DNA of 64,000 bases from Zanthoxylum bungeanum (Eukaryota; Streptophyta; Magnoliopsida; Sapindales; Rutaceae). This document shows, piece by piece, positions 1 to 64,000 of this stretch; position 1 is the first letter of the stretch; each line of letters begins with the position of its first letter. The translations under genes and the position numbers were made by a program. The notes below the pieces were generated by a model that saw only the letters and a program-made list of their open reading frames with translations, had not been told where the DNA came from and did not search any database. The DNA is taken from positions 150,720-214,719 of the forward strand of contig SKCR01038859.1 of assembly GCA_019454045.1 (NCBI GenBank), given 5' to 3'.

Positions 1-2919
1 AGCCGGAGCCTTACACCGTCTTCATTTCCTTCATGTCTACCTTGTCCATACGGCAGTCATGCTTCAGTGACCCCGTTTGCCACAGTTTAGGCAGACATCT
101 TGGGATATGTCATTTGTCTTCCTAGAAGACTATAATGGTTTTGCATTTGTCCTTTTCCACACCCCAGAAGCTTTCGGCCTAGTTTTGGCATTCTAGAATG
201 TCGAAATAATATGCGTCTTGCGCTACTTGCCCTTTTGCAAACTTTGGCTTTGGCTCATTGAGCATAGCCATTAACTCTCTAAGAGTTACCTATTGAAATT
301 AATGCTTCTAAGATCTAATGATAGATCTATGAAGATCCTTCAATTTCAACAGCATGGTTTAAAGATCTAATCCTTAGTTATGATGACGAAATTAAGGAGT
401 CATTTTGGCAAGCTTAAAGGATTAAACACTAAAGTTATCATCACATGAATATTCCAAAGATCATGCTCTACTATTTGCTTAACTCCGGGCTTAGGCCTAA
501 GATGTTATTTTATCAAATAGAGTAACTTCTTAGTTTCCAGGACTATCCTGAAATTTTATTCCCAATTTGAAAATTAAAGTCGTTTAAATACAGTTTCCGT
601 AGGATTATGTTTTAAACACCAATCTTTCAATTTATCTTGATTCTAATAGTCCAACTATTTAATCAACGATTTCAAGTACTTTGATTATAATGATTACTAT
701 AGTCTAACTATATAATCAACTATAATTTACATGATTAAATTAAATTATATTGATTATTATAATCCAATTATAAAATCAACTATTTATTGAATTAGTTTGA
801 ATACAGTGCAACTGTTTTAATTAAAACAAAATTAAATATTAGTCCAACAAATATATTAATTATTTGACGAAAAATGAAATGTGGGCGTATGGAAAGTATC
901 TAAACGAAATTGCAAATCTAATACTTGCCTCCCACTATTTTTCGGCGAGCCTCTAACCCTCTGTTGAGTACTCGGGAAACCTTGTTTCTTAGTGGGCTAG
1001 GATCCCGTTAAATAACACACAATCTTGACTTTGGCCAACAAATTATATGATACTTAACTAGGTAGATCTCTAAAATCAATTGGAGTCCATCCAATTCCTA
1101 GATCCAGTAGGTGGACATCCAAGTCCGAAACATATATCTTATTTATGCCAATATATCCAATATATTCCCTAACCTTTTTTTCCTCTGAATCAATTAAGCC
1201 TTGGCTTTGGCACAACAAACTTAATGATCCCAGTTAAGCGGAACCCATTGACTATGAAAAGCTTTGTAATCAATGTCGATGAACAAGAAATGATCTTGAC
1301 TTTAGCCAACAAATCACAACTTGGACAAGACACCGATATGGAATAAAGCCTTCATGATTCAAACACATCCGTGATTGACAAAGGTCTTGACTTTGGCCAA
1401 CAAATCAATGCCAGTCTTGGATCTTGAGTAAGAATCACTCAATGGAAGGAAAAACGCTTAATATATTTTGAGGGTTTTTCGCATGTAATTGGCAACCAAT
1501 TAATTATCTTTATTAAGGTCTCATCATCATACACCGTTAAACATGCATTCTAAACACATAATAAGATGCGTAAATAAATATAATAATGATATGCGGATGG
1601 ATACTTAAACATATTATTCCTAGAACACAATCTCTCCATTTCCTCTTTCCCGTTAGCACAACTTCTACCCGATTACATAACACTTCTAAAGAACCTCATT
1701 TACATTGAGGAAATAGGTGAGAAGGGAAATACAAAGAGTAAGGAGGTAATAGGCTGGACACGCAGGTCCAATTTAATAAATTCTAAATTTATTATAATAA
1801 TTTCCAAAATTGCCCCACCCATCTAATATCCATCCGATATACATTATTCATGCATCGCAATCATGTATTCACACAAGAATGTTATCAATCAATCTAATCC
1901 AATTAATTTATCTGAATATTAATGACCATCCAATGTTCAAACAACGATTTGATTTTGCACGAGTCAAACTCGTTTTGCGAATAAGTACTCAAAGTACGAA
2001 TTCTTGAATTAAATTAAACTACAACATAAATCCAATTTAACTTGTATTTAATACTAATTCACTATTTAATTCCAAATTAAATATTCATACTTTATTAATG
2101 AACCTTTGCGACTTATATTCTAAATCTAATCGTTACGGGTCTCAAAGCCTGATTAACATCCATTGTCAACTAATTAAAGTCTAATGGGCTTTCAATTAAT
2201 TTCTTAAGGCATGGGCTTCAGTAACCAAAGCCCAATCAAGGAATCGCCCCATAAGCCTAGAAATCAATTTCGGCCCAATTAAACTTTAAAGGCCCATTAG
2301 TCATAATTGGACTTTATGGATATGGTTTTGGGCCCATTTGGATCCAACCAATTTAGCCTAAACCCATCTTGGTACAACCAAGCCCATTTATCCCAATTGC
2401 AACTTTAAAGCCCAATTTCCAAAATAGGCCCAATTAATTAAATTACCAAATTCAAATTTCATAATTAAATTAACCTAAGTGTAGTGGCATAATTAATTAC
2501 CCAAATTAACATTTCCAAAACATTAATTAGCCTAATTAATTATGCTCATTATCTTCAAAACATGTCCAACACATTTTAATCAAAAATCAACATCATTTCA
2601 TGCTCTTTATGTCACGGCCATTAGGGTTTTTACAAATCGATTTCGATTTCAATCCAATTGAATCCTAAATCAACATTACCCAATCGATTTCAACTCATCC
2701 AATGAATCAAAAAAAAATCACCATGACATTAGGGGAAGTCCAACTTTCGGCCAAGCCATAAAATGGGCAACAAATTGATCCAATCAATATTTCATGAAAT
2801 TGATCCAATACAACTTCAATTCAACATCATTCAAGCATACTTAATCAAACAATTTCATTAAATCATGCTCAAAATCAATTTACCCAATTTTAAACCTAAT
2901 AAAGTTCCATGCTCAAATG
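1..2919 (-). pseudogene. Ty1/copia element (copy A): gag 3' part and long leader, cut by window edge
   Basis: On the minus strand, positions ~1-130 encode the CCHC zinc-knuckle part of a copia Gag. It is nearly the same sequence as 41885-42055, where CLNCGKRGHWKSDC can be read. Higher coordinates match 42140-44826 of the second copia copy almost collinearly, so this is gag remnant followed by the long untranslated leader. About 2.3 kb of AT-rich, non-coding leader is typical of the Angela/BARE type. Stops occur in all frames and no gag start survives. The leader contains several copies of CTTGACTTTGGCCAACAA and runs of TCCAACTATATAATCAACTA-like repeats. The rest of the element (pol and 3' LTR) lies left of the window. 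Lineage assignment is by architecture and is an inference. Confidence 0.75.
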
Positions 2920-2931
2920 GCTCTAATACCA
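2920..2931 (-). other. Primer-binding site of copia copy A (tRNA-iMet type)
   Basis: Read on the minus strand this is TGGTATTAGAGC, one mismatch from the tRNA-iMet primer site TGGTATCAGAGC. It lies 1 nt inside the LTR end at 2933. This fixes the element's orientation as minus and identifies the LTR at 2933-4886 as its 5' LTR. Confidence 0.85.
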
Positions 2932-2932
2932 T

Positions 2933-4886
2933 TGTTGGGTTTCTCTAAGGTCCCAAGGATCATTAATAAAGTGTGAATACAGTAATGAAATATGGCGGAA
3001 TTATACTCACATTGAACAGCTTTGTGATGCGACAAAGAATAAAACTTTTCTTTTTGTTGATGAAGCATTCGGCCATGGGTGTATTTGGACTCCATCTTCA
3101 TCTTCAAGCTCCAAGCTTTAGGTGTTGAGATTCCATCCATGCTCATAAGTGAGTTTCCCTATCACCTTGTATGCCTCTTTGTGTGCTAGCACTCTTGAAG
3201 ATTTGCAACAAATCTTCTAATTCTTGCTTATGGCTATTGGCCAAATGAAGAAATTTTGAGAGAAAATTGGCCCTTTGGCCGTGAGTTTGAGAGGGAGAGA
3301 ATAAGAGAATGTGTTGGTTTGGTTGTTGGGAATTTTGTGTATCTAATACACCTTTTACAAATTCAAAAAGTCAAGGCAAAAAACAATTAATGCCTTCCAA
3401 CTACCACATCAACTATTCATATCACTCAAAGTGACATGTTGTCAATCACTCAAAGTGACTTGACATCACATCAATTAAAGTGACTAATGATTTGACGCTA
3501 GATGTGACTTGTGGGCCGCACTTGAATTTGAAATGCGAGTGCGCCCGCAAATACTCCCGGGCTCGGGTTCGCTAATTCCAAATTAATGAATTTTCCGTTT
3601 CGACGTAATTAAATAATTATGCCTAGCAAAATTACTATTCACGTCGCTAACGAATTAATTCTAAATTAACTCGTTTGCTCGAATTAAAATCTAATTTTAA
3701 TTCCGCGTCGAAATCCAATTTCGTTTAATATATCGAATATATTATTTTACCGATTAATTCTAAATTAATCGTTCTCTCTTTTTAAATAATATTTTATCCT
3801 AGATAAAATATCTCCTTAATTAATACCAGATTAATTTTCTCTCTCATCTAATTAATCCCAGATTAATAAATTGCGAGTCATACGTTATCGGTGAATCTTC
3901 GAGAAGCGACCCATGAGATCCCCGGATATGTTGGCAGTAAATCCGGTTATCGGACTATCAATACGTACTTACCTAGTACTACATTTTTACCGATTTACAA
4001 TGAATAAGCGATCTATATCAGGTGTAGTATACATGAATAAGCGATCTATATCAGGTGTAGTATACGTAGAATCGTGTATGTTGATCCAGTATCGGATGTT
4101 CACGTGCAAGGCCTGGGGATGGAAATATGCCTGCCCCGTACGAAGCACATATCGGATCTCTGGTAACTAGTCTCTATAATCGGATATACATGACCTAGTC
4201 ATAATATCCTGATAGCTACAACATATAAGAGAACAAGTTCCGTATCCGACGTGATCATCATCTCCACTATAACTGAAGTGATACTTCCGTCTTGACATCA
4301 CACCCAATACACTATAATTCTCAATATACCCAGAAGAGGCGTACACAGAACCGGTTAAAGCCATGAACGACAAAAACCAAAGTATATTGATTGTCGCAAG
4401 TATTAGCGGTACAAGTCTCAGGTTAAGACCAAATACACCTACCCTGATTCGGACTTCCATAGACACATAGTTATACTACCAATGGAATTCTGAGGGCTCT
4501 ATCCAGAGCGAAGCTGTTTTCCGTACCATTGGTAAAACACAACCTTCTATTTCACTTGCATGAGTATCCAATACCCAAATATATGAGAACTATGTCGTTA
4601 TGCTCCCATAACACGCACAAGTGTAATATTAGTCTATTCCGCATTATCGATGTCCAATCTCGATAATACTACGACTAGGGATATTTAATGATTAAACCTT
4701 CATGGATTGGTACTATCTCATATCATCTGAATCCGGAACGAATCATATGAACCTTCTATCATTTATATATCTAGGTGATCTAATCACAAATGATAAAAGA
4801 GCAATTTCCTTTGTCACATAGTTAATTTGTACAACAACATCGTGTTCTGTACAAATAGTGATGCTATGGGTCATAATTGTCCAACA
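2933..4886 (-). repeat. 5' LTR of copia copy A
   Basis: The LTR is bounded by 5'-TG...CA-3' ends: on the plus strand it runs from TGTTGGGTTT to ATTGTCCAACA. It is 1954 bp long, the same family as 32776-34757 (1982 bp) and 44841-46833 (1993 bp). In element orientation it starts TGTTGGACAATTATG, similar in form to Angela/BARE LTRs. It is more diverged at its PBS-proximal end than the other two copies. It is inserted into the 3' LTR of the Tat-like element to its right. The 5-bp flank after it is GTGGG, but the partner duplication is outside the window. Short open frames within it (for example 4167-4466) are not genes. Confidence 0.9.
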
Positions 4887-5139
4887 GTGGGGTCTTGGGC
4901 ATGTGGATGGATTTTACGCTGTGTGGATTGGGCTTGCATGGTGGGTCGTGGGCTAAGGTTTGAAGTAGAAACTGGCTGAGAAAATCCAGACTGGCTAGTG
5001 AGTTCGAATCCGATAAGATGCTAATTTTTGGAGGTTTTTCTTCTTTCCGACATTCATTTTTCGCAACTTCAGCAACTTTTCAGACATTACCTCCATGCGA
5101 GGCTCATCATCGGGTTCATGCAAAAATGCAATGTTTACA
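4887..5139 (-). repeat. Truncated 3' LTR of the Tat/Ogre-like element
   Basis: A polypurine-type tract (AAAGTGGGGGCGATTG on the minus strand, complement of 5141-5156) is followed at once by TGTAAACATTGC. This is the expected order of PPT then 3' LTR start for a Ty3/gypsy element of the Tat/Ogre group on the minus strand. The LTR is cut after ~250 bp by the copia insertion at 4886. The assignment rests on the PPT and its position downstream of the pol remnants; no second LTR is present for comparison. Confidence 0.5.
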
Positions 5140-5140
5140 A

Positions 5141-5156
5141 TCGCCCCCACTTTGAT
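5141..5156 (-). other. Polypurine tract, Tat/Ogre-like element
   Basis: Minus-strand AAAGTGGGGGC... directly precedes a TG LTR start. This is the plus-strand primer site used in reverse transcription. The region 5157-5286 between it and the tandem array is unique 3' UTR with no recognisable feature. Confidence 0.55.
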
Positions 5157-5286
5157 GAGTCTTGTGCAGTGTGTGACAGTGACAACCCTATTAAAGTCAT
5201 GCATGTATTTTAACTTACCTGGTTCGTTGGCCATTACCGGACTTACCTGTTGTTTTGCTGCTTTTGTGAGATGCTTTGATTTTTAA

Positions 5287-6745
5287 GATTCTTTCCCGAA
5301 AGGAGTTGAGTTGATGGTGAGGAGCTTCGTCCTCTAGGATTCATTCACGAACCATGCTGAGTGTGAGATGTTTCGATCTATTGGATTCATTCCTAAACTG
5401 AGTTGATTTGATGGCGAGGTGCTTCGTCCTCTGGGATTCATTCCCGAACCATGCTAGGCTTGAGATGCTTCGATCTCAGAGATTCATTCTGAACTGAGTT
5501 GATTTGATGGTGAGCTACTTCGACCCTGGGATTCATTCCCGAACCATGCTGGGTGTGAGATGCTCGATCTTTGGCCTGAACTGAGTTAATATGATGGCAA
5601 GGTACTTCGACCCCTGAGATTCATTCCTGAACCATGCTGGGTGTGAGATGCTCCGATCTTTGGGATTCATTCCCAAACTGATTTGAGTTGATGGTGAGGT
5701 GCTTCGATCCTTTGGGATTCATTCCCGAACCATACTGGGTGTGAGATGCTTCGATCTCTAGGATCTATTCCCGAATTGAGTTGAATTGATGGTGAGGTGC
5801 TTCGACCCATGGGATTCATTCCCGAACCATGCTGGGTATGAGATGCTTTGATATCTGGGATTCATTCCCGAGCTGAGTTGAGTTGATGACGAATTACTTC
5901 GACCCATGGGATTCATTGCCGAACCATCCTGGGTGTGAGATGCTTCGAACTCTGGGATTTATTCCCGAACTGAGTTGAGTTGATGACGAGGTGCTTTTAC
6001 CCCTTGGATTCATTCCCAAACTGAGTTGAGTTTATGGCAAGGTGCTTCGACCCTGGGATTCATTCTCTAACCATGTTGGGTGTGAAATGCTTCGATCTCT
6101 GGGATTCATTCCCAAATTGAGTTAAGTTGATAGCGGGGTGCTTCAACCCCTGGGATTCATTCCTGAACCATGCTGGGTGTGACATGCTTTGATCACTGGG
6201 ATTCATTCCTGAACTGTATGGGTGATAGCGTCTTGGTCCTCCTATGTGACTCTTCGATCCACTGTTTTTTTTATGATGATGAGGTGCTTCGATCTCTGGT
6301 ATTCATTCCCAAACTAAGTTGAGTTGATGGCGAGGTGCTTCGACCCCTGAGATTTATTCCCGAACTGTATGGGTGATAGCGTCTTGGTCCTCTTATGTGA
6401 CTCTTTGATCCACTGGGTGTTTTCCGTGAAGATGAGGTGCTTTGATCTTTGGGATTCATTCCTGAACTGAGTTGAGTTGATGGCGAGGTGCTTCGACTCT
6501 TGGGATTCATTCCCGAACTATATGGGTGATAGTGTCTTGGTCCTCATGTATGACACTTCGATCCACTGGGGTGTTTTTTCACGATGATGAGGTGTTTCGA
6601 TCTCTTTGATTCATTCCCAACCTATTGATAATATGGGCCTCGCCCCCTAGGATTCATTCTTGAACTATCGATAATATAGGCCTCGACCCTAGTATTCATT
6701 CCCAAAACTGTTGATGATGTGGGCCTCGACCCTAGGATTTATTCA
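5287..6745. repeat. Tandem array in the 3' UTR of the Tat/Ogre-like element
   Basis: About 1.46 kb of tandem repeats. Two alternating units dominate. Unit A (~46 bp) begins GATTCATTCCCGAACCATGC and ends ...TGCTTCGATCTCTGG. Unit B (~51 bp) begins GATTCATTCCCGAACTGAG and ends ...TGCTTCGACCCCTGG. Together they form a ~97-bp higher-order unit repeated about ten times. From ~6200 a longer unit with GTATGGGTGATAGCGTCTTGG appears three times. From ~6600 a shorter ~45-bp unit with GGGCCTCGACCCTAG appears three times. All share the GATTCATTCCC core. Plant Tat/Ogre elements are known for variable 3'-UTR tandem repeats, and this position fits that. Open frames here are repeat artefacts. Confidence 0.9.
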
Positions 6746-7198
6746 TGAGGTTCCTCCATTCCTGGAGTTGCTCGTCCTCGTCGCTTTTTTTTCAAAGCCT
6801 TGCGAACATAAAATAAATTTTATTTATATGCGACGTGTATACATGGATGCATTCCCTATTTCGATGGGGTTTCTCTGTCCTATTAGCTTGATGTCATCTT
6901 TAATTAGGCGTTCCTTGTGTTAGAAGGTTTTTTTCACCCTTTTAGGAATATTTTTGGCCTTTGGGCGCTCCCTTGGCCTGCTGACAGTTTCCTTCTGCCA
7001 TTTCTCCTCCGGTGATTGCTCAATTCTCTTTGGTCTCACTACTCAAGATCCCACAGGTTCGTCCTATCTTTTGCCTAAGTTGTCCTTTCAGATTTTCATC
7101 TTAACAGATTACTATATCTTGTCTGAGTCGCCTTTTTAGGTTTTCAACTCAGCAAGCTAAAAAAATATTTTTTTCTCTTTTTTCATTTTTTCAGATCT

Positions 7199-7382
7199 CT
7201 CCTCATTCTCGAGGCTCTTCACTCGTCCTTTTTCCCGAGGTTGTTCTCCATTTTTAGAGTTCTTCGTCCTTATTCCTGAGGCTGCTCTACTCCTCTCCAT
7301 TCTCAGAGTTCCTCATTTTCGAGGCTCTTTGCTCGTCCTCATTCTCGAGACTCCTCTCCATTCCTAGAGTTCTTCGTCCTAG
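7199..7382. repeat. Second short tandem array in the Tat 3' UTR
   Basis: Short diverged repeats of the type CATTCTCGAGGCTCTTC / ACTCGTCCTC / CCATTCTCAGAGTTCTTCGTCC, several copies each. They differ in sequence from the array at 5287-6745. The sequence between the two arrays (6746-7198) is T-rich with no recognisable gene. The 7339-7632 minus-strand frame just downstream gives a 97-residue protein without recognisable similarity; part of it is repeat-derived. Confidence 0.6.
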
Positions 7383-7706
7383 ATCTTTTGATCTTGTCCC
7401 AACATCTAAGAAACAAAAGACGTGATTTGTAATTACTTGACTCTAATCTTTCCCGGTTAGCTAGCTGGGATTCATGCAATCTATGAACATCTTGAACATT
7501 TGTTTCAATAAAGGCATTTGCATTATTTCTTAGTACACATATAGGAAATAATAAACTACATTGCAAGGGTACTTCTGTCGCTAACTGTTCATCACGGATT
7601 TTACAATTAACCATTTTTTCTTGCTCACTCATGCTCCGTATTTTGCTTGGGCTGTCCTTTGCGGATTTTCAACCTAACAAGCCTTTTTTCTTTTTTTCTT
7701 CTTTTT

Positions 7707-8201
7707 TTATACAAAGTATTGTTTCAGCCTGTCCACGTTGATGAGCTCAGTGAACTCGTTCCCTTCCAAATCTGAAAGTCTCACTGCCTCATTCCCTATC
7801 ACCTTCTTGACTAGGTAGGGTCCTTCCTAATTGGGCCTGAACTTTCCCCTTTGGTCCATTATAAGTGGATTTGACTGCTTAAGCACTAGATCACCTTCTC
7901 TGATCTTGGTGGGACGCACCTTCTTGTAGAACGCCTTGGCCAATCTTTTCTGGTATAGCTGCATGTGGTGCAAGTCCTTTATCCTTTTCTCATCCATTAA
8001 TGCTAGCTGTTCGAACCGCTGCGATGCCCATTCTTGCTGGTGCAATCCTGCCTTTGCTAGTTCCCACATTGATTGTATTTCTATTACCATTGGTAATACT
8101 GCCTTGATCTCGTACTCCTGAAATTGGACTCTATTATTCGTCACTATGTGATGTGGCATTCCATATCGACATACTATGTTACGAGCTATGAACTTGGTCA
8201 T
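7707..8201 (-). pseudogene. Tat/Ogre-like integrase, C-terminal part with internal deletion
   Basis: The minus strand reads FIARNIVCRYGMPHHIVTNN, which is the integrase-core stretch before the second catalytic Asp. It jumps directly to KAVLPMVIEIQS and then to DEKRIKDLHHMQLYQKR, REGDLVLK and GKFRPN, the C-terminal domain of Tat/Ogre integrases. After an in-frame TAG, where the family normally has Trp, it continues EGPYLVKKVIGNEAVRLSDL and ends near 7707. The second catalytic Asp is Asn here (VTNN), and the catalytic Glu region is deleted between the two parts. The zinc-binding N-terminus is missing as well. Not functional. Confidence 0.85.
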
Positions 8202-9318
8202 CTAGCCAACATCACCTCCAAATAGATTTTTTCCATTTCTTGACAGTGGGCTTCATACGGAAGCATCTTTTTAGTGAGATAGTAAACTGCATGTTCCACC
8301 TCTGTCTCATCTTCATATACCATCATCGCCCCCAGCGCTTTGGGTTCTATGGCCAAATACAACATCAAGGGTTTGTCCGGCCTTGGAGGTTTCATGACGG
8401 GCGGTTTAACCAAGTATTCTTTAATTTTGTCAAAGGCTTATTGACATTGTATATTCCACTCCATGGGTTGGTCTTTCCTCAATAGCTTGAAGATGAGCTC
8501 ACATACTAATGTCATCTTGGCAATGAACCTACTGATATACTAGATTTTCCCAAAAAAAGCTCTAACTTCCTTTTCTATCTTCGGTGCGGGCATCTCAGCA
8601 ATTACCTTGATCTTTTTCAAGGTCCACTTCTATTCCTCTCATTCCTACCGTATGCCCCAACAAATTTCTGGATGTTACCCCAAACACACACTTCTTGGGG
8701 TTGAGTTGAAGGTTATACTTATCGATTCTTTGAAGGAATTTCTCCAGTGCTTCTATATGTTCGGCCCTCGTCTCTGATTTAACCATCATGTCATCCATGT
8801 ATACCTCAATCTCCTTATGCATCAAGTCATGGAATAATGTAGTGGCTATTCGTTGATAAGTGGCTCCCGTATTTTTAAGTCCAAACGGCACCTTGTAACA
8901 ATATATACTGCACTCAATGACGAAGGGAGTCTTATACTTGTCTTTTTCGGCCATGAAGACCTAGATATATCTTGAGAATCCATCCGTGAATGAGCAGATA
9001 AAGCCGCGCTATCAACCAACTCGTCTATATAGGTTAGGGAAAATCATCATTTGGTAAGATTTGTTTGGGTCCCTATAATCTATGCACATTCTGACCTTTC
9101 CATCCTTTTTCGGTACCGGCACAATGTTGGCTAACCACTCGGGGTACTTCACCACTTCTAAGAACCCCACATCTATGTGCTTCTTGACTTCTTCCCTAAC
9201 CTTTTCGGCCCATTCTAGCCTCATTCTTTGGAGCTTCTGTTTTACTGGTCTCATGTTCGGATATGTTGGTATCATGTACTGGGCAATACTCATGTCCACT
9301 CCTGGCATATCTTCATAG
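8198..9318 (-). pseudogene. Tat/Ogre-like reverse transcriptase and RNase H remnant
   Basis: On the minus strand, order is RT start (SIAQYMIPTYPNMRPVKQKL), palm (EYPEWLANIVPVPKKDGK-like, MCIDYRDPNK), the catalytic YMDDM motif with flanks TLFHDLMHKEIEV and MVKSETRAEH, thumb (LGHTVGMRGIEVDLEK), connection and RNase H (LMLYLAIEPKALGAMMVYED, YYLTKKMLPYEAHC). Frameshifts occur near 9012, 8955, 8600 and 8500. RNase H stops at its second conserved block and is fused directly to integrase sequence, so about half of RNase H and the integrase N-terminus are deleted. The sequence shows Tat/Ogre family RT. It is dead, though the YMDDM site is intact. Confidence 0.9.
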
Positions 9319-9879
9319 AACTAGGCGAATACTTATATATATTTTATTAATATTTTCTCTAATTCTTTCCGCTCATTAGAGGTAACCTCACTTGCAATTA
9401 AATTTCCTTGGGGTTTTCACATGTACCAAGATTAAATGCATTTGCTTTGTTGAGTTAATGTCAAATGTGCTCATGTCTTGTATGTTATGATATCGACTAA
9501 CAGGAAAAGACTCGAACAAGTAAGCAAAATAAATGTCTTTATTATTAATAAATGCAAGATTACAATCAAATAAATCAGGAAAATAAACATCTGCATCATT
9601 TGTAGCCTTGTCTTCTTCCGTCTTCTTTCTTTCTTCGAGCATCAGATTCTCCAACTGCAATAGTTCTTCTTCCCATTTATCTTCCTCTTTTACAATTTCC
9701 TCTGTCTGTGGTTCCTTACCCATTACATCTTTGAAGATCTCGAATCCTAGTACTATGATCTCATTGACTTCTACGAGTTCAGGCTCTTCTTGATACCCTG
9801 TGGCTTTCATAAAGTATTCCGTCAGCTTCATCCTTTTTACCTCCTCTTCATCACTACTGCTATCCCATATCCCATGCAA
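9319..9879 (-). pseudogene. Tat/Ogre-like protease-RT linker region
   Basis: A minus-strand frame of 163 residues is rich in Glu/Lys/Asp (SSSDEEEVKRMK, EEDKWEEELLQLENLMLEER). It is followed in broken frames by an AspSerGlu-type stretch leading into YEDMPGVDMSIAQY of RT. Acidic linkers between protease and RT are usual in Tat/Ogre elements. No clear aspartic-protease DTG/DSG motif was found. It is the linker by position and composition; detailed function cannot be assigned. Confidence 0.5.
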
Positions 9880-9894
9880 GAAGCTTGGTGGTTG

Positions 9895-10180
9895 AGAGTT
9901 TGGAGGACAAAGCTTTCAGGCAAGCAGGAGTTGATCATGTAGATGGGTATTGGAGCGGAGTGGTAGTTGGATAGAGGGTTTCTATGTGTGGGTTGTTCTT
10001 TTTTCCAGGTCGGATGGATCTCATGCCTAAGGTAGGTGCAGTTGTCAGTTTTGTGGTCTTTTTACTGATAGTAGTGATAGTGTAGGTTTAGGTAAAGGTG
10101 GAGTGGCATACGGTTTGGAAGTGGTTTAGGTTCTAAGGATTTTATGAATCCTTACCTCTTCTTGACAAGTCTTCATTCTT
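9895..10180 (-). pseudogene. Tat/Ogre-like gag C-terminal fragment
   Basis: Minus strand encodes YHYYQ, a stop, then KDHKTDNCTYLRHEIH and HRNPLSNYH. This matches the conserved end of Tat/Ogre gag (form YH...GHxTDxCxxLxxxIQ...NPLPNH). Most of gag upstream is not recognisable. It places the gag end where expected, upstream of the linker. Confidence 0.6.
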
Positions 10181-10736
10181 CTCTAACCTAACAGAAATCT
10201 GTGATGGCTTTTAAGACAGGGGGTCAACATGATGCGTGTATGCATGCGATGCATGAGATGCATGTGGTTATCAAAACAACATGCTGGGTGTATGCATGTA
10301 ATGCATGAGATGAGTGAGATGCATGAGATGCGTAAGATGTAGGTGGTTATCAAAATAGCATATACCATTTCGACCTTATTCCTTTCACACCCATGGTAAG
10401 TCCATTTCTGCCCTAAGTATGGCTCATTTTATGCACCAATGTGGGGTACAAAAAATCATTATCTCCTACGCTACAGGGGTGAACCTTGGCTACCTAAGTC
10501 TCTCTTAGTCAGTAAAAGACAAAAACCGCCCATTTACAATATTGACTAAGCCTATTATGGGGACCGTGTCATTATCTAGAAACGACAACTTGGGCCCTCA
10601 GAAATCACGGTTGTGGTGAAGACGGACTTGGAGATATCTAAAAGTATACAAATATGCCATAATAAGGCATACCCTTCCTGGATGAAAGCCAGTGTGGATA
10701 TCGAACTCGTGCATCTGGCATATTCAGATTATGTTT
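10181..10736. other. Degenerate ATGCATGAG repeats and unassigned flank
   Basis: 10210-10370 contains repeated GCATGCGATGCATGAGATG-like motifs in two ~75-bp blocks, each ending GTGGTTATCAAAA. 10371-10736 has no recognisable coding domain. It is probably the 5' part of the Tat element, because the sequence resumes beyond K0 at 13278. The target-site duplication TGTTT (10732-10736) of K0 is at its right end. Confidence 0.4.
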
Positions 10737-13272
10737 TGTAACATCCCCGATCTGGGAGATGTTACGGCAGGGGATAGCTGTACTAACCCTATAAGCCTCT
10801 GACTTTCTGACTGTATCGTAAACTATTCTAATGCAATGTCATGCATATAGACCTTAACTCAATCAAAATAAAATACTTATATTATCTTAAATTCATACTC
10901 AAAAATGCTTTTTTTATTGTTTTACAATACTTTAATAGACACTTATAATGACTACCACAATACTAATGCATACAAATACTTTGACTTTAAACTGGACTCT
11001 GTACTGGTGGACTCCATCCCTAGTGACGGTATCAGTGTCCATCCTTCCGAGCTTGTCCTCCTGGAATCCCTACAAAACAACTAAAAACTAGAGGGGGGTT
11101 AGATCGCTATACGACTTAAGTGAGTGGACTAAAACTTGAAAACTGAAAGGAAAACTTGATTTCCAAAATCATAATTTTTAATAAAACCTTCTTTGTATGA
11201 AAACTTGTTCTAAAAGCTATATCTTTCTGAAAAATGCTTCTGAAAATTTAGTTTCTGAAAACTGTCTCTAAAATCTGATTTTCTGAAATCTCTTTGCTAA
11301 AATCTGGATTTTGAAATCTGAGTACTGAAGTTCTGAAAACTGTATGAAATCTGAAATTTGCAAGATTTTCTGAAATCTGTATCTCTGTCTGAAAAACCTG
11401 GACGTATGAGGGCGTTACGTATCACCGTCCCCCCATACGCCTAACTTGAGCCAGTAATGCAAATCCATGACTTTGGGGCGTTACGTATCGCCGTCCCCCA
11501 AAGTATGCCACTACTGTCTCAGAAACTGGTGGTTTTGGGGTGTTACGTATCGCCGTCCCCCAAGCAACAAACTGGAGCTGGGGTGCGGATCTATGCTACC
11601 ACCCAAGCTCAAACTAGGGTCTATGGGCATTACGTATTGCCGTCCCCCTAGTCCATCTGGAGGATCTGAGAGCGTTATCTCAGTCCTCAATATGTGCACA
11701 TGCTCTCTATGTCCGTCAATTCCACCTGTGTCTCAAGTTACATACTAGGGTGAGTTTTTACCTCATGCCCCGGAAAACATGAAAACTATGCTGTAAATCA
11801 TAAAACTGTAACACTGTTTCTTGAAAAGCATTTTCCTTCTCAAAGTATAATTAAATACGTAGTAACTGAAAGAAAAGTTTATACGCCCTAAAGCGTAAAA
11901 ATATAAGTCTGTACGAAAATTTGAAATAAAAATCAGATGAAATAAATAAATGTCCACTCACAGTTTCTGAACTTAGTTGGCACCGGATTCCTTGATCGAA
12001 AGAAACTGTGATTTCTGCGGATAACCTATGGTCAGAACTTGGTTAGAATCATCGTAGTCAAATAACTTCGCTGCTTTTAAAGATTCATCCGAATATTATG
12101 CAATCAAGACTTATAATAATCATATCTTAGTATAGGATATGTATGGACTAATACGAAACTCCAAGGGTGGCCTTGAATGCATAAGAATAGAGTTTAGGGG
12201 GTTTAAAACTGTTTAACCATGTTTTTGTTCGCGACGCTCGTAAACCAGAATCGTCTCTCAGACCTTCCTGCTGCGCGTCGTGACGCCAGGGCTGCGTCGC
12301 GACGTGACCTGGAAAACTAGGTTACTGGTTTCCTTCTCTAACTCAATCCCATCTCCAAATCTTCCATCTTTACTCCATTCCAACATTTCCAATCTACAAA
12401 CCAACTTCTCATTGATCATTTTTCACTTCATTTCTCATCAACTAAACTACTAATTCATCAAGAATTTAACCTTTTTACTCACTTTATCAACTTAACCCAT
12501 TTCACCAAAATTAAAAAAATTGGGTCTACCATCTTATTTATTGATTTAAAACATAAGAAATCACAAAATCATCATCATACTCATTTTCTTTATCACTACA
12601 TAATTGCCAAATCATTGAACACATCATTTAAGAGAATGGGTCATTGGTTTTTACCTTTCTTTCTTGATTTCCAACTCTTCCACAAAGCTCCATGGATGGT
12701 AAACCTCTTTTGCTTCTCTTTCTCTTCTTTCTTCCTCTCCTTCTTCTTTTCTTCTTCTTCTGTCTTCTTCTTTTCCCTCCATTTTCTCTCACGGTTTCCT
12801 CTTTTCTTTCTTTCTTCCAAATTCGTTTTTAGTATTTGGTAATAGTAAAAAGTGGGTGGAGGACCTAAATGATACAAGAGAGATATAGAAACTTCTAGAG
12901 AAATGGAGAAATTTGAGATTTTTATCATTTGGGTCCGATTTTACTATTCACCTAGATTTTGACTTGCATTTTTGACCCAGTTCTGTTCTTAATTTGGAAA
13001 AATGTTTAACGTGAAAGTTGTACATCTCAGTCTAAGCTTTTCGACAATATAGAATTCATAAAAATCAGAGATTGTATGAAAATTTTATGCCCAAAATACT
13101 ATGGGCGGTTAAAAATAAATACGGTACAGTCCCATCCCGAGACTTCGAGAAGTCTATCGATCACCTCGAAATTGATTTTACAGATATACTTTTGTCCCAT
13201 CATAATTTATTTTGCATGTCTTTGCTTTGACTGTATTACTGTAGTCGGTAGTAAAAACAACAGGTCGTTACA
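10737..13272 (-). mobile_element. Solo LTR K0 (long-LTR, Tekay/Del-like Ty3/gypsy), TSD TGTTT
   Basis: Plus-strand ends are TGTAACATCCCC and GTCGTTACA. TGTTT occurs directly before (10732-10736) and after (13273-13277), a 5-bp target-site duplication. No internal region is present, so this is a solo LTR of 2536 bp. Orientation is minus: the element-sense end ...CCCTGCCGTAACATCTCCC...GGGATGTTACA matches the 3' ends of K3 and G, and in G that end is followed by a tRNA-iMet PBS. Internal landmarks are a pyrimidine-rich tract at 12705-12830, a CGTCGCGACG palindrome at 12295 and a hairpin array at 11404-11651. The Tekay/Del assignment is from LTR length, ends and primer type of sister copies; no pol is available to confirm it. 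Confidence 0.9.
11404..11651 (-). repeat. Hairpin array in LTR K0
   Basis: Four consecutive units share a loop close to CGTTACGTATCGCCGT, flanked by complementary arms that differ from unit to unit. They are GTATGAGGG/CCCCCCATAC at 11404-11438, CTTTGGGG/CCCCCAAAG at 11471-11503, TTGGGG/CCCCCAA at 11535-11563 and CTATGGG/CCCCCTAG at 11621-11651. A partial fifth unit without the arms lies at ~11672. Homologous arrays are at 19423-19660 (K2) and ~30925-31200 (K1). Confidence 0.85.
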
Positions 13273-13277
13273 TGTTT

Positions 13278-14686
13278 GGACCTCCTAAGCCCATCAAGGC
13301 TTTCATACAAGTTGGCCCGTTATCATTTTAAAGTGTTCAATCAGATTATCGCAAGGTATAATAATTATTTTATTTCTTTATAAATTATCAAATAAGTAAA
13401 TTCCCATGTACTTTTTGCCATACTTTCATACACACATAAGACAAGTAACAATCAATTCGTTGTGCCTATAATATTCATAGGTCTTTTTGAAAAGAGAGTA
13501 ATATTTTTATTCTAAAATGATATCAGAGTGCACACTTTCTGTCAATTACAGTTTATTTATTAAAAAAAAGTACCCATTTTTTTTTTATAATAATACATCT
13601 TTAACCCTTATAATGAGCTTTGAGTAAGTGACACTCAAACTAGTTGGCTTTAGGGCATTAGGTGTTAAGACACCCCTATAGACTTAATTGATCGGATCTC
13701 AGTTGTCAAAAAAATATTCGACTCCCTTAAGTTTTCTCTCTAACCCATGTAACAAGCTTTGGGACAGTTACTTCCAAACTAGTTGGTCTTAAGGCAATAA
13801 GTGTTAAAACACCCATACAGACTTAATTGTTCGAGTTAGAGAAGGTACGAAATTGAACTTATTCACACATATATTTCTTTTACAAACTCAAGCTCTACCA
13901 TTTTACGTGAATAATCACTGCTTACTGAGGCAAGATGTCTGGTTACTAAGTAAAAACTTGATTTGTTATTATTATCATTTTTTAAACTAACTAAAGATCA
14001 ACCGTTTTACGTGAACAATCACTGCTTGTGAGGCAAGATGTCTAGTTACTAAGTAAAAGCTTCATTAATGTTTTTTAAAAAGGAAAACACAAATTCCACT
14101 ACCCTTAGGTGCTACTGCCAACAAACTAGAGAACTGAATATTATAAAATTTTCACTTACAACCCACGATCATATGTTACCGTGTATGTTGATAGTACTAG
14201 TCAAATGAGCATATTAATATCAAATTTAATTAATATTATGGAGAATTCATAAATTTAAATGATAAAAAAAGACATGAACAAAAATAACTTGTTACGAATT
14301 ACTTTCAGGTACGTCTTAGGAGTGAAAACTCCTTACACTGCCATCTCTGAACAACAATTCCACTTGCTTAGTCAAAAATTTATTGTTGGTTTGTGTATAG
14401 TTTTTTGAATAAAACACAAAAGAAAAATCAACACAAAAATATTTTTTTTACACACAAAATAACAAAAAAATAAAAAATAATGTTTAAAAAACACAAAAAT
14501 AAAATATTTTTTAAAAAAAAACACAAGAAATGAAAACTATCTAGTCAACTATCCCCTCCCCCCAAACAAATTGAGACGTTGTCCACAATATCTGAATAAA
14601 AAGAAGTAGAGTTTAGAAGATATCGTCTGGTTAGTGTTGAAAAAACAATTGACTCAACAACAATACTCTTTAACCCAAAAAAATAA
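13278..14686 (-). repeat. 3' UTR of Athila-like element E, with tandem repeats
   Basis: From ~13345 upward this is the reverse complement of the 3' UTR of element D (27135-28100). Shared blocks include TAGGAGTGAAAACTCCTTACAC at ~14320 against GTAAGGAATTTTCACTCCTA at ~27420, and the TACTCTCTTTTCAA stretch. It holds two diverged ~130-bp tandem units at ~13600-13850 (core CAAACTAGTTGG...GTGTTAAGACACC) and two ~105-bp units at ~13905-14065 (core GAGGCAAGATGTCTGGTTACTAAG). No PPT or 3' LTR of E is visible. Homology ends near 13345, and 13278-13344 probably belongs to the older flank. Confidence 0.7.
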
Positions 14687-15333
14687 TTATAGATTGGGAT
14701 TCATATCCACTATATGCTTCTTGCCATGATTATTATACGACCAGTCCAACTTGGAAAGAAATGGGTCAATTTTAGGTTCATAGGCTAACAATTAGTCGAT
14801 TAATTCAGTAGCTTTTCCTGCAGTAAGAACAATATCTTTTTCCGATTTTGAAATGAACCCGAGTTTTTTAGCATCCTCAAGAAATACTAAAAGAAAATCA
14901 AAAAACAATTATCTATATTAAGTAGTCTAATGGATTTTCGGTGAATATTCAAATTTGCCCATGACGCAATTGTGAATATTTCTTCCAACGTGCCCAACCA
15001 ACGTGGTAAAGCAATAAAAACATCAGCATGAATGATAATTTCCCTAAGTTATTCAGACATACCCAGACAATGTATTTTTCTCCATTCGATAAGATTTTTG
15101 TCTGCTAATGTTTTTGGGATGATTCTTAAAACTTGATTATCTCATTCTTACATGGCCTTTGAAACACATCCCATCAATCCATGATTGCCACCGTCATATA
15201 CTAAATGCATGTTTCTTTCTGCCATAAATCTACCCAATTCTATTACAGCGTTAACATATTTTGGTTTAGTTCCAAAACTAGATTCATAAAATAAACAGAT
15301 ATTAGTGACTCATCGTCTTAAAGTTTTCTCCAT
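14687..15333 (-). pseudogene. LOG-like cytokinin-activating enzyme, captured copy in element E
   Basis: Minus-strand reading from an ATG at 15333 gives, across several breaks, SFGTKPKYVNAVIELGRFMA, MHLVYDGGNHGLMGCVSKAM, IIPKTLADKNLI, HADVFIALP, LGTLEEIFTIASWANLNIH, VFLEDAKKLGFISKSEKDIV and YEPKIDPFLSKLDW. It ends at a stop near 14687, about 215 codons. This is the LOG family (cytokinin riboside 5'-monophosphate phosphoribohydrolase), which releases active cytokinin base from the nucleotide in the cytosol. The PGGxGTxxE signature is damaged (PRWLGTLEE). There are at least four stops and several frameshifts. No introns are visible although plant LOG genes have several, so it came through RNA. 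It is collinear with 26484-27134 in element D. Confidence 0.85.
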
Positions 15334-15911
15334 TTTGCTCTCTCTTATTTGGATATATCGAAAAGAGAAATGATGAGCTGTAGTTATAGATCCTGAAAAA
15401 GGGTGAGCAATAAAAGCACTATTAATTATAAAATGATAATTATCAGATAAATAGTAAAGTAGATCGTGAAAGTCAAAAAGTTTAGATACCGTCGGTAAAT
15501 TAAAGCAAAGGAAATCAAAGAAATAAATTGAAAGAAAATGTACCGGTAGTTGTGATCGTGGCTCATATCTTCCTCTAGTTTTATGTTTAGTAACGGCTTG
15601 AAAGCCCTTTATGGGTCGGAGATATGCTTCCCATCCAATTTTCTTACAAATTGGCAAATACGACCTTTCAATGTCAGATTCCCGTGACTATATTATTATT
15701 TTTCTTTTTGAAATTATGTATGTAAGTTGTGAGTCAATCTATCAAGTCCATTATGATGCGTCTCAAGAGTCGTTGATATATTATCTATTGACTCCTTACT
15801 CAAGCCTTCTCTAACGAATTGAATTTTTTCTTCATGATTATTAGACATCATTCCTAAAGAACAACAATGAGTGTTGCACGTCCAACGTGCGCATTTATAA
15901 TAAACACCTAA
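15334..15911 (-). other. Non-coding spacer between pol remnant and LOG copy in E
   Basis: The LOG-proximal ~200 bp (15334-15530) is the reverse complement of 26300-26483 in element D, including a TTTTTCAGG splice-acceptor-like end. The rest (15530-15911) has broken minus-strand frames without recognisable domains. RT palm, RNase H and integrase, which should be here, are deleted. The 115-residue frame at 15310-15657 is not a gene. Confidence 0.55.
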
Positions 15912-16255
15912 TTATTTAGCTCTTCTTTTCTTAGTATATGGGATTTTCTCCAAACTAGGAATGTAAGAGATGAATGAATCAATAAATTTAAGAACCCATG
16001 TTTTAATCACTTCTTTCTTGTAAAGGTTTAATATTTTTTTAAGTGATCGACGTGTCCTAACATTATCTTTGAAATGTATTCTACGTATGCATTTTAAAAG
16101 ATTTTTATCTTTTATATCTTTTAAAGTCCATCCAATTCCTTTTTTATGTTCACTAAACGCATTTAACAACTTACTTTCTTGATCGCTTGTAAGGGAAGAA
16201 GAAATTACCACATGGTAAGTTTGTTTATTTCTAAGAAATGTATATTTCAATCCTT
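15912..16255 (-). pseudogene. Athila-like reverse transcriptase N-terminus (element E)
   Basis: The minus strand reads LKYTFLRNKQTYHVVISSSL, HKKGIGWTLKDIKDK, RRIHFKDN and LKKILNLYKKEVIKTWVLKF. This is the start of Athila-type RT, whose typical form is EHKxAIGWTxADIKGI...CMHRI...PxRxxQRRLNPxMxEVVKKEVLKLL. It ends before the palm, so no YxDD motif is present. It sits directly downstream of a protease remnant on the same strand, as expected for gag-pol order. Confidence 0.85.
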
Positions 16256-17357
16256 CAAGTAAAGTCTTTAATTTTAATTTGTGTGCTTCTTCATGTTTCT
16301 CTTCTTCAAGTCTTCCTAGTTCCTCAAAATTTTATTTCTTTCTATCGACTTCTAGTACCTATGTAGAATCAAGTAAAGAAAAATCATTAGAAAAATCTTA
16401 ATCTAATTGCGTACTTGATCCAAGAAAATTAGTTGTACAAATTTACATGGGTTCATATTTACTCCATTGAATATGTTCTTCCAAAATTAGTTCAATTGGT
16501 TCCATGTTCTCATTCACAGTCCTTATCATAGGGTTGCTCGCACATGTTAAAAATATTAAACTCCAATGTCATATTGTCAAAGGAAAAATTCATGATTCCA
16601 TTCCTGCAATTAATAAAAACATTAGCTGTTCTTAAAAATGGATGACCAAGTATTACAGGAATTGGCTTGTAACTATCTGCAACAGGTTATGTTTCTAAGA
16701 CAATAAAATCCACATCATATATGAATTTATCGACTTGTAATAACACATTTTCCATAATTCTTTTTAGATACATCAAGTGATCTATCAACAAGTAAAAGAG
16801 TAGTTGAAGTTGGTTTTAACTCTCCAATATTAAATTATTGGTAAATCAAAAATGGAAGCAAGTCGACACTAGCTCCAAGATCAAGCAATGCATGTTCAAT
16901 TTTATGATTTCAAATAATACATGAAATAGTTGGACAACCAAGGCCCTTGTATTTCAATGCATTGTCGGTTGAGAGAATGGAACTTACTTGTTCAATTAGA
17001 AAAGCTTTCTTTCTTACATGATTTATTCTGTTAATATGTACAAGTCTTTCAAAAATTTGGCATAAAATGGTATCTGTTTGATGGCATCTAACAAATAAGT
17101 ATTGACCTTCAGCTGTTTGAATATTTCATATCTTTTTGAGGAATGATTCAATTTTTATATTTTCAATGCTTGAGGAAATGAAGGTGCATGAGAAAAATCA
17201 TTATCATCAACGATAAGTAATGGTTCATCAACCCATTCATTTCCCTCTGAAGTTGACTTTTTTCAACTTCACGAGGTTTAAGAATAGGTATGTGGATCAC
17301 CTATTACTATGAATAGTAATAACAGATTTGACTCGGTCTATGTGTTGACTACCAGAA
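16256..17357 (-). pseudogene. Athila-like protease and gag-pol linker remnant (element E)
   Basis: Around 16760-16930 the minus strand reads IEHALLDLGASVDLLPFLIY, then NIGELKPTSTTLLLVDRSLD. This is the aspartic-protease block of Athila elements (usual form LLDLGASVNLLP...LGELKPTSVTLQLADRS). Frameshifts and stops follow at ~16740, 16700 and 16620. Higher coordinates up to 17352 give broken fragments of the linker. The K1 target-site duplication CAGAA is at 17353-17357. The rest of gag lies beyond K1, from 46929 on. Confidence 0.8.
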
Positions 17358-17399
17358 TATAACATCCCCGATCAGGAAGATGCCAGCGGTAGGGAATAG
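17358..17399 (-). mobile_element. Solo LTR K1, segment 1 of 3
   Basis: TATAACATCCCCGATC... matches the first 40 bp of K0 and K2 (TGTAACATCCCCGATC), with the terminal TG mutated to TA. It stops at the D insertion; K1 resumes at ~30339 and, after the copia insertion, ends at 46923. CAGAA precedes it (17353-17357) and follows the far end (46924-46928). That is a matching 5-bp duplication 29.6 kb apart and shows all three segments are one ~2.56-kb solo LTR. Confidence 0.85.
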
Positions 17400-18823
17400 T
17401 GATGAGTGGTAAATGTATCACTATTTTCCACTCATTTGACCTAATATTTTATATATTTTCTTGATTTTTGTGAATATTTTGATTTGTTTTATGTTATTTT
17501 ATAGATAAATAAAGTTTTTCGAGGCTAAAACAATGAAAAACAGACAAAATGGCAAAACTGTCATTTAGCGCGTCGCGACAAGCACTCTACGTCGCAGCCG
17601 CTAACGTGCACCGGAGTCTGATAACGTGCTCCAAGACATGTGTCACATTCAGAGAAGATTTACTAAAATACACTGTGCTAACGTGCGCCGTTTGCTAATG
17701 TGCTCCGAAAATCTGCTAATGTGCGCTTGCCACATGTCAACATCTTAGGAAATCTGTTAACGTGCATCGCGCCATGTGTCACCATCACATGCTGTCGATA
17801 ATCATCATCGCCACATCAGCACGATTATTGAATTAATCTATCATCCCCTGCCACGTGTCAGCCGATCCGCGTTAGGCACCCTAAATCACAATGTGTAGCG
17901 ACGCGCAATGGCTACGTGTCTTGACTCGCCAAGCCTATTGGCTCGAAATTTCAGTTGTAATCTCATACTTTTCTCTATGTAATTCCTTAAGAATACTAGA
18001 GGATTGTATCTTGCTTGTTTATTTATAGCTTTCAGTAATTAATTTCCGCTTTTGCACTTTCTTTTCTTTACTTTTCACTTTTTAATTTATGCAATTTACT
18101 TTTACGCACAATATTTTCCTTTCTTTACTTTTTAGCAATTTACTTTTCAGTAATGAGGAGGTAACTTCGCCTTGTTGGGGTGAAAGGTAAAACTTTTATT
18201 ACTAATAGTTAGATTAATCTTCCTTAAATATAATATATAAACTAGTTAAAATCTGACTTAATGAGGATACCGCTATATTGATCGGTTGGTAATTATTAAA
18301 ATTGGTTTTAACCTGACTAAACTGGATACCGCCTGGTTGGTCGATTTCTAATTAATTAATAATTTAACTTAATCAGGATACCGCATATATGACTGGTTGG
18401 TAATTATCACGCAAAGTTAATATATTATATTAAGAGAGATATCTAAAATAATAGTGATAAAAGTGGATTTTTTAACCCAAAGTATTTTCTTTTTTGTATT
18501 TTTATATTTTTACTTTCCAGCATTTACTTTTCAATATTTGCTTTATGTCTTTTATTATTTTTTAAGTTTTTACTAGCCGTAAATATGTGTAGTAAATAAG
18601 CCCATTATTTGGGATTGTGAAGAATTCCAATATCAACGGTTTATAAGAGGTTATTTTATAGTTGGGTAATATAAAGGTTTACTTACTAAGTCTTAAAGTT
18701 AATGCTTATTGTTAACTGGCCACTAATAAGATTGATCAGGTTACTTAAAATAAACTTGACAGAGGAATTTTAGGTTTCAGCCTTAGACTTAATAGCTCAC
18801 GATCTTTCTTGAGGATAGATAAC

Positions 18824-21800
18824 TGTAACATCCCCGATCTGAGAGATGTTACCTGCAGAGGATATCAGTACTAACCTCATAGCCCCTTACTTCCTAACTG
18901 TATTCTAAGCTATTCAAATGCAATGTCATGTATGGGGACCATAACCCAACTTATTAATATAAAGTACTTTTGTTACTCATAACTATATACTCAAAACTTA
19001 CTTTCTTTACAAACATTAACAGACACTCATAATGATTATAAGACACTAATGAATGCATACAACTTTACTTTGACACTGACTGGACTCTCATGCTATCTGA
19101 CTCTCTGCTAGTGGACTTCATCCCCAGTGACTACATCAGTATCCGTCCTCCCTAGTACGTCCTCCTGAATTTCCTGTAAAAATACAAATACTAGGGTAGG
19201 GGGTTAGATCGATGTACGATCTAAGTAAGAACATTTGGTTTTATAACTGAAATCTCATAAAATAGCTTTATAAGAAAACTGGTTTGTTGCTTTAAAATTC
19301 TGAATTTCTTACAAAACTGCTGGATCTGGAAACTTTCTTTTCTAAATCTCTTTCTGAAAACTGTGACTAAAATCTAAATTTTTTTCTGAAAAACTGTATC
19401 TCTATCTAAAAAATAACTGTACGTATGAGGGTGTTACGTATCGCCGTCCTCCTATACGCCTAACTGGAGCCAACAATGCAAATCCATGACTTTGGGGCGT
19501 TATGTAACACCATCCCCCAAAGCATGCCACCAATGTCTCTAAAACTGGTGGTCTTGGGGTGTTAAGTATCGTCGTCCCCCAAAACTGAAGCTGGGGGTAC
19601 GGATCTATGCTACCACAAACTGGGGTCTAAGGGCGTTACATATCGTCGTCCTCCTAGCCCAGCTCGAGGATATGAGAGCATCCCCTCAGTCCTCCACATG
19701 TGCACATGTCACTATATCCGTCAATTCCAAACTATATCAAGTTGCATACTTGGGTGATTTTTTCCCTCATGCCCCAAAAAACATGAAAACCATATTTTAA
19801 ATCTTAAAACTGCAAATATTGTTTTCTGAAAATCATTTCCTTTCTTAAAGCATAACTATAAATAACAATAACTAAAAAGAAAAGCTTTTAACACCATAAA
19901 GCGTAAAATGTAAGTCTGATATGAAAATACGAAATGAAAATCAAGTAAAAGAGAAAGTATCCACTCACTGGTTCAGAATTTTCTTATGACACTTTGCGAT
20001 GGTGGCGAAATCGTATCTCTTGGAGATAATCTAGAATTAGCAAAATTCGTTAGTACCAAGGTTGCGAATTATATCATTTCTTAATAAAATTTGTTCATTA
20101 TTCATGTTAACTCATACTTACTACGTTACTAATATTTTAGAGTAGTCTAATAATTTTTATTAAGCTCGTTCGAGGATTTCACAAGCTACTTCATAAAACT
20201 CCATATTCTGCCATCTATCCAGAAAGTTTTAGTGCGCCTACAGTGACTTTGAAAATTTGGTGTGCTAAATCGGGATTGAATTTGGCCCTAAAATTTTAAT
20301 AAAATACTCGCTTATGTGTCTACTTTATGTTGGATTTTACAGATAGCAGTTTTGATTCCTAGAACGCAAGTTATGGACTGAAGTTCGGGGGTTGTGCGGC
20401 TGGAAAAACTGGGCACAGGGGCAGCAGATAGTCTGACTTCAAAAATTCGGTCTGGTCTCATCTTAAGTCAAAAATTCTACATTTTGGATATGTTACTACT
20501 TTATATGTCTAGTTTATGCAAAAATTTACGCTTCATCAATCGGATATCAGAAACATAACTTATAACCAATTCTTCCCAGCCTGTCCGGAAAACATCCTAA
20601 ACCAACATCTCCTGTAACTTTATTATTTCGTCTTCTTTCTAATTCCATCAATCCAACAAACCCCAACAGAATTTTAACCATTTTAATCACTATTTATAAC
20701 ATGTGAATTGTGTTTATTTTCTTCAATTAATTGGAGTGTGGCATTATATCGAACACTTGGTGTGCGGCATGCCTAAATCCCCCCATTCTTACAAAACAAT
20801 ACTTAAAACATCATAATACACCCTATTCCTCATAAACTAAATCATCATTTCATCAACAACCAACTTTCAATCAATTACATATACTTCATGTAATTAAACC
20901 CAAAACTTAATAATTTTCAATCCATATTTTAATTCAAACAATAATCAATCCCCAAATCAAATACCACATCCACAAAACATTCTCAAGCTAATACAACATT
21001 TAGTTTATCATTATAGCACACTTCTAAAATTCATCATCAATCCTCATCATCCAAATCAAATTAACAAACTTGGATAGCAAATCCAAAATTTACCCAACAC
21101 CCATTTCTTCTTCACAAATCATCTAAAGTCCATTTCATAACAATACTTTCATGCTATAACCCAATATATAAAACATTATCTTACACTCCATTTAACATAC
21201 ATCAATCTTCCAATTTATCAATAATTCAATTATTTATACACCAAACCACTTACTAATCCCAAAACTACATAACCCATTTTATTACTTCTAATTTCATATC
21301 CTTAACTAGTCTCAAGCTTAGGAGTTTTAAATCAAATCTTCAAACAAATTTTACTATAACAACAATTTTCAATCATGCTTCTATCATCCTTGAATCATTA
21401 AAATTCATAAATTTAAAAATTTGGGTTAAAAGCTCTTACCTTATTTATTATTGTTTCTTTCTCCTTCCATGCCTCTTAATATTGCCAAGCTCTTCTCTAT
21501 TTCTTTTCTTCTTCCTCTTCTTCTCTTCTTCTTCTTTTTCTTCTCTTCTTCTTCTTTTTTTTCTCTTCCCTCTTTTTTCTTTCTTACGTATTTTTCTTTC
21601 CTTTGATTTGTAAATAGCACTCCCTTTATATAGTGGGGTGCCTTAGATATTTGGAAGTTTGTGAAAAAGTATAGAGAAATCTAGAAAGTTTGAGATTTCT
21701 CCTTTTAACCCCGAAATTACTATTCATATATATTTTAACTTGTGTTTTTGACCCGGTTCTGGTCCGAATTTGGGAAAATATTTAACGCAGAAGTTGTAGG

Positions 21801-22053
21801 TCTCAATCTTAGGTTTTCAAAGATATAAAATTCATAAAAATCAGAGATCATATGAAAAAGTTATTCCCCAAATACTATGGGCGGTTCAACGGAAACACGG
21901 TACAGTCTCATCCCGGGACTTCGATAAATTTACCAATAGTCCCTAAAATCATCTCATGAATATGTTTGAGCCTTAACATAATTTATTCTTCATGCCTTCG
22001 TCCCGTTCGTAATAGTATTACTGTAGGCAGTAGTAAAACTACTGGTCATTACA
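18824..22053 (-). mobile_element. Solo LTR K2, TSD ATAAC, inside the 5' LTR of D
   Basis: Plus-strand ends TGTAACATCCCC and GGTCATTACA are flanked by ATAAC at 18819-18823 and 22054-22058. The 3' LTR of D has the unoccupied site (GGATAGATAACCCTTTA at 29826-29842), which confirms the insertion and the duplication. It is 3230 bp, ~700 bp longer than K0 because of extra sequence at about 20.2-21.4 kb. In element sense it carries a TATATAAAG box (complement of 21625-21633), a pyrimidine/purine tract (21480-21600) and a hairpin array at 19423-19660. It is minus-oriented and has no internal region. Confidence 0.95.
19423..19660 (-). repeat. Hairpin array in LTR K2
   Basis: Same layout as K0 with four units and the loop GTTACGTATCGCCGT or close variants. 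Arms include CTTTGGGG/CCCCCAAAG at 19490-19522 and TTGGGG/CCCCCAA at 19555-19583. The first (GTATGAGGG/CCTCCTATAC) and fourth (CTAAGGG/CCTCCTAG) are weaker. Loop changes such as CGTTATGTAACACCAT in unit 2 show decay. Confidence 0.8.
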
Positions 22054-22566
22054 ATAACCCTTTAATAGATTTCCTTACAGGATAGACATATACCTGTTGG
22101 GCGGGGGGGTAGCCACAATTAGAACTTAATCTTAATGAATTCAGGTAACCTGGTTGACATAGACATATAGTTTAATTGGGTTACACTGGGTATTTACATC
22201 TGGCCATCCACATAAGCTTTTGCAGAATTTCGTGTTTCGGGTTAGTAAACTAATATATTACACAAATGTAAAATAACCACTTCATCTTTTAAAAAGCTAT
22301 TGGAATAATTCACAACCCTGGATAGTTTCTTAATATTGAATTTTCTTTAATCTACTTTCGCGCCTTTTTATTTATTTGTTTTAAATTCAAAGTCACAATT
22401 CAGATCACCATCAAATCAAATAATCAATCCATTAGATACTTGTAATAATTTGACTTCATAAATTAATAGCTTAGGTATTAAGTTCTCGTGGGATCGATAC
22501 TTTTCATACTACTTGAACGATACGTGCGCTTGCACTATACGCATGTGAATACGCCGGTCAAGTTTT

Positions 22567-22584
22567 TGGCGCCGTTGTTGGGGA
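22567..22584 (+). other. Primer-binding site of D (tRNA-Asp type)
   Basis: TGGCGCCGTTGTTGGGGA closely matches the complement of the tRNA-Asp 3' end used by Athila elements (TGGCGCCGTTGCCGGGGA). It is six bases downstream of the LTR end and sets the element's orientation as plus. Confidence 0.9.
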
Positions 22585-22801
22585 CTTATTTATCTTCCAC
22601 TATTAGTTTTGGAGTTAGATACCTTTACTTGTATCTAATTCCTTTTTACTTATTTTTATTATTTTTCTTGTGTTTCAGGTTCTCAAACCCTACATGAGAC
22701 GAACTAGAAGCTTTGAAATCCGACCGCTTGACCTAAAGATTGAAAGAACCATTAGATAGTTGAGAAGGGAAAGGCGAGAAGGCTAAGAAGCAATTGTTAA
22801 C

Positions 22802-23404
22802 ATGGAACCTGAACCTTTAGAAGTTTCACCACCAATTCCCATTCGAGACAGAACCATTCCGGTGGTTGACGGCTTCATTTCCTGTATTGTACTTCCTCCC
22901 TTACCAGCAAATGCGTGTGACATCAAAACATACATTCAGATGATACAGAAGTCAGTTCAGTTTTGGGAGAATGTAACTGAAGATCCTAATGCCCACATTA
23001 GAAACTTCAAGGAAGTTTGCGACACTTTCAATTACAACCGAGCAGTTGAAGAAGCAATGAGACTGCGTGTTCTTCCATATTCCCTGAAAGACAAAGCTAA
23101 AGCTTTGCTACATTCAGTACCAGCCGGTTCCATCATAACTTGGAACACTCTAGCCACCAAATGTCTTGCAAAGTACTTTCCACCAGCCACAACTGCAAAG
23201 CTGAGGAATGACATCACATCTTTTCTGCAACAAGACTTAGAATCCCTCTGTGAAGCTTGGGAAAGGTATAAAGATTTACTCCGAAAATTTCCTCACCATG
23301 AGATTCCAAAATGGATACAAGTCCAAACTTTCTATAATGGACTTTCTGGAATAATGAGAACCACAATCGATGCTATTGCTAGAGGAGCTCTAATGGAAAA
23401 ATGA
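22802..23404 (+). pseudogene. Athila gag (element D)
   Basis: An open frame of 200 residues begins MEPEPLEVSPPIP. The capsid part includes NAHIRNFKEVCDTFNYN, RLRVLPYSLKDKAKALLHSV, FPPATTAKLRNDITSFLQQ, LCEAWERYKDLLRKFPHH and QTFYNGLSGIMRT. These are the conserved blocks of Athila Gag, which forms the particle coat. A TGA after GALMEK closes the frame where the family continues. Upstream, a short Arg-rich stretch from 22694 (MRRTRSFEIRPLDLKIER) is probably the original N-terminus, separated by a stop at 22757. Confidence 0.9.
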
Positions 23405-24382
23405 GAATATCAAGCCCGGGACCTAATTGAAGAAATAGCCAACAATAATTCCTTGTGGCCAACAAAAAGAAGCATGATCCAACGAATTGTTAGAATTTAT
23501 TAAGTTGGAGCCAACATAGCAGTGAATGCCAAGCTGTATCAGATATGTAAATTCATGTAAACTTTCAACATAAAAGGTAATACTGGATCCACAGGTTCAC
23601 CATATGGAGGAGTACCAAAACCAAACCAACATGAAGAGACGGTGAATTATGCCAACAATTTCAATAGATAAGGAAACAATCCATAGTCAAACACCTACAA
23701 CCCAAGGTGGAGGAATCATCCCAATTTCGCCTGGAGCAACAATTCAGGGGAAAAGAACTATCCACCACCTAGATTCCAACAACAGAACAAAGGCCACGAG
23801 CATGAAAAAGAACAAAGAATAGCAGAAGTGCTAGCTCAGTTAAAAAAATACTATGCTATATTTCAGATCCAATCAGCTTCCATTAAAGCACTTAAGAATC
23901 AAATTGGACAACTGGCTAATGCTCAGAGTTACAGGTCACCAGGAAATCTTCCCAGCAATACAGAACCAAATCCAAGGAACCGAGGGAAGGAGCAATATCA
24001 AGCCATAACTTTGGAAAACGGTACAGAAATCAACAAAGATATTGGATTCAAGGCATCCATTAAGGAAGTTCCAAAAGATGCAGTTCCATATATGGAGGAA
24101 AAAGAAGCAAAGGAAAAAGAACCAGAAAAAATCACTCTACCTCCACGTTTTCCATAGCGTCTCCTGAAAAACAAACTAGACAAGCAGTTTGCTCGATTAT
24201 TGGAGGTGTTCAAAAAGCTGCATATCAACATCCCATTTGCAGAAGCCTTGGAAGAAATGCCCAGCTATGTTAAATTCATGAAATATATTCTTTCACAAAA
24301 GTGGAGATTGGGAGATTATGAGACAGTAGCATTGACGGAAGAATGCAGCGCCATCATTCAGAGGAAACTTCCCCAAAATTGA
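23405..24382 (+). pseudogene. Athila gag C-terminus and gag-pol linker (element D)
   Basis: Broken frames continue with YNPRWRNHPNFAWSNN (~23700-23745), the Athila post-capsid motif. A 109-residue frame follows (23828-24157): SASIKALKNQIGQLANAQ, LPSNTEPNPR and ITLENGTEI, then an acidic EEKEAKEKEPEKI and LPPRFP. The next frame, 24200-24382, reads EVFKKLHINIPFAEALEEMP and SYVKFMKYILSQKW, the usual region before protease. Stops at 23402, 23502, 23560, 24155 and 24380 break it. Confidence 0.8.
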
Positions 24383-24732
24383 AAGATCTTGGCAGTTTCA
24401 CTATCATATACACTATCGGAGAACATTACATTGGTAACACTTTATGTGATTTAGGAGTAAGTGTTAATTTAATGCCTTTTTCTATTTATAGGAAACTGTA
24501 AATAAGAGAAGTAATGCCTACCTCAGTCTCTCTACAACTTGCTGATAGAGTACTCACATTTTCGAGAGGAGTAGTTGAAGATGTGCTGGTCAAAGTCGAC
24601 AAACTCATTCTCCCAACAGATTTCATTATCCTTGATATGGAAGAAGACAAAGATATTTCTATCATCCTTGGGAGACCATTTTTGGCTACATGTATTGATG
24701 TTCAAAAAAGAGAACTAACCATGAAAGTGTAG
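24383..24732 (+). pseudogene. Athila aspartic protease (element D)
   Basis: Frames read YTIGEHYIGNTLCDLGVSVN, MPTSVSLQLADRVLTFSRGV, VEDVLVKVDKLILPTDFIIL and IILGRPFLATCIDV. This is the retroviral-type protease of Athila, with the active-site Asp in LCDLGVSVN at ~24448 (family usual LCDLGASVN) and the IILGRPFL flap-end block. Stops at ~24452 and 24500 separate the active site from the rest. Confidence 0.85.
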
Positions 24733-24765
24733 GACCAAGAAGTTACCTTCAATGTTTTCAAAGCC

Positions 24766-25440
24766 ATGAAATACACGAGTGAAGAAAAAGAGGAATGTTT
24801 CAGAATTGATGTTGAAAAACTACCTCTACCAATAACTATCAAAGTGATTCGGAGTTTTCTCGGACATGCTGGCTTTTACAATAGATTTATCAAAGACTTC
24901 TCAAAGATTGCTAAACCTCTGTGCAATCTTCTGGAGAAAGATTTTCTTTTCAATTTCACCAGAGAATGCCACGAAGCTTTTGAGATCTTAAAACAGAAGC
25001 TGGTCTCTACCCCCATCATAGTAGCACCTGACTGGACCCTTCCATTTGAGGTGATGTGCGATGCTAGTGATTTTACTGTAGGTGCAGTTTTAGGACAACG
25101 CAAAGCAAAGATTTTCCATACCATTTACTACTCCAGCAGAACTCTAAATGAAGCTCAACTCAACTACACAACAACTAAAAATGAGTTGTTTGCAGTTGTG
25201 TTCGCTTTTGATAAATTCTGGTGGTGGTCTACACAAATTATTCAGCAATCAAATACTTGATCGTGAAGAAAAATGACAAACCCAGATTGATCCGTTGGAT
25301 ACTTCTACTGCAAGAATTTGATGTAGAGATCCGAGACTAGAAATAAATAGAAAACCAAGCAACAGATTATTTATCAAGGCTCAAGAATAGAGAAACAGCT
25401 GGCAAAGAACTGACAATCAAAGAAACTTTTCCATATGAAC
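24766..25440 (+). pseudogene. Athila RT thumb/connection and RNase H; RT palm deleted (element D)
   Basis: The 164-residue frame begins with the protease-RT linker (YTSEEKEECFRIDVEK) and jumps directly to IKVIRSFLGHAGFYNRFIKD (RT thumb), KPLCNLLEKD, then RNase H: FEVMCDASDFTVGAVLGQ (first catalytic Asp), YYSSRTLNEAQLNYTTTKNE and [11 protein letters not shown]. The fingers and palm, including YxDD, are absent, and the join is in frame. After 25260 the RNase H end continues in broken frames ([25 protein letters not shown]). Element D could not have made its own reverse transcriptase. Confidence 0.9.
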
Positions 25441-25499
25441 AGTTATTTTCCATGAAACAGCATGATGTCCATTGGTATGCTGACTATGTTAACTAAATA

Positions 25500-26290
25500 G
25501 TGTCAAGAAATGGCCGTTGGAATGGACAACTCAACAACGGAAGAAATTCTTCAAAGAAGTCAAGCGTTATGTCTGGGATAAGCCGTACCTGTTCAAACGC
25601 TATGCTGATCAATTACTGAGACAACGTGTTCCACATGAGGAGGTCAATAGTGTCTTGCAACATTGTCACTCGTCATCATACGATGGACACTTCAGCGGGA
25701 ATAAAATTACAGTCAAAGTCTTACAATCAGGTTTGTTCTGGCCCACTCTTTTTAAAGATGCTTATCTTTGTGCTCTTCAATGTGACAGGTGCCAGAGAAC
25801 AGGAAATATTTCAAGGAGAAATGAAGGACCTCTGTAAAATATTCTGGAAGTGGAAATATTTGATGTATATGGGATTGACTTTATGGGACCCTCTGTTCCA
25901 TCATTTGGAAACCTGTATATAGTAGTTGCAGTAGACTACGTCTCCAAATGGGTTGAAGCAATTGTACTACCATCCAATGATTCAAAAGTGGTGATAAAAT
26001 TCCTTTAAAAGAATATTTTCACTCGTTTCGGAACACCTTGGGCTATTATTAGCAATGGTGCCACACGTTTCTTCAACAAATACTTCGATGGAATCCTATC
26101 CAAATACGGAGTTACTCATAAAGTTACCACTGCCTATCATCCACAGTCAAATGGACAGGTTGAAGTTTCGAACAGGGAGATCAAAAGAATCTTGGAGAGA
26201 ACCGTTGGATCAACAAGGAGGGACTGGTCTATAAAATTGGATGATGCATTATGGGCCTACCAGACAGCTGACAAATTTGTCTTTTACTAA
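25500..26290 (+). pseudogene. Athila integrase, C-terminus replaced (element D)
   Basis: The N-terminal HHCC zinc domain reads CHSSSYDGHFSG ... CDRCQRTGNISRRN. The core has the first catalytic Asp in [15 protein letters not shown], then [11 protein letters not shown]. The second catalytic position is [10 protein letters not shown] with Asn at 26054-26056 where the family has Asp. The Glu is in [15 protein letters not shown], followed by [10 protein letters not shown]. Sequence then leaves the integrase at ~26270 and enters a non-coding stretch preceding the LOG copy. Frameshift near 25835 and stop at 26006. Enzymatically dead. Confidence 0.9.
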
Positions 26291-26483
26291 TAATTGTAAT
26301 TTTTTTTTGTTATTTTCTTTTATTTTCTCCGACAAGATCCAGGCTTTTTGACCTTCACGATTTATTTTACTATTTAACTAATAATTATCATTTAGTAGGT
26401 ACTAGTGCTACTATTATTACTCACTTTTTTCAGGTGTTATGAATTCAACTCATCATTGCATTTTTGAAGGCATCCAAATAAAA

Positions 26484-27134
26484 ATGGAAGCCACTTCAAA
26501 AAGACGAGTTGTAAATATCTATATCTTTTATGTTACTAGTATTGGTACTAAGCCACAATATGTGGCGGCAGCACAGGAATTGAGACGAGTCTTACCTGAA
26601 AAGAATATGCACTTAGTATATGGCGGTGTTAATCTTGGACTAATGGGGATCATTTCAAAGACCGTATAGGATAGAGGCAGCCAAGTCTTGGGAATCATCC
26701 CAAAATCTTTATTGGAGGTGAATCTGATAGGACCATCAAACAGAGAGAAACTAATTGTGGCAGGTATGTCTGAACAACTGGTAGAAATGATTAATCGTGC
26801 TGATGCTTTTATTGCTTTGCCAGGTGGCTTGGGTACAATGGAAGAAATCTTTACTGTAATATCTTGGGCGAACTTGAACATACACTAGAAACCAATTAAA
26901 CTGTTCAATGGATATGGATTTTATGATTTTTTGTGTATTTCTTGATGATGTCCAGAGAAATTGGTTTGTGTCAAAACCTTTAAAAAACTCCTCTTTACTG
27001 CCAGAACTGCCCTAGATTTAATTGACCAAATCTTAGCATTTGAACCAAAAATTGACCCTATCCTTTCCAAGATAAACTAGTTCGATAATGATCGTGGTAA
27101 CAAGCGTCAGATAAATCTATATCTTAACCTTTAA
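26484..27134 (+). pseudogene. LOG-like cytokinin-activating enzyme, captured copy in element D
   Basis: From ATG 26484 the frame reads VNIYIFYVTSIGTKPQYVAA, AQELRRVLPEKNMHLVYGGV and NLGLMGIISKTV. After TAG 26667 it continues GSQVLGIIPKSLLEVNLIGP, MSEQLVEMINRADAFIALPG and GLGTMEEIFTVISWANLNIH, then TAG 26886, KPIKLFN and YDF. After a shift it reads ARTALDLIDQILAFEPKIDP, TAG 27078, and ends TAA 27134. That is ~217 codons, a normal LOG length. The PGGxGTxxE phosphoribohydrolase signature is intact (ALPGGLGTMEE). LOG enzymes convert cytokinin riboside monophosphates to active bases in the cytosol. The copy has no introns, sits between integrase and the 3' UTR in element orientation, and is collinear with 14687-15333 in E. 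It is broken by three stops and at least two frameshifts. Confidence 0.92.
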
Positions 27135-28451
27135 ATTTTCTTTGTAGATATAGAATTTCAGCTAACCAGGTACTATCTTCTAAACTCATCTTCTACTTTT
27201 TAAGACAATGGGGACAACATCACATTTAGATTTGGGGGAGGGAAATATTTGATTAGTATCTTGTAATTATTCTGTTATTTTTATTTGATTTTTAGTTAAA
27301 ATTTTCAAAATATTCAAAAAAATTGAAAAACTTTACAAAAATTTTAAAAAAAATATATTTTATATTTTTATGTTTTTAACATGATTAATCAGGTGAAATT
27401 GGTGTGAGATAGTTGTGTAAGGAATTTTCACTCCTAAGACGTATCTCAACCTATTTCGGAATAAGTTAATTTTTGTTTATTTCCTTTTGAATTATTTAAT
27501 TTGTGAATTCTCCAAAATATTGACTAAAATGAATCTTTATATGCTCAATTGATAGGTATTATCAACATACAAGGTAACATACGGAAATGAGTTGTAATTT
27601 ACGAGTTTGTAATATTATGTGCTCTAGTTTAATTGGAGGAATCATCTAAAAAGTAATGGGATAAAAAAATGTTGAGATCCGATTTATTAAGTTTGTATTG
27701 GTGTTTTAACACCTAATTCCCTAAAATCAACTGGTTTGGAAGCCACTGGCCCAAAGTTTGCTACATGGATCAAAGATGTTAGAAAAATATATATATATCT
27801 GAAGTCCGAGTAATTAAGTCCGTAGGGGTGTCTTGACACCTGCTGCCCTAAAGTCAACTGGTTTGGAAATCGCTAGCCTAAAGCTCGCTATATGGATATA
27901 AAATATTATATATAAATAAAAAAAAATCAGAAAAAACAGAAAAATATTTCATTGCCTAAACAAAGGTGTGAATTCTGATATAACTTTAGGATAAAAATAT
28001 TACTCTCTTTTCAACTACACTTGTGAATATTGTGGGCACAATGACTTGATTAATACTTGTTAGCTGTGTATATGGAGAATAGTAAAAATAATCGGATAAT
28101 TTACTTATTCGGTAATTTAAAAAGAAAGAAAACAACTCTAAACTTAGATAAGAAGTTTCACCTGATTAGCACTAACTCGTTTACTCTATTTTTCTCTTGT
28201 CTTTTGCTTTTTTGTGCATTAGTTTTACTATCTTTTTACTTTTGTGAAACATTTGTGGGTATCGTTGCTATAAGCCCTCACGAGACTACAACTCGTCCAC
28301 TAGGGAAACCTAGGGGTTCAAAGGCTTGTTGCATATGCTAAATGAAACTGTGATCCCTACGAAAGTGGCTTAGTTTAATGTTTATTTTAAAGATGTTTAT
28401 GTTATTTTATTTTTTTTTGCTCGAGGACTAGCAAAATTTTAGGTTTGGTGG
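27135..28451 (+). other. 3' UTR and polypurine tract of element D
   Basis: AT-rich, no gene. It contains two diverged ~130-bp tandem units (27672-27790 and 27791-27905) with core CTAAAATCAACTGGTTTGGAA and small palindromes GGTGTTTTAACACC / GTGTCTTGACAC. It is homologous to the 3' UTR of E (13345-14686). The end (28420-28451) reads GCTCGAGGACTAGCAAAATTTTAGG then GTTTGGTGG, the usual Athila PPT region before LTR TG. Confidence 0.75.
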
Positions 28452-30333
28452 TGTGATATTTTGATGTGTTTTGTGTTATTTTGTAGATAAATAAAGTTTC
28501 AGGACTATCTGTAATCAATTCAGGCTAAAACAGTGAAAAACAGACAAAATGGCAAAACTATCATTTGGTGCGTCGTGACACGCACTCTGCATCGCGATCG
28601 CTAACGTGCGTCGGAGTCCATTAACTTGAGCTAGGACATGTGTCACATTCAGATAAGATTTGCTAAAATAAGCCGTGCTCACGTGCGCTGAATCTACTAA
28701 CATGTGTCTGCCACATGTCAACATCTCAGGAAATCTGCTAACGTGCGTCGTGCCACATGTCACCATCACATGCTGCCGACAATCATCATCACCACATCAG
28801 CATAATTATTGAATTAATCTTTCATCCCCTGCCACGTGTCAGCCGATCCGCGTTTGGCGCTGCAAATCATGGCGTGTCACAAAGCATAATGGCTACACAT
28901 CGTGACGCGCCAAGCCTATTGGTGCCTATAAATGAGCTCGAAATTTCAGTTGTAATATCATACTTTTCTCTATGTAATTCATTAAGAATACTAGAGGATT
29001 GTATCTTGTTTGTTTATTTAAAGCTTTCAGAAATTAATTTCTGCTTTTGCACTTTTTTTTCTTTCCTTTTCACTCTTTAATTTCTGCAATTTACTTTTAC
29101 GCACAATATTTTCCTTTCTTTACTTTTCAGCAATTTACTTTTCAGTAATGAGGAGGTAACTCCCCCTTACTGAGGTGAAAGGTAAAATTTTTATTTCTAA
29201 TATTTAGATTAATCTCCCTTAAATATAATATATAAACTAGTTAAAACCTGACTTAATGAGGATATCGTTATATTGGTCGGTTGGTAATTATTAAAATTGG
29301 TTTTAACCTGACTAAACTGGATACCGCCTGGTTGGTCGGTTGGTAATTAATTATTAATTTGACTTAATCAGGATAGCGCCTATATGGCTGGTTGGTAATT
29401 ATCACTCAAAGTTAATATATTATATTAAGGAAGATATCTAAAATAGTAGTGATAAAAGTGGATCATTTAACCTGCAGCATTTTCTTTTATTGTACTTTTA
29501 CATTTTTACTTTCCAGCATTTACTTTTCCACATTTACTTTTCAGTATTTACTTTATGTCTTTTATTTTATTTATGTTTTTATTAGCCGTAAATATGTGTC
29601 GTAACTAAGCCCGTTATCTGGGGTTGTGAAGAATTCCAATATCACCGGTTTATAAGGGGTTATTTTATAGTTTGGGTAATATAAAAGAATTACTTATTAA
29701 ATCTTAAGCTTAATGCTGCTTGTTAATCGGCCACTAATAAGATTGATCAGGTAAACTTATAATAAACTTAACAAGGAATTTTAGGTTTCAACCTTATACT
29801 TAATAGCCCACGATCTTCATGGAGGATAGATAACCCTTTAATAGATTTTCTTACAGGATAAACATATACATGTCGGAGGGGTAGCCACAATTAGAACTTA
29901 ATCTTAATGAATTCAGGTAACTTGGTTGACACAGATATATGGTTTAATTGGGTTACATTGGGTATTTACATCTGACCATCGACAGAGACTTTTGCAGAAT
30001 TTTGTGTTCCAAGTCAGTAAACTAATATATTACACAAATGTAAAATAACCACTTCATCTTTTAAAAAGATATTAGAATAATTCACAACCCTCGATAGTTT
30101 CTTAATATTGAATTTTCTTTAATCTACTTTTGCCGCCTTTTTATTTATTTATTTTAAATTCAAAGTCACAATTCAGATCACCATCCAATCAAACAATCAA
30201 TCCAATTGATACTTGTAATAATTTGACATCATAAATTAATAGCTTAGGTATTAAGTCCTCATGGGATAGATAATTTTTATACTATTTGAACGATACATGC
30301 ACTTGCGTTATATGCGTGTGAATACGTCGGTCA
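28452..30333 (+). repeat. 3' LTR of Athila element D
   Basis: Starts TGTGATATTTTGATG directly after the PPT and ends ...CGTCGGTCA. It is 1882 bp and aligns with 17469-22560 minus K2. It keeps CCTATTGG followed by TATAAATGA (28927-28935), a CAAT/TATA arrangement missing from the 5' LTR. A G-box GCCACGTGTC lies at 28831. The unoccupied K2 site (ATAAC once) is at 29830-29834. The 5 bp after it (AATAT) pair with AATAG before the 5' LTR. Confidence 0.9.
28927..28935 (+). promoter_or_regulatory. TATA box of the D 3' LTR
   Basis: TATAAATGA lies 11 bp after CCTATTGG, in the position expected for the retroelement promoter. The 5' LTR lost this segment (CTATTGGCTCG at ~17936-17945). Confidence 0.65.
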
Positions 30334-30338
30334 AATAT

Positions 30339-32775
30339 ATCGTACTATTCCCCTAAGTCTCTGTCCTTCTAAATATAAACTAAGCTATTCTCTTTTCCCA
30401 AATCAAATTCTTATTTAAGGAACCAATGTCCAAACTTGACAACATGGAAAACAAATTTATTATTAATAACTGTAAACTTATAAACACTTGTTTTGTAATG
30501 ACTACACAACACCCAAATACTAATACATGACTTCTGCTTAACACTGACTGGACACTCATTGACTCTGACTTGAACTAGTGGACTCCATATCCTAATGACT
30601 ACATCAGTATCCGTCCTTTCAAGCTCGTCCTCCGAGAATACTTGTAAAAAGAGAACTCTGGAGAGGGGTTTAGATCGCTATACGATCTAAGTGAGTGGAT
30701 AAAAAACTGAAATACTAATATAAATCATTTGGTTTTAAAATCAAGATTTCCATAAATAACTTATATGAAAACTCTCTTTTTGAAAACTTCGCTTGAAATC
30801 TCTTTTGTAAAACTTAATCTTTCTGAAAACTACTTTCTGAAATCTGTCTATAAAATCTAATCTCTGAAATTCTTTTTTTGAAAATCCGATGTATAAATGC
30901 TGGGTTGGATCTGAAAAACTTGACGTTTGGGAGCGTTACGTATCGCCGTCTCTCCATACGCCTAACTAGAGCCAGGACTGCAAAACCATGACTTTGGGAG
31001 ATTACATATCACCATCCCCCAAAGAATGCCACTTCCGTACCTGAAACTGGTGGTCTTGGGGCATTACGTATTGCCGTCCCCCAAGCCACAAAAACTAAAC
31101 TGGGGGTGCGGATCTATGCTACCATACAAGCTCTGAAACTAAGATCTAGGGGCATCTGTCATCCTTAGTCCTGAACTAAGATCTGAGGTATTACGTATCC
31201 CTGTCCCCCCAATCCTCTACATATACACATGTTCTCTTTCCATCAGTTTCAAACTGTATCAAGTTATATACTGAGGTGGGTTTTTCCCCATGTCTCGAAA
31301 AACAGAAAACATATTCTGAAAACACTTCTTTCTCAAATATAACTTAAATCATCAGCTTTTATGTGACCATTGTAATAAAATGATCTATCGCCCTAAGGCA
31401 TAAAACGTAAGTCTGTTGCATAAATAACAAATGAAAATCAATTAAAAGAGTAGTGTCCACCTCACAGTTAGAATCTCTGGCTGGAGTTATACCGCTTCGT
31501 CGAATGAGATCGCAACTCCTATAATGGTCTATAAGTGATAACTTGATATGAGATAAGTTCTGGAACTAGGCTAAACTGCTAAATTCAAATACGTAATATC
31601 GTAACTTGGTATATTATACTTGTCCTAAGATGAAATATGTGCATACGAACTGATACGAGACCCTAAGGATGGTCTCTAACACGCTAGGGTGGTTTAAAAT
31701 AATTTTTGGGGAATTTTGTGCCATCCGTCGTGACGCAAACCCTTGTGCGTCACGATGCGTAGCATCCAGAGGCGTGCCATCATTTTCTTCTTGTGCATTG
31801 CGACGTAAATCCCTTTTGCATCGCGACATGAAATAGAATTCCAGGATTCTGTTCTTTATCTCCAATCCAACTCACCCAATTGCACTTTCTACCATTTCTA
31901 TACTAAAACCATAACCTAAAACATCATCATACATCATCTTCACACATTAAAATTCGAGTTAACATCCTCACCACTTCTAGAACAATATCTACACACAAAC
32001 AATTCAATTAATCTTCAATTCCATATTCAAGACAATATATCATCCCCCAATAATTCCTTAACCTCACACTTCTTATTTTTGACCAATCCTTTAAAAATTT
32101 CTATATTTGGGTATTTAACCCAATAATCATCTTCCTTACTTATCAATTACCAATATTCAATTGTTTTTTTATGCCAACATTCCTATTCTACCATTATGCT
32201 CCCAAAATTCAACAAATCAAATTTTTGGGTAAAGCTTTCTTACCTTTCTCTTCTTGCTTTTCTTCATTATCTAAACCCTCCATTGATGCTCATCTTCTTA
32301 TTATTTGCTTCCTTTCTCATTTCGTCTATCTTTTTTTTCTTTTATTCTATTTTTCTTCTTTTCTTCTCTTCTTCCCCTTCTTTCTTTCACGATTTTTCCT
32401 TCATTTTTCTACTCAATTTTTCACTTTTGGAATGAGGAAATAGTGCCCTATTTATAGAGGGAGGAGTTGATTTTTTGTGATGAAATTTAGAGGTTAGGAT
32501 TAAGCCACCTCATCTTTTATAGACCAATCCCGAAATTTACTGTAGCTACCTCTGATTTATCAATTTTTGACTCATTTCGGTTTCAAATTTGGAACAATTC
32601 CCAATGTGAAAGTTGTAGGTCTCGGTCTTAGCTTTCCGATGATATAAAATTCATAAAAATCAAAGATTTTACGAAAAGTTTACGGCCTGAACACCAAAGG
32701 TTTTTCGAGGTGTAACAAAAACTAAGTTCTGCGTCGAAATTTCAAGAAATCATCTAATTGTCCCGATGCTATTTT
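30339..32775 (-). mobile_element. Solo LTR K1, segment 2 of 3
   Basis: GTACTATTCCCCTAAG... resumes K1 after the D insertion and aligns with K0 10776-13190 (for example GGGGTTTAGATCGCTATACGATCTAAGTGAGTGGA at ~30665). It includes a hairpin array (~30925-31200), CGTCGTGACG and CATCGCGAC motifs (31726, 31818), a pyrimidine tract (32300-32400) and an element-sense TATAAATAG box (complement of 32448-32457). It is cut at 32775 by the copia insertion, whose duplication ATTTT occupies 32771-32775. Confidence 0.85.
30925..31205 (-). repeat. Hairpin array in LTR K1
   Basis: The loop GCGTTACGTATCGCCGT or variants recurs four times. Complementary arms are clear in CTTTGGG/CCCCCAAAG (~30991-31024) and CTTGGGG/CCCCCAAG (~31054-31086). 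The first and last units have decayed arms. Confidence 0.75.
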
Positions 32776-34757
32776 TGTTGGGTTTTCTAGGTCAAACCAA
32801 GATCAATTAAGCGAATGAAATGTGTGAATACAACAAAGTAAAGTAGTGGAAATACTCACTTTGATCGGTTAGATGTTGGCGGAGAGTTCAAAACTTTTGC
32901 CTTTGAGAAGTTGTTCCAAGCTTTCCTTTTTTATGTGTTCTGCCAAGCCCCTTGGATTTGATCTTCAAGCTCCAAGCTTTGTGAATGATTGCATGCTCAT
33001 GAATGGATTTCCCTATCACCTTTGTAAGACCTATTTAGTGTGCTAGCACTTGGAAAAATTTGCCACAAATTGTTTCCTTTGCTTCTTGTTGCTCTCGGCC
33101 AATGAGAGAAATTTTGAGAGAAAAATGGCTTCCAAGTAGTGAGATGGAGAGGGAGAGAATCAAGTTGTGTGTATTTTGATTTCAAAAAACATACACCACT
33201 TACCACTTTCCAAAAATGGTACAAGGCATTAATGCCTCTTAACAACTCCCATCACTCAAAAGTGACAAGATGCCAATCACCAAAAAGGTGACATGACACA
33301 CATCACAAAAAGTGGATGTGACATGTGAGTGACTTGCGGTGTGATTTGTGGCCGCACTTGATTCAAAATCGGAGTGGCCTCGTAATCACACCCCGGGCTC
33401 GGGTTCGTTAATTCCGAATTAACAAATTTTTACGTTGCGACGTAATTAAATCAAATTTAATTAAATAATTATGCCTAGCAAAATTACAATTCACGTCGCT
33501 AGCGAATTAATTCTAAATTAACTCGTTGGCCCGAATTTAAATCTAATTTTAATTCCACATCGAAATCCAATTTTGTTTAATATATCGAATATATTATTTT
33601 ATCAATTAATTCCGAATTAATCGTTCTCTCTCTTTAAATAGTATTTTATCCTAGATAAAATGTCTCCGTAATTAATCCCAGATTAATTTTCTCTCTCTTA
33701 TTAATTCTAGATTAATTATGCTCGAGTTATACGTCATCGGTGAATCTTCAGGAAGCGACCCATGAGATCCCTGGATATGTTGGCAGTAAATCCGTCGTCG
33801 GACTATTCGAATACGTACGTACCTAGTACTATATTTTTACCAATTTACAAGACATGGTTGGCTTCTAGCAAAGTACCGTGCCTACCCAATTCTCCAGAAA
33901 TATTCTTAAAGGAATATTTAATCTGTATCATGCGTAGTATACATAGTATTGCATATTGCGATCCAGTATCGGATTTCACGTGCTAGGCTTGGTGCTGGAA
34001 TTATGTCTGCCCCGTACGAAGCACATATCGGATCTCTAGTAACTAGTCTCTATAATCGGATAAACATGAGCTAGTCATATTATCCCGATAACTGCAGTAC
34101 ATAAGAGTACTAGTTCCGTATCCTACGTGATCATCATCTTCATATAACTGAAGTGATACTTCTATCTTGACATCACACCCAATACACTACGATTCTCAAT
34201 ATACCCAGAAGAGGCGTACACAGAACCTGTTAAAGCCCTAGACGACCAAAACCAAAGTATATTGATTGTCGCAAGTATTAGCGATGTAAGTCTCAGGTTA
34301 AGAAAATACACCTACCCTGATTCGGACTTCTATAGACACATAGTCATACTACCAATGGAATTCCGAGAGTTCTATCCAGAGCGAAGCTGTTTCCATACCA
34401 ATGGTAAACATAACCTCCTATCACACTTGCATAAGTATCCAATACTTAAATATATGAGAACTATGCTATTATGCTCCCACAACGCGCACAAGTGCAATAC
34501 TAGTCTATTTCGCATTATCGAAGTCCAATCTCAATAATACTATGACTAGGGATGTTTTAATGATTAAACCTTAGTGAATTAATATTGTCTCATATCTTAT
34601 TAATCCGGAACTAATCATATGGACTTTTATCATTTATATATCCCGGTAATTCAATTCCAAATGATAAAATAACAATTTTCTTTTTCACATAGTTAATTTG
34701 TACAACAACATAATGTTCTGTACAAATAGTGATGCTATGGATCATAATTGCCCAACA
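32776..34757 (-). repeat. 3' LTR of the copia element (copy B)
   Basis: Plus-strand ends are TGTTGGGTTTTC and ATTGCCCAACA. The left flank is the target-site copy ATTTT (32771-32775). No primer site adjoins it; instead the sequence right of it is a copia polypurine tract, so it is the 3' LTR of a minus-strand element. 1982 bp, closely similar to 44841-46833. Confidence 0.9.
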
Positions 34758-34818
34758 ATCTCTCACTTGGCCTATAGCCAATCACTAAGGTGTCCTACAC
34801 TTGAACTATGTACGGGTC
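34758..34818 (-). other. Polypurine tract and 3' tail of copia copy B internal region
   Basis: On the minus strand CCAAGTGAGAGATTG joins directly to the LTR start TGTTGGGCAATT, the usual copia ending (AAGTGGGAGATTG). The K3 target-site copy GGGTC is at 34814-34818. The internal region continues at 39073. Confidence 0.8.
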
Positions 34819-35226
34819 TGTAACATCCCAGATTTTCGGAACTGTTCTAGAAGATTCTCGGACAAACGTTATAGTCTCGGGAATAGGATGATATCAGAGA
34901 ATAATAGTTTAAGCGGTGTTATATGGGTTGGAATAGTATATTATGAATATTCATTACGTTGGAAAACGCGTGGGATCAAAAGTCGGTTACACGATTTTCG
35001 AAAAACGCGTAAAGTTTATAATTTTGGTCACAGAAGAAGCAAACAAACTCCTATTGAGTTGATTCTTGAACCATCAGACTCGTTTTTCTGAGACGAACAA
35101 CTTTCATGTTGAGCACTTTTCGAGAATCACGTCAGAAGAGCTCCGAAAATATGAAATTCCAGAAAGTTCCATGATATGGGCTAAAGAGCAAAATCACGGG
35201 GACTTATTTGATATTTTCCCAGCTAC

Positions 35227-35236
35227 TATATAAAAC
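35227..35236 (+). promoter_or_regulatory. Putative TATA box of LTR K3
   Basis: TATATAAAAC lies ~90 bp upstream of a sharply GC-rich segment. The sister LTR G has TATAAAAA at 48843-48850 in the same relation to its own GC-rich block, which supports a conserved promoter. Confidence 0.55.
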
Positions 35237-36382
35237 CTCAAATTTTTGAAAAATCACATATTTTGTAAAACCAAACCAAACTCCTCACCTGCACCCCCAC
35301 ACCCATTTCGCGTTTATGCGTTCGTTGGTCGCGCCGACGGCCTGCCGGCCACCGCCAGCCGGTGCGACCGTCTAGAATGAAGTGCCCGGCCACCGTGTGT
35401 CCAGTGGTGGCCGGCGGCGACGCAAAGACGCCGGAAATGGTGAGTTTTGGAGAGGAAGAGGCGCGCACGTGGGTTGTCCAATCACGGCACGTCGCTTCGT
35501 CTTACGGCCCGAGCCACCTACCAAATCGAAGCCCTCGGAGAGTACTACAAGTATGCAGAGTCGATTTTATCGAACAGCAGCCGATTGCATGCGAAACGAG
35601 GAAGAAAGCGGCAGTGAACAGTAAACCCATGGTGAACAGTAGCTCCGATCAGAATTTCAACGACACCAGCGTGTTCGTATAGCCGAGGAGAGTCTGAATA
35701 TGGCCTCAGAATTTCGGTACCACTCTCTGTTTAGAATTTGTTATTTCAAAGTGAATCGATTTATATTCGGATGTTTCCGGTAGTTCCGTAGTTTAGCGAA
35801 TTAGCATGAAGTGTATTGGATATGTTTTAATATGTTAAAATGATAAATATGGTAGAATTCGGGGAGAATCGGATGAGATATGATCGATCCGGTAGAATTA
35901 ACGAGTTTCAAGTAAGACGGAGTTTCTCGCGCGACTAAGCGTAGTTGATCGTAATCATGAAAATAGTATAAATGTGATATTGCGAGGGTAATTAAGTAAT
36001 TCTGGATTAGTTCGGAGGGTTCGAGACCCTTCGTAGTGTTTGTGGAAACTTTTCCGCAATATTTACCGCAAACGCGTAAAATGAGAATTTAGGCTATCTA
36101 GCTAGTTGGAATAGTATAGAAAGATATGTATTAAAGTAATGAAGTTTGTACCGTAGTATCGGAGATGATTCGAGTGTTTCGAGGAAGCCCGTAGCTATCA
36201 TAGATAAGTTGGAAGTTCTGCAAATAACGGTACTAACCTTGTGTTATTACTTGTTTGACAGATCGGACCCGGATAGCGGGCGTTCGCTTAGCCAGGTAAG
36301 TAATTCATGCTTTGAACACTTAAGAAATTTAGCGTTGCTCGAAATCAGTAATATAACAAAGTTTTATATAGTTATAGTATGA

Positions 36383-36424
<42 letters not shown>

Positions 36425-37319
36425 TAAAGGCAAGCATGAGTACATAGAAATAAAGAGACACATATCTAGATATAAACTAGTATATGTATTTTTATAGATA
36501 GATAAAGCATATGAATGATGTTATGTTTATGAATATATATATTGAGACTTGGGTATGGGGGTTGTAGAAACTACACCCTAGGGATTAGGATTAAAGTTTA
36601 AAGAACGATAAAATTGTAAAGAAATGAATATATAAGCACTTATCCATATAGAAGGATACAAAAACAAGATCACGAGTACTTTCATAGTTAAGTATAAGTT
36701 TGCATGATTTAAAAGGCAATTAAGTAATCATGAATAGAGTATGTATGCATAAACAAGAGGCTGTGTGTGTTAAAGTACAAAGGTAAGTTAGTCACATAGA
36801 GAAATAAATAAGCGAGTATCTTATATATGTATGTAATCTGTGTACAAGTATTTTGATGCATGATTAAGTGAGAACAGAGTATGTGTGTTTATAAACATAT
36901 GTAGATGAGATCTTTAAGTTTGTTTATATTTGGAGCATATAGTTTATAAGAATATTATAGATGGAATCATAGCTAGAGTAGAAAGAAGCATGATAAATGC
37001 ATATGCATATGTATGTGTTAAGGTTTTCAGAAATTGAGTTACGGTTAAGAATGCTTTTGAAGTTTAAAGTGTTTTAAAAGAAAAGCTTTAAGTGTTCTTT
37101 TTTTGAAAGAAATGTATTTAAGACATGTTTTAACAGTTTTAAGATTTGATTTAAGTTTTAAAAGTATATCAGCAGTTTTCGTTACATGTTTTTCCGGTCA
37201 TGAGGTAAAACCTCACCCCAGTATGTAACTCGAGATACAGTTGGAATTGACGGATTCAGAGACATGTGCACATGTAGAGAGTCAGGATGACGGCTTAGGT
37301 TCGTGTACCTTGACTCTAG

Positions 37320-37485
37320 TGGTGGTTATGTCCAGTTGAGTCATTTTCCTGGACATAGAGTTCTACGTTCAGTTGAGTCGTTTTCCTAGGCGTAGGGCAC
37401 CACCGGTTTCAGAGGCACCCAGTTGAGTCGTTTTCCTAGGTGTAGAGTGACGTCTAGTTGAGTCGTTTTCCTCGATGTAGAGCAG
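37320..37485 (+). repeat. Hairpin array in LTR K3
   Basis: Four units share the loop TTGAGTCGTTTTC. Arms of unit 1 are a perfect 9-bp match, TATGTCCAG/CTGGACATA (37327-37335 and 37349-37357). The others are partly complementary: CTACGTTCAG/CTAGGCGTAG, CACCCAG/CTAGGTG and ACGTCTAG/CTCGATGT. The array lies next to the same conserved segment (GACATGTGCACATG) that borders the arrays in K0-K2, so it is positionally equivalent but has a different loop. Confidence 0.7.
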
Positions 37486-39072
37486 TTTCAGTTTTTAGAT
37501 TTTCAGTTTCCAGGTTTCAGCTTTTCAGTATGAGATTTCAGAAAAACGGCATTTAAAAAACAGTTTTTCAGTTTTGAGTTTTCAGGTGTTCAGATTTTCA
37601 GTCTGCAGATACAGCTTACAGTTTTGAGATACGGTTTTCAGTTTTTAGATGCAGATTATAGTTTCAAGAATAGTTTACAGTTTTCAGTTACAGTTTTAGG
37701 AAAAAGCATTTCTAAGAGCATAATATGTTAAGTAAAGTATGGATACAAATCATGCATATAAATTATGTAATCTAGTGATTCATCTGAGATGCATATAGTT
37801 GGTATTAAGGCATGACAGCATGATCACACTCATGTAAGTATATGACGGATGTTATATGTATGATATGATTATGTACAATGAGTTTTGTTCCAGCGAGCAT
37901 TGAGGTAAGGTAACTTGACTCTATGTATATATATATGAGTACAGGATTGATAGTAATTACGAATAGAAATGATATTTTTTTTTTAAATTACCGATTTGAT
38001 GATATTTCAATGAAATAAGAGAAAGAAATTATAATAAGTATTCTAACCTAACTGACGGAGAATGAATAAGATAGGTGGAAGATAGCTGAGTAGCACAGTA
38101 AAAACGTCAAGAGCTTTGATAAGCTATTATTGATATAGAAACTTGACACGAATATTATGAACGTATGAAAATATAACTAGTAAAAAGAACATGAGATTTA
38201 TGTGATTAGACGAAAGGAGTTTTAATAGTGACCTGGTTGTCAGTAGTATGAAAACCTGATGTAAGTGTGTATATGTATTAAGACGACTAATTTATAAACG
38301 TTAAACAGAATTCAAGTATGTGAATATTCAGATAAAGGATTAGAAGCATGTAATATGTTTGGGATATAATGAAATATCAGAATAAGCAAGTAAGTTCTAA
38401 GATATCAAATAATGCAGCAGTAGCGTGATAGATGTTTGTTTTTTTGTAGATGCTAAATAGAACTTAAAGTATGTGTGTGATCAGATAAAAGGTTGGGTTA
38501 TAGAGTAATGTGTTCCTGAAATAGACAAGAATTGTGCAGTAATTTAGAACTTATAAATACTTGCATGGTTACTTACTGAGTCTTATGACTCACATCAAAA
38601 CAGTTTGTTAGTTTTGCAGGTCTGTAGCTGACATACTTGGCCAGCATGTTTTCTGTGAAGACTTTGAAGACAGTGGATCGCTCCATTTGCAGTCAAGAGC
38701 ATTTTGAATCCTGGGTCGAGTTATGGGTCCTCACGGCCCTTGTCTTTGTCTTTGTATTTGCATTTGTATATCATATGTATAAGTCATGTAATAATATAGT
38801 GTCATTTTGAGTTCGGGCCGGAGGCCAAATGGTTTATATTTTATTCATTGAGTCCATGCCTGAGGCCTTGTTTGTGAATGCATTGATGTTGAGTTACCGC
38901 CTGAGGCCGAGATTGTTATGTTCTTTTTGTATATGGATGCTGGCTACAAGCCAGGTTGTATAATGTTACGAATACATCATGCCGAATTTCGTTAGAATCA
39001 GAGGCTTATGGAGATGGGTTTAGCATGTCTCCTGCCGATAGCATTCTGGCCTAGGCGGGATGTTACAGGGTC

Positions 39073-40510
39073 GCTCAAAATTTCTGCTGAGAAACATCTG
39101 ATGCGATTTATTCGATCATCACATCGCCACGATGTATGATCCGATGAATCTGATGATATAATTGAAGTACATATTTAGATCATTGATGAGACCATTAATT
39201 CTTTAGCCTGTGCTTTAGCCTAGCTCAGCCGCTAATAGAACTACATCTAATCTAATTAGGATTATATAGATCCAAATTGCTTTTATTGCTGCGTCAGTTG
39301 TAGCAATGTTCCGCTTTTGTTGTTTATTCAGTAACAGTATCTTGCTTGGAAGATTTCCAGCTCATTGTTCTATTATTCAAACTATATAATACCCTTATTG
39401 CGACTTACAGTCGTTATTTTCGGTTTGAAAACTTGCAGCAGTGAACCCAGTCACTTCAATTTCTCCTTCTCCACAGCTTAAAAAAGTATCATTAGTTCAT
39501 CTAAGATACTTAAGGATTTCTTAACATCAACCCAGTGACTATCACTTGGATTGGCCTGATTGTTACTCCATATGCTCAAAGCATATGAGACACCAGGTCG
39601 CGTATATTTCTTTCAATGTACGAGTTCTCGGAGAGTGCCAACAACTTTTAGATCTATCCCAGTAAATCCTAATTCTTAGAATAAAGGTTGCATCTCCCAA
39701 ATATTCTACGGAGAATTTTTAATGAAAGCCAAGCTTTCACCGATTGTATTATGGGAATGTCATTTCCAAGAAATGATATATCATCATTATATAGGATATT
39801 CATTTTTAGTGCGCTCCCACTAACCTCCTTATATACACAAGAATCATCTTTTGTTTTGAATTAAATCATATACCATTATGATTACATCAAAACGCCAGTT
39901 CCAAGAACGCAATGCTTGCTTCAATCCATAAATGGATTGAATAACTTATAAACCTTGTTTGCTTGTTTAGGTACGACAAAAAACCGTCAAGATGTTGTAA
40001 ACATCCTCCAAAAGATTTCCGTTTAAGGAAAGCGGTTTTGACGTTCAGCTGCCATATTTCATAAATGAAACATGCAGCATTAGCAAGAATTATCCAAATG
40101 AATTCAACCATGGCAATGATTAAAAGGTTTCGTCGTAATTGACACAATGTAGATAACAATACCTTTTCGCTACAAGCCTAGCTTTGTATGTTGGAATGTT
40201 TCCATCGATGTATGTCTTCCTTGAAGACTCATATAGTACCAATAGGCACAATGCCTTCTGGTACAACAACTAGTGTCCAAACTTGGTTGGTATACATGGA
40301 ATCCATTTCGGATTTCATGACACTTTGCCATGAAAGGAGTCGATACCTTGTACCACTTCCTCATACGTAGTCGGTTTGTCTTCCTCACTAAGATTGACAT
40401 CTTTACGAGATGAGATCGGAAACCCATACCTCCCATGTTATTTTCTGACTCTCTCTGACTTACGCGGTTCTTGTGTATTCGAAGATTATGGTACAGTTTC
40501 ATGCTTGATG
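39073..40510 (-). pseudogene. Copia reverse transcriptase and RNase H (copy B)
   Basis: In minus-strand order: PIGTIWVFKEDIHRWKHSNI (~40270-40185), YEIWQLNVKTAFLKR (RT palm, first Asp replaced by Asn), SGSALKNEYPI then YNDDISFLGNDIPIIQSVKA (catalytic DD kept, ~39791-39740), RPGVSYALSIWSNNQANPSD and SHWVDVKKSLSIL (RNase H, ~39600-39500), FTAASFQTENNDCKSQ and a final SHQMFLSRNFERP next to the K3 duplication. All domains from RT to the end of RNase H are present but broken by stops and frameshifts at about 39.8, 40.16, 39.48 and 39.35 kb. Confidence 0.85.
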
Positions 40511-41500
40511 AACTGTTTGTGTTCCATTAAGGAATCGGTGCCTTGAACAGTATTACTCCGATTTTCATCGAGTTTTACTTTCCTCCCACTTACCACTGTC
40601 CTCTTAGGAAAACCGTATGGCGAGCAACAATTAAATTATTCTCTCGTGAGTTAGATTAGTACTATACTTTGGTTACCCTAGGATAACCTACAAATTAGGC
40701 ACTTATCCGATTTGGGTTCTACTTTGGTATCATCCAAACATATGCCTAGCATTCCCAGATCTCGAGGAATGAGAAAACTTAGTTTCTTTCCTGTTCATAT
40801 CTAATACGAAGTCAGTCAAACAGATTTTCATGGAACCTTATTCAAAATAAGTTTTGCACTGTTTAATGCCTATCCCTTTAAGGAAAATGGTAGCTTAGAG
40901 CGACTCGTAATTAACCTTACTATGTCCAACAAGGTTCGATTTCTCTGTTTGAACACACCGCTCAATTGAGGTGTTCCGGGAGGAGTCCATATTGAAAGAA
41001 TACTTATAATCTTTCAAGTAATCGAGAAACTTATTGCTTAAGTATTTTCCATCACAGTCCAACCGTGATGTTTTAATACTCTTGCCGATCTGTTTTTATA
41101 CTTCGTGTCGAAACTCTTTAAATTTATCAAAAGTTTTCGATTCGTGTTTCAAAAGGAACACATAACCATAATGCGATGCCACATCCGTAAAGGTTATGAA
41201 GTGTTCATATCCACCTCTAGCCTAGCTAGACATGGGCCCACTAATGTCACTATAAACGAGGGCTAATAGATTAGTGGCACTTATATTTTTACCAAGTAAA
41301 AGGTGTTTTAGGCACTTTGCCTAATAAACTAGATTCGTAGACATTATTTAAATAGAATCAAATCTGTTCTAGTATCCACTCTTCAAAAGTGTGGATTCAC
41401 GAGTCTTGTTTAATGTGTCCCAGACAATGATGCCACGAATAAGTCTCATCTGATTAATTCAGTTTGAGCTATTTGTTTGTCATGTTATACGTTTGAGATT
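40511..41500 (-). pseudogene. Copia integrase (copy B)
   Basis: The minus strand encodes WHHCLGHI (zinc domain His pair), ESSLLGKVPKTPFTW, then DISGPMS, ARGGYEHFITFTDVASHYGY and VFLLKHESKTF. The core D is in FTDV, and LDCDGKYLS corresponds to the second catalytic Asp block (usual SDRGGEYLS, ~41060-41030). Between 40511 and 41030 lie broken core and C-terminal fragments. The ARGGYxxFITFTDD...YGYV form is typical of Angela/BARE-like copia elements; that assignment is from memory of the family and should be treated as likely, not proven. Confidence 0.8.
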
Positions 41501-41794
41501 CATTTATATTCAAAATATAAATATTGTTATTCACATCTAATGTGTTTATCTCAATATCATCTTTATAAAATAAAACATTTTAGTGTTCTAGAATATAAAG
41601 GTATACCCGCAACGGGTTATACTTAGATATAGAGATAATGTTTCTAGTCAAACTAGTTACATTATAACAGTTTCCTAATTTAAGTACACACCCGAAGGGT
41701 AGTTCCTAAATTTAGGATTCTATGGTTAAAACAGAGATATTTGTCATGTTTTCGACTCGTAGATCAATCTCAACTAAAGTCAGTCTCCAACTAA

Positions 41795-42520
41795 TCAGCA
41801 GATTCTGCACATCATTACATATTTATGTACCACATTTAGTATCAAAAATCCAATTTTGAAACTAGTAGTGAATTTATGACAAACATACTTGAAGTCGGAG
41901 CCTTGCCCCACCTTCACTTCCTTCATGTTTGCCTTGTCCATACGGCAGTCACTCTTCCAATGACCCCGTTTGCCACAGTTTAGGCAGACATATTGGGATA
42001 TGTGTTTTGTCTTCCCAGAAAACTGTGATGATTTTTCCTTTGCCCTTTTCCACAACCTAGAAGCCTTCGGCGAAGCCTTTGCTTTCTAGGATGTCGAAGT
42101 AAGATGCGCCTTGCGCTTCTTGCCCTTTTGCAAACTCTGGCTTTGTCTCATTGAGCATAGCCATTAACTTTCCAAGATTTTTCTATTGCAATTAGTACTT
42201 CTAAGATCTGAGTATAGATCTATGAAGATCCTTCAATTTCAATATCATACTATAAAGATCTAATCCTTAGTTCTGACAAAGAAATTAAGGAGTCTTTGCG
42301 GCAAGCATAACGGATTGAGCACTAAAGTTATCATCACATGAATCTTCCAAAGATCATGTTCTACTATTTGCTCAACTATGGGCTTAGGCCAAATAAGTTG
42401 CTCTATCAAATAGAGTAACTTCTTAGTTCCTAGGACTATCCTGAGGTTCTATTCCCAATCTGAAAATTGAAGCCGTTTAAAGACATTTACACCCAGGATT
42501 ATGTTTTAAACGCTAATCTT
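41795..42520 (-). pseudogene. Copia gag with CCHC zinc knuckle (copy B)
   Basis: The 86-residue minus-strand frame has QYVCLNCGKRGHWKSDCRMD, a CX2CX4HX4C zinc knuckle that binds element RNA. Upstream (higher coordinates), other frames read MLNETKPEFAKGQEAQ, NFSAQSVMLAA and LYSMILKLKDLHRSIL, remnants of the Gag body. No start codon or continuous frame remains. Confidence 0.8.
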
Positions 42521-44826
42521 TCAGTTATCTTGATTCAAATAGTCCAACTATCCAATCAACGATTTTCGGTACAATGAAATATAATGATTACTATAGTCTA
42601 ACTATATAATCAACTACTATTTGATTGGTTAAATTCAAATATATTGATTACTATAATCCAATTATATAACCAACTATAAGTACAGTAGTTTGAATACAGT
42701 CCAACTGTTTAATTTAAAACAACAATTAAATATTAGTCCAACTAATATATATTTAACTAATGATGAAAAATGAAATGAGCGCGTATTGACAAGTATCTAA
42801 ATGAAATTACAAATTTAATACTTGACACCCATTATTATTCGCCGAGCCTCTAACATTCTGTCGAGTACTCTAGAAACCTAGTTTTCTAATGGGCTAGAAT
42901 CCCATTAAATAACACACAACCTTGACTTTGGCCAACAAGCTGTATGATATTTAACTAGGTAGATCTCTTAGATCAATTGGATCTCATCCAATTCCTAGAT
43001 CCAGTAGGTGGACATCCAAGTCCGAAACATATATCCAATATATGCCAATATATCCAATATAATGCCTAACTTTTTTTCCTCTAAATCAACTAAGCCTTGG
43101 CTTTGGCACAACAAGCTTAATGATTCTAGTTAAGCGTGACCCATTGACCTTGGAAAGCTTCGTAATCGATGTCGATGGACAATAAGTGATCTTGAATTTG
43201 GCCAACAAATCAAAACTTGGACAAGACATGCGATATGAAACAAAGCTTTCATGATTCAAACACATCCGCGATGTACAAAGGTCTTGACTTTGGCCAACAA
43301 ACCAGTGCCAATCTTGGATCTTGAGAATGAATCACTCAATGAAAGGAAAACGCTTAATATTTGTTGAGGGTTTTTCACGTAATTGGCAACCAATTAATTA
43401 TCTTTGATTATGTCTCATCATACACTCTTAAACATGCATTCTAAAAGAAAAATAAGGCGCGATAAATAAATTAATAATGATATGCGGATGGATATATAAA
43501 CATTTTGTTCCTATAACAAATCGCTCCTCTTCCTCTCTCCTACTAGCACTATTCTTACTTCTACCTAATTATATAACACTTCTAAAGAAACCTCATTTAC
43601 ATTGAGGGGAATAGGTGAGAAGAGAAATACAAAGAATCAAGAGGTAATAGGCTGGACAAGCAGGTCCAATTTAATAAATTCTAAATTTATTACAACAATT
43701 TCCAAAATTACCCTCACCCATCTAATATCCATCCGATATACATTATTCATACATCAAATCAATGTATTCACACAAAACATGTTATCAATAAATCTAATCC
43801 AATTAATTAATTTGAAATTAATGACCATCCAATGTTCAAACAACGATTTGATTTGCCCGAGTCCAACTGTTTAAGAATAAGAACTCAAAGTACGAATTCT
43901 TGAATTATATCAAACTATAATATTAAATCCAATTTAATTCGTATTCAATACTAATTCTTTATTTAATTCCAAATTAAATAATTACACTTTTAATGTGCCT
44001 TTGCGACTTAGATTCTAAATCTAATCTTAACGGGTCTCAAAGCCCAATTAACATACAAAGTCAATTTAATTTAAAGTCCAATGGGCTTTCAATTAATTTG
44101 TAATGCATGTACTTTGGCAACCAAAGCCCAATAAGGAATCACCCTTTGCCAAAAATCAATTTATGGCCATTAGGCCAAATTAAAATTTTAAAGGCCCATT
44201 ATATTATATTTGAACTTTATGGAAATGGTATTAGGCCCAATTGGATCCAACCAATTAACCTAAACCAAACTTGGCGCAACCAACCCCATTAAGCCCAAAT
44301 ACAATATTTTTAATCCAATTCCAAATTAAACCCAACTAATTAAATTCTAAAATTTCAAATTTCACACTTTAATTAATTAAAGTGTATTAGCCATAATTAA
44401 TTATTCAAATTAACATTTCCAAAATACCAATTTACATAATTAATCATGCTTTATTATTATCAATTCATGTCCAACATAATTGAAGTAAAATCAATCACAT
44501 TTCATGCTTTGAACTCACGACAATTAAAGGGATTTTAAATGCGATTTCGATTTTAATCCAATTAAATACTAAATCAATTTATCCCAAGTCTTTCAATTCA
44601 TCCAATGATCAAAAAACAAAAATACCATGACTTTAGGGCATCTTCACCATTCGGCCAAACCAAATAATTGGGGAAAAATTAATCCAATTCAATTTTCATC
44701 AAATTGATCATGCATAACTCTAAGTTATCATCATTCAAGCATACTCAAACAATCAATTTTATCAAATCATGCTCAAATCAATTTTACTCAAATTTTACCC
44801 TAAATTCAATTTCATGCTTAATAACC
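42521..44826 (-). other. Untranslated leader of copia copy B
   Basis: About 2.3 kb without coding potential, collinear with ~500-2919 of copy A. It contains repeated units with TATAGTCTAACTATATAATC (42530-42700) and three CTTGACTTTGGCCAACAA-type motifs (42921, 43191, 43283). The frames at 43602-43874 and 44107-44292 are not supported as genes. Confidence 0.7.
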
Positions 44827-44838
44827 GCTCTAATACCA
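44827..44838 (-). other. Primer-binding site of copia copy B (tRNA-iMet type)
   Basis: Minus-strand TGGTATTAGAGC, identical to the site in copy A and one mismatch from TGGTATCAGAGC, lies 2 nt from the LTR end at 44841. Confidence 0.9.
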
Positions 44839-44840
44839 TT

Positions 44841-46833
44841 TGTTGGGTTTTCTAGGTCAAACCAAGATCAATTAAGCGAATGAAATATATGAATACAACA
44901 AAATAAAGTAGTGGAAATACTCAATTTGATCGATTGGATGTTGGTGGAGAGTTCAAAACTTTTGCCTTTGAGAAGTTATTCCAAGCTTTCCCTTTTGATG
45001 TATTCGGCCAAGCTCCTTGGGTTTGATCTCCAAGCTCCAAGCTTTGTGAATGATTCCATGCTCATGAATGGGTTTCCCTATCACCTTTGTAAGACCTATT
45101 CAGTGTGCTAGCACTTGGAAAAATTTGCCACAAATTGTTCCTTTGCTTCTTGTTGCTCTCGGCCAATGAGAGAAATTTTGAGAGAAAAATGGCTTCCAAG
45201 CCGTGAGATGGAGAGGGAGAGAAGATCAAGTTGTGTGTATTTTGATTTCAAAAAACATATACCACTTACCACTTTCCAAAAATGGTACAAGGCATTAATG
45301 CCTCTCAACAACTCCCATCACTTAAAAGTGACAAGATGTCAATCACCAAAAAGGTGACATGACACACATCACAAAAAGTGGATGTGACATGTGAGTAAGT
45401 TGCGATGTGACTTGCGATGTGATTTGTGGCCGCACTTGATTCAAAATCGGAGTGGCCTCGTAATCACATCCCGGGCTCGAGTTCATTCATTCCGAATTAA
45501 CGAATTTTTCTGTTGCGACGTAATTAAATCAAATTTAATTAAATAATTATACCTAGCAAAATTACTATTCACGTCGTTAGCGAATTAATTCTAAATTAAC
45601 TAGTTGGCCCGAATTAAAATCTAATTTTAATTCTGCGTCGAAATCCAATTTCGTTTAATATATCGAATATATTATTTTATCGATTAATTCCGAATTAATC
45701 GTTCTCTCTCTTTAAATAGTATTTTATCCCAGATAAAATTTCTCCATAATTAATCCTAAATTAATTTTCTCACTCTTATAATTAATCCTAGATTAATTAT
45801 GCTCAAGTCATACGTCATCGGTGAATCTTCGGGAAGCGACCCATGAGATCCCTGGATAGGTTGGTAATAAATCCGGTCGTCGGACTATCCGAACACATAC
45901 GTACCTAGTACTATGTTTTTACTGATTTAAAGACATGGTTGGCTTCTAGCAAAGCACCGTGCCTACCCAATTCTCCAGAAATATTCTTAAAGGAATATGT
46001 AATCTGTATAAGGTGTAGTATACGTAGTATTGCGATCCAGTATCGGATGTCACGTGCTAGGCCTGGGGCTGGAATTGTGTCTGCCCCATACGAAGCATAT
46101 ATCGGATCTCTGGTAACTAGTCTCAATAATCGGATAAACATGACCTAGTCATATTATCCCGATGACTGTAGTACATAAGAGTACTAGTTCTGTATCCTAC
46201 GTGATCATCATCTTCATATTACTGAAGTGATACTTCTATCTTGACATCATACCCAATACACTACGATTCTTAATATACCCAGAAGAGGCGTACACAGAAC
46301 CTGTTAAAACCCTGGACGACCAAAACCAAAGTTTATTGATTTTCGCAAGTATTAGCGATGTAAGTCTCAAGTTAAGACCAAATACACCTACCCTGATTCG
46401 GACTTCCATAGACACATAGTCATACTACCAATGGAATTCCGAGGGGTATATCCAGAGCGAAGCTGTTTCCGGACCATCGGTAAACATAACCTCCTATCAC
46501 ACTTGCATAAGTATCCAATACTTAAATATATGAGAACTATGCCGTTATGCTCCCACAACGCGCACAAGTGTAATACTAGTATATTCCGCATTATCGATGT
46601 CCAATCTCGATAATACTACGACTAGGGATGTTTTAATGATTAAACCTTAGTGGATTATTATTGTCTCATATCTTATTAATCCGGAACTAATCATATGGAT
46701 TTTTATCATTTATATATCCCGGTAATCCAATTACAAATGATAAAATGGTAATTTTCTTTGTCACATAGTTAATTTGTACAATAACACAATGTTCTGTATA
46801 AATAGTGATGTTATGGATCATAATTGTCCAATA
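44841..46833 (-). repeat. 5' LTR of copia copy B
   Basis: 1993 bp; plus-strand ends TGTTGGGTTTTC and TTGTCCAATA (terminal CA mutated to TA). It is followed by ATTTT at 46834-46838, matching ATTTT at 32771-32775 before the 3' LTR. This pairs the two LTRs as one element of ~9.8 kb once K3 and its duplicated GGGTC are removed. Confidence 0.92.
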
Positions 46834-46838
46834 ATTTT

Positions 46839-46923
46839 ATGAGCACATATTCGCTCGAACATGATTTATATTAAGTATTATACCTCCGAACTACAATAGT
46901 CATTAGGTTTAACGGAGGTTACA
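46839..46923 (-). mobile_element. Solo LTR K1, segment 3 of 3
   Basis: CATGATTTATATTAAG...CTACAATAGTCATTAGG...GGAGGTTACA aligns with the last 85 bp of K0 (CATAATTTATTTTGC...GTTACA). It is followed by CAGAA (46924-46928), the partner of 17353-17357. Confidence 0.8.
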
Positions 46924-46928
46924 CAGAA

Positions 46929-48415
46929 CTACTCTCGTGAAAGTTTTGATGACTCTTAGGATTTGGTTGTGGTTGTACAGGAAATTTTCATTTCTCATGA
47001 ATGGTCAATGAAGAGGTAATTTCAGAAAAAGTATCTTCCAAATCAATCAATGTTTTCATATTTTGGTTATTGATGGCTTTTTTTCCTCAATGAATGCATG
47101 CAAGGTATCCTCTAGGGTTTTCTTGGGTGGTGGGATATATGGTGCAAAATTCTGGGAATTTTGGAAATTTTGGTGTACCTGGGGAGGCTGTTCCGATGGT
47201 TGTGCTTGGTTATCATTCTTCCAATTGAAGTTTAAATGGTTTCTCCTACCAGAATTGTAAGTTTGGGAGAATGGGTTTGGATTTGGTCTCTTGAAGGTGT
47301 TTATAGAACTGACTTGGTCATAGAGACATTCTTGCAAAGCTGGAAGGTTGGGCAAACTTGAGTGACATGTTCATTTGAATTACAGATATGACATGTGACT
47401 TCTTGAATTGACTTGACATGATCACTCTTCCACATTTATAATGCCTCAACTTTTTTAGCTAGAGATGCATATTTAGTTGAAAGGTCATGGTCTACCATAA
47501 TGTTAAACATACCTATACAAGATGACTGTGTTTTTATAGACAACTCATAAATTCCAATTGTGTCCCATTGTTATGCATTCTATGCTATGTGTTCTAGGTA
47601 TTCTAGTGCATCTTCGGGACTTTTGTCCCTAAAGTCACCATTACACATCATTTCCACTATTTGTCTACTTTGGGTTGTTAAATCTTCATAGAAGTATGAA
47701 ACTACCCTCCATATTTCAAACTCGTGATATGGAAAAATATTTAACATTTCCTTAAATCTCTCCTAATAATGGTAAAATGTTCCTCCCGACACTTGTGTGA
47801 AAGTTTTGATTCTTCTCTTAAAGGAGTTTTTCCTGTGAAGGGGAAAGAATTTTTTCAAAAATTTCTCTTGCAAATCACCCATGTTCTGATGGATCATGAC
47901 CTCAGATTTTGCAGCCAAATTTTATCTTTATCCTTTAAAGAAAAGAGCAAAAACTTGAGTCGCATTATATTTATGCTGCAATTTTGGTCTGTGCAAGTAT
48001 TAATACCTTCGCGAAATATGGGTAAAAGTTGGATGACACCTAGTTTAAAACTTGATGAATCTGGGGCAAAGCAATGCAAGATGATGATCATATCCTAGTG
48101 AGATTCATGAATTCTCTAAGTTTTATAGGATGATTAAAATCGTCATAATGAGACTCACGTTCTACTTGATCAACTGGATTTTCCTCACGACCAGGTTGGA
48201 TTTCGTTTCGATTTTTAGCCTTTTAAATTGAAGATGAAGGCTATGAAAACTCCCTATTTAATCTACCACTAGATGACCGAGACTAATATCTTATGTAATC
48301 CTAAATAGAAACTATATGTCACAATTTAAATATGCAAATGCAATATTAAAAAAATACTTAATAAATTGGAAAACAAACACTGAAAATAAATGATTAAAAA
48401 AAGCACAAATGTAAT
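46929..48415 (-). pseudogene. Ty3/gypsy gag of element E
   Basis: From high to low coordinates on the minus strand: IFREGINTCTDQNC-region fragments, SLKDKDKIW, FFPLHRKNSFKRRIK, TFTQVSGGTFYHY, ERFKEMLNIFPYHEFEIWRV, VSYFYEDLTTQSRQIVEMMC and NGDFRDKSPEDALEYLEH. Then the frame at 47355-47056 reads FSQTYNSGRRNHLNFNWKN and KKTLEDTLHAFIEEKKPS. These are the capsid and post-capsid blocks of Athila/Tat-group Gag. It is clearly a different gag from that of D (no MCNG block there). Stops and frameshifts at ~47.4, 47.6, 47.9 and 48.1 kb. It continues the protease/RT at 15.9-17.35 kb on the other side of K1. Confidence 0.8.
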
Positions 48416-48419
48416 GATT

Positions 48420-51400
48420 TGTAATATCCCGAATATTTTTCGGAACGATTTTGGAAGATTTTCGAATTGCAGTTTAGAATTTGAAACTGAATGACATTCG
48501 CAAATAGGAATTTATGTGTTGGAAAATAGGTTGGAATATTTTAAAGTGAAGTTTCGTCGCATTGGAAAATGCATGGTATCGAGAATCGGATATACGATTT
48601 CGGATTTTATCGTTATAGGTATAAAAATTTCTTGTTTCGGCTACAAAGATTGTAAACAAACTCCGATTGAGCTGATTTTACAATCATTAGACTTGTTTTT
48701 TCGAGACGAATAATTTTTGTGTTGAATAATTTTTGAAATTTGTATCAGAATGGCTTTGAAAATATAAATTACCATGGAAGTCTCATGACAAGGGCCTGAT
48801 TATAATTTTAAGGGGTCTGAATGTAAATTTCAAAAAATTTTCTATAAAAACCCCAAGATTTTATGAAATCACTAAAATGGAAAAAGAAACCAAATCTCCC
48901 AACACGCACCCCGGTCCCCAAAATCGCATTTTTGTCACCCACATCACGCCAGTGGCCTACTGACCGGCTCAACGGGCCAGAGAGGTCCGCCGGCCACCCC
49001 TCCATCTTGTGGTGGCCGGCGGCGGCCCCAGGACGCTAGCGAGAGGCGAGAGAGAGAAGGAAACACACGTGTCATGGGTATCCAGATCCCATTTCATCAT
49101 GGCCTGAGCCACCCACCAAATCATAACTCTCGAAGAGTACTAGAAGTTAGCGGTGACAGATTTTCATTCCGTGCACAATTACACACGAAATGAGAAAGGA
49201 ATATTCATATGAATAGTGACATACAATGATCAGTAGTTTCGATCGAAATTCCTTTGATTCCAGCACATTCGTGGGATCATTTGGAGTCCACAAATGGCCT
49301 CAAAATCTCGGTAAGACCTCCCGATATAAATCTGCAAATTTCAAGTTTATAGTTAAATGATCAGATGTATCCAGTAGCTTCGTAGCATAAAGTTTTGGTA
49401 GAAATTGAATTATTTGAGTATTAGTATATTGAATATGTGTATTTGGTAGAATTTGAATGAAAACATAATGAATTAGATCGATCTGATAGATTATACCAAT
49501 TTTTGGTAAAAATGGATTTTCCGTGTATTAATATGTTTTTTATCGTAATGATGGATATGTGTCATATATGATGATAAGATAATGTTTAGATAAATTCGAG
49601 TAGGTTCGAAGGGTTCGAGACCCTTCCGTAGCATTTGCGGAAATATTCTCTTGAAGATTTTTCAAAAACAAGTAAATCGAGAATTTAAGTTAACTGATGA
49701 CTTGGGTTAGTTTATAATAATGTTTTAAGATTACTGAAACTAAGATCATTAAAATCGAATTTGAATTGGTTATTGCGGAAAGATCCAGGATTTTATCGTA
49801 ATTTAGTCGAGAACTCCTTAAGTTATGATTCTGACGGCTTTTCACTTTTTATTTTGGCAAACTTGACTAGAACCTGGAGTGCTCGCGAAGCCAGGTAAGT
49901 AACTCATGCGATGATAGCTTAATGAGTGATTTCGTGTTTTGAATATACATATATATGGGTATCGATGATTGATATGTTAGGTTAAATAGAAGATAGTTAA
50001 GAAGTAGTTTGAGAAGGAATTCAAGGTTATGTGTAGTTAAGTAAAACGATCATCGCCGGTATGAATTTTGTTATTATCATGATACGAAGTAAGAGTTTTA
50101 ATGATAATAATGTCTGTATGTATGTATTGACGTGTTTGAAGTGAAATATTTGATCGATAAAAGAAAAGTTATAAGGACTATCAAATGTATGATATTTGAA
50201 TTTTGTAACAGGATGTATATACATATGTTTGAAACATATGTATGTATGCGAGTATTTGAATCATATTTTGGAATGTTTGTTATGGATGTGCTTATGTATG
50301 AGAAGTCGTGCGATGAGTTTGGTGTGTCGTGATATATATATATATGCATGTTTGTATGTTTAATTGATCAATGTTCTCATGGTATAGTATTCGAGCTGGT
50401 TAGGAATCCGTTCGAACAGAATTTATCTCATACATATTCTAATAATGAGTCTTGTACGAGTATTGTGTGTGTAAGTCAGCCATATATGTGTATTGTTAGA
50501 TGATGTGATATTGGATATACCGATTGTTATGTGTGCTTCGTGGTTGGTAAATTTGTCTGACTATATGTATGTATGACAGAACTCGTGATATGTATGGATT
50601 ATGTATGCGTATGTGAAATGAATGGGTTATTTGAAACTGATGCGAATATCAGACATTATAAAACGTGTTTGCTAAGTTGTATTGATATGTATGTATATGT
50701 GTAAGGATTCTGAAATTGTATTTGCATGTGTATAAAGAAGTATGCTATGATATGTGTGAAGGTATATGAAACCCAAGTGTTAGCTATTGTAAAGTTATCG
50801 GGGATCAAAGAAGATTAAAGAAAGATTGTTTTGATATTGAAGAAAGAGGTTTTGGTATTAGAGATAGTTTGTAACTGAACTGAAGAAAGTTTGTTAGATT
50901 TACCGATTTGATGATATATCAAAGATATTTACTGTGATAAGTATTAATATCTGATTTCATGTTTGAACATTGAAATGGTTTCGATGTTATATGATGTACT
51001 TTGTGATTTGGAATCAATGTTTCGTGTGCTTTGAATCTTTAGCTAATACATTGACAATATGTAAATATGAAAATTTGATATGGATAAAGTATAAAGGATA
51101 ATAGAATGTTGATAATCCTAAGACTTATTATAACTTGAAAACTCTGAAAAAATTTCTAATGTGATTAATTTGTATGTTTTGTTTGTAATTCTTGCATGGT
51201 TACTTACTGAGTTTTTATAACTCACTAAACCAGTTTTCTAGTTTTACAGGTTGGCTTCCAGATTGGTCAACCACGACAACTATGGAAGTCATGCTGGAGA
51301 CGCGGATCACACAAGCGGCAGTCACCTTCACAAGTGTCATGGGAGAAGTTATAGAATTTTGAAAAGTTTAGTATATTTTGGTTATTGTTTTATTTTGTCA

Positions 51401-51716
51401 TGCTGAGCACGTGGTTTGTATATATATTTTAAGTAAATATTTTGATTGCTTATGATGTTATGGGCATTATCCCTTGAGTGTTGATAGATGATATGGGCAC
51501 AGAGCCATTAGGTGGTGATTTTGATATGTTGGTGTGGCCCTGAGGTCCATTTTGATATATGATGTTCTTTTTAGGTTCGTTTTAGTGCTGGACTGAGATT
51601 CAGGTTGTCCAATTTTAGGATACATCATGGCAAATTTTCGGTAGATTTTGAGGCTTATGGAAATGGGTCAATCCTATCTCCTGCCGGTAGCATCGTGCAT
51701 TAGGCGGGGTGTTACA
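48420..51716 (+). repeat. 5' LTR of element G
   Basis: 3297 bp with TG...CA ends. A TATAAAAA box (48843-48850) precedes a GC-rich block at 48950-49035 with GGTGGCCGGCGGCGGCC, as in K3. The end CTCCTGCCGGTAGCATCG...GGTGTTACA matches K3. The ~1.35 kb from 50370 is repeated in the 3' LTR fragment at 52300. Confidence 0.9.
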
Positions 51717-51720
51717 GTTG

Positions 51721-51732
51721 TGGTATCAGAGC
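51721..51732 (+). other. Primer-binding site of element G (tRNA-iMet)
   Basis: TGGTATCAGAGC, an exact match to the tRNA-iMet primer site, starts 4 nt after the LTR end. It shows that K-type LTRs ending ...GTTACA belong to iMet-primed retroelements and fixes their orientation. Confidence 0.92.
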
Positions 51733-52299
51733 AAAGGTTTAGGTGTCAGTGACTGCAGCTACAAGGTATTTGATCATCTGAGTATGTTTTCTGCTACGTA
51801 TAGACTATATAGGTCTTATGTTTGCTAATTGATTTATGGTATAAGGTATGATGTGCTATGACCTTGATTGATATAGATGATTCGGATTGTCGGTAGATGT
51901 TTGTATGTTATGAATATATATGTATGTGTATATGTATATTAAGTTAAAAGTATGTCGTTTATATAGGTATATTTATAAGTAAGTAGTGTGAATTTTGGGT
52001 GTTTGAGGTACGAGTAATTTTATGATGGTAATAGTATAAAATGTGAATGTATATTTTGACTCATATTTTGAAAACTTAGTATTTGATTTTTGGCATAAAA
52101 TTATTTTGAAAAGATAAAGGAAATGAAAAAAAAGAAAGAAAGAAAGTTTTTAGAGGTTTTGATTTTGATTATAAAGAATAAAGAAAATATTTCCGCCTCA
52201 ACGTTTGATTCACGTTTTCATTTTTTTAGATTTATCGATATGTTTCCGTCGGGGTGCTTGATATTATGTTTCTGTCTCGATGCTAGAAAATGATTTTAA

Positions 52300-53358
52300 T
52301 GTTTTCGTGGTATAGTAGTCGAGCTAGTTAGGAATCTATTCTGACGGAATTTATCTCATACTTATTCTAAAATAGGTAATGAGTCCCGTGCGAGTATTGT
52401 GTATGTAAGTCAGCCATATATGTATATTTTTGGATGATGTGATCTTGGATGTACCAATTGTTATGTGTGCTTCGTGGTTGGTAAATATGTCTGACTATAT
52501 GTATATGTATGATAGAACTCGTGATATGTATGGATTGTGAATGCGTATATGAAATGAATGGGTGATTTGAAACTGATGCGAATATCAGACATTATAAAAT
52601 GTGTTTGCTAAGTTGTATTGATATGTAAGTATATGTGTAAGGATTCTGAAATTGTATTTGCATGTATATGAAGAAATGTGCTATGGTATATTTGAAGATA
52701 AATGAAAACCAGGTGTTAAGCTATTGTAAGGTTATCGTGGATTAAAGAAGGTTAAAGAAAAATTATTTTGATATTGAAGAAAGAAGTTTGGGTATCACAG
52801 ATAGTTTGTAATTGAACATAAGAAAATTTGATAGATTTACCGATTTGATGATATTTCAAAGATATTTACTGTGATAAGTATTAATATGTGACTTCATGTT
52901 TCAATATTGAAATGGTTTCGATGTTATGTTACGTATTTTGTGATTTCGAATCCATGTTTCATGTGCTTTGAATCTCTAGCCACTACATTGACAATATGTA
53001 AATATGAAAATTTGATACGGGCAAAGTATAAAGGATAATAGAATATTGATAATTCTGAGACTCATAATAACTTGAAAACTCTGAAAACATTTCTAGTGAT
53101 TAATTTGTAAGTTTTGTTGTAATGCTTACATGGTTACTTACTGAGTTTTTATAACTCACATCAAACCAGTTTGCATGTTTTGCAGGTTGGCTTTTAGATT
53201 GGTCAACCACAATAACTTTGGAAGTCATGCTCGAGACGCGGATCACCTAAGTGGCAGTCACCTTCGTAAGTGTCTTGGGAGAAGTTATAGAAATTTGAAA
53301 AGTTTAGGATATTTTGGTAATTGTTTTATTTTATCGTGCTAAGCACGTGGTATGTGTA

Positions 53359-53410
<52 letters not shown>

Positions 53411-53695
53411 GTAAATGTTTTGATTGCTTATCATGTTGTAGGAACTAAGCCCTTGAGTGTTGATAGATGATATGGGCATAGAGCCCTTAGATGGTGATTT
53501 TGATGTGTTGGTGTGGACCTGATGTCCATTTTGATATATGATGTTCTTTTTAGATTCGTTTTGGTGCTGGACTGTGATTCAAGTTGTCCAGTTTTAGGAT
53601 ATATCATAATGAATTTTCAGTAGATTTTGAGGATTATGGAGATGGGTCAATCCTCTCTCCTGCCGGTAGCATCCTGCCTCTAATGGGATGTTACA
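52300..53695 (+). repeat. 3' LTR fragment of element G
   Basis: TTTTCGTGGTATAGTAGTCGAG... onward aligns with 50370-51716. It differs by a microsatellite, (TG)n(TA)n, at ~53350-53407 where the 5' LTR has only GTATATATATTTT. Ends CTAATGGGATGTTACA. Confidence 0.85.
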
Positions 53696-53700
53696 TGATT

Positions 53701-54124
53701 AGATCCTAAAAACGTTCTCTAATTCTTGTTAATTCAGATCTCAATTGAGTTTCTCATTCAGCTGTCTCAATTTCTCGAATTCGATTTTCAGCAAAAATTA
53801 TTAAATAATCTCTAGATAGAGATAGTTCAGCAAATTCATTGGCAATATGCAAACCCCATTTCAATTCATTTTTTCTTCTCTGTAGTCTTTAAGAATTTTG
53901 TAAATGGTTTTTCTAAATGTAGGACATCTAGATTCAAACAAGTTAGGATCAATCAGTACATTGTGGAATCTACACAGATGTAAAGAAGAAAAAAATGAGA
54001 TGCAGAAAATAGAAAAAAGAAAGAAAATACAAAAAAATAAAAATAATAAGAAAAAAAAATAAAATACAAGTCTGTTAAATTTTTATTTTATCTACTAAAT
54101 TATATTCCCCGGTAAAAAAAAGAC
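53701..54124 (-). other. 5' leader of element E and degenerate primer site
   Basis: Minus-strand continuation of E beyond G. It has broken frames such as ENRIREIETAE, then a T-rich stretch ending TTCTTCTTTACATCTGTGTAG, similar in layout to the leader of D (TTATTTTTCTTGTGTTTCAG). CCGGGGA (complement of 54104-54111) may be the surviving part of a tRNA-Asp PBS, with TTCAGTC nearby as the LTR end. Assignment is tentative. Confidence 0.4.
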
Positions 54125-54530
54125 TGAATTGTTTGAAGTGATGGACAATTTTAAATGGACTTACAACAATAAATTAAAATACGGGGCTAGGGGATCCACT
54201 TTTAATATTTCACATTTAGAGAAATCTTATTTGTTATAATATATAAATTGTTATTATTACCCAGTTAATTTATTTCATGAATTAATTATGTCAAAACATA
54301 TAAAACCAGACATAAAGAAGGTGATAATATCTGACTATAACAAATCCAGTTAGGTACTTAATTATGCCAAATATATAAAACCAACCATATAGGCGGTAAA
54401 AAAGTTTATTAATAATTAATCCAAATTTAAATTAAATATTAGTCTTCATAATACAATTCATATATTATAATATAAATAAGATTAATCCAAATTTTTATAT
54501 AAGAGTTTCATCATTAACCCTAACAGGATG
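54125..54530. other. AT-rich stretch, possibly 5' LTR remnant of E
   Basis: No gene or recognised repeat. It follows the tentative PBS of E, so it may be LTR sequence, but there is no second copy to compare. Contains AAACATATAAAACCAGACATA twice in diverged form (~54295 and ~54370). Confidence 0.3.
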
Positions 54531-54539
54531 AAATTAGCT

Positions 54540-57500
54540 ATTCATGTTTTGAATAAAATCACACATAATTATATTACTGGAAAAAAAAAAAAAGAAATTA
54601 CAACAAAGCTTGAAAAATAAAACACACAAGAGCCGAAACTCTTCACAAAATCTCAGAGAGAATTCTATACCATAAATGCAAACTTTCGTGCATATCTTAT
54701 ATGTATACAAATTAATATCTATACAGCTAGGCCCGACTCTAACGATCGAGGTGTGTAATGATTGTCGTTGGGTCTCATCTCCTCCAAAACTTGTCTGTCG
54801 TATGCATAATTCTGTAATCCGCAAAACACCTAGAGATTAGGGTGGGTCAGGTCTATTGAAATACTTGATGAGTGAATAAGGCATTAAAAAATTGAAATTT
54901 AAAACTGCAAAGCCTAATGAATAAATTAAGAATCAAGTCACAACTGAAACTGAAATATAACATGGAGATCTGTCATGACTGGATACTGAGACGTGACATG
55001 AAAACTAAACTTGACTAAACGTGGCATGGGAACTAAGACCTGCTGAGTGAATACTAGAGGGCCAAAGAAAAGTGAAACTAAGGCATTAAAAAATTGAAAT
55101 TTGAAACTACAAAGCATAATAAATAAATTGAGAATCAAGTCACAACTGAAACTGAAGTCATACCATGGAGATCTGTCATGACTGGATACTGAGACGTGAC
55201 ATGAAAACTGAACTTGACTAGGAGTTGAACATGACATGGGAACTGAAGATGTATATGACAGTCTGAACTATTATCTTGAATTTGACCTGAAGTTGATATG
55301 AATTACGTGACATGTATGCTAATATTTTCTGAAGCTAACCTGGCGTGCTTGAGTACATGACCTATAATTGAGTGATCTTGACTTGATCTACATGGATTAA
55401 AAAATGACTCATGGAACCTTACTGGCTAACATTACCAGAAACTAACATGAGTTGCATGACATGCATCCTTACATGGCCTTAAAAAAAATCTGTAACCTAA
55501 TGACATGCTGCCTGAACTGATAATGCATATATTGTCCTGAAAATACATGATCAAAATGTTGTATGCTGACCTAAATCTGAATGATCTGTTCTGAAACTGC
55601 ATGAACTAAAAACCTGACCTGCATGATATGAAAAGGGACATGGCATGACATGAGAACTGGCTACCCTGAACATACATGATCCTGATCTGAACTACCCGAA
55701 CTGAACCTGAATACTTAAACTAAACTTAACCTATGTGACTGAAATTACATAACCTGCAATGTGAACCTAACTTGAAACTAACATGGAATGCTTGAAATCT
55801 TAATTTACACAATACGTGATAATGTCATGAACTACTTGATCTGAAATCTGTCATACAAATGTGATATGATCCTGTATGATTTGAGATTTGAAACTATCTG
55901 AACTGAGTGGCATGAGCTAAACCTAACTACCTAATATGAACTGAAGACTGCACATGAACTGTCGTCACGTTTGACGTGGACTGACAGGTGTACTGAATAC
56001 ATAAACTTGGAGACTGAATCTGAAAGTGTGACTGTAACATGAAAATGATTCACGCTATAACCAAACTACTCATACCCCTGGCAAAACCATCCCAAACCCA
56101 TGGTGGCTTGGTCTCGTGCATGGATCGTGAATTATGTGAGTGACTACATAAACAACAATATATGAACCTGAAACTGACATGAACTTTCTAAACTGAACTT
56201 GATTTTGGATGTACATGAACTGAATATAAACATCTGAGCCTGACATGCTTGACTGAATCTAATTATCCTAACTGGAATCCTGAACTATATGAAATGAGCC
56301 TAACTATCTAGAAACATGATATAAAACTTGTAAAACATGCATATGATTTGAAAACTATATTACTTGCTAATAACTTATATTTAGTACTGAAAATGTGTCA
56401 TGATCTAAATCATGTGAACACGTCTAAAAAAACTATATTTCATAAAAACCTATACGTGAGCTGAAAATATACACCAGTATAGTATCATGGAGGAGCTGAA
56501 ACACTAACTAGCTGACACGATAACTCATGATGTTTATTTAACATCCGAAGGTACATTGACTAGCTGATGGACTTGGCTAAATTACCAATAATATATAATG
56601 TGTTTATGACATGATATGTTGTATTCATGTCATGACATGCTCGTGACAATGCTGATGAGACATTTCAACATAACCGTTTTAGTCACTTGAAATGCCCAAA
56701 ACTATCAATCAAACAGAATACCCAATTTGGACTCAACTAAAACCTATTATTACATGATCCAATCGACTACTACATACCTATATAAAAGCTTATCAAAATT
56801 CTATCAAACTTAAACTCTTGTTGATCATCATGCCACACAAAATACAAGCCTAAACATCAATCTCTCACTAACACACCATTCAGCCAAGCCTTACTAATAT
56901 GCTTCATACATAATCAACATCCTACTAAACATTCTTACTACAACATACTCATGAACACAGTTCCACAACCAAAATAAAGAAACTCAAGCATTCCTACAAG
57001 CCTCACATAGCCGGCCAACCTACCAATTTAGCAACCTAAAATGTTTCCAACTCAAATTCATTAAAACTCAAACCATAACACCTTTCTAAACAAGAATCAT
57101 AACATACCATCATCAAAAACAAAACTCATCCCATCAAACACATACATATGCATTCGGCCAAGACAAACAAAATTACAACTTGAAGTTTTTCATCACATTT
57201 CAATACAACCAATGTTAAAACATCTCCAAACACATGAACCATCATCATTCCTCAACACAAATTCATAAAATCATCCCCAACATAAATATAGTACGTTGAA
57301 GCCCCCCTATTTGGAGAAAATTGGGCAATCAACAAGAACATGTTTAATTCATGCTTATTTTACCATGAAATGTATTATTATGCATGCTAGCAACTCCATA
57401 GAAATAAATGCACAAATGGTTCATGGATGTGCGAATTAGGGGCTAATAATCATGCTCAAATCTAAAAATGAGAGGGGTAAAGAGGAATAGAAGCTTACCA

Positions 57501-58048
57501 TGCTTGGAAATATGCTAAAAATCATCAAATTGCATGAGAAATGAAAACACTTTGTAGAATAAAAATGAAGTGAATGAGGGCTCCTATTTACATTTTTTGT
57601 TGATGAAAGAGATGAATGAATACTAAGGTATTTGTAGGCAAAAGGGCTAATTTTTGTTTACAAAAGAGTAGCTCACAAAATGCCATATCACAAGTTTTAT
57701 TTTAAAACATAGATTATAGTTTACCCAAGAAAGAACTATATTTTTGACATCTGACCTGAATTTGGGAGAACACTCAACATAAAAATTGTAGTTCTCGACC
57801 TAAGCTTTCTAACCATATAAAGATCACAAAAATTAGACATACGGGGAAAATGTTACAGCTAAAGTACCAAAATTTATCTGTAATTCAGTTAAGCTAAAAA
57901 GAAAGTATTGAAGTTGAAAATCTATCCTAAGTCTCCAGTCAGGATTTCTATAGTATGAAACCTATATATACATGATTGTATACATATCATCATGTTGTGA
58001 ATGATGAATTAATGTACCATACATGTCATGACTGACTGAGGTATTACA
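54540..58048 (-). mobile_element. Diverged K-like LTR (solo or truncated)
   Basis: The right end ...GACTGAGGTATTACA (58048) and the segment CCTGAATTTGGGAGAACACTC...AATTGTAGTTCTCGACCTAAGC (57765-57815) match the element-sense 5' part of K0-K2. AGATTAGGGTGGGTCAGGTC (54835-54855) matches their GGGGGTTAGATCG segment. Between these are ~1.5 kb of low-complexity CTGAACTGAAACTGACATG-like sequence (54900-56500). Two ~180-bp blocks are directly repeated there: 54884-55015 and 55080-55230 share CATGGAGATCTGTCATGACT. The left limit is uncertain; no TSD was found. Confidence 0.6.
54884..55230. repeat. Direct duplication inside the diverged LTR
   Basis: Two blocks both contain GGCATTAAAAAATTGAAATTT, AATCAAGTCACAACTGAAAC, CATGGAGATCTGTCATGACT and GGATACTGAGACGTGACATG in the same order, ~200 bp apart. 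The frame at 54938-55237 is produced by this repeat and is not a gene. Confidence 0.8.
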
Positions 58049-60448
58049 TTTCCTCTTTGTCATTCTCTTTTATAATGTCAGAAGTCCATCTGAGGCTTTT
58101 GATAAACGAGAGATTGGAGTGCTGCCTACGACATAAGAACTGCTCCAGAAGGTCTCACCTCCATAACAGAAGCAGACATATCTAAGGTATAGAACATTGA
58201 TTAAATGACCGACTCAACATCCCCAGAAATGTCTCTGGCAGCTCCATCAACAGCCCGAGATGTTTCAATCTCTGATGTACGACCTTATGTTCTAGGAACA
58301 TACTTAGACTATTGATACGGTCTCTCTTGAGGAATCAAACCAATTCGATGAGGGACCGGAGTGCTCATAAGAATGTCCTCTGCTGGAGCACTTGGAAGGA
58401 GACCTGGTAAGGAGAATCTATTTCGAGCTCCGAGATGCTTTGAATCGAAGCAAAGAAGGTAGGAACTGCAACCTCAGGTAAGGAATGTGTTAACTTAGAT
58501 AACTCATCATTTTACTCCTCAATTTCCTCCCTCCTGACAGCTGACTGACTGGGTTCTTAGCCCTTTTTACCCGAGCCACTAAAAAAAGAAAACAATTATG
58601 TTAGTCTTAAAAAAGATAAGTCTTTTTGTACACACGTATATTGGTGAAATTCACCCACAAATACTACATTCTGCATTATCTTTCTCTAATTCTATACGAG
58701 CATGTGAAGGTTTATGAACTTTCACCGTACCATTTTTTTCTCTCAAGAGTAGTAGTCTTTTTCTTCTTAAACTCTAGAGAGGCTAGGGCCCCACCTTGGT
58801 ACTTGGAGAACCTTTCAAGTGTCCTAAAGCATTCTTCCTCATGCTTCGGTGATGTTCAGTGGCTTCTCGAGACAACTTTCCTCATGGTAAAGGTCAGATG
58901 GGTGGAACCACTCTATAAAATGCATATAGGCCCAAATCTATCAACCTTGGAGGAATCGTCCCTTCACTTGAATATCTCTTGACCATCCCTCAATTGATTC
59001 ACGTCCAATCATCCACTCACGTCTTCAGTTGATTCTGAAGACAGCTAGGGAATCCCAATAAATAAGCCACCTCCAACTTCACTTCAAAATCGAAGAATCC
59101 CAATAAATAAGCCACCTCCAACTTCACTTCAGAATCGAAGTGCCTCACCACAACCATATGCCTATAACTTCCTGAAGGGTCTTTCCGCAGAGGTATTTCA
59201 GATCAAAGAGTCTTTCTCGAAGGACCACAAATACTTCTCATAGTATGTAACCCTAATATGTGAGGAGACAAGCCTCACAACACCTTTTGCTGTAAATGTA
59301 AACAAAAATCAATTAATATTAGCATCAAATAAATTTTTAAGTAGAATAAGTAAGGGTTAGTAACTATATCTTTCTTTGCTGAAGGTGTGAGAAATTTGAT
59401 AAGACTAGTGCTTTAGCCTCCTCCAAGCACCAGTAATCCTCCATTTCGAGCACGAAGGCCTTGTGGAATAGAGTGATAAACCTCTTTCCTTTTGAACCCT
59501 AGAAAATATGGAACTCCTTGATCCTCAGACTTTAGGTAATAGAGGGAGAGAAGTCAAATATGGATAAGAAATGTCCATATGCCAACAATATGTTGAGGGA
59601 TCCCAAAGCTTGTAACTCCGGTAATATCAATGGATTCATTTGTAGGGGTGAAACGTTCATAACCGAGAGAAATTCGAGAAGGGGGGGTGAATGAGATACG
59701 TCAAATATTGCACAAACAACATGATTTCGTCTTCTCTAATGTCCTGAGGTTGTAGAGATCCTCATTACTTTTCCACCACCATTGCATCATGAAGGTTCAA
59801 CTGGTTAAGTATCCCTCAAAGGGCTTGGTCTCGATCACTAGTGCTACCATTTTCGCAGAAAGTTTGAAGTTTTTTTTAATCATTTGAGAAGAAAATGGAG
59901 AAATTGAAACTTGGAAATTTGTAAAGAACTCGAATACAAAGAAACAATAAGAGTTGCTTGAAATCCTCAAACATTCTTTATAAGCTTCTTTGGGTAATAA
60001 ATCGTTGTAAAACGTGATTGCCTTTTCAAGTTTTTTCATTAGTGCGAGTCTTTCAGATCGATGAGACGTCTAATTTTAAACAGATGTAAGCCTGGCGTAC
60101 GTAGCGTCGCGATATATGCCCTCATTCTAATCACCATTTATTTCAAATAAACGGTCTTATAAGGGAGTGAATGTAGATAATCAGAATTAGCCCTGCCATC
60201 GGGGACACATGTCGATATATAGTTGAAACTTCCTTAGCACGTCTCCTCAGTGGAACTGTTACAAATAGACAAAGGTCCACGATAGGAGACACATGTCATT
60301 GTACTACTATATTAGTAGCATGAGGAGTGAGAGGTTACCTCTGAAAGTCCGACCCCGAAGACAACCTAGCCCAAACTCTGAAGTGACGTCACACCGTAGT
60401 CATATCTTTCCGGAGTAGAGAAACTCCAAACTGAGTCTAGTCCGACCT
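58049..60448 (-). pseudogene. Unidentified decayed coding sequence
   Basis: Not confidently recognised. Minus-strand fragments look formerly coding: PVSQLSGGRKLRSKM, SSAPAEDILMSTPVPHRIGL and IETSRAVDGAARDISGDVES (58.1-58.55 kb), FSKYQGGALASLEFKKKKTT (~58.75 kb), EDYWCLEEAKALVLSN (~59.45 kb) and an 80-residue frame ending MVALVIETKPFEGYLTS (59797-60039). Stops and shifts separate them. Composition is less AT-rich than the LTRs around it. It may be a gene remnant or another transposon's gag-like gene. Contains an exact-type 45-bp tandem duplication at 59050-59139. Confidence 0.3.
59050..59139. repeat. Two-copy 45-bp tandem duplication
   Basis: GAATCCCAATAAATAAGCCA... of 45 bp is repeated twice in direct contact with a single A/G difference (AAAATCGAA versus AGAATCGAA). 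Recent by its near identity. Confidence 0.95.
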
Positions 60449-60739
60449 ATGCCTAAGGAGTCTCACTCTAGAGTCCATCAGAGTGCATCAGAAGTATTCC
60501 GACTTCAACGTAAATACCTTGAAGAACATGATATCACATACAACCATCCAAAATTAGTGGAGTTTAATGACAATCCACTTATCTTAGCATACAAGCATGG
60601 TTTAGCATGCATAATAATAAGTGTGATTACTCCTAATGCGATATTAGAGTATGTATCACGCAAAGTGTACACTATACATCTGAAGGACAGTCTAGTTTGG
60701 ACAGGTCCTGTAAAAAAAACAACACCTATGCACTTGTGA
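60449..60739 (+). other. Open frame of unknown status
   Basis: 96 codons from ATG 60449 (MPKESHSRVHQSASEVFRLQ...). No recognised domain, no clear promoter or splice context, and the opposite strand is equally open (60505-60747). Listed only because it lies in non-LTR sequence near a gene; could be chance. Confidence 0.15.
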
Positions 60740-61564
60740 CCATGCATAAGACAACAATCTTGTATAGAATAGGGTTTGTCGGAAAAATTAATAAAGCAAA
60801 AATATAATTAGAGGAGAAAACATACATCATTTGGCATTCAAATTAACTCAGTCTTGAATATAGACCGGAACGAGAGATCCTAACAAAACGATACATGTCT
60901 GTAGGTCCAATTTGTAGAGAAATTCAATCACAAAGCCCATGATTCTATTGGACTTCATCTAGACCAGACCCAATAAAATTGAAGGTACCCAACATTTTTT
61001 CAATCCCTACTTTTACCGGACACATTAATTATTATTATTATTACAAGTTATTTTCTAGTGCGGATATTTATATTTATTAAATGCATAGTTCAACAAATTA
61101 TAAAATAAAATAAAATTTTTATTCAAATTGTGTAATTGATGTTCATAATTTTATTTTTATTATTTGTAGGGAAAATGTTTTATGACTCCCTAATTTTTCA
61201 TAAATATTCATGTCTTTAATTTTTTCATAATTATTCACAGTAAAAGATCGTTGTATTATGTTGAATCTCCTATCATCCTACTAAAATTATGTCTAATTTC
61301 ACTTATGTTGTATTATGTCGGGACTGACGAGAAAAATTACAAACCCTATTAAGAGGGGTTTATTCGATCATTTCGAAAATATGCAAATAGTTTGGATATT
61401 ATGATAAAAAACGAGGACCGGAGTGTAAAGTACACTGCTTGTTTTATTCGAGCTAAACCATAATGAGATGAAACTTAGCTATCTCGTTGACAAAAGTGAG
61501 GGGGAATAACTCATTCATTCGTAGCTAAAGCTAAGCTTTGATCATGTTCAATTTTTGATCTCCG
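60740..61564. promoter_or_regulatory. Intergenic region and probable promoter/5' UTR of UPL7
   Basis: AT-rich, with a TTATTATTATTATTA run at ~61030. No gene or repeat recognised. The 130 bp before ATG 61565 (GGGGGAATAACTCATTCATTC...TTTTTGATCTCCG) is the likely 5' UTR. No single TATA element can be chosen with confidence. Confidence 0.4.
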
Positions 61565-64000
61565 ATGGATCCTTCTAACAAGCATCAGGTACTCTTATCT
61601 TCCATCCGATTTAAAATTTATTATAATTTTCAATCGCATTTTGTATGTTGAAACTTTAAATTATTTATTTTTGAATATTCTGTGTGTTGATTGATTAGGT
61701 ATCGTTAAGAGGAGCGAGTGTCAAGGAAATATCGAGGGAGCACTTCTAGATAAGGTCTTATATGAAAGAGAGCTACGTAACTATGCAAGGCGAGCTACAG
61801 CTTCTGCAATTTTTATTCAGGTGCCTGCATTTCCTATAATTAGATTAATTTTTTCTCTTAATTTGGACTTTATAATTATCGAATTATTGCTGAATTTCTT
61901 ACTGTTAGGTAAATGACCGCATTCAATGTAGCTTGGATTAAGTTCACTATGTGAGGTGTAAATTTGAAAAATAAAAAAAAAGAAAAGGGTAAATTTTTTG
62001 TGAGAAAATGAAGGAAGCAATTAGTGAATTTATTTTTTGTTAAAAAGGAGTTAGCTATCTTCACTGCAGCAGTTACTAGTTCGAATCTGCGATAAAATTG
62101 ATCTGGGTTTCATAATAAAAGTTTTTGGAAGGAATTTCAAGAGAGATATTTTGTATAAAGTGACAATGTTATTATATTCACGTCCCTCACTTTTCTGTTT
62201 GAGGAATTAGAAAATCGGTTAGAAAATGGAAAGTCTTTTTGCATACAAAGGGAAGATGAAATGGTTTCTTGACATTTTCAGAGTGTTTGGAGGAGCTACT
62301 ATGTGACGAAGAAAGTGGCCTTACAACTTCAAGGAGAATGGGAACATGTGATGAATTGTCATGCGGCTCATGCCAGTTTAATAACCGGAACATGGATATC
62401 CAATGTCATTTAAGACCTTTTATTTTCTATATTACCCGTTTATCAATTCAAGCATCAAAAGATCCGAGCTAGAGATATGGACTGCATGCAGAAGTGCTTT
62501 AAAGTTCTGTTGGATAGCATAAATTCTAGTGGTATGCCAATCTTAACCCCTGAACACGTCTTTATCTTGAAACTTCAATATTTATCTTTCCGTTATTTGG
62601 TTGTCTTTGTGATGTCATTCGAAACTAGTGAGCAAACAAATATTGGTACTGTGGAAAAACTGGATCCACCTAGGGTTTTCCACTTTAGCTAGTCCAGTGA
62701 TATTTATAATTTTTTCTCCCCTGTTCTTTTAAATGGTCTTATTATTTCAAATTCCCATTCGTAAATAACTTTTTTATTGATTATATGTCTGATGCGCAGA
62801 TTCTAGGAAGAATTTTTGCTCCCTGGCAACAGATAAACTTCAAGAGAGAAAAACTTGGACTTATCAAGCAAAGAAGCTGATTTCTCTCTGCTCGTTTGTT
62901 CTTGCACAGTGTGATAAATCCCCTGCCGGGGGTCAGTGTATTGTTGTTCTTACCACTCTTGCACTGCGTCTTCTTGTTGTATTAACTGATCTGAAAGGGT
63001 GGAAGAGTTTAAGTAATGATACTCTTCGGGATGCAGATATGGCTGTGAAGGATTTGGTTTGGTTTATGGGAAGTTGTAATAGTGGCCTTTACATATCTAT
63101 TAGAAGATACATTAACAAGTTGGACAATACTTTTTCATCTCAAATAAACAGTACTGTCCAGACAGATGACAGATTCTTGATTACCGCGAGTGCAGTAACT
63201 TTAGCGATAAGGCCATTTCATTTGACAAACTTTGATGTTAATAGCACTGGTCAGGTGGATGTGTGTTGTGCAGCTGAGCAATACTGTTTGTATCTACTAA
63301 CTATTCCTTCGCTTGTTCAACGTCTCCCAGCTGTTCTCATACCTGCTCTGAAGCATAAGTCTATTTTGTCACCATGCTTGCAGATTTTACTGGTAAGGGT
63401 CATTATATTTAAATAAAAGTTCTTAATGGTCTCTTTACTAAATAAAGTTCTCATAAAAGATTGTTTCATGGTTTCATGTGCTATTTATGGATATCTTATC
63501 AGCATGCTATATGTAGTAATTGATGAATACTAATGTTTCACCTACTGTAGCTCCATTTATTTTGGGCATGTTAGTGTATATCTTCTAGTAGCAATTTCTC
63601 AAGTTTCTAAATCTTCTAATTTCTCTTTGATGCAACTTTCTATACCTCTGTTCAATTCAAAACATGTGGAGACTTATCAAACTATGACAGGTGATAACAG
63701 ATTCTGAGAGATAAGATCTTGTCAGAGATGGATCAGTTGGAAAGGCACGGTTCTCAAAAAGCGATTCCACCCGTTGGTTGGGCTCTTGCAAACATTATAT
63801 GTCTAGCAACAGGGAGCGATAATGGCTTTGTGGATCCTCTGGACTATGCCTCGTATGTCCAGGTCGTTATTACTCTTGCAGAGAATTTATTAGCTTGGCT
63901 TGACAATGTTGGGTGGGTAAAAAATAACCAAGATCTTCTAGGTAATGTTGAAACTTCTGCCGCAGGGATTGATTCAGTTTTGCATGAAAATGAGACATCT
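61565..64000 (+). CDS. UPL7: E3 ubiquitin-protein ligase UPL7 (HECT type), 5' exons, partial; frame breaks in exons 2-3
   Basis: Exons inferred from similarity and GT/AG sites: 61565-61588 (MDPSNKHQ), 61699-61820 (VSLRGASVKEIS...RELRNYARRATASAIFIQ), 62282-62531 (VWRSYYVTKKVALQLQGEWE, TWISNV, IRARDMDCMQKCFKVLLDSI), 62800-63392 (FCSLATDKLQERKTWTYQAK, KLISLCSFVLAQCDKSPAGG, LRLLVVLTDLKGWKS, MAVKDLVWFMGSCNSGLYIS, FLITASAVTLAIRPFHLTNF, AAEQYCLYLLTIPSLVQRLP) and 63701-beyond edge (ILRDKILSEMDQLERHGSQK, AIPPVGWALANIICLATGS, AENLLAWLDNVGWVKNNQD). This is the N-terminal, IQ-motif-bearing part (ATASAIFIQ...) of plant UPL7; the catalytic HECT domain is beyond the window. Exon phases match across 3/4 and 4/5. 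Exon 2 has an apparent 1-bp deletion at ~61738. Exon 3 has a shift at ~62408 restored at ~62451. So either the allele is broken or there are base errors. Confidence 0.88.

Follow-up and report, generated by a model that had tools for sequence, protein, structure and literature searches.

A decayed LOG-family sequence in Zanthoxylum bungeanum, probably a long-kept extra gene of an Athila-like retrotransposon family

A 64,000-nucleotide stretch of the Zanthoxylum bungeanum genome (contig SKCR01038859.1; hereafter the window) was analysed, and it was found that 26484-27134 of its plus strand reads as a LOG-family protein across all 217 codons. Quite probably, this sequence is what decay has left of an extra gene that belongs regularly to an Athila-like Ty3/gypsy family, a gene that was captured long ago and whose frame selection preserved during its time in the element. 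The sequences suggest that LOG is a long-kept extra gene of a retrotransposon family in several trees, and not a one-off capture. This reading is built on the homology, the position and the common flanks, on the constraint by codon position, on gene models from three genera that join LOG to element pieces, and on a predicted fold.

The homology is far beyond chance. Read with X at its stops, the sequence matches PF03641 (E 4.1e-26; 92.1 bits against a cut-off of 27), TIGR00730 (1e-34; 119.8 bits against a cut-off of 96.35) and the Arabidopsis At2g37210 structure 2a33 (2.7e-38; residues 4-197), and it is 72% identical over 217 amino acids to P0001, an intact protein of 217 residues. These matches bear out the original prediction of a LOG-family sequence at this place. 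The predicted YGG-type and ALPGGLGTMEE motifs are also present, with PGGLGTMEE for the PGGxGTxxE signature, and the natural-looking last stop lies in the same place as the end of the intact relatives. The reading ends in LYLNL and has Q at the R98 position. The predicted length of about 217 codons was right as well, but it had been missed that five further stops interrupt the reading before its end and that a segment near 26930-26990 is out of frame. Thus, this copy of LOG encodes no protein. Its broken reading falls far below the cut-off of NF058542, a curated equivalog model of the cytokinin enzyme (89 bits against 300). As had been predicted, no intron was seen in it.

The element that carries this sequence (element D) has an LTR at each end and, between them in gypsy order, pieces of gag, RNase H and integrase, all on the plus strand. 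The 5′ LTR begins with TGTGA. Its first part (17469-18823) aligns with the 3′ LTR (28452-30334) and its second part (22054-22561) is 91% identical to 29830-30334, while another repeat is inserted between the two parts (18824-22053), with pieces matching parts of 10737-13272. The gag piece lies at 22787-23404 (PF03732, 2.2e-18) and the RNase H piece at 24733-25257 (PF17919, 1.4e-26); a reverse-transcriptase piece was not found among the frames scanned. The integrase (25493-26275; PF17921, 6.2e-09) is broken and truncated on its C-terminal side. It matches residues 219-479 of the Citrus model P0121 at 60% identity and ends at 26275, where the remainder of the integrase is missing; in its core part, rve_3 matches only below its cut-off. 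The LOG sequence follows in sense orientation, between this truncated integrase and the 3′ LTR, as the original prediction had placed it, and is followed by a 3′ untranslated region (27135-28451) that is largely common to a second copy described below. The LTR pair of D diverges by a K80 distance of 0.113 (0.093 without CpG sites), and therefore the insertion is old. In a check for a target-site duplication, the flanks ATTTT (before) and AATAT (after) were alike at three of five positions. Directly after the 5′ LTR, 22567-22584 reads like a primer-binding site and may correspond to the tRNA-Asp site of Athila elements. The assignment of D as an Athila-like Ty3/gypsy element rests on its general anatomy and on this possible primer site. 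The Athila ORF-1 family PF03078, which according to passages of PMC6317226 is found in 16% of Athila elements, was found neither in the pieces of the window that were scanned nor in the scanned gene models.

A second LOG sequence was revealed by tblastn on the minus strand of the same window, at 14690-15333, in an element called C. It is broken too, with five stops and one frame change near 14880. It matches P0001 at 15333-14857 (55%) and, towards its end, at 14887-14690 (48%); the corresponding matches to P0005 are 15333-14824 (57%) and 14878-14690 (67%). The PGGxGTxxE region is degenerate in this copy, and neither C nor D retains an intact open LOG frame. Upstream of the C LOG sequence lies the remnant of an extra frame (15568-15854), of which 15854-15597 matches residues 803-887 of the Citrus model P0124 (52%) and 15645-15568 matches residues 581-606 of P0121 (69%), in both models shortly ahead of LOG. 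The scanned piece of this nameless frame had no match in Pfam. Farther upstream, pieces of a protease-like region and of the start of the reverse transcriptase (15912-17356; parts named by eye) match P0124, P0125, P0128 and P0006; 15912-16331 had no match in Pfam. The 3′ region of C (13365-14689) is largely collinear with that of D. A gag-like part of C, matched by P0128 and P0125, lies at 46925-47828, also on the minus strand. Residues 93-145 of P0125 match 47083-46925 and residues 145-163 match 17356-17300, so this part appears to have been split from the remainder of C by a nest that begins with D. Element C is older than element D. An integrase was not found in copy C, where only the protease-like and early reverse-transcriptase parts were recognized.

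Other sequences of the window were also noted. A stretch that resembles a reverse transcriptase (9230-8634, minus strand; 33% to residues 3-223 of P0121) comes from some other gypsy element. Three related long repeats (1-4884, 32774-34759 and 41893-46835), two of them inside the nest within C, are possibly LTRs of another element, and 5235-6569 is a degenerate tandem array whose copies are spaced by roughly 97 and 153 bases. A host exon of the E3 ubiquitin ligase UPL7 lies at 62793-63416 (plus strand). Among the best 120 of its 132 protein matches, the closest is 81% identical, with Citrus sinensis at 80%, Pistacia at 76%, Xanthoceras and Dipteronia at 75% and Acer at 72-74%. By this one exon, the host most likely belongs to Sapindales and stands closer to Citrus than to the other genera, while lying outside Citrus itself.

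The two LOG copies were then compared together with their surroundings. D 26298-27630 aligns with minus-strand C 15529-14123 at 67% identity (this first block reaches 27662 in a second alignment), and D 27686-28135 aligns with C 13827-13365 at 72%. The flanks are thus common to D and C on both sides of LOG, and therefore LOG was element-borne before D and C parted. Neither a private boundary nor a poly-A was seen by eye at the LOG ends, and with flanks common to both copies an independent processed-pseudogene insertion of LOG was rejected. In the nucleotide alignment, the differences between the two LOG copies at codon positions 1, 2 and 3 are 66/213, 47/214 and 90/212 (31, 22 and 42%; p=0.00085). 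No such pattern exists in the 5′ flank (15/62, 19/61 and 14/61; p=0.63) or in the 3′ flank (51/168, 50/169 and 48/170; p=0.94). The NG86 dN/dS of the LOG pair, from a protein-guided alignment of 210 codon pairs with stops skipped, is 0.264 (bootstrap 0.159-0.396; 996 of 1000 bootstraps usable). In overall nucleotide identity, LOG (68%) is not above its flanks (74% before it; 65, 63 and 78% in the three blocks after it), and therefore the evidence of selection lies in the codon-position pattern. Since the common flanks put the ancestor of D and C inside the element, the constraint is taken as acting on the element-borne LOG. Once inserted, the two copies probably decayed without constraint, so a lower dN/dS is probable for the time before.

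Is LOG found beside element pieces in other plants? A first protein search, of whose 1872 matches the best 120 were listed, was complemented by a search aimed at long proteins only, which gave 10 matches among 862 candidates, including four from Citrus sinensis, two from Acer and one from an alga. The Citrus model P0121 (826 amino acids) has reverse transcriptase, integrase and LOG (PF03641) in that order. P0124 (1489 amino acids; 12 members) combines gag-like and integrase parts with a further frame that is followed by LOG and, after it, by another, different integrase; the read-through into the second integrase was taken as a gene-prediction join and not as element structure. The joining of LOG to a BED-type protein and a leucine-rich-repeat protein in the Citrus models P0122 and P0123 was likewise taken as gene-prediction joins. 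In Acer P0125 and P0128 and in Xanthoceras P0006 (359 amino acids), pieces that are gag- or protease-like, by their likeness to the window, are joined to LOG; with the Pfam gag family, P0128 matched only below the cut-off and P0125 had no match. As known from gene models, LOG thus adjoins element pieces in three genera, Citrus, Acer and Xanthoceras, and it stands in sense after the integrase of the same element in D and in the models P0121 and P0124. Together with the second copy and its flanks, these models uphold in outline the predicted capture and mobilisation of LOG. The intact near relatives P0001-P0005 and P0008 are known here without element surroundings, five of the six being on sequences of about 1 kb. 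Among the sequences examined there is no intact whole LOG-bearing element, both D and C being broken, and a scan of IMG/VR with P0001 found no relative. Among the matches listed, the LOG clusters P0074 and P0098 (Xanthoceras) and P0086 have 35, 39 and 205 member sequences, respectively. Such sizes would fit a multicopy element gene, or might come from repeated sampling of one plant.

The motifs of the relatives and their fold were inspected for what the protein may do. Of the 120 listed relatives, 42 that are full or nearly full in length were picked; in these, P113, G114, G115, G117 and E120 are invariant, E121 varies once and R98, a residue with a role in LOG enzymes, varies six times (Q in all six). 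The PGGxGTxxE signature is kept in 103 of the 120 listed proteins, fragments included. It is lost in all four Citrus models P0121-P0124, which come only from the search for long joined models; these have PGDLATLEA, PRDLATLEA or PGDLAILEA, with the LOG frame still readable. The predicted structure of P0005 (pLDDT 85) is most similar to Arabidopsis 2a33 (rmsd 1.1); further matches include bacterial LOGs, of which some have AMP bound. By sequence and model, much of the clade looks enzymatically fit, while the Citrus models do not, and an enzyme activity on cytokinin nucleotides is plausible for most of the relatives.

The tail of these proteins may tell another story, in which LOG was kept as a nucleotide-binding scaffold for a role other than cytokinin, possibly in the nucleus and binding a co-repressor. 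Among the 90 listed proteins of 205-260 amino acids, the tail contains a basic pair in 84 and ends in LxLxL, the form of an EAR co-repressor motif, in 70; the end of the D reading (LYLNL) has the same form. The tail lies outside the fold (pLDDT <50 at 203-217 in the P0005 model), and P0121 and P0123 have kept it (KKYKLDLTLRL) despite the loss of PGGxGTxxE. However, LxLxL is absent from the Xanthoceras tails and from P0036 and P0042, which group with Acer, and no such tail is seen in P0122 and P0124. With the catalytic motif also so widely kept, a role apart from cytokinin is unlikely, and any role given here to the LxLxL tail is a guess.

How many times was LOG captured? Trees were built from 105 of the 120 listed proteins (at least 170 amino acids; P0006, P0016 and P0028 left out), with FastTree on 109 and on 117 sequences and with IQ-TREE (LG+G4) on 36 picked from the 117. 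In the IQ-TREE tree, a single clade of 33 sequences (bootstrap 100) unites the element-associated LOGs with their relatives, as set against two Arabidopsis LOGs and the alga, the only references from outside the clade. Within it, the lines of Citrus, C and D come together with a support of 93. The intact P0001-P0003 are grouped with D at 100, without C, and C sits with P0008 at a weak 52. Support is weak throughout for the node comprising just D, C and the intact proteins that lie between them (0.80 and 0.60 with FastTree on 109 and 117 sequences; 55 with IQ-TREE). It is also weak where the Xanthoceras and Acer groups attach to the rest (71 with IQ-TREE) and where they pair with each other (0.09 with FastTree on 117 sequences). 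This weakness would suit an element family that repeatedly takes up LOG genes at one site, with an independent capture in each lineage. Against it stand the sequence common to D and C on both sides of LOG and the single clade, the latter as seen against the two Arabidopsis LOGs, and I regard independent captures as rather improbable. Named Populus and Reevesia proteins, the Populus ones under the name LOGL10, also fall inside the clade of 33. Either they are element-borne too, or a LOG of the element went back into the host, or LOG was captured more than once.

That one element picked up a host LOG transcript and moved it once or twice as a passenger of no use to itself is very improbable: both window copies are indeed broken, LOG as a whole is no better preserved than its flanks, and one-off transduction by LTR elements is described in passages of PMC7264820, but two much diverged copies have both flanks in common, the codon-position constraint is in LOG and absent from the flanks, and LOG stands beside gag or pol pieces in the models of three genera. 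The original prediction had itself named two findings that would speak against capture by the element, insertion boundaries or a poly-A belonging to LOG itself and a lack of other element copies with LOG; no such boundaries were seen by eye, and element C in the same window carries LOG. Its argument that LOG was acquired as RNA because it is intronless fails. A sense cargo passes through RNA at every transposition and would lose its introns whatever its route of entry, so the absence of introns is uninformative on the route of capture.

For the preferred reading, a regular extra gene of the element family, the following course of events may be proposed. An ancestor of the Athila-like family would have taken up a plant LOG gene long ago, and LOG would then have been copied with the element. 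It would lie in sense, downstream of pol and upstream of the 3′ region, at the position that an env-like frame occupies in other Athila elements; in better-kept copies the nameless extra frame would stand between pol and LOG. Selection would have held the LOG protein frame while it was element-borne, and the breakage seen in D and C would have come after their insertion. In intact elements, LOG would most likely be translated from a spliced sub-genomic RNA. A pyrimidine tract with CAG lies 50 bases upstream of the LOG start in D (26424-26433) and 59 bases upstream in C, in the same arrangement, and the leaders of P0010 and P0011 fit this stretch by eye; by analogy with env, it may be the splice acceptor of such an RNA. 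The protein of intact elements would most likely fold as an ordinary type-I LOG, as modelled. With less certainty, it would most likely act on cytokinin nucleotides and raise active cytokinin where the element is expressed, and a higher cytokinin level would favour the dividing meristem cells that pass the element on.

According to passages of PMC9289625, consensus sequences of LTR elements from Citrus sinensis and C. clementina carry the YgdH domain, otherwise one of LONELY GUY proteins, and those from Populus trichocarpa do so when a filter is off; Steinbauerova et al. (2011) are cited there as being in agreement. Like D, these are cases of a LOG-type domain in plant gypsy elements, and in the Citrus models found here LOG comes after pol. 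The original expectation that such a cargo would be unusual has to be moderated, and the cargo is not unique, since LOG (YgdH) in gypsy elements is already in print. The passages of that report give no lineage, position, age or selection, whereas the present analysis adds a further host, most likely of Sapindales, two diverged copies that have their flanks in common, a constraint test and the Acer and Xanthoceras models. Among the matches listed in a search of the literature on LOG, YgdH or cytokinin with retrotransposons, only PMC9289625, in the passages seen, placed the domain in a plant element, and nothing was found on the lineage, order, age, selection or wider spread of LOG-bearing elements, some of which the 2011 paper may hold. 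Searches on LOG with an EAR motif (titles and abstract starts of the matches listed) gave nothing relevant and those on intronless LOG genes nothing useful, and a term search within PMC11593424 and PMC11963269 gave nothing on LOG introns or element-borne LOG. As far as seen, then, the existence of LOG-bearing plant gypsy elements is already known in print, and D is a decayed member of a little-described kind.

Several known systems resemble this one in part. Athila elements with an env-like frame, as described in passages of PMC7264820 and PMC6317226, also have an extra frame in sense between pol and the 3′ LTR; in D, by contrast, this frame is a LOG-family enzyme, and PF03078 is missing from the pieces scanned. 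Passages of PMC9289625 state that extra genes are common in plant retroelements, most often without known domains, and describe an AlkB-type m6A demethylase in gypsy elements of Phalaenopsis. There, likewise, a host-like enzyme has become a permanent extra gene in a gypsy family, although the enzyme and the lineage are different and its activity was demonstrated, whereas LOG here is known from sequence and a model. The plant LOGs At2g37210 (2a33) and At5g11950 (1ydh) have the same fold and motif as the element LOG and are 45-48% identical to P0005, while the element clade stands apart from them on a long branch and often has the basic LxLxL tail.

The evidence points to an old, selected, enzyme-bearing retroelement lineage. 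A wider reading can be offered tentatively, as a possibility that falls somewhat short of an even chance. A single capture of LOG by an Athila-like element would have preceded the split of the rosid orders, and all members of the clade (Xanthoceras, Acer, Citrus, this host, Populus LOGL10 and Reevesia) would be element-borne and selected since then, making or handling host cytokinin. The derived basic LxLxL tail may add a nuclear, co-repressor-binding role, and the Citrus branch would persist without the catalytic motif. If the finding holds true, a hormone-activating enzyme selected through many transpositions would mean an element that steers the growth of the cells passing it on. Some LOG annotations in tree genomes, such as the hypothetical proteins of Xanthoceras and perhaps LOGL10 of Populus, may be retroelement genes.
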